From: a virus
Length of the DNA: 20,859 nucleotides
IMG/VR virus record: IMGVR_UViG_3300025266_000054
Location: 1 to 20,859 of that record
Reading direction: 5' to 3' (one strand)
This document shows, in pieces, positions 1 through 20,859 of the stretch (its first letter is position 1; every line of letters starts with the position of its first letter). Made by a program: the position numbers and the translations under genes. The notes below the pieces were generated by a model. That model had not been told where the DNA came from. It searched no databases and saw only the letters and a list, made by a program, of their open reading frames with translations.

Positions 1-999
1 CAGATACTTTCCTCTGTCGTTACGATTAAAGTCGTACTCAGTCGGCACCGTCACCGGCTTCAATTTGGGCAAAAGCTCGCCCTCAATCGCGTGATCGTTG
101 TAATCACCAACCGTCTCTGGTATCAAAACCTCGCTTTCAGCGCCCCGGCTGCGCACCGCCTGGCTCGCCTCGATGGCTTTAACCTCACCAGTCCTGCTCT
201 CGTCTTGATCAGCAATAAAGACGTGCTTCGCGTTTGGAAAATATTCACTAATCGTCTCAGCAACCGGCTTGAGATTACCGGCATCGAAGCAGCAGATAAC
301 CGGCTGTGCCATGTCTTGAAAATAGCTTGCGGCAGTTGCATAACCTTCAGCGTAATTAATCACCTTTGCGTCTTTGAGCATATGCTCACCAAGAATAAAA
401 AAGGATCCCTTTTTCTTGCTGCCAGTGAGAAATTTCTTGCCGCCATCGTCATCGATGTACTCCAGCCCGACGATCTCAAGCTGCGCGTCCAGAAGGGGGA
501 TGATCAGCCTGCCGTCTTCGTGCTGCCTGAGACCGTGGCCGAGCACCTGCTTGCGCTCAAGGTATGGGTGCTTTTCGCATGGGGTTGACTTCTCCCAAAT
601 GTTCTGGGCTATCTTCGCCGCCTTCGTCTGCTTATTCGCCAGCTCAACCTTTGCCTCTTCCTGAAGCCTCTTTATCTCCTGCTTTTGATCTTCAGTCATC
701 TCGTAACGAGCGCCATTGTTGGGTCGCCATTGCGCTGTAGGATTGACGTGATCCAGCCGGTAATCACCGCACCGGCCATATGGCACACTTTGGTTTAACC
801 ATAGCTGATACCAGCCTGTTAGCTTGCGCTTGCCGTCAACCTCCATGTAAGCACGACCGATTGAGCCGTCCGAGACCAGGCCTTTTTTTGGGTCAACACT
901 CATTCCGGCGCTCAGCAGAAAGTTTTCAAATTCTGATCGAGCATCAGCCGTGAATGGTGTGCTTTGATTTTTTGATGGGCCTGAAACCTTAATTGCCAT
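1..999 (-). CDS. TOPRIM-domain phage DNA primase (partial, C-terminal part beyond left edge)
   Basis: An uninterrupted frame of 333 codons runs from an ATG at 997-999 to the first base of the window, so the gene is cut by the edge and its stop is not visible. The translation has an N-terminal region, a Lys/Glu-rich helix (about residues 100-140) and a TOPRIM domain. The TOPRIM signature is AEGYATA with E218, FDAGN near 238-242, ADQDE with D264 and D266, and GDYND at 298-302. This pattern is that of TOPRIM primases of the phage P4 alpha/TraC type, which make RNA primers with two metal-binding acidic sites. A helicase or DUF927-like part may follow beyond the edge. It is divergent from the SSB cluster. 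Upstream of the ATG there is only a weak Shine-Dalgarno-like AGCGGA, so the start is likely but not certain. Confidence 0.82.
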   Translation of the reverse strand, partial: MAIKVSGPSKNQSTPFTADARSEFENFLLSAGMSVDPKKGLVSDGSIGRAYMEVDGKRKLTGWYQLWLNQSVPYGRCGDYRLDHVNPTAQWRPNNGARYEMTEDQKQEIKRLQEEAKVELANKQTKAAKIAQNIWEKSTPCEKHPYLERKQVLGHGLRQHEDGRLIIPLLDAQLEIVGLEYIDDDGGKKFLTGSKKKGSFFILGEHMLKDAKVINYAEGYATAASYFQDMAQPVICCFDAGNLKPVAETISEYFPNAKHVFIADQDESRTGEVKAIEASQAVRSRGAESEVLIPETVGDYNDHAIEGELLPKLKPVTVPTEYDFNRNDRGKYL

Positions 1000-1013
1000 G
1001 TATTTTTTTCCGC

Positions 1014-1041
1014 TTGCTTTTCAAATATAGGTGTGTACGAT
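1014..1041 (+). promoter_or_regulatory. Putative sigma70-type promoter for the SSB/exonuclease cluster
   Basis: TTGCTT at 1014-1019 and TACGAT at 1036-1041 are spaced by 16 bases in the 77-base divergent gap between primase and SSB. The region just downstream holds an imperfect dyad, GTGTA ... TACAC (about 1032-1057), which could be an operator. The call rests only on matches to the consensus and on position. Confidence 0.4.
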
Positions 1042-1076
1042 AGTGCAAACTTTTACACAAAACAAGGGAAAGCAAC

Positions 1077-1769
1077 ATGGTAATGATCGCAAGCAGTACG
1101 GGTGGTGGTGAATTTGAAGCAGTGCCAATCGGCACGCATAGGGCAATTTGTTACAAGCTGGCGGATGCTGGCACGCGTGAGGAAAAGTTCAAAGAGGAGG
1201 ATGCAAAAAAACGGCATACTGTTTTTTTATTCTTCGAGCTACCAGATTTAAGAACAGCTAAAGATCAGCCTTTCAGCATTTTCAAGCAGTATACATTATC
1301 CTTGAATGAAAACTCAGCCCTGCACAAGGATTTAAAATCTTGGCGCGGCAAAAGTTTTACCGAGGCAGAGCTAAAATCGTTTGATATGGCCAACGTGTTG
1401 GGCGTGAATTGCGATTTAGAGGTTGAGCATACAAGCGGTGGTCGAGCAAAAATTGTTTCAATCTTTAAGCCGGATGGCGGGGCCAAAAAAACTGAAACAG
1501 TAAACGAACAATCATTGTTTGATTTAGAAGACTATTGCAAAGAATTTTCGGGTGAATCGTGCGAAGAAAGTAAAAGTGCGTGCGACATGTTTGCGGATTT
1601 GCCTGCGTTTCTTTGCGAGATGGTCGATCAATCATATGAGATCGCTGCTGCTTACGCAAAAGGTCGAAAAGCTGAGGTGGGTGAGAGCAAAGGTGGTTTG
1701 GCCGCAATGGCTGCAGTAAAAAAGACCGCAGCGCCAGTCGAAGATTTTAACGACGATATTCCGTTTTAA
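1077..1769 (+). CDS. Phage single-stranded DNA-binding protein with bacterial SSB-type C-terminal tip
   Basis: A 230-residue protein with a beta-rich N-terminal region (about 10-135) containing LSLNENSALHKDLKSWRGK (74-92) and a following NVLGVNCDLEVEH block (107-118). This is a pattern I associate with phage ssDNA-binding proteins of the OB-fold type. Residues 150-220 are an acidic then Ala/Lys-rich linker. The protein ends in EDFNDDIPF, nearly identical to the tip of bacterial SSB, which recruits repair and replication enzymes. Its expected job is to coat ssDNA during phage replication and recombination. The start at 1077 is supported by AAGGGA at 1064-1069 with 7-base spacing; another ATG lies two codons later. 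It is the first gene of the plus-strand cluster and directly abuts the next gene (TAAATG). Family call fairly sure; exact Pfam family not checked. Confidence 0.75.
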   Translation: MVMIASSTGGGEFEAVPIGTHRAICYKLADAGTREEKFKEEDAKKRHTVFLFFELPDLRTAKDQPFSIFKQYTLSLNENSALHKDLKSWRGKSFTEAELKSFDMANVLGVNCDLEVEHTSGGRAKIVSIFKPDGGAKKTETVNEQSLFDLEDYCKEFSGESCEESKSACDMFADLPAFLCEMVDQSYEIAAAYAKGRKAEVGESKGGLAAMAAVKKTAAPVEDFNDDIPF

Positions 1770-2204
1770 ATGGACGCTCAACGAATGCTTGCTCGGCTAG
1801 AAAGGGCTTTGAATCAAAAGGGTGAGGCGGTATCTCATTTTTTAGAAAAATATAATTTACCCGCATCGTCATTTTACACAATTAAAAAAACCAAGTTGAT
1901 TAAAGCGGCGGTGAATAAACGTTATTTAGAAGCAATTCGCGATTTTGAGAAAACAACTGTTGATTCAAGTGCAGAAGATATCGTGAATTCGCCGAAGCAT
2001 TACCAGCGAGAAGGCATCGAATGTATAGACGCGATGGTTCAAGTTTACGGTCGTAAGCGTGTGGCTGAGTACGCGGAAATTTCAGCATTCAAATATCAAT
2101 GGCGAGAGAATCTAAAAGGTGACGCTAAAAACGACAAAAAAAAGAAGATTTGGTATACGCGATTTTCTATGGGTGATGACCCTCGCATCGTCGTTGATGT
2201 TTAA
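1770..2204 (+). CDS. DUF3310-domain protein with extra N-terminal helical region
   Basis: A 144-residue protein. The C-terminal half carries the DUF3310 pattern: SPKHYQ (74-79), GIECID (82-87), FKYQWREN (107-114) and a Lys-rich stretch ending in KIWY (126-129). DUF3310 occurs in many phages and includes T7 gp1.7-like proteins linked to nucleotide metabolism, but the function here is not established. Residues 1-62 are an additional helical region with a helix-turn-helix-like section around 15-40 (AVSHFLEKYNLPASSFYTIK). The ATG follows the SSB stop with no gap, and no Shine-Dalgarno sequence is visible, so translation is probably coupled to the SSB gene. A later in-frame ATG at 1785 is possible but has no better ribosome site. 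Confidence 0.68.
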   Translation: MDAQRMLARLERALNQKGEAVSHFLEKYNLPASSFYTIKKTKLIKAAVNKRYLEAIRDFEKTTVDSSAEDIVNSPKHYQREGIECIDAMVQVYGRKRVAEYAEISAFKYQWRENLKGDAKNDKKKKIWYTRFSMGDDPRIVVDV

Positions 2205-2289
2205 AGCAATTGGAATCGTGCAATACAATGGATGGGCCGTTATCAGCGCTTTTTGCGCTGGCATCGTGCTCGGCTTAATGATTTTTTAA
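2197..2289 (+). CDS. Possible 30-residue single-span membrane peptide
   Basis: A short frame beginning ATGTTTAAAGC overlaps the last 8 bases of the DUF3310 gene and ends at TAA 2287-2289, just before the exonuclease ribosome-binding site. The product has a short N-terminal part (MFKAIGIVQYNG) followed by one strongly hydrophobic segment, WAVISAFCAGIVLGLMIF (13-30), that would fit a transmembrane helix. It fills what would otherwise be the only gap of about 94 bases in the cluster. It has no clear Shine-Dalgarno sequence and would depend on coupling to the gene before. Small membrane peptides in phages can be holin-like or host-interaction factors; nothing here decides this. It may also be a chance frame. 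Confidence 0.4.
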   Translation: MFKAIGIVQYNGWAVISAFCAGIVLGLMIF

Positions 2290-2298
2290 GGAGGGTGT

Positions 2299-3093
2299 AT
2301 GCCAGATTTTAAACCGGGGATTTACGAGGATCTCGATTACCCAGCGTATGCAGCAATCACGGTTGATGGTCAGAGAGCGTGGCGGTCGCATGACCTCACT
2401 TCCCTGATCAAGTGCCCGTATACTTGGAAGAACGCCAAGCCATTTAACGAATCACCCGCTTTGTTGGAAGGCCGTGTTCAACACACAGTTTTTCTGGAGC
2501 ATCACAAATTTGATGATGAGTTTGTGATAGAGCCAGAGCACATCAATCGACGCACGAAGATAGGCAAAGAGGAATATGAGGACTGGGCTTCTGGACTAAA
2601 CGGGCGCACACCTTGCAAGCAAGCCCTCTATGATATCTGCATGGAGCGGCGTGAAGTTTTAGCGGACTTCATACCGAAGCCAGAGCACAAGGTTGAGCTG
2701 ACTTTGGTTTTTGAATTCTGCGGCCAACCTTGTAAAGGCAAGCTTGACTGGTACACAGGCACCGATATCTGGGACCTGAAGACCTGCCGAGACGGCTCAC
2801 CGCGTGGATTTAAAAACGCTGTGAACTCGTTCAGGTATTACCAGCAGGCTGCGTTTTATCTCGCCGCTGCTGAATACCTTAATATACCTTGCGACAAATT
2901 TTATTTCTTGGCGCAAGAAAAGGCGCACCCTTATCCGTTCGGTGTTTACACGTTGACGGAGGAGGCTGTGCAGTATGGTCATGCGAAGAACCAGCAAGCG
3001 CTCGAAATTGGCATGAAGTGTCATGAAACCGGCGACTACAGACCCTACAACAACGGCGCTATAACCGAGTTTGATTTAAATGACCTGTGGTAA
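2299..3093 (+). CDS. PD-(D/E)XK phage exonuclease (RecE/exodeoxyribonuclease VIII-like)
   Basis: A 264-residue protein of the RecE C-terminal/YqaJ-like PD-(D/E)XK nuclease superfamily. Visible core elements are an N-terminal H62 in LEGRVQHTVFLEH, E133 in VELTLVF, D150 in KGKLDW, D159 with K161 in WDLKT, and a conserved YYQQAAFYLAA helix (180-190) with Q182. The metal site D150...D159-x-K161 is intact. Family members digest dsDNA 5' to 3', giving single strands for annealing or resection. The start is firmly set by AAGGAGGG at 2288-2295. A recombinase partner such as RecT or Erf is not in the window; the SSB-like protein two genes upstream is the likely partner on DNA. The 3' end overlaps the next gene by 14 bases. 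Confidence 0.82.
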   Translation: MPDFKPGIYEDLDYPAYAAITVDGQRAWRSHDLTSLIKCPYTWKNAKPFNESPALLEGRVQHTVFLEHHKFDDEFVIEPEHINRRTKIGKEEYEDWASGLNGRTPCKQALYDICMERREVLADFIPKPEHKVELTLVFEFCGQPCKGKLDWYTGTDIWDLKTCRDGSPRGFKNAVNSFRYYQQAAFYLAAAEYLNIPCDKFYFLAQEKAHPYPFGVYTLTEEAVQYGHAKNQQALEIGMKCHETGDYRPYNNGAITEFDLNDLW

Positions 3094-3280
3094 GGATTCT
3101 GAGCAAGAAAAAAAATGGGCGGACGATAAAAAATATTACGCCGCCCGATCTGCTTGGAAGCGCAGGCACCAAATCGTTAACGGGAAAGGCTTTACCTGGG
3201 GCCAGTGGTTTCAACGAATGTTTGGTGAAAAGCTGACTGACTATGCTGCTCGCAAAGCCAAGGAAAAATCAGAGGCCTAG
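3080..3280 (+). CDS. Small basic hypothetical protein
   Basis: A 66-residue Lys/Arg- and aromatic-rich protein. It contains a charged N-terminal half (residues 5-30) and a GFTWGQWFQRMFGE stretch (37-50), then a charged C-terminal helix. It overlaps the exonuclease by 14 bases and is the last gene of the left plus-strand cluster, so it is probably co-translated with the exonuclease. No domain is recognised. The basic, Trp-rich composition would fit a nucleic-acid-binding accessory protein, but this is only inference. The frame is read against the exonuclease in a different phase, and there is no strong Shine-Dalgarno sequence. Confidence 0.55.
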   Translation: MTCGKDSEQEKKWADDKKYYAARSAWKRRHQIVNGKGFTWGQWFQRMFGEKLTDYAARKAKEKSEA

Positions 3281-3290
3281 CCGTTCTGTG

Positions 3291-4007
3291 CTACTGGGCA
3301 ACTTCTTCGTAAAGATGAATCGCTCGGCTTCGGTCGTACAGCCAAAAAACCAGAAGGTAACGATCCCCAGACTCGACGGCCAAACCACGGTGCAGATTTG
3401 TGAAGGAAGGGAAAATCAATGCGTGGCCTGTTGGCAGCGGCTTTAGCACGCCGTGGTTGTGAAACTCCGTTCCGCCGCCTACGTAATCGCCAGTGTTCAA
3501 AGGTATAACCACACTGATATCTGCAGACTCATCGTGATGCCAGGCGCCCTGCTGCTTATCTTTTAGGTTGTAATTGGCTATCTGTACGCTTGCAATTTCG
3601 TTCACTTGTCTCTGATACAAGCTATAAATAATAGGCGACAACACATTATGAACGAGGTGCCACATATTTCGGTATAGCTCGGGAACGTGTTGTTTGAGAA
3701 CGATCTCAGGAATTTGGCGCAGCTCATCCTCGCCAGCGTTGGGTTGAAAGCCAATCACCCTACGCATGTTGTCAATTTCTTCACATAACATCTTGCAGTA
3801 TTGCCGTCGAAACAATGGCACCCTGTAAATTTCTGGCCAGATCTTTTTAGTGAATTTTTGTATCGGCATCTTGCCCAGATTTTCGGTACCTTCCTTTGCG
3901 CGAAATTTCGCAATCGCAGGGATAGACTCTTGAACAGCTTTGTACACGGCTTGGTTAATATACCAATGCGACTGTAAAGATAGCATATAATTTTTTAGTG
4001 AATACAT
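3291..4007 (-). CDS. 2-oxoglutarate/Fe(II)-dependent oxygenase (prolyl 4-hydroxylase-like)
   Basis: A 238-residue protein whose C-terminal half is a double-stranded beta-helix dioxygenase. The iron triad is visible: H157-x-D159 in WHHDES, and H206 in NLHRG. R216 in GDRYLLVFW lies ten residues later, as expected for 2-oxoglutarate binding. A GGGTEFHNHG loop (177-186) lies between them. The first 140 residues are helical and not assigned. Such oxygenases are common in aquatic phages; substrates (protein, nucleic acid or small molecule) are usually unknown. It is the only minus-strand gene between plus-strand clusters and is divergent from the gene at 4061, with a shared 53-base control region. 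No good Shine-Dalgarno sequence lies ahead of the ATG at 4007 or of the alternative ATG at 3986. Its stop lies 10 bases from the convergent gene. Confidence 0.85.
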   Translation of the reverse strand: MYSLKNYMLSLQSHWYINQAVYKAVQESIPAIAKFRAKEGTENLGKMPIQKFTKKIWPEIYRVPLFRRQYCKMLCEEIDNMRRVIGFQPNAGEDELRQIPEIVLKQHVPELYRNMWHLVHNVLSPIIYSLYQRQVNEIASVQIANYNLKDKQQGAWHHDESADISVVIPLNTGDYVGGGTEFHNHGVLKPLPTGHALIFPSFTNLHRGLAVESGDRYLLVFWLYDRSRAIHLYEEVAQ

Positions 4008-4009
4008 GT

Positions 4010-4038
4010 TTGTGCGTTAGTCCAATTTTATGTACAAT
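4010..4038 (+). promoter_or_regulatory. Putative sigma70-type promoter for the ribbon-helix-helix gene
   Basis: TTGTGC at 4010-4015 and TACAAT at 4033-4038 are separated by 17 bases, a near-ideal arrangement 22 bases upstream of the start at 4061. The -35 box lies only 2 bases from the start codon of the divergent oxygenase gene. TGTACA at 4031-4036 is palindromic. Confidence 0.5.
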
Positions 4039-4050
4039 CCGACAGTCTAC

Positions 4051-4056
4051 AGGAGG
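4051..4056 (+). promoter_or_regulatory. Strong Shine-Dalgarno site that sets the start of the next gene
   Basis: AGGAGG lies 4 bases before the tandem ATGATG at 4061-4066. It rules out the longer frame that opens at 3998, which would put the ribosome site and the promoter inside the coding sequence. Confidence 0.75.
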
Positions 4057-4060
4057 ATTA

Positions 4061-4225
4061 ATGATGGATACAGAGTTACATACCGCTCGCCAGAGAAAAT
4101 CTTTGGCAGTCGATCAAAAAACGTATGACTTGTTGGAAGAGATTTGCTTTCAAGAAAGGCGAACCCGCATTGAGCAGCTCAAGATTTTAATCGAGCAGGA
4201 GCACAAGCGGATCTTTGACAAATGA
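4061..4225 (+). CDS. Small ribbon-helix-helix-like protein, possible repressor
   Basis: A 54-residue protein. A short strand KSLAVD (14-19) is followed by two predicted helices, QKTYDLLEEICFQE and RTRIEQLKILIEQE. This strand-helix-helix order and size match Arc/CopG/MetJ-type ribbon-helix-helix DNA-binding proteins, which bind operators as dimers. It has its own promoter and a strong ribosome site. It sits beside the divergent oxygenase promoter, which would suit autoregulation or control of that gene (inference). It overlaps the next gene by 4 bases (ATGA). An alternative start is the second ATG at 4064. Confidence 0.62.
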   Translation: MMDTELHTARQRKSLAVDQKTYDLLEEICFQERRTRIEQLKILIEQEHKRIFDK

Positions 4226-4464
4226 GTATTTTTAAAACCAAGAAAATGTTACCTCCAAGCTATCGCCCACCGCTCGAAGCTTCTGAGATCATTCAGTTAT
4301 TCAGTCAGTTAACCCTGCACCAACAGGCTGCTCTGATGCGCCTCATGAGCCGCAACCTCGTCATTAAAACCGGCGGCGATGAGATCATGGGCTATGAATT
4401 AGATTACAACGTTGACGGCGCAATGGTTGCCGCTACGCTTGCCGAAGACGAAGACGAAGACTAG
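4222..4464 (+). CDS. Small acidic-tailed hypothetical protein
   Basis: An 80-residue protein. A Pro-rich basic N-terminus (MSIFKTKKMLPPSYRPP) is followed by a helical segment, EIIQLFSQLTLHQQAALMRLM (22-42), and it ends in an acidic run, EDEDED. No family is recognised. It starts inside the stop of the preceding gene (ATGA), so the two are probably translated together from the promoter at 4010. Its TAG stop at 4462-4464 overlaps the TAG stop of the convergent virion gene. Confidence 0.6.
   Translation: MSIFKTKKMLPPSYRPPLEASEIIQLFSQLTLHQQAALMRLMSRNLVIKTGGDEIMGYELDYNVDGAMVAATLAEDEDED
4461..4464. other. Shared CTAG stop codons of two convergent genes
   Basis: The palindrome CTAG supplies TAG (4462-4464) for the plus-strand gene and TAG (4461-4463 read on the minus strand) for the large virion gene. 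There is therefore no intergenic terminator between the left and right gene blocks. Confidence 0.85.
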
Positions 4465-7175
4465 ACCGCCAAGTTAATTATCCCGGACTTTGAATTTCTA
4501 AGTCTTTCATCAAGCTCCCTATCTTGCTGAGATGGCAAGACTGTAGCACCGCGAATCCCCATGCTTGTTGACATGCCGCCGCCCATTGAAGGTAGGGGAG
4601 CAAATATGTCGGTTGTTGAAGGCGGTGATGCCTGCGAGCTTTCCATCATCTTAATTTCAGAAGCAGCCTCTTCCCGCAACCTTTTCTGCTCTTCCTCTTT
4701 CTCTCTCGATGCTGCCCGTTTTTCTCTGATCTGAGTTTCGGGCGATGGAGTGACGCCCTCTTCCATCACTTGACCGGTTTGTTTAAGAGCCTGAGTCGCA
4801 ATCGCGTAATACCTTGGGTACGACTCTCGCATCTGCTTCAGCAATGTTCTATTAGGATCTGGATTGATAACCTGCTCAATCAATACGTCTTCGTAAGCGT
4901 TAACTCTTTCTTGCTTGTATTTAGCCGCCATGCTGCCGTTAACAGAATCTCGTATCGACTTGGCGGATCTTCCTAGCAAGCCAAACATATTGAAGATTAC
5001 TTCAGGGGCGCTAACGCCAGCTTTGTTAGATTCAATAGAAAGAAGCTCAGCAAACTTTTGTTTCGTCTGAGTGTCAGAATTTATTTTGTCCTGAACAGAT
5101 CTTACCATCTGCAATATATCTGAAACTTCAGCCAGCTCTTGCAACTCTTCGGGTTCAAAAAGCGCTCGATATGTTGCGACCTCACTTGAAAAGCCTCCTT
5201 TGTCTGAAGCTTTTGTTAAGTCTGCCACATCGCCTCTTAAAGAAAGCGCACCTAAAAATTTGTTTGGAACACCAAGCTCATTGTTTGTTCTTTGTAAAAC
5301 ATCGTTGAATTTAGTTCTTAGCCAGTTGCCTTTAAGCCTTTGCCAAGCTGCTGGGTTTTGTTCCATTACAGCAGTTTTTAGTTTTAATATATCAACAGGC
5401 TCTGCCGAGCCAGAAAATATTCTTGAAACCGCTCTGGCCGCTTCGGTGCCGCCAGACTCTGCAACCTTCGCAATATCTGCAATAATTTTAAAATTCTGTA
5501 GCGTAGACATCGGGTCTTCTGGCCGATAAATATCTTGCGCCCGGCCCCAAACCGGATTGTAAGACCGAAAAGCATCGTTCATAGAGGCTTTTAAGTTAGA
5601 TAGCTCTCCTACCAACTTCTTGTTTCGTGTTGTATCTGATTTTCCGTATTTTGTAATTAAGGTATCAAAAGTTTCTTGCAAAACCTTGGCGACATCTTGA
5701 CTTGTGTCGATTGGCAAATAATCTGAAGGGGCGCTCAACTGACCTTCTTTGCCCGTAACTGACCTCGCCCTTTTCTTTGAAATTAAAGCATCGCGCAATG
5801 TGCTGTAAGCTTCTTTTCTTAAAGGGTCCAGGTCTGGGTCTTGTAGCGCTACTAATATACCCTGCAGAGGCTCGCCATCACGAACCGTGTTTGGCACTTG
5901 TCGGGCAGTCAAGAAAGTATCAACTAAAGCCGCAAGCTCTGGCGATCCCGCCTCATCAAGTTCATAAGCTTGCTTATAAATTTCGCCAGCTTGTTCCGAT
6001 CTTTTCTTTTGCTCCGCTTTTATAAAATCATCAGCCGCCTTGGAAACATCTATCTCAACAGTAGATGATGAGCCGCCCTTGAGCTTTCCTGTTAACGGGT
6101 CTCTAAAAGCATTCGGTGCATACTTGCCGCTCGATAATTGGTCGGCAAACCCTTTAACCATATTGGTTACTTGCTGGGATCGATCTAAATACATATCGGT
6201 AAGCAATCTCGACCTAGACTGCAATCCCAGATAGTATTGAGCAAAAGCTGCTTGCCCAATACCTTTCATGGCCTCGCCGCGTGTTAATTTAATCCCTCTT
6301 TCTGCCGCTATAGCAATTGTATTATCGACCTCGCCGCCGCCTTCTTTCAGAATTGCCGCGATCAAATCTTGTCCCGCCTCGTCTGTAAATTCCTCTCGCA
6401 AGTAACCAATTTTAGGTAAGACAGCATCGCCCATTTGTCTAAACGCTTGCCCAATAGCGCCTCTGGGCAAGCCTACAGGAATTAAACCAAATCCAGCAGA
6501 CCAAGCTGTATCTGAAACAAGCTGATCAAAATCGCTTTCAGGGCCACCAACTACAGCAGACAGGCCAGACCGAATGCCTTGACCAACAATCGTTCCACTA
6601 GCAGAACCAAAAGCTCCGCCACTTATTCCGCCAACAACGGTTCCTACTCCGGGTCCACCAAGAGCGGGTGTTGCTGTTCCAACCGCAGCACCGCCAGCCA
6701 TTCCTAAGCCGCCAAGAACCATCTCTGACAACAATTGAGCGCCCGGACCCATCCATCCAATGAGGTCATCTTTATCGATATCTCCAAACTCAAGAACATC
6801 GCCGAACTCTTTGTAAGCTCGACCTTTGGGTCCGTATACTCCATCGATATCCATAAACATAACGTCATCAGAGTCTGGGTCAACGTAATACCTTTCGCCG
6901 GGGTCGCGGCCTGATTTTAAATCTTCAGGAAACCTTCTTGAGCCTAACCAATGATGCCCGGCTTGCGGGCTATTGGTTAACCCGTGAACAAAACCGTCTA
7001 CTGCGCCAGAAGCTTCTTCCTCGTAAAACCTGTGACCAGCCTCTCTCCGTTTTTGATCGTGCTCAGCACCAAGGCCATTCTGATTGGCTCTAATCGCAAG
7101 GTGTAATTCTTTCCGGGTTCTGTCTTCAGGTATCGTGTAAGGAATACCATCAATCTCGACAGTTTTATTATCCAT
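4461..7175 (-). CDS. Large internal virion-like protein with Gly-rich hydrophobic segment
   Basis: A 904-residue protein, the last gene of the virion operon. Residues about 140-215 are very rich in Gly and Ala with many small-x-small pairs (for example MVLGGLGMAGGAAVGTATP) and could enter or cross a membrane. The rest is largely predicted helix with many Lys/Glu residues, and a Gln/Glu/Arg-rich coiled stretch sits near the C-terminus before SKSGIINLAV. Size, position after the tail genes and composition suggest an internal protein ejected with the DNA, like T7 gp15/gp16 or P22 gp16/gp20. No lytic enzyme motif was recognised. I place the start at ATG 7175, not at the in-frame TTG one codon upstream, because GGGAAGG (7181-7187) is well placed. 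It overlaps the preceding stop by one base (TGATG). Confidence 0.65.
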   Translation of the reverse strand: MDNKTVEIDGIPYTIPEDRTRKELHLAIRANQNGLGAEHDQKRREAGHRFYEEEASGAVDGFVHGLTNSPQAGHHWLGSRRFPEDLKSGRDPGERYYVDPDSDDVMFMDIDGVYGPKGRAYKEFGDVLEFGDIDKDDLIGWMGPGAQLLSEMVLGGLGMAGGAAVGTATPALGGPGVGTVVGGISGGAFGSASGTIVGQGIRSGLSAVVGGPESDFDQLVSDTAWSAGFGLIPVGLPRGAIGQAFRQMGDAVLPKIGYLREEFTDEAGQDLIAAILKEGGGEVDNTIAIAAERGIKLTRGEAMKGIGQAAFAQYYLGLQSRSRLLTDMYLDRSQQVTNMVKGFADQLSSGKYAPNAFRDPLTGKLKGGSSSTVEIDVSKAADDFIKAEQKKRSEQAGEIYKQAYELDEAGSPELAALVDTFLTARQVPNTVRDGEPLQGILVALQDPDLDPLRKEAYSTLRDALISKKRARSVTGKEGQLSAPSDYLPIDTSQDVAKVLQETFDTLITKYGKSDTTRNKKLVGELSNLKASMNDAFRSYNPVWGRAQDIYRPEDPMSTLQNFKIIADIAKVAESGGTEAARAVSRIFSGSAEPVDILKLKTAVMEQNPAAWQRLKGNWLRTKFNDVLQRTNNELGVPNKFLGALSLRGDVADLTKASDKGGFSSEVATYRALFEPEELQELAEVSDILQMVRSVQDKINSDTQTKQKFAELLSIESNKAGVSAPEVIFNMFGLLGRSAKSIRDSVNGSMAAKYKQERVNAYEDVLIEQVINPDPNRTLLKQMRESYPRYYAIATQALKQTGQVMEEGVTPSPETQIREKRAASREKEEEQKRLREEAASEIKMMESSQASPPSTTDIFAPLPSMGGGMSTSMGIRGATVLPSQQDRELDERLRNSKSGIINLAV

Positions 7176-8734
7176 CAAAACCTTCCCGTAACGTCAGTTG
7201 AGGTGGTTGATACCGATGTTGAGCCTGAGCCAAATCCTTGCCTCAACAACCGAGCTTCTCTGCTTTCCTCTCCTGCCAATTCTTCAATCTCAGGTTTTTC
7301 TGAGTCGGAAAACAGCGGATTTTGTTTATGCCATTGAGCTTGCCATCCCCCCATTGCAGCGGCAATCTTGGCATCATTGCCGGATTCAAAAACCTCATCA
7401 AACTCTCCGCTCAAAGTTGCCTCGTCGTAAGCTTCTTGAAAATCAATAGACTTTTGATTGATTCGGTTCAAATAACCAATCAGCCGATCATAACCGCCTT
7501 TTGTCATTGCTAAGCCGGGAGAAGATGCCAAGAACAAAGTCATTTCCGCATTAGAAATAGCCCCTTTGGTTTGCCCGATCAAGCCCATCGCTATTCTGGT
7601 GCCAAAAGATTTAACGAGCTGTTGACCCTCTATCGTCTCGGCATCCGCCCAACCAAGATCTACCATGAACTCTCTTAGCGGAAGCGTAACATTTGCGAAC
7701 CTCCCTCTCTCATCCGCATCCAGACCTGCAGATAAGCTTGAAGCAGTATCTAGCAAGTTTTTTTGAGTTCTTGCAAGCGCAGCTTCCTCTCCCCATTTGC
7801 TAACCGCCTTCGCAAACCCTTCTCCTCGTTTTTTGAGGAAACCAGAGGTCGTTGAGCCACCAACTTTAACAGAAGTGCCTCCACCGGTAACGGGGTAACC
7901 GCCGAGAGCTTGGTACTCTTGCTGTTTTGCCAAGTCCGTTTCGGCCGCCGCTCGCCTAATCTTCTTGCCTGTCGGCTGTCCTGCCTGGTCAAGCTCGGGT
8001 ATTTCCCAAGTAATATACTTGATTGTTTGGTTGCTCTTCTTTATCAACTCAATCTGAGCCTGTTGGATGTATTCAGTAGCCATCTTTTCATCTTCTCTTG
8101 CCATCTGAAAAGCTTGCAAAGCAATTTGGCGCTGAATATTTCTAGCTTCATCGGCATCTTTTCTGGTGTCTTTGTTAAATTGAGCAAAGCCTCTGGCTAT
8201 GCCACCATAAGGCCCGGCGGTAGGGTCAGAAGCAAGTATGCCCGCCCCTAAAGCTGAAGCAAGATCGTAAAAGTTTCTTCTCCTCGGAGCTGCCCCGAAT
8301 AGCGGTGCAAGCTTGCTTTTGTAGTCGTTAAATCGGTCGTCAAAAGTTTTTCTGCGGTCCTCTGAATCCTTAACCTCTTCCTCAAGATCCTTAATTTTAG
8401 CTGCAGTGTCGCTTGGTGGCGCAGGCTGATTTTTAGGAGGGCCGGACTTAGGACCTGTCTTCGCAGGCAGAAGCTGCAAGGCATTTTGGTCGAACTCAGG
8501 ACCTGTCTTCGCAGGCAGAAGCTGCAAGGCATTTTGGTCGAACTCAGGACCTGTCTGCGCAGGCTGAAGCCGACTTGTAAGAAGGCCGAACCCAGGACTA
8601 ACCTGCGCACCGCCCGGCGCACCGCCAATCATCTCCATGAACTCATCCCCAGATACATTTTGGGGTAAACCAGCGATGCCCCCAGCATTATAACCCTTGA
8701 TCTCTTTAAACATTTGCGGTCTTCCGATTGTCAT
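7175..8734 (-). CDS. Predicted virion protein with tandem 16-residue repeats
   Basis: A 519-residue protein of unknown family. The N-terminus carries FKEIKGYNAGGIAGLPQ (9-25), which contains the Gly-Gly motif seen in neighbouring proteins. Residues 61-92 are two exact copies of TGPEFDQNALQLLPAK, then a partial third. A Pro-rich hinge (97-108) and a charged coiled-coil-like segment (113-142) come next. The C-terminal half is helical, with Gly-rich loops (LGGYPVTGGGTS). It lies between two other giant virion genes and is probably an internal or tail-associated structural protein. A GAGGT sequence precedes the ATG. It is separated from the 720-residue gene by 33 bases, the largest gap of the operon. 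Confidence 0.6.
   Translation of the reverse strand: MTIGRPQMFKEIKGYNAGGIAGLPQNVSGDEFMEMIGGAPGGAQVSPGFGLLTSRLQPAQTGPEFDQNALQLLPAKTGPEFDQNALQLLPAKTGPKSGPPKNQPAPPSDTAAKIKDLEEEVKDSEDRRKTFDDRFNDYKSKLAPLFGAAPRRRNFYDLASALGAGILASDPTAGPYGGIARGFAQFNKDTRKDADEARNIQRQIALQAFQMAREDEKMATEYIQQAQIELIKKSNQTIKYITWEIPELDQAGQPTGKKIRRAAAETDLAKQQEYQALGGYPVTGGGTSVKVGGSTTSGFLKKRGEGFAKAVSKWGEEAALARTQKNLLDTASSLSAGLDADERGRFANVTLPLREFMVDLGWADAETIEGQQLVKSFGTRIAMGLIGQTKGAISNAEMTLFLASSPGLAMTKGGYDRLIGYLNRINQKSIDFQEAYDEATLSGEFDEVFESGNDAKIAAAMGGWQAQWHKQNPLFSDSEKPEIEELAGEESREARLLRQGFGSGSTSVSTTSTDVTGRF
8450..8570 (-). repeat. 48-bp in-frame tandem repeat (two exact copies plus partial third)
   Basis: Bases 8450-8497 and 8498-8545 are identical 48-mers; a third, diverged copy covers about 8546-8570. 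Each unit encodes 16 residues of the 519-residue virion protein. Exact identity of two copies points to a recent slippage or duplication. Confidence 0.9.
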
Positions 8735-8767
8735 TTAAACCTCAATTTAAAAGTTTCCCGTCCCTTA

Positions 8768-10930
8768 TTAATTGCTTAATTGGTTATTTGGGTTGTTGAA
8801 GCCACCCAAGCCCCCAAGCGTTGACAAGCCTACACCTAAACCAGCCTGAAGTGCTGACGGCTGGGGCGTGTAGGTAGTTTCAGCCGTCGATGTACCGGTC
8901 GGCGACAGGCCAACAAACGGCATCAATGCTTGGTATTGAGCAAGCGGTGCTTGCTGAGCTTGTAGCAAACCAGCTCGCTGTGCATCAAGCTCACGCTGAC
9001 GCTGCTGCTGATTTTGGCCACCAATGTTTTGTAAATGAGCCGCATCTTGCCCAGCCGCTTGTTGAGCTTGGCTACCAAGACCGCTCAAGAATCCGCCATA
9101 TCCTTGCTGCGCTCCCGCCATAGACTGACCCGCACCAAACTGTTGCTGACCAATCTGACCATATTGATTCGCCAAGGTGCCTGCTACGTTCATGCCCTGC
9201 TGCCCAGCCGCAGTTCTTGCTGCAGCATCCTGCTGGCCATAGCCAGCAAGTGTTTGGCCCAGGCCGGTTCCAGCACCGTACTGCTGTTGAGCTTGCTGAC
9301 CCATCAAACTTTGAAGACCTTGCTGCGCACCATACTGCTGTTGAGCTTGCTGACCCATTTGAGAACCAAGCTGCTGCTGAGCACCAAGCTGAGATTCGGC
9401 AGTCTGCTGGATTAAATTGCCGTATCCTTGCCCGGCCTGAAGCTTTTGCCCAGCCGCTTGCTGAACCTGACCAGCAACCTGCTGACCTGCGCCAAACCTT
9501 TGTTGGGCACCTTGCCCTAGCGTGTTTGCTAAGTTTGTTGAAGACGCCAACTCACTCCCAGCTCGCTGCTGCCGCATTCCTGCTAAATTCTGAGCAGCAC
9601 CATACTGCTGCTGACTTGCTTGGGCTGCTCGGTCAATTAAACCGCGCTCAGCGCCAAGCTCTTGTCCTGCCAAAGATGCCAAACCAGTTGACGCGGTTCT
9701 CTGAGCTTGCTTGGCTCGCTCATCTTCACCGATTGCCGTCTGCTGTGCCCTCTGAAAGCCTGCTGAGCGGATTCCGCCAACTTCTTTGGCCAATCCTCTG
9801 CCCATAGATTCCGCTCGCTCCTCAGCGCTTAGACGCGCTCTGGAGCCAAACGCAGATTCTCCGCCTGAAGAGATGTCTCGGGCATACTGAGCCATGTCTT
9901 GCTTGGCTAAACCTTCGCTCGCATCTCGAATCGACTGCTGAACCACTTGGTCTTCGTAGGGATCAAAATAATCAGAAGTTTTGTCGCCTATGTTAAAGCC
10001 ATCTTCAACGGTGTTCTGCAGTTGCGTGCGAGCATCGCCAAGCTGACCGCCAAACTCACTAGTAGCTGCAGATTCAGCGCCAAGCTGTCGCGTCGAATCT
10101 CGATTAAGCTGTGAGATACCACCCACCATGCCGGTTTCAGCAAGATCCAAACGCCCTCGCTGAGAAGCCGCAGCGGCTGACGCAAGCTCTTCGCTTTTAG
10201 ACAAACCGCGTGACAGGTCTTCTTTGCCGATCATCCCCATCCCGACTGCATCTGTTATGTCTTTCCCAAACTCGTCATAACTTCTTTGACCCTGCTGCCT
10301 GACTTTCGCCAAGTCCATGCCAAAATCTTCAGTCGCCCTTCGGCCTTGAGCAGCCTGCTGATCAAGCTGGTCAATGTACTGACCAGTGCTATCTTGGGCC
10401 ATTCCTGTAATGTCACTTAAATCACCGCGCAATCTGCTTTCTGCCTCAATGGCCCTAGCTCGACCTTGCTGATTTCCGCCAATCGCGTCAGTCATCGCTC
10501 GATCTCTTTGATCAAGCGCGAACCGTGATCCTTCCTGAATCTGTTGAAGAGCTTGCTGCGAAGCTAAAGCTTGACCGCCAATGCCGCTTTGAAGAGCGTC
10601 AATGCCTTGTTGGCCACGACTAATCGCTTCGTTGATAAACGGTTGCTGAACGCCTACAGCGCTTCTTGTCAACTCTTGCGCTCTAATTTGGTCCGGCGAA
10701 AGCCCTGCAATTTCTTGAGGAATGACAATCGGCCTGCCTTCTTCATCAAAAAAAGTTCTTTCTGCCGCCCGAAAAGCGCCAGGAAGAAAGCCGCCCTCAC
10801 CATCCTCACCGTACAAAAGCTGCTGAGTAATCGGGTCCATCATCTGATCTGTTCTTGTTACATTAGCAACGTAACCGCCTTCCTCAAATTTTCTTATTTG
10901 CTGGAGCTGGCCAGGCGTTAAAATACTCAT
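8768..10930 (-). CDS. Gln/Ala-rich repetitive virion protein
   Basis: A 720-residue protein. Its N-terminus has FEEGGYVANV (15-24), another Gly-Gly motif. The middle has FDPYEDQVVQQSIRD and the Gly/Ser block ISSGGESAFGSRARLS, a pattern I associate with large structural proteins of marine podoviruses. From about residue 420 to 660 it is an extreme Gln/Ala/Gly repeat zone (QQQYGA, QQQFGAGQ and similar), including an 18-residue repeat with MGQQAQQQYGA. The end is Gly/Leu-rich. It lacks recognisable enzyme motifs. Likely roles are a long helical tail, fibre or internal protein; this is inference. It overlaps the upstream gene by 4 bases (ATGA). Confidence 0.6.
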   Translation of the reverse strand: MSILTPGQLQQIRKFEEGGYVANVTRTDQMMDPITQQLLYGEDGEGGFLPGAFRAAERTFFDEEGRPIVIPQEIAGLSPDQIRAQELTRSAVGVQQPFINEAISRGQQGIDALQSGIGGQALASQQALQQIQEGSRFALDQRDRAMTDAIGGNQQGRARAIEAESRLRGDLSDITGMAQDSTGQYIDQLDQQAAQGRRATEDFGMDLAKVRQQGQRSYDEFGKDITDAVGMGMIGKEDLSRGLSKSEELASAAAASQRGRLDLAETGMVGGISQLNRDSTRQLGAESAATSEFGGQLGDARTQLQNTVEDGFNIGDKTSDYFDPYEDQVVQQSIRDASEGLAKQDMAQYARDISSGGESAFGSRARLSAEERAESMGRGLAKEVGGIRSAGFQRAQQTAIGEDERAKQAQRTASTGLASLAGQELGAERGLIDRAAQASQQQYGAAQNLAGMRQQRAGSELASSTNLANTLGQGAQQRFGAGQQVAGQVQQAAGQKLQAGQGYGNLIQQTAESQLGAQQQLGSQMGQQAQQQYGAQQGLQSLMGQQAQQQYGAGTGLGQTLAGYGQQDAAARTAAGQQGMNVAGTLANQYGQIGQQQFGAGQSMAGAQQGYGGFLSGLGSQAQQAAGQDAAHLQNIGGQNQQQRQRELDAQRAGLLQAQQAPLAQYQALMPFVGLSPTGTSTAETTYTPQPSALQAGLGVGLSTLGGLGGFNNPNNQLSN
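9273..9358 (-). repeat. 54-bp periodic repeat in the Gln-rich gene
   Basis: Blocks 9273-9304 and 9327-9358 differ by one base and are 54 bases apart, encoding an 18-residue period around MGQQAQQQYGA. Looser versions of the same motif fill roughly 9100-9620. Confidence 0.8.
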
Positions 10931-13900
10931 GCTGCGTTCACCCTCGATTTTGGTTTATCTGCGTATTCCTCAAAAAGTTCCATCATCTCATACAAGAGCT
11001 GAGTTCCCTTTTCCCGGTCCTCGGGACCGGTTGGTTTTAAGGTGATAATGCCGTTTTCGTTACCCAGCGAAAGTGAACCAGCTCCGCGTACTGCTCGGCC
11101 TGTCATCACGAATTCGCCATCGCTCAACATCGCCGGAACGTCATCGCTGGTTTCTGTTCCTTCGCCGTTTATTATTCCACTCTTTTCTTTAAAGTCTGCT
11201 GTGGAGACGTTGCCACCGGTAGCATAAGCCATCGGAACCATATTACCTACGCTCTCCCTGCCAGAGCCAAACGAAGGGCGCCTACTGCTTAAATTCATTA
11301 GTGAAGGAGGCATAACCGCCATGTGGTTCTGCTTTATTGGCGAAGGCATTGATCCGGGACCCATGGTCTGCAAATTCATTAGTTCAGGAGGCATAAATCC
11401 GTCACCCTGGCGCTGCTTTATTGGCGAAGGCATTGATCCGGGACCCATGGTCTGATTCAGTAGTTTAAGCGCAGAAGGTTTACCAGAGCCAAAGCTTTCT
11501 TCAGCACCGAAGTGCGCACGTTCAGCTTGGTCTACTAAGTCCACAAATTCTGTCACTTTTGACTGCATTTCTTGGGATTGCGGGTCAGTGTATGTCTGGT
11601 TTAAGTAAGTGCTATAACCATTCAAGGGCGAAAGCTGCGCTTGATTCATTTGTGTTGGTTGACCAAACTGTTGCTGCATGTTTGGTGGGAACATACTGGC
11701 TTTGCGCATCGGCATTACTGCGCCGCCGTTGCGCATTCCAACCACAGGATTAATTCCACCAAAACCGCCTTCGCCACCTATACCGGAATTGGCAAGAGCC
11801 GCAGCAATTTCTTCGCCACCTATACCGGGATTGGCAAGAACCGCAGGAGTAGGGTTGTCGAGATCAGATAAACGTATTTCAGTACCATCGGCCCTAGTTC
11901 CAACCACAGGATTAATTCCACCATTTCCTTCATCGGTTATCCCGCCAACGTCAATGTTGGACGGGCCAACCACCCCGCCATTGCCGATGAGTGGGCCAAA
12001 TCCTTGCTGGTCATACGCAGCGGATTGTCCATGCTTACGCCCTTCATACTGACCGTAGATTTTCCAATGAGTCTCAGGGTCAAAGCCTGGAATGTCCCGC
12101 GCTTCTTGTTGTAAATCTGGGTACAACGATAGATAAGCCGCTCCGTCAAAAGCTGGGCGTGGCAAGGGGTTTGTTGGCGTTGGATTACCAGGGTTTGTTG
12201 GCGTTGGATCACCAGGATTTGTTGGCGTTGGATCACCGGAATCCGAAGGTTTTTTCCTGCCGCCACTTAACGTAGGCATTCCCGTTGCCATCATTCCAAA
12301 GTCTCTTGGATCTGGCGGTGCAACACCCGCAGCTTCTGCATCTCGTTTGGCCAACTGATAACCACCGTATTTGCTCATGGTCATTGCCGGTGTTAATTTA
12401 ACGCCTTTACGATTTTTCGCTTCGTCATAAGCAAGTTTGGCAAGAACCGCAGCAACTCCTGCGCCGCCAAGACCACTCAGATTTAAACCACCACCACCAG
12501 ATTGGTCAGCTTCGCCAACAGTGAAAAATTTGAGAATGGATTTTAGAAACGAAGGAGCTTGGTTAGTCTCCGCTTCTTGGGCTTCTGCTTGTAAACCAAG
12601 TATTTGCAATATTTGGGGCGCGTTCTTCCCCGCCTGCCTCATTTCTGCTACTTCCTGCGCTATCGCGGGGTTGCCTTCTCCTTCTGTAGCAATTATTTCT
12701 GCAATTAGTCTCTCAGCCTCAAGTAAATTCTCTGGAGCTTTATAGTAATCCGTGATTCCCACACTATCGCCGATGCCGCCAAGAATATCTCCTATCTTGC
12801 CGAACCTACCAACTTTGTCAGATCCTGTACCAGTAAAAATATCTCCTAGGGAGCCAAGTCCGCCAGATTGGTCAGCTCCGCCACCAGTAAAAAGATCTCC
12901 TAGAGATCCAAAACTGCCAGAATTGTCAGCTCCTTTACCTTTAACTAGGCTGCCGATGCCCTCGAAGAAACCACCACCCTCTGCCGCCTTAGCACCCTTC
13001 GCTGCTATATCTGTAATATTTTGACCAATACTACCGCCAACAGCGTTGGGTCCGCCGAGCGTCAAAAGTTGCAGCGGACTTGCATTGCCTTTTGCAACGT
13101 CATAAACCGTCCACGCTTTAGCAGCAATCGCGGCAAACGGTTGCCAAGGACCGGGAATAAATTGAGCGATTTTTACCAGCGGTTTAATGACCTGCTTGAC
13201 CACTTTTTTTAGACTTTTGGCCGTTTTTTTCCAAAAACCGAACTCTTCCAAACCGGTAATCGGATTAAGAGAAGCAATGCCAACACCAACAGTCATTCGT
13301 CGAGGGTCGATATCCATTTCGTTGAATTTTGCTTCAATCAAACTTTCAAATTTTTCGTCTTCAAAAGCTTCTGGCGGCAAGATGACTTCACCCGGCCTCA
13401 AATGCGCAAGTGCAGTATCTTCTCCGCGACCAGCCTGAGTTAGCTCAACTGCCATTTGGCCTAGCGGAGCATTAGCCCCAACCTCGGCTGCTTCTGCTAA
13501 GTGCAGGTACTGATCTCGTTCTATTGGGTCTTTTGTCTGCGAAGCCTGCATCAGCATTTCTTCTATCGCAGATTCAATAGCACCGTTCGGATCTGTTTCA
13601 GCCTGGGCTTCGGCTTGAGCCTCCATCGTCTGAATCATCATCTCTTCTTGACTGACTTCACCGCCATCAGCCTTTCTCAAAGCTGTTATCCCCGAATTAA
13701 TCGCGTCAGTCGCCATGCCGACCTTCATGGCTGTCGGGTGAAATTTAGAAGCGTTCACAAAGGCCTCTGGGAGGCTTTTTGATTGAGTAAGCGCACGAAC
13801 ATCGTCAACAAAGTTTTTGTTCAAATCCAAAAGCGTTTTTTTGATAAAAGGAATTTTATCCAAAGAAATAGATGCCAGCCTGTCCATCAAGGAAGCGCCT

Positions 13901-14175
13901 GCTCCGAGATCTGGTAGATAAGGCTCGATTTTTAACAAATCTTCTTCAGACTTAATTCCAGATTGATCTACTATCATTTTTATCCGGTCTGACGTAGACA
14001 AGCTTGCCCCACCTTCTTTTTGATCCATTAGAGCGTTTATGCTAGATGTAAGATCACTTTTGTCAATCGAAGGAACTTTCATCGGGTCGAAACCAACTTC
14101 ACCGCCAGCAGCCATCGCAGGAAGCGGCTGGTCACCCATCAGGTTCTGAATTCGTTGTAGTAGTTCTGGATTCAT
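10927..14175 (-). CDS. Giant modular virion protein with several repeat blocks
   Basis: A 1082-residue protein. Features in order: Gly-Gly motif MAAGGEVGFD (21-30); a second one, KADGGEVSQ (168-176); Ala/Glu/Gln helix (178-200); LRPGEVILPPEAFE (259-272); hydrophobic/basic helix after FGFWKK; 18-residue repeats GADxSG..GSLGD(L/I)FTG (415-468); Pro/Thr linker of three GDPTPTNP-like octamers (647-670); a small domain FDGAAYLSLYPDLQ...HWKIYGQYEGR (676-713); GGINPVVG repeats (752 and 806); RNGGAVMP (815-822); two TMGPGSMPSPIKQ repeats (909-949); and YATGGNVSTADF plus SDDVPAMLSDGEFVM (1010-1024). The last motif also occurs in phage tape-measure-like proteins. An internal or tail-associated structural role is likely. 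It starts within the stop of the 103-residue gene (ATGA). Confidence 0.65.
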   Translation of the reverse strand: MNPELLQRIQNLMGDQPLPAMAAGGEVGFDPMKVPSIDKSDLTSSINALMDQKEGGASLSTSDRIKMIVDQSGIKSEEDLLKIEPYLPDLGAGASLMDRLASISLDKIPFIKKTLLDLNKNFVDDVRALTQSKSLPEAFVNASKFHPTAMKVGMATDAINSGITALRKADGGEVSQEEMMIQTMEAQAEAQAETDPNGAIESAIEEMLMQASQTKDPIERDQYLHLAEAAEVGANAPLGQMAVELTQAGRGEDTALAHLRPGEVILPPEAFEDEKFESLIEAKFNEMDIDPRRMTVGVGIASLNPITGLEEFGFWKKTAKSLKKVVKQVIKPLVKIAQFIPGPWQPFAAIAAKAWTVYDVAKGNASPLQLLTLGGPNAVGGSIGQNITDIAAKGAKAAEGGGFFEGIGSLVKGKGADNSGSFGSLGDLFTGGGADQSGGLGSLGDIFTGTGSDKVGRFGKIGDILGGIGDSVGITDYYKAPENLLEAERLIAEIIATEGEGNPAIAQEVAEMRQAGKNAPQILQILGLQAEAQEAETNQAPSFLKSILKFFTVGEADQSGGGGLNLSGLGGAGVAAVLAKLAYDEAKNRKGVKLTPAMTMSKYGGYQLAKRDAEAAGVAPPDPRDFGMMATGMPTLSGGRKKPSDSGDPTPTNPGDPTPTNPGNPTPTNPLPRPAFDGAAYLSLYPDLQQEARDIPGFDPETHWKIYGQYEGRKHGQSAAYDQQGFGPLIGNGGVVGPSNIDVGGITDEGNGGINPVVGTRADGTEIRLSDLDNPTPAVLANPGIGGEEIAAALANSGIGGEGGFGGINPVVGMRNGGAVMPMRKASMFPPNMQQQFGQPTQMNQAQLSPLNGYSTYLNQTYTDPQSQEMQSKVTEFVDLVDQAERAHFGAEESFGSGKPSALKLLNQTMGPGSMPSPIKQRQGDGFMPPELMNLQTMGPGSMPSPIKQNHMAVMPPSLMNLSSRRPSFGSGRESVGNMVPMAYATGGNVSTADFKEKSGIINGEGTETSDDVPAMLSDGEFVMTGRAVRGAGSLSLGNENGIITLKPTGPEDREKGTQLLYEMMELFEEYADKPKSRVNAA
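11291..11454 (-). repeat. 84-bp spaced direct repeat with exact 42-bp core
   Basis: 11329-11370 and 11413-11454 are identical 42-mers. Flanking AAATTCATTAGT...CAGGAGGCATAA-type segments at about 11291 and 11372 are also repeated. Encoded core: TMGPGSMPSPIKQ in the 1082-residue protein. Confidence 0.9.
11736..11923 (-). repeat. Direct repeats encoding GGINPVVG and PGIGGE
   Basis: The 26-mers at 11736-11761 and 11898-11923 are identical. Between them, CGCCACCTATACCGG occurs twice, giving NSGIGGE/NPGIGGE in the protein. Confidence 0.8.
12166..12239 (-). repeat. 24-bp tandem repeat encoding a Pro/Thr linker
   Basis: Three near-identical 24-base units encode G(D/N)PTPTNP octamers, forming a flexible linker directly in front of the small YLSLYPDL domain. 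Confidence 0.9.
12772..12933 (-). repeat. Three 54-bp imperfect repeats in the 1082-residue gene
   Basis: Residues 415, 433 and 451 each start an 18-residue unit of the form G(A/S)D..G..G..GD(L/I)(F/L). The ADQSGG element appears again near residue 555. Confidence 0.75.
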
Positions 14176-14483
14176 GGTGTGCTCACAGTAAGGTTGCCTA
14201 CCGCACTGGTTGTTTGAACCCCGGTAGGATACGTTTGGTGCTGATACAAATCTCTCAACTGATTACCGTCAAACGCTTGATGGATGGAAGTTGTAGAATT
14301 AAATATTATCGCACCTGTTGCGAATTGTAACTTAGAAATTTGGTCAGCGTTAAAGTGTGGCGATATCGTAATATCCACAGCGCCAAGGTTAATTTCAAGA
14401 ATCCGAACCAGGCGATTGTAAGTGTCGCTTGTAACGGACTCGCCAATCGAAGAAGGAAGGCGCGTTTCAAGCAGCCTGCTCAT
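14172..14483 (-). CDS. Small predicted tail protein
   Basis: A 103-residue protein. The N-terminal half is helical (ESVTSDTYNRLVRILEINLG, 14-33). The C-terminal half contains GAIIFNSTTSIHQAFDGNQL (57-76), which resembles short beta motifs (G-x-x-x-x-N-S/T-T...Q.F/Y-G/D) often found in tail fibre or tail-tip proteins. It sits between the gp10-like tail protein and the giant 1082-residue gene, joined to both by 4-base ATGA overlaps. Family not recognised; a structural tail role is inferred from place and motif. Confidence 0.55.
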   Translation of the reverse strand: MSRLLETRLPSSIGESVTSDTYNRLVRILEINLGAVDITISPHFNADQISKLQFATGAIIFNSTTSIHQAFDGNQLRDLYQHQTYPTGVQTTSAVGNLTVSTP

Positions 14484-16378
14484 CCACGTCTACCGCTCTG
14501 CTGCAAGTCAACTCTGGTCGAACCAAGCCGCCATTTGTAACCTTTCTGATCTACTGTAGCGTTATCATCATCGCTTTCAAAGCGGAAGACTACCTGTCGC
14601 GCTCTTGTGCGCAAACTCGTGAACGTGCTGGTAGGCGTGACCTTAGTGGTTGAATCGGTGATTAACGACTGACCGGGAAAGTTCCTACGTTTAACAACGA
14701 TATTCATAGCAGGGCTATTGCTAATGCCTGCATCCGTCACAAAAGCCATGTCGGGTATCATTTTTTTCATGAACACGTCATATTCGCCTGCAGAGATGTC
14801 GATATCTGCAGATTCAATATAAACGCCAGCCATAGGCTCAAGCCCGTCATCATAACCAGTCTCATGGTTGTACAACAGACTCTGACCAGAAGATTGAGCT
14901 GCTGCAATGGGCAGATCTTCAATACCCGCATCAAGCCAGCCGTATCGCCTCATGTTGCCAATTGCCCAAGTCTGCTCAAGATAGTTATAAGTGACGTACC
15001 GGCTAATCTCGCCAGTCCCGTCCTCAATTGACGGGTAAAAAAACCAGATCTCGTTATACCGAGAATTAATGCTCATAAAGGATTTAAAAGCTTGGTTCAA
15101 GTCGATATCGTTAAAGACGTATTCTTGGACTGTGCAAGGCAGTCGCTGCACAGAACCATTGTAAAAGTTAAAGCCTGTCTTAGAAGCAAAAAACACGCCA
15201 CTTGGCGAGTTTGCCGCAGCATTTGGCGACAGCAGACCAGCGCCTTCGTTCACTAAGTTAACAGCAAAGGTAAGGGGCGGACCAATGAAAGTCATTGAAT
15301 AGAGGGACGTGTCAGTCCAGACCAATATTTCTTGCCGAGATTTTAAACCGCCGACAATAAAAGAACCTGAAGATAACCGAACGTCACCCGCGCTGTTCGT
15401 TGTAGTTGGCTCAAAATCAAGCTCATCCTCTGCTGACGAAAATACAACAAGCATAGGGTCAATCGCGCCCGTTCTTGCTCCGCTAGAAACAGGATCAGCA
15501 CCCAAAACCACAAGATGGCGATCTGTCTCGGACGTAATCACCTGCAAACCAACCGTAGGAACTTGCCTAGCGCCTGATCGTCCCGCCAAGCTAACAGCTC
15601 TAACAGACACGCCTGAATTTTCAATCCACTCGTAAATACCAGCGCCGCGAGGGTTGATAATCAAGTTTTCGCCAAAGTTATCGTGAGTCCAGATTCTTAG
15701 CTGATTAATTGACGAAATTGTTGATGCAGAACCCCATCCGCCTGCGCCCCATGTTCCAACACCCCAGCCGCTACTGCCGACATAAACGTCAAGACCGACA
15801 TTAATCTGATATGCGCCTACTACACTAGAACCACCATTGGCTGTGTCTGAACCGTTTGCAGCAATCGTGTTTCCTGCGGCGTCTTTTGCTGTGATCTGAT
15901 ATGTGTTCACCCCGGTAACCAGCAATATCTGGTACTCTTGATTTAGCACCGCAGGAATAATTACTCCGCCCAAGCTCGCCGCGCCGCTAAACGTGACAAA
16001 ATCATTTGTCACAGCACCGTGAGCAGTGTCGGTTATGGTAATCGTTGAGAAACCGTTTGACGCGGCAAAGGTTACATCGCCAGCAGAGGTTGTCACTCGG
16101 ATAGGGGTTATATCGTTGTATGCGTTACCTTCTTCTACGTAATACTTCCAAGTAGTCCCAAGTCCTAAGAATTTGGTTCCGCTCAAAGAAATCCACGAAT
16201 GAAGTGCTCGGCAGAGACCTAGAAAGTATTGAGTGCCAAGCTGCGCCCAGCCACCAATCTTCTCAACTCTACCTTTTCTGAATCGTATTAGGTTGCCATC
16301 GACCCAGCCGCCTTGAGCGCTGTAGTCGGTAGCCTCCTTATTAATTCCTGGCTGGAAATCTATTTCTTGCAAAGGCAT
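14480..16378 (-). CDS. P22 gp10-like tail (stabilisation/hub) protein
   Basis: A 632-residue beta-rich protein. The N-terminus, FQPGINKEATDYSAQGGW (8-25) followed by DGNLIRFRKGRVEKIGGW, is typical of podovirus tail proteins related to P22 gp10, which extend and close the portal channel. A Thr/Ala/Val-rich insert (about 95-185; for example TITDTAHGAVTNDFVTFSG) looks like an added Ig-like or beta-sandwich domain. Later segments such as GVFFASKTGFNFYNGSVQRL and NEIWFFYPS fit a beta-propeller-like body. AAAGG lies shortly before the ATG. The upstream gene ends 6 bases before it. Confidence 0.7.
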   Translation of the reverse strand: MPLQEIDFQPGINKEATDYSAQGGWVDGNLIRFRKGRVEKIGGWAQLGTQYFLGLCRALHSWISLSGTKFLGLGTTWKYYVEEGNAYNDITPIRVTTSAGDVTFAASNGFSTITITDTAHGAVTNDFVTFSGAASLGGVIIPAVLNQEYQILLVTGVNTYQITAKDAAGNTIAANGSDTANGGSSVVGAYQINVGLDVYVGSSGWGVGTWGAGGWGSASTISSINQLRIWTHDNFGENLIINPRGAGIYEWIENSGVSVRAVSLAGRSGARQVPTVGLQVITSETDRHLVVLGADPVSSGARTGAIDPMLVVFSSAEDELDFEPTTTNSAGDVRLSSGSFIVGGLKSRQEILVWTDTSLYSMTFIGPPLTFAVNLVNEGAGLLSPNAAANSPSGVFFASKTGFNFYNGSVQRLPCTVQEYVFNDIDLNQAFKSFMSINSRYNEIWFFYPSIEDGTGEISRYVTYNYLEQTWAIGNMRRYGWLDAGIEDLPIAAAQSSGQSLLYNHETGYDDGLEPMAGVYIESADIDISAGEYDVFMKKMIPDMAFVTDAGISNSPAMNIVVKRRNFPGQSLITDSTTKVTPTSTFTSLRTRARQVVFRFESDDDNATVDQKGYKWRLGSTRVDLQQSGRRG

Positions 16379-16384
16379 TCGCCT

Positions 16385-16810
16385 TTACGCCAATCTAATA
16401 ATAGCGCCGGTCGCCGTTGGGGCCGGAAAAACTACAGTGAAATCACCAGCAGTGCTGGTTTTATTGCCACCGAAGTCAATGGCTGCAACCGCCTTGTCAC
16501 CCTGCGTGTCGTTATATATCAAGCAAGAACGTGCGGTGATTGTGGCTGTAGAAAATGTCAAATCGCTAAAATCACACACAGCAGTAGTGCCTGTTGCGAA
16601 AGGGGTCACGTTTGTCAGCGCTGAACCGCCTGCAGTATAGTTCGTGCCAGACGCCTGCCCAGTCGTAACAAAAACAGTAGTACCCGCCCCAAGCGTTGCG
16701 CTAGAGGTATAAAGCGCCAACTTAAATGAGTTAGCGCCGTTGGTAAAATTGTGGGTTCCAGTAAGCAGTTGCTGCTTAAAAGACGTGCATATTGCAGAAG
16801 TAGTAGCCAT
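16385..16810 (-). CDS. Conserved beta-rich phage structural protein
   Basis: A 141-residue protein almost free of charged residues, rich in Thr, Ala, Gly and Ser, with many short alternating hydrophobic strands. Examples are SFKLALYTSSATLGAGTTVF (28-47) and FTVVFPAPTATGAIIRLA at the C-terminus (124-141). This type of protein, with the KLALYTSSATL motif, is frequent beside tail genes in aquatic phages. Its likely role is a tail or capsid-surface protein; I cannot choose between them. A well-placed AAGGAG 7 bases before the ATG supports the start. Confidence 0.6.
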   Translation of the reverse strand: MATTSAICTSFKQQLLTGTHNFTNGANSFKLALYTSSATLGAGTTVFVTTGQASGTNYTAGGSALTNVTPFATGTTAVCDFSDLTFSTATITARSCLIYNDTQGDKAVAAIDFGGNKTSTAGDFTVVFPAPTATGAIIRLA

Positions 16811-16811
16811 G

Positions 16812-17102
16812 TCACAGCTCCTTGATAATTTTCGCCATTGCCTCGTGACCTTGCTGGCGCAGTTTGTTTGAAATTGTCACTCGGTCTGATCGGATAGAGT
16901 TCTTCATCCCCTGCAATATTACTTGATAAACGTGACTTCTGAAAGCCTCAGCTTGCTGGCGAATATGAGGCGCTGCAGTCTCGCTAATGCCCACGATCTT
17001 ATTGGTGACCTGCTCCGCCCAAAACTCAGGATCATGACCCTTGTTGTGCGTAGTAGCAACCGTGATGTTGCCAAGCTGAAAGCCAATGTCGTCGCTCATC
17101 AT
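16812..17102 (-). CDS. Conserved hypothetical protein, helical
   Basis: A 96-residue protein. A short beta-like N-terminus, FQLGNITVATTHNKGHDPEF (8-27), is followed by a mostly helical, basic C-terminus (residues 28-96) ending in QQGHEAMAKIIKEL. No family is recognised. Located between the glycosyltransferase-like gene and the beta-rich gene and overlapping the former by 4 bases (ATGA), it is probably a small morphogenesis protein. Two tandem ATG codons (17100-17102 and 17097-17099) could serve as start; AAAGG directly precedes the first. Confidence 0.55.
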   Translation of the reverse strand: MMSDDIGFQLGNITVATTHNKGHDPEFWAEQVTNKIVGISETAAPHIRQQAEAFRSHVYQVILQGMKNSIRSDRVTISNKLRQQGHEAMAKIIKEL

Positions 17103-17818
17103 CCTTTGTACGGCTCCGGCGATTTTGGTATATCTACAGTTTCCAAATTATGCTTTTCGATCATTTCAGCCATCTTAGACTTAGGAAAGACGTGCCACTC
17201 ACCATTTTGAGGAATCGTGACTAAAGGATCGTCAAGACGGTGATAGCCATAAAGGCGCTCAGCCGCACCAACATTGCTGTCGAGAAGCGTTGATCTTGGA
17301 GACGTGCCAATGCCAATGTTATTTTCCATGCACTTACTAATCCAAAACTCAACGCAAGCGCGGCCAGCTTCTGCAAAATGAATGTTGTGCGCGTAGCTGA
17401 AATCTAAACCAAATAAATCAATGTGAGCCACTCGGTTCCAGTAGGCAAAGCCTAACGCGTAGGCGACTGTCGTATTGAAGTAAGCGCATTTAGCATCACC
17501 CATAACTTCAGCTAAAGGGTACTCAACCAAGGCGGGAACTCGATCATCGAGTTCACAAGTGTAAATTGGTTTATCAAAAGTCGGCAGCAATCGACGCATA
17601 ACGTCTGTTTGATTACCCGCATCTTGGGTGTCTAAATACCTGCTTGCAGGATCCATCATGAAAACTCGATCACAAGCAAAAACCGATAAGGCGCTGTTAA
17701 TAACCCAGATCTCATCCCACTGCTTGCTGTTTTCCATCCCAATAACAAAGTCAATCTGGCTTGCGCCTAGACCAATCAATGCTACTCTTTTTCCTCGAAG
17801 ACTCTCAATCCTCTCCAT
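17099..17818 (-). CDS. Rossmann-fold, glycosyltransferase-like protein (DUF115/sialyltransferase-like)
   Basis: A 239-residue protein. It opens with a Rossmann-type nucleotide-binding start, RVALIGLGASQIDF (11-24), followed by EIWVINSALSVFACDRVFMMDP and, further on, VAHIDLFGLDFSY. The arrangement of G-x-G-x-S, W-x-x-N and L-x-G-x-D-F is reminiscent of DUF115/MptE-like and GT42 sialyltransferase-like enzymes, and of proteins labelled morphogenetic in phages. Donor and acceptor are unknown. The longer reading from TTG at 17821 adds one residue; I prefer ATG 17818, which overlaps the preceding TGA by one base. Embedded in the tail module, it might modify a virion or cell-surface component (inference). 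Confidence 0.55.
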   Translation of the reverse strand: MERIESLRGKRVALIGLGASQIDFVIGMENSKQWDEIWVINSALSVFACDRVFMMDPASRYLDTQDAGNQTDVMRRLLPTFDKPIYTCELDDRVPALVEYPLAEVMGDAKCAYFNTTVAYALGFAYWNRVAHIDLFGLDFSYAHNIHFAEAGRACVEFWISKCMENNIGIGTSPRSTLLDSNVGAAERLYGYHRLDDPLVTIPQNGEWHVFPKSKMAEMIEKHNLETVDIPKSPEPYKG

Positions 17819-18465
17819 CAACTCACCCCTGTCCGCAATAGATCGTAACGATATTCATCTCGCGTATCACGACCCTCGGACAAGTTTTTCATTCTTCCGA
17901 TTGCTGACATGAAACGCTGTTCCATATTGGCAATCACATCAGGAGCTTCTTTCAAGAAGATTGCAGCTTCGGCCAACGTACCGTATAGCAAAGCATCTGG
18001 ATATTCAGTGCTTAACAACGTGGTTCCGCTATCTGCGCCAGAAGTAAGTGAAGCAGGCTCATGCAAATAATGCAGCTCTACGCTGTAATTTGCATCAGGG
18101 ACTGGCGACAACTCAAATGCTGCATCGTCAAAGTTACTGTAATACTTTGGGCGACCTCTGCTGGAGACTGAGGGGTCATACTCCTTCAAGAACGAAGGAT
18201 GCTTCAATAGCAAATAGTAGTACGTCCCGTTGTCAATGACGGCCAGCGAAAACGGCGAGTAAAAATCAGATGGCGTTGCCAAGAACCGATTGTTATGCGA
18301 AGTCGTCGCTGTGACATTCTTACGCTGCTCAGATAACTGAACAAGCTTAAAGATGCGAGTCTCTGACTCCTGGATAAACGTGTCTAGGTTATCGTTGAAA
18401 GTTGTTTCATCAACCTGCAAATAGTCCTGAATGGCGTTCTTCAAAGTCGCTAAAGTAAAACTCAT
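17818..18465 (-). CDS. Phage head-tail adaptor protein (DUF6682/gp6-like)
   Basis: A 215-residue protein. The N-terminal helical part, TLATLKNAIQDYLQ (4-17) then TFIQESETRIFKLVQL (29-44), matches the start of phage adaptor proteins that bind under the portal. A beta region follows (FLATPSDFYSPFSLAVIDNG). A segment with YPDALLYGTLAEAAIFLK, then a C-terminal helix, completes the usual adaptor form. It is one of two adaptor-like genes here. The start overlaps the preceding gene by 4 bases, and GGAGG lies 10 bases upstream. Confidence 0.65.
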   Translation of the reverse strand: MSFTLATLKNAIQDYLQVDETTFNDNLDTFIQESETRIFKLVQLSEQRKNVTATTSHNNRFLATPSDFYSPFSLAVIDNGTYYYLLLKHPSFLKEYDPSVSSRGRPKYYSNFDDAAFELSPVPDANYSVELHYLHEPASLTSGADSGTTLLSTEYPDALLYGTLAEAAIFLKEAPDVIANMEQRFMSAIGRMKNLSEGRDTRDEYRYDLLRTGVS

Positions 18466-18776
18466 GATGTGGTTACCTCCACAGTTCCAACATTACAGGA
18501 TATTGCAAATGTTTGCAATTGTGTGCCTAGTATACCATCACCGGAATTGGTGTAGACCGTAAAGAAATTGTTATCATTCGCCTGGTCAGGTCTTGGATCT
18601 TTCAAAGCCTGCGGATCAATAGGTGTTGGCTTAGGCATTAACTGAGGCTCTTTTGGGGACCACTGATCTGGTCCGACCAAGTAACCATCCCAAGTCTTTT
18701 TCATGTCGCGCAAGCGGTATCTGAAACCCGAAATGTCACAGATGCCCCAAGCGTTTTTGTTCGATGCAAAGGCCAC
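18462..18776 (-). CDS. Small phage protein with apparently degenerate zinc-ribbon motif
   Basis: A 104-residue protein beginning at GTG (18774-18776), two bases after the adaptor stop. It contains GICDISGFRYRLRDMKKTWD (11-30) and then LVGPDQWSPKEPQL (33-46). I recall related phage proteins in which the matching positions form two CxxC zinc knuckles (CDxCGFRY...VCxxC...PQ). Here only C13 remains; the others are S16, G35 and Q38. Residues 56-64 (DPQALKDPR) and a beta-rich tail follow. Role unknown, conserved in tail modules. The family recollection was not verified. Confidence 0.6.
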   Translation of the reverse strand: MAFASNKNAWGICDISGFRYRLRDMKKTWDGYLVGPDQWSPKEPQLMPKPTPIDPQALKDPRPDQANDNNFFTVYTNSGDGILGTQLQTFAISCNVGTVEVTTS

Positions 18777-18778
18777 GG

Positions 18779-19474
18779 CTAAGCGATGTTATAGCTGCGT
18801 AAATCAGGGGCGATTCTAAAGCTCGCTCGCTCCTCATCTTGGCTCATTGCTCGCGTAAATTCCTCTTCGTAGAGCTGCTTGAGCATTTGAACCTTTTCTG
18901 GAGCCTTTTTTAGCGCCAGGTAATACGATAAACCAGCCGTCAGGCACGGGTAAAATCGGAAAGGCATCTGCAAAGAATTAGCACCACCACCAGCATCATC
19001 CATGCGAGTCAGGACGTTAACATACAGTGTGTAGGTGTTGTTTTTGTCAGGCTGCGGCCAAACTGTCACGGTTGGAGACAACTGCTTGTCAACGAAGAAT
19101 TGGTTAGGCTTGCCTGTCGTTGTTTTAGTCGCCAAGTGCGAGTATTCCGCACGGCTCATTCGACTCAGCGGAATGTCAGTATTAGTGCCCTGAAATTCTT
19201 CTCGGACAAAAACGTCAAGCACGTCAATTGCCGCTGTTGAATCTGTCGGATCAAGATTGTAAGTGATCGTGCCAGTCAGCATCGGGATTGCGTTTTGCTT
19301 AATTGTCCACTGATTTAAACCACGGTTAGCCCACTCTGCCAGCATTAGGTTGAGTGAGCGTGTAGCAGTTCGCAAGTCGTAACCAGTACGCAATTCGATT
19401 CCGCATCTCTCAAACGCTTCTTCAATATACTCGGCTACATCAGGCTCAAAACTCTTAGTCCCGCTAAAAGCCAT
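18779..19474 (-). CDS. P22 gp4-like tail accessory/adaptor protein
   Basis: A 231-residue protein. Helical N-terminus with DVAEYIEEAFERCG (12-25) and a LRTATRSLNLMLAEWANRG-type helix (38-56), followed by a beta region (AIPMLTGTITYNLDP) and a C-terminal PFRFYPCLTAGLSYYLALKK segment. This order fits podovirus tail accessory proteins of the gp4 type, which attach to the portal. It has a strong AAGGAGA ribosome site 7 bases before the ATG. Lies just downstream of the 99-residue gene after a 12-base gap. A second adaptor-like gene is at 17818-18465. Confidence 0.65.
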   Translation of the reverse strand: MAFSGTKSFEPDVAEYIEEAFERCGIELRTGYDLRTATRSLNLMLAEWANRGLNQWTIKQNAIPMLTGTITYNLDPTDSTAAIDVLDVFVREEFQGTNTDIPLSRMSRAEYSHLATKTTTGKPNQFFVDKQLSPTVTVWPQPDKNNTYTLYVNVLTRMDDAGGGANSLQMPFRFYPCLTAGLSYYLALKKAPEKVQMLKQLYEEEFTRAMSQDEERASFRIAPDLRSYNIA

Positions 19475-19486
19475 TTAATTTCTCCT

Positions 19487-19786
19487 TCATCGACCTGTTC
19501 TGCCGCCGGTAGTTTTGGGTCGAGGCGGCTCGTTCCTAGACTTATCACTCATTGCATCGCTCTTAATTCCAAGCGCATCAATAATGCTTTCGTTCATTCC
19601 TTGGAACCGTCTCGGCCCCATTCGCTCAGCGTCAGGATTTGGCCCCATCTCAGGCGGCGCTAACCTACCTCCGCCGGGCATTTTAATTTCTCTGCCACCG
19701 CTCATACCAACTGGTTTAGCAGCTCCGCCCATTTGCTTTTTAGTGACTCTACCGTATAGGCCAGAGTTGCCGTTATTCCTCTTCAT
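19487..19786 (-). CDS. Small basic Gly/Pro-rich phage protein
   Basis: A 99-residue low-complexity protein. It begins with MKRNNGNSGLYGRVTKKQMG and then has GGAAKP, several GG pairs, and a Pro/Arg-rich remainder. A short helical part, NESIIDALGIKSDAM (65-79), is the only ordered-looking stretch. NSGLYGRV is nearly the same as the NSGLFGRR and KSGLFGRR ends of two neighbouring genes. It overlaps the 235-residue gene by 14 bases and has GAGGA 8 bases before its ATG. Family not recognised. Confidence 0.5.
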   Translation of the reverse strand: MKRNNGNSGLYGRVTKKQMGGAAKPVGMSGGREIKMPGGGRLAPPEMGPNPDAERMGPRRFQGMNESIIDALGIKSDAMSDKSRNEPPRPKTTGGRTGR

Positions 19787-20480
19787 CGTCTGAGTCCTCT
19801 TCGTTCGTTTCGGCGTACAAGTTGTCGAAAACCTGATTCACATCCAGCGTGTAGTCTAAATCAGATTTACTATAATGAATATGCTGACTAGGCTTGAAAT
19901 CTGGCGCACCATCTCCTGTTTCAAACCAAGCCGGGTGCGTTACCCGTACACGATTATTAGGCAATGCGACAATATTCCCGGTCCACTTACCTGCGTCAAG
20001 AAGCTCTAAAACATGCGACTGTTTATGTTGGGCTGGGTCATCAGCAATTTCATTTTCTGAATAATCCACAGTGAAATAGTATTTTGCAGGATAAAATTCG
20101 CCATCAATCTTAGCGAGCCAAGGAGAAGGAGTGCAGCGATCAAGAACGTAAACAGCGTGGCAATGAGAGCTGCAATCCCAAGGTTGAGCAGCCCAGACAG
20201 GCATTGGTTCAGGCCATTTATCAAGCGGTGTGTCAGCGACAAGCCCTGAGATCGGCATTCTCGCCCACATCGCTCCGCCGTGCGTGTTTTGCTCGCCGTC
20301 ATCGTCATACGTCTCAGCTCCAGTAAAAATCATTTGAAATGATAAGCACCGGGTTGGCATCGTGGTTACAGCAATCGCCATCGCGTGAATAAACTCGCCA
20401 TGATACTTCTCATGGTTATGCGTATACTCTTTTCGAACCCAGCATTTAAAATTCGGTATATTGCTCTGAAGATAAGCCAC
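19773..20480 (-). CDS. Conserved hypothetical phage protein, Cys/His-containing, acidic C-terminus
   Basis: A 235-residue protein. Conserved-looking segments are EKYHGEFIHAMAIAVTTMP (24-42), HGGAMWARMPISGLVADTP (67-85), QPWDCSSHCHAVYVLDRC (99-116) and ADDPAQHKQSHVLELLDAG. It ends in an acidic run, EEDSDDEEE. I recall related proteins in the capsid/tail region of many marine podoviruses, without known function. The cluster C103, H106, C107, H108 and C116 could bind metal (inference). The start is GTG at 20478-20480, overlapping the upstream TAG by one base (TAGTG), with a weak ribosome site; the next in-frame Met is at residue 34, too late to keep the conserved start. Confidence 0.6.
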   Translation of the reverse strand: MAYLQSNIPNFKCWVRKEYTHNHEKYHGEFIHAMAIAVTTMPTRCLSFQMIFTGAETYDDDGEQNTHGGAMWARMPISGLVADTPLDKWPEPMPVWAAQPWDCSSHCHAVYVLDRCTPSPWLAKIDGEFYPAKYYFTVDYSENEIADDPAQHKQSHVLELLDAGKWTGNIVALPNNRVRVTHPAWFETGDGAPDFKPSQHIHYSKSDLDYTLDVNQVFDNLYAETNEEDSDDEEE

Positions 20481-20740
20481 TATCTTCGACCAAACAATCC
20501 GCTCTTGCTTGATGAAGGCTTTCTCATTCCGCCCTTAGCTCCGCCCTTAGCTCCGCCTTTAGTCTTCATTGCAGCGCCGCCTTTTGCGTAACCTTTAGTC
20601 TTCATTGCAGCCCCGCCTTTTGCGTAACCTTTAGTCTTCATTGCTGCTCCGCCCATTTTCATACCGCTTGTTTTTTTAGCAGGTTTAGCCTTGCCCACTG
20701 GAGCGCCGCCTTTTTTGTAACCTTTTGCTTTCATCATCAT
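20480..20740 (-). CDS. Lys/Gly-rich repeat protein (KGYAKGGAAMKT)
   Basis: An 86-residue, highly basic, low-complexity protein. Two copies of the 12-residue unit KGYAKGGAAMKT sit in the centre, with degenerate forms (KGYKKGGAPVG; KMGGAAMKT; KGGAKGG) on either side. It ends in SSSKSGLFGRR. It has three tandem ATG starts after GGGAG. The Lys-rich Gly-Gly composition suggests binding to nucleic acid or to an acidic protein surface, such as the acidic tail of the adjacent 235-residue gene; this is inference. It overlaps the upstream stop (ATGA). Confidence 0.6.
   Translation of the reverse strand: MMMKAKGYKKGGAPVGKAKPAKKTSGMKMGGAAMKTKGYAKGGAAMKTKGYAKGGAAMKTKGGAKGGAKGGMRKPSSSKSGLFGRR
20540..20655 (-). 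repeat. 36-bp in-frame tandem repeats
   Basis: Two near-identical 36-base units (starting at about 20578 and 20614), flanked by shorter related copies, encode the KGYAKGGAAMKT units of the 86-residue protein. Confidence 0.85.
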
Positions 20741-20859
20741 CGTCTCCCAAACAAGCCGGAATTACCCGGTCTCTTATTGATTGCTCCGCCTTTTGCAGCG
20801 AATGTTTTAACCATTGTAGGCTTACCGCCCACACCTTGCCGCTTAGATCTTTTCCTGCT
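20737..20859 (-). CDS. Small basic protein ending in NSGLFGRR (partial, start beyond right edge)
   Basis: An open frame of 40 codons plus TGA (20737-20739) continues past the right edge. It is Lys/Arg-rich, with the Gly-Gly segments GVGGKP and FAAKGGAINKR, and ends in NSGLFGRR. The same C-terminal SGLFGRR is found in the next gene, and NSGLYGRV occurs at the start of the 99-residue gene, so these are related in part. It overlaps the next start by 3 bases (ATGA). The start and full length cannot be seen. Confidence 0.55.
   Translation of the reverse strand, partial: SRKRSKRQGVGGKPTMVKTFAAKGGAINKRPGNSGLFGRR

Follow-up and report, generated by a model that had tools for sequence, protein, structure and literature searches.

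The window (the whole stretch of 20,859 bases that we analysed) is a viral contig from IMG/VR. Replication genes lie on its left side, and a run of virion-side genes lies on the minus strand. The run includes p632, the SU10-type adaptors p231 and p215, and four large proteins (p1082, p720, p519, and p905). The order of these genes (p632, p103, p1082, p720, p519, p905) matches the layout of P22-like ejection genes. We found no capsid gene in the window; in relatives, it lies past those genes that make up the window's right end. Between the replication and virion genes, at 3291-4007, is a 2OG-Fe(II) oxygenase-like gene (phrog_61), which several relatives keep. The main genes discussed below are:

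7175..8734, minus strand: p519, largely helical, with an ejection-protein-like placement; no match in Pfam or PHROGs
8768..10930, minus strand: p720, a large virion-side protein rich in Gln, Ala, and Gly; a 32-member family in related contigs
14480..16378, minus strand: p632, stabilization-protein-like (phrog_3287); the anchor gene for finding relatives
19487..19786, minus strand: p99, a small Gly-rich basic protein with NSGLYGR near its N-terminus and with QMGGAAKP
20480..20740, minus strand: p86, a small basic protein with a KAKGYKKGGAP start, GYAKGG repeats, and a C-terminal SGLFGRR
20741..20859, minus strand: a basic head-module gene (3' end only), containing AAKGGAINK and a C-terminal NSGLFGR

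Neither p519, p720, nor p905 matched any family in Pfam or PHROGs. The predicted fold of p519 had no significant match in the PDB, and tblastn of p519 and p720 against a phage collection found nothing. We describe these proteins through the window's relatives, which we found via p632 (80 loci). Thirteen loci were extended to whole contigs, and the proteins were then grouped into families. (Gene starts were picked by a script, and the contigs overlap in ancestry.) The relatives include the pelagiphages HTVC023P and HTVC027P, the roseophages CRP-901 and CRP-902, and phage DSL-LC04, in which a DNA transfer protein is annotated at the end of the corresponding gene run.

Gly-Gly peptides in the window and its relatives

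The original prediction was that a short Gly-Gly peptide recurs in most of the large or basic virion proteins. All of the listed peptides are present where it had placed them:

p519, minus strand: GYNAGGIAG, residues 14-22
p720, minus strand: FEEGGYVAN, residues 15-23
p1082, minus strand: four Gly-Gly peptides, residues 21-29, 168-176, 815-823, and 984-992
p99, minus strand: QMGGAAKP, residues 18-25
p86, minus strand: three Gly-Gly peptides, residues 6-15, 37-46, and 49-58
20799-20773, minus strand: AAKGGAINK in the partial gene

In the window's virion-side proteins, the loose pattern of the original prediction occurs 6 times, compared to 1.7 expected from composition-matched shuffles (P = 0.0065). 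With the same control, [FYWM]xxGG occurs 16 times (6.9 expected, P = 0.001) and [FYW]xxGG.[AVI] occurs 6 times (0.9 expected). The remaining genes of the window have no excess of these patterns over shuffles. Taken singly, p86 is the only significant protein in the window (P = 0.004); p519, p720, and p1082 are not. So, the case for the Gly-Gly peptide rests on the relatives.

Among the relatives, we counted [FYWM]xxGG within the first 45 amino acids and used shuffled N-termini as the control. The peptide is present in 12 of 21 members of the p519 family (0.9 expected), 17 of 31 of the p720 family (2.1 expected), 21 of 66 of the p1082 family (2.5 expected), and all 5 proteins of the p86 type (0.5 expected). 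Of the copies in the p519 family, 12 of 16 fall inside the first 25 residues, and of those in the p720 family, 19 of 32. At the -3 position from the first glycine, Tyr, Phe, and Met are enriched 3-4 fold. Thus, N-terminal [FYWM]xxGG is conserved in the p519, p720, and p1082 families and in the p86 type: for all four, it is more frequent than in shuffles and it is present in orthologues.

Beyond these groups, p905, both adaptors, and p104 have no N-terminal [FYWM]xxGG, and the aromatic form of the N-terminal GG in p632 is no more common than in shuffles. If the p632, p1082, p720, and p519 families are set aside, the virion-module proteins together have 13 copies, with 11.9 expected. Because of this lack of excess, "most" virion proteins was too broad, and we reject the Gly-Gly peptide as a mark of all virion proteins.

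Protein p1082 has several copies, some of which lie far from its N-terminus:

14089..14175, minus strand: N-terminus MNPELLQRIQNLMGDQPLPAMAAGGEVGF, a leader that ends in GG and lacks the MAIxRxQ tag (described below)
13648..13674, minus strand: KADGGEVSQ, a candidate ancestral N-terminal GG site
11707..11733, minus strand: RNGGAVMPM, kept in close orthologues
11059..11250, minus strand: residues 976-1039, a C-terminal tape-measure-like segment (phrog_13338, 17300, 23013, 6090, and 5448)

KADGGEVSQ is probably the ancestral N-terminal GG site, moved by an insertion of about 145 residues. In the orthologues (with N-termini such as MDAMLQSRIQNLIGDDMPMGLEQYAEGGEVD), we find GGEVSQ at residue 27 (in L003, which has a single copy), GGEVSR at residue 89 (L004), and GGEVSQ at residue 144 (L002). 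By this comparison, KADGGEVSQ and MAAGGEVGF look like one N-terminal site that was doubled around the insertion. Close orthologues conserve MRxGG[AE]VMP and YAxGGNV. The tape-measure-like segment holds YATGGNVST and VPAMLSDGEFV. So although all four copies in p1082 are present, several of the internal ones have other explanations (a site split by an insertion, or the tape-measure segment).

In the p86 type, the start KAKGYxxGGAP is conserved on differing bodies. The C-terminus of the partial gene at 20741..20859 is the same as in one protein family of the relatives (family 12). A different sequence, [NSK][SC]GL[FY]GR(R), ends or nearly ends several small basic proteins, unrelated to each other, in the head module of the relatives, and it also lies near the N-terminus of p99; it is perhaps a second tag. 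Its sites in the window are:

20503-20483, minus strand: [NSK][SC]GL[FY]GR(R)
20763-20743, minus strand: [NSK][SC]GL[FY]GR(R)
19768-19748, minus strand: [NSK][SC]GL[FY]GR(R)

An N-terminal tag that resembles the start of the capsid protein

In p519 and p720, the Gly-Gly is at the end of a leader:

8678..8734, minus strand: p519 leader MTIGRPQMFKEIKGYNAGG, residues 1-19; a MAIxRxQ-type tag (residues 1-12), then YxxGG
10874..10930, minus strand: p720 leader MSILTPGQLQQIRKFEEGG, residues 1-19; gap-free alignment with the p519 leader

The first 12 residues are the best-conserved part of the p519 family (56% mean pairwise identity, versus 17-29% past the leader). In the predicted structure of p519, residues 1-28 score under 50 in pLDDT and include a short helix, at residues 8-16, that ends ahead of the Gly-Gly. 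This very low confidence is consistent with a leader that is flexible and exposed. Five orthologues of p519 lack the tag (G003, L010, L034, L035, and L075), and AG replaces GG in two p519-type proteins (G008 and L144). In the p720 family, G18 and G19 are almost invariant (ten members). Farther along p519, at about residues 56-97 (8444-8569 in the window), is a tandem repeat, made of two full copies of PA[QK]TGPEFDQNALQL and one partial, where both the conservation and the confidence of the prediction are low. Also, a protein from outside the main virion run of a relative (G001; L082:12754-17103, 1449 aa) starts with MPRFDDIDIFGYNLGGSVG and has GYNxGG near its N-terminus.

Within the window, the likeness between the two leaders is weak (6/21 identical). 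We built a position-specific scoring matrix (PSSM) from the p519-family leaders alone and scanned all windows of 1,287 other proteins, with three rounds of shuffling. N-termini from the p720 family scored 20.8 and 19.4 at residue 1, versus a shuffled maximum of 15.2. The N-terminus of the major capsid protein, MAISRAQLAKELEPGLNSLFG, scored 12.8, which is under the best shuffled score, yet it recurs in each capsid protein. The matrix also flagged the N-termini of some DUF5872-type basic proteins. We rejected homology by duplication, as BLAST found no significant similarity between p519 and p720. A search with tblastn of the leader peptides gave either no matches or LUZ24-type matches at E of about 6, which we judged to be chance.

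By the tag, we mean residues 1-12 of the p519 leader, MAIxRxQ[MIL]xx[QE]I. Tag-like starts are found in the major capsid protein of the relatives and in 66 distinct small basic proteins. In the contigs selected by p632, which were chosen without use of the tag, a relaxed pattern has 29 matches in the called ORFs, and all 29 are at residue 1, with no internal matches in 302,367 positions. Across 163 contigs, about half of which were selected by the tag, it begins 134 ORFs, versus 0 after shuffling. The 134 ORFs fall into 21 clusters by their bodies, with no match between clusters at E of 1e-3.

We also scanned IMG/VR with a degenerate DNA pattern for MAIxRxQ[..]xxQI and found at least 79 new loci. 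Among the 79 loci listed, each has an ORF that starts at the tag, with at most 30 open codons upstream, and 74 carry further virion proteins of this clade. About 9 of these ORFs are p519 orthologues, and most of the others encode small basic proteins (33-115 residues) with many different tails. A permuted pattern, run on the whole collection, matched 9 stretches, most of them within longer frames (terminase-like or other), and gave no set comparable to the tagged proteins. In bacterial genomes, most of the matches listed are internal segments from a single family of actinobacterial genes. A few of those listed are N-terminal, among them a p519 orthologue from a Maricaulis bin and, from a gammaproteobacterial bin, a small basic protein.

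The capsid protein of the relatives matches Phage_capsid_4 and Mu-like gpT in Pfam and, in this clade, starts with MAI[SA]R[SA]QLxKEL. Residues 1-21 are its best-conserved part (89% mean pairwise identity, versus 63-73%). Capsid and tagged proteins from the same contig have 5-8 of the 12 residues in common. Where the residues are identical, the codons in the capsid gene and the tagged gene differ in 84 of 156 cases (54%). With about half of the codons differing, the constraint appears to be on the protein, not the DNA. For the same reason, and because the upstream sequences differ, we rejected a DNA-level cause, such as a promoter or ribosome site common to gene starts; for the p519/p720 gene pairs of three relatives, the codon comparison was mixed. 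Residue 6 also covaries: among 17 non-redundant pairs of a tagged protein and a capsid protein, it is identical in 11, compared to 5.5 expected (permutation P = 0.0008, uncorrected for phylogeny). The matches are Ala with Ala or Ser with Ser, and none of the 17 pairs has Ala with Ser.

The 66 small tagged proteins have a median length of 43 amino acids and a net charge of at least +10 (median +13), and their tag is mostly without GG. In contigs that hold both genes, the small tagged gene is 1.7-6.6 kb from the capsid gene, and in the neighbourhoods that we read, it sits between the capsid and adaptor genes. No small protein in the window itself has the tag. Among cultured relatives, 6 have a tag-like capsid start, and HTVC023P is the only one with a clear small tagged protein, gp50, at 32318-32458 of MN698239; HTVC027P gp82 is a loose match. 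The putative scaffold of HTVC023P is gp37, which is acidic. Five phages have a related capsid protein with another N-terminus (Alcaligenes phage QDWS535, Caulobacter phage RW, and Manatee Spring MW202785, MW202675, and MW202796), and the stretches that we examined from them have no tagged ORF. Some basic proteins in the head module of the relatives match DUF5872 (L081:7615-7977) or DUF6321 (L232:6021-6338) in Pfam; the literature mention that we found for these domains concerns an algal virus.

Possible routes into the head

The likeness of the tag to the capsid start suggests an address label for loading into the capsid. From their gene positions and charge, we assume that the tagged proteins are internal to the head. 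We put the chances at about even that the p519 leader, together with its diverged counterpart in p720, is a tag for capsid targeting, likely recruited by the scaffold. A more specific proposal, which we hold somewhat more tentatively, is that the tag is a portable imitation of the capsid N-arm of the same phage, is kept in step with it, and is loaded into the head by the scaffold. We propose this on the basis of P22, the closest working model, and of T4. In P22, the hook of the scaffold binds to the N-arm of the coat protein (PMC12005531), and the ejection proteins need the scaffold to enter the procapsid (PMC4992974). In T4, a short N-terminal sequence puts diverse internal proteins into the precursor scaffolding core (PMC3012670).

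Under this proposal, the first 12 residues of the capsid protein would have been copied or imitated at the N-termini of head-bound proteins: p519, more weakly p720, and the tiny, very basic proteins. While the procapsid assembles, the partner of the capsid N-arm, most likely the scaffolding protein, would also bind the tag, and the tagged proteins would therefore be enclosed ahead of DNA packaging. The aromatic-x-x-Gly-Gly that closes the leader may act as a helix stop and as a flexible joint to the body; it could also be a second contact or a trimming site. The original suggestion of a docking tag for virion assembly thus gains support for the N-terminal 12-mer, and mainly not for Gly-Gly itself. 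Aromatic-x-x-Gly-Gly follows the 12-mer in p519 and p720 and occurs elsewhere (p1082 and p86) without it.

We considered other explanations. One, which seems unlikely, is that the tag binds the inner capsid lattice at the N-arm sites instead of the scaffold, and that the basic tails neutralise the packaged DNA. This would account for the tag's resemblance to the capsid protein's own N-terminus and for the strongly basic bodies. But we found no solved structure for the capsid protein by sequence, its AlphaFold model (pLDDT of 44) is too poor for judging binding to the inner surface, and sequence cannot tell lattice binding from scaffold binding.

It is similarly doubtful that the leaders are propeptides, with about 18-20 residues cut off near the Gly-Gly by a host or phage protease after assembly. 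This is what happens to P22 gp7, from which the host's OpdA removes the 20 N-terminal residues (according to the record's annotation). The cut, between YPE and KGGKGG, is close to [FY]xxGG, the leaders are alike in length (19 residues here), and conservation differs between the leader and the stretch behind it. But there is no common residue after the GG, which is AG in G008, G011, and L144, we recognised no protease among the head-module genes that we scanned, and the small proteins carry the tag mostly without a GG.

We consider it very improbable that the tag is a functionless relic, left when p519 and the small basic genes took the start of the capsid gene for good expression. Repeated capture of the 5' end would put one start region on many bodies, but where residues are identical, about half of the codons are different, the upstream sequences differ, and divergent families retain the amino acids, with the tag as the best-conserved part of p519. 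Finally, mere low complexity of Gly-rich, basic proteins would fit the lack of excess in the remaining virion-module families and the lack of significance for p519, p720, and p1082 singly, but we dismiss it as the cause of the Gly-Gly recurrence, as orthologues repeat both the position at the N-terminus and the aromatic residue or Met at -3 more often than shuffles do, and both glycines are almost invariant in the p720 family.

We return to the proposal of a capsid-targeting tag. The choice of internal proteins for packaging is understood in few phages. If the proposal is true, then sequence alone could be used to list probable internal proteins in a marine group that is mostly uncultured, and the tag would explain many orphan genes of 33-60 residues, which annotation can skip. 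It would also give a cargo-loading rule that is testable in a cultured pelagiphage, HTVC023P.

Comparison with known systems

We found no description of the tag in the open-access literature, which was covered in part, so an earlier description is possible. The tape-measure C-terminal segment (phrog_17300, 23013, 6090, and 5448) accounts for YATGGNVST alone and not for the N-terminal copies.

The leaders have some likeness to the double-glycine leaders of bacteriocins (the substrates of C39 peptidases), with a helix-like stretch and then Gly-Gly near residue 19. However, the consensus for C39 leaders has hydrophobic residues at -4, -7, and -12 before the GG, whereas the leaders described here have an aromatic residue at -5 and Ile or Val at -8 from the second glycine. 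Also, the bearers here are large virion-side proteins, and none of the matches in the window is to a C39 peptidase or transporter gene.

The P22 ejection proteins (gp7, gp20, and gp16) have a gene neighbourhood similar to that of the proteins described here, after a stabilization-type protein (gp10 or p632), and gp7 has a 20-residue leader ahead of KGGKGG. But they have no family match to p519, p720, or p905, no PDB fold significantly matches p519, and they have no common N-terminal sequence among themselves, unlike the tagged proteins. In the P22 coat and scaffold, the coat N-terminus is also in play, as a binding site for the scaffold (PMC12005531). The P22 contact is between acidic coat residues and Arg or Lys of the hook, while here the common part is the sequence MAIxRxQ.

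The capsid targeting sequence (CTS) of T4 is removed by the prohead protease. It differs in sequence from the tag, which instead resembles the N-terminus of the major capsid protein. The phage clades are unrelated, and the head genes are not T4-like, as the capsid protein of the relatives is of the Phage_capsid_4 / Mu-like gpT type. What the two systems have in common is a short conserved N-terminal sequence on non-homologous proteins, which here, in the contigs chosen without use of the tag, is found at residue 1 only, and which sits on 21 clusters of bodies.
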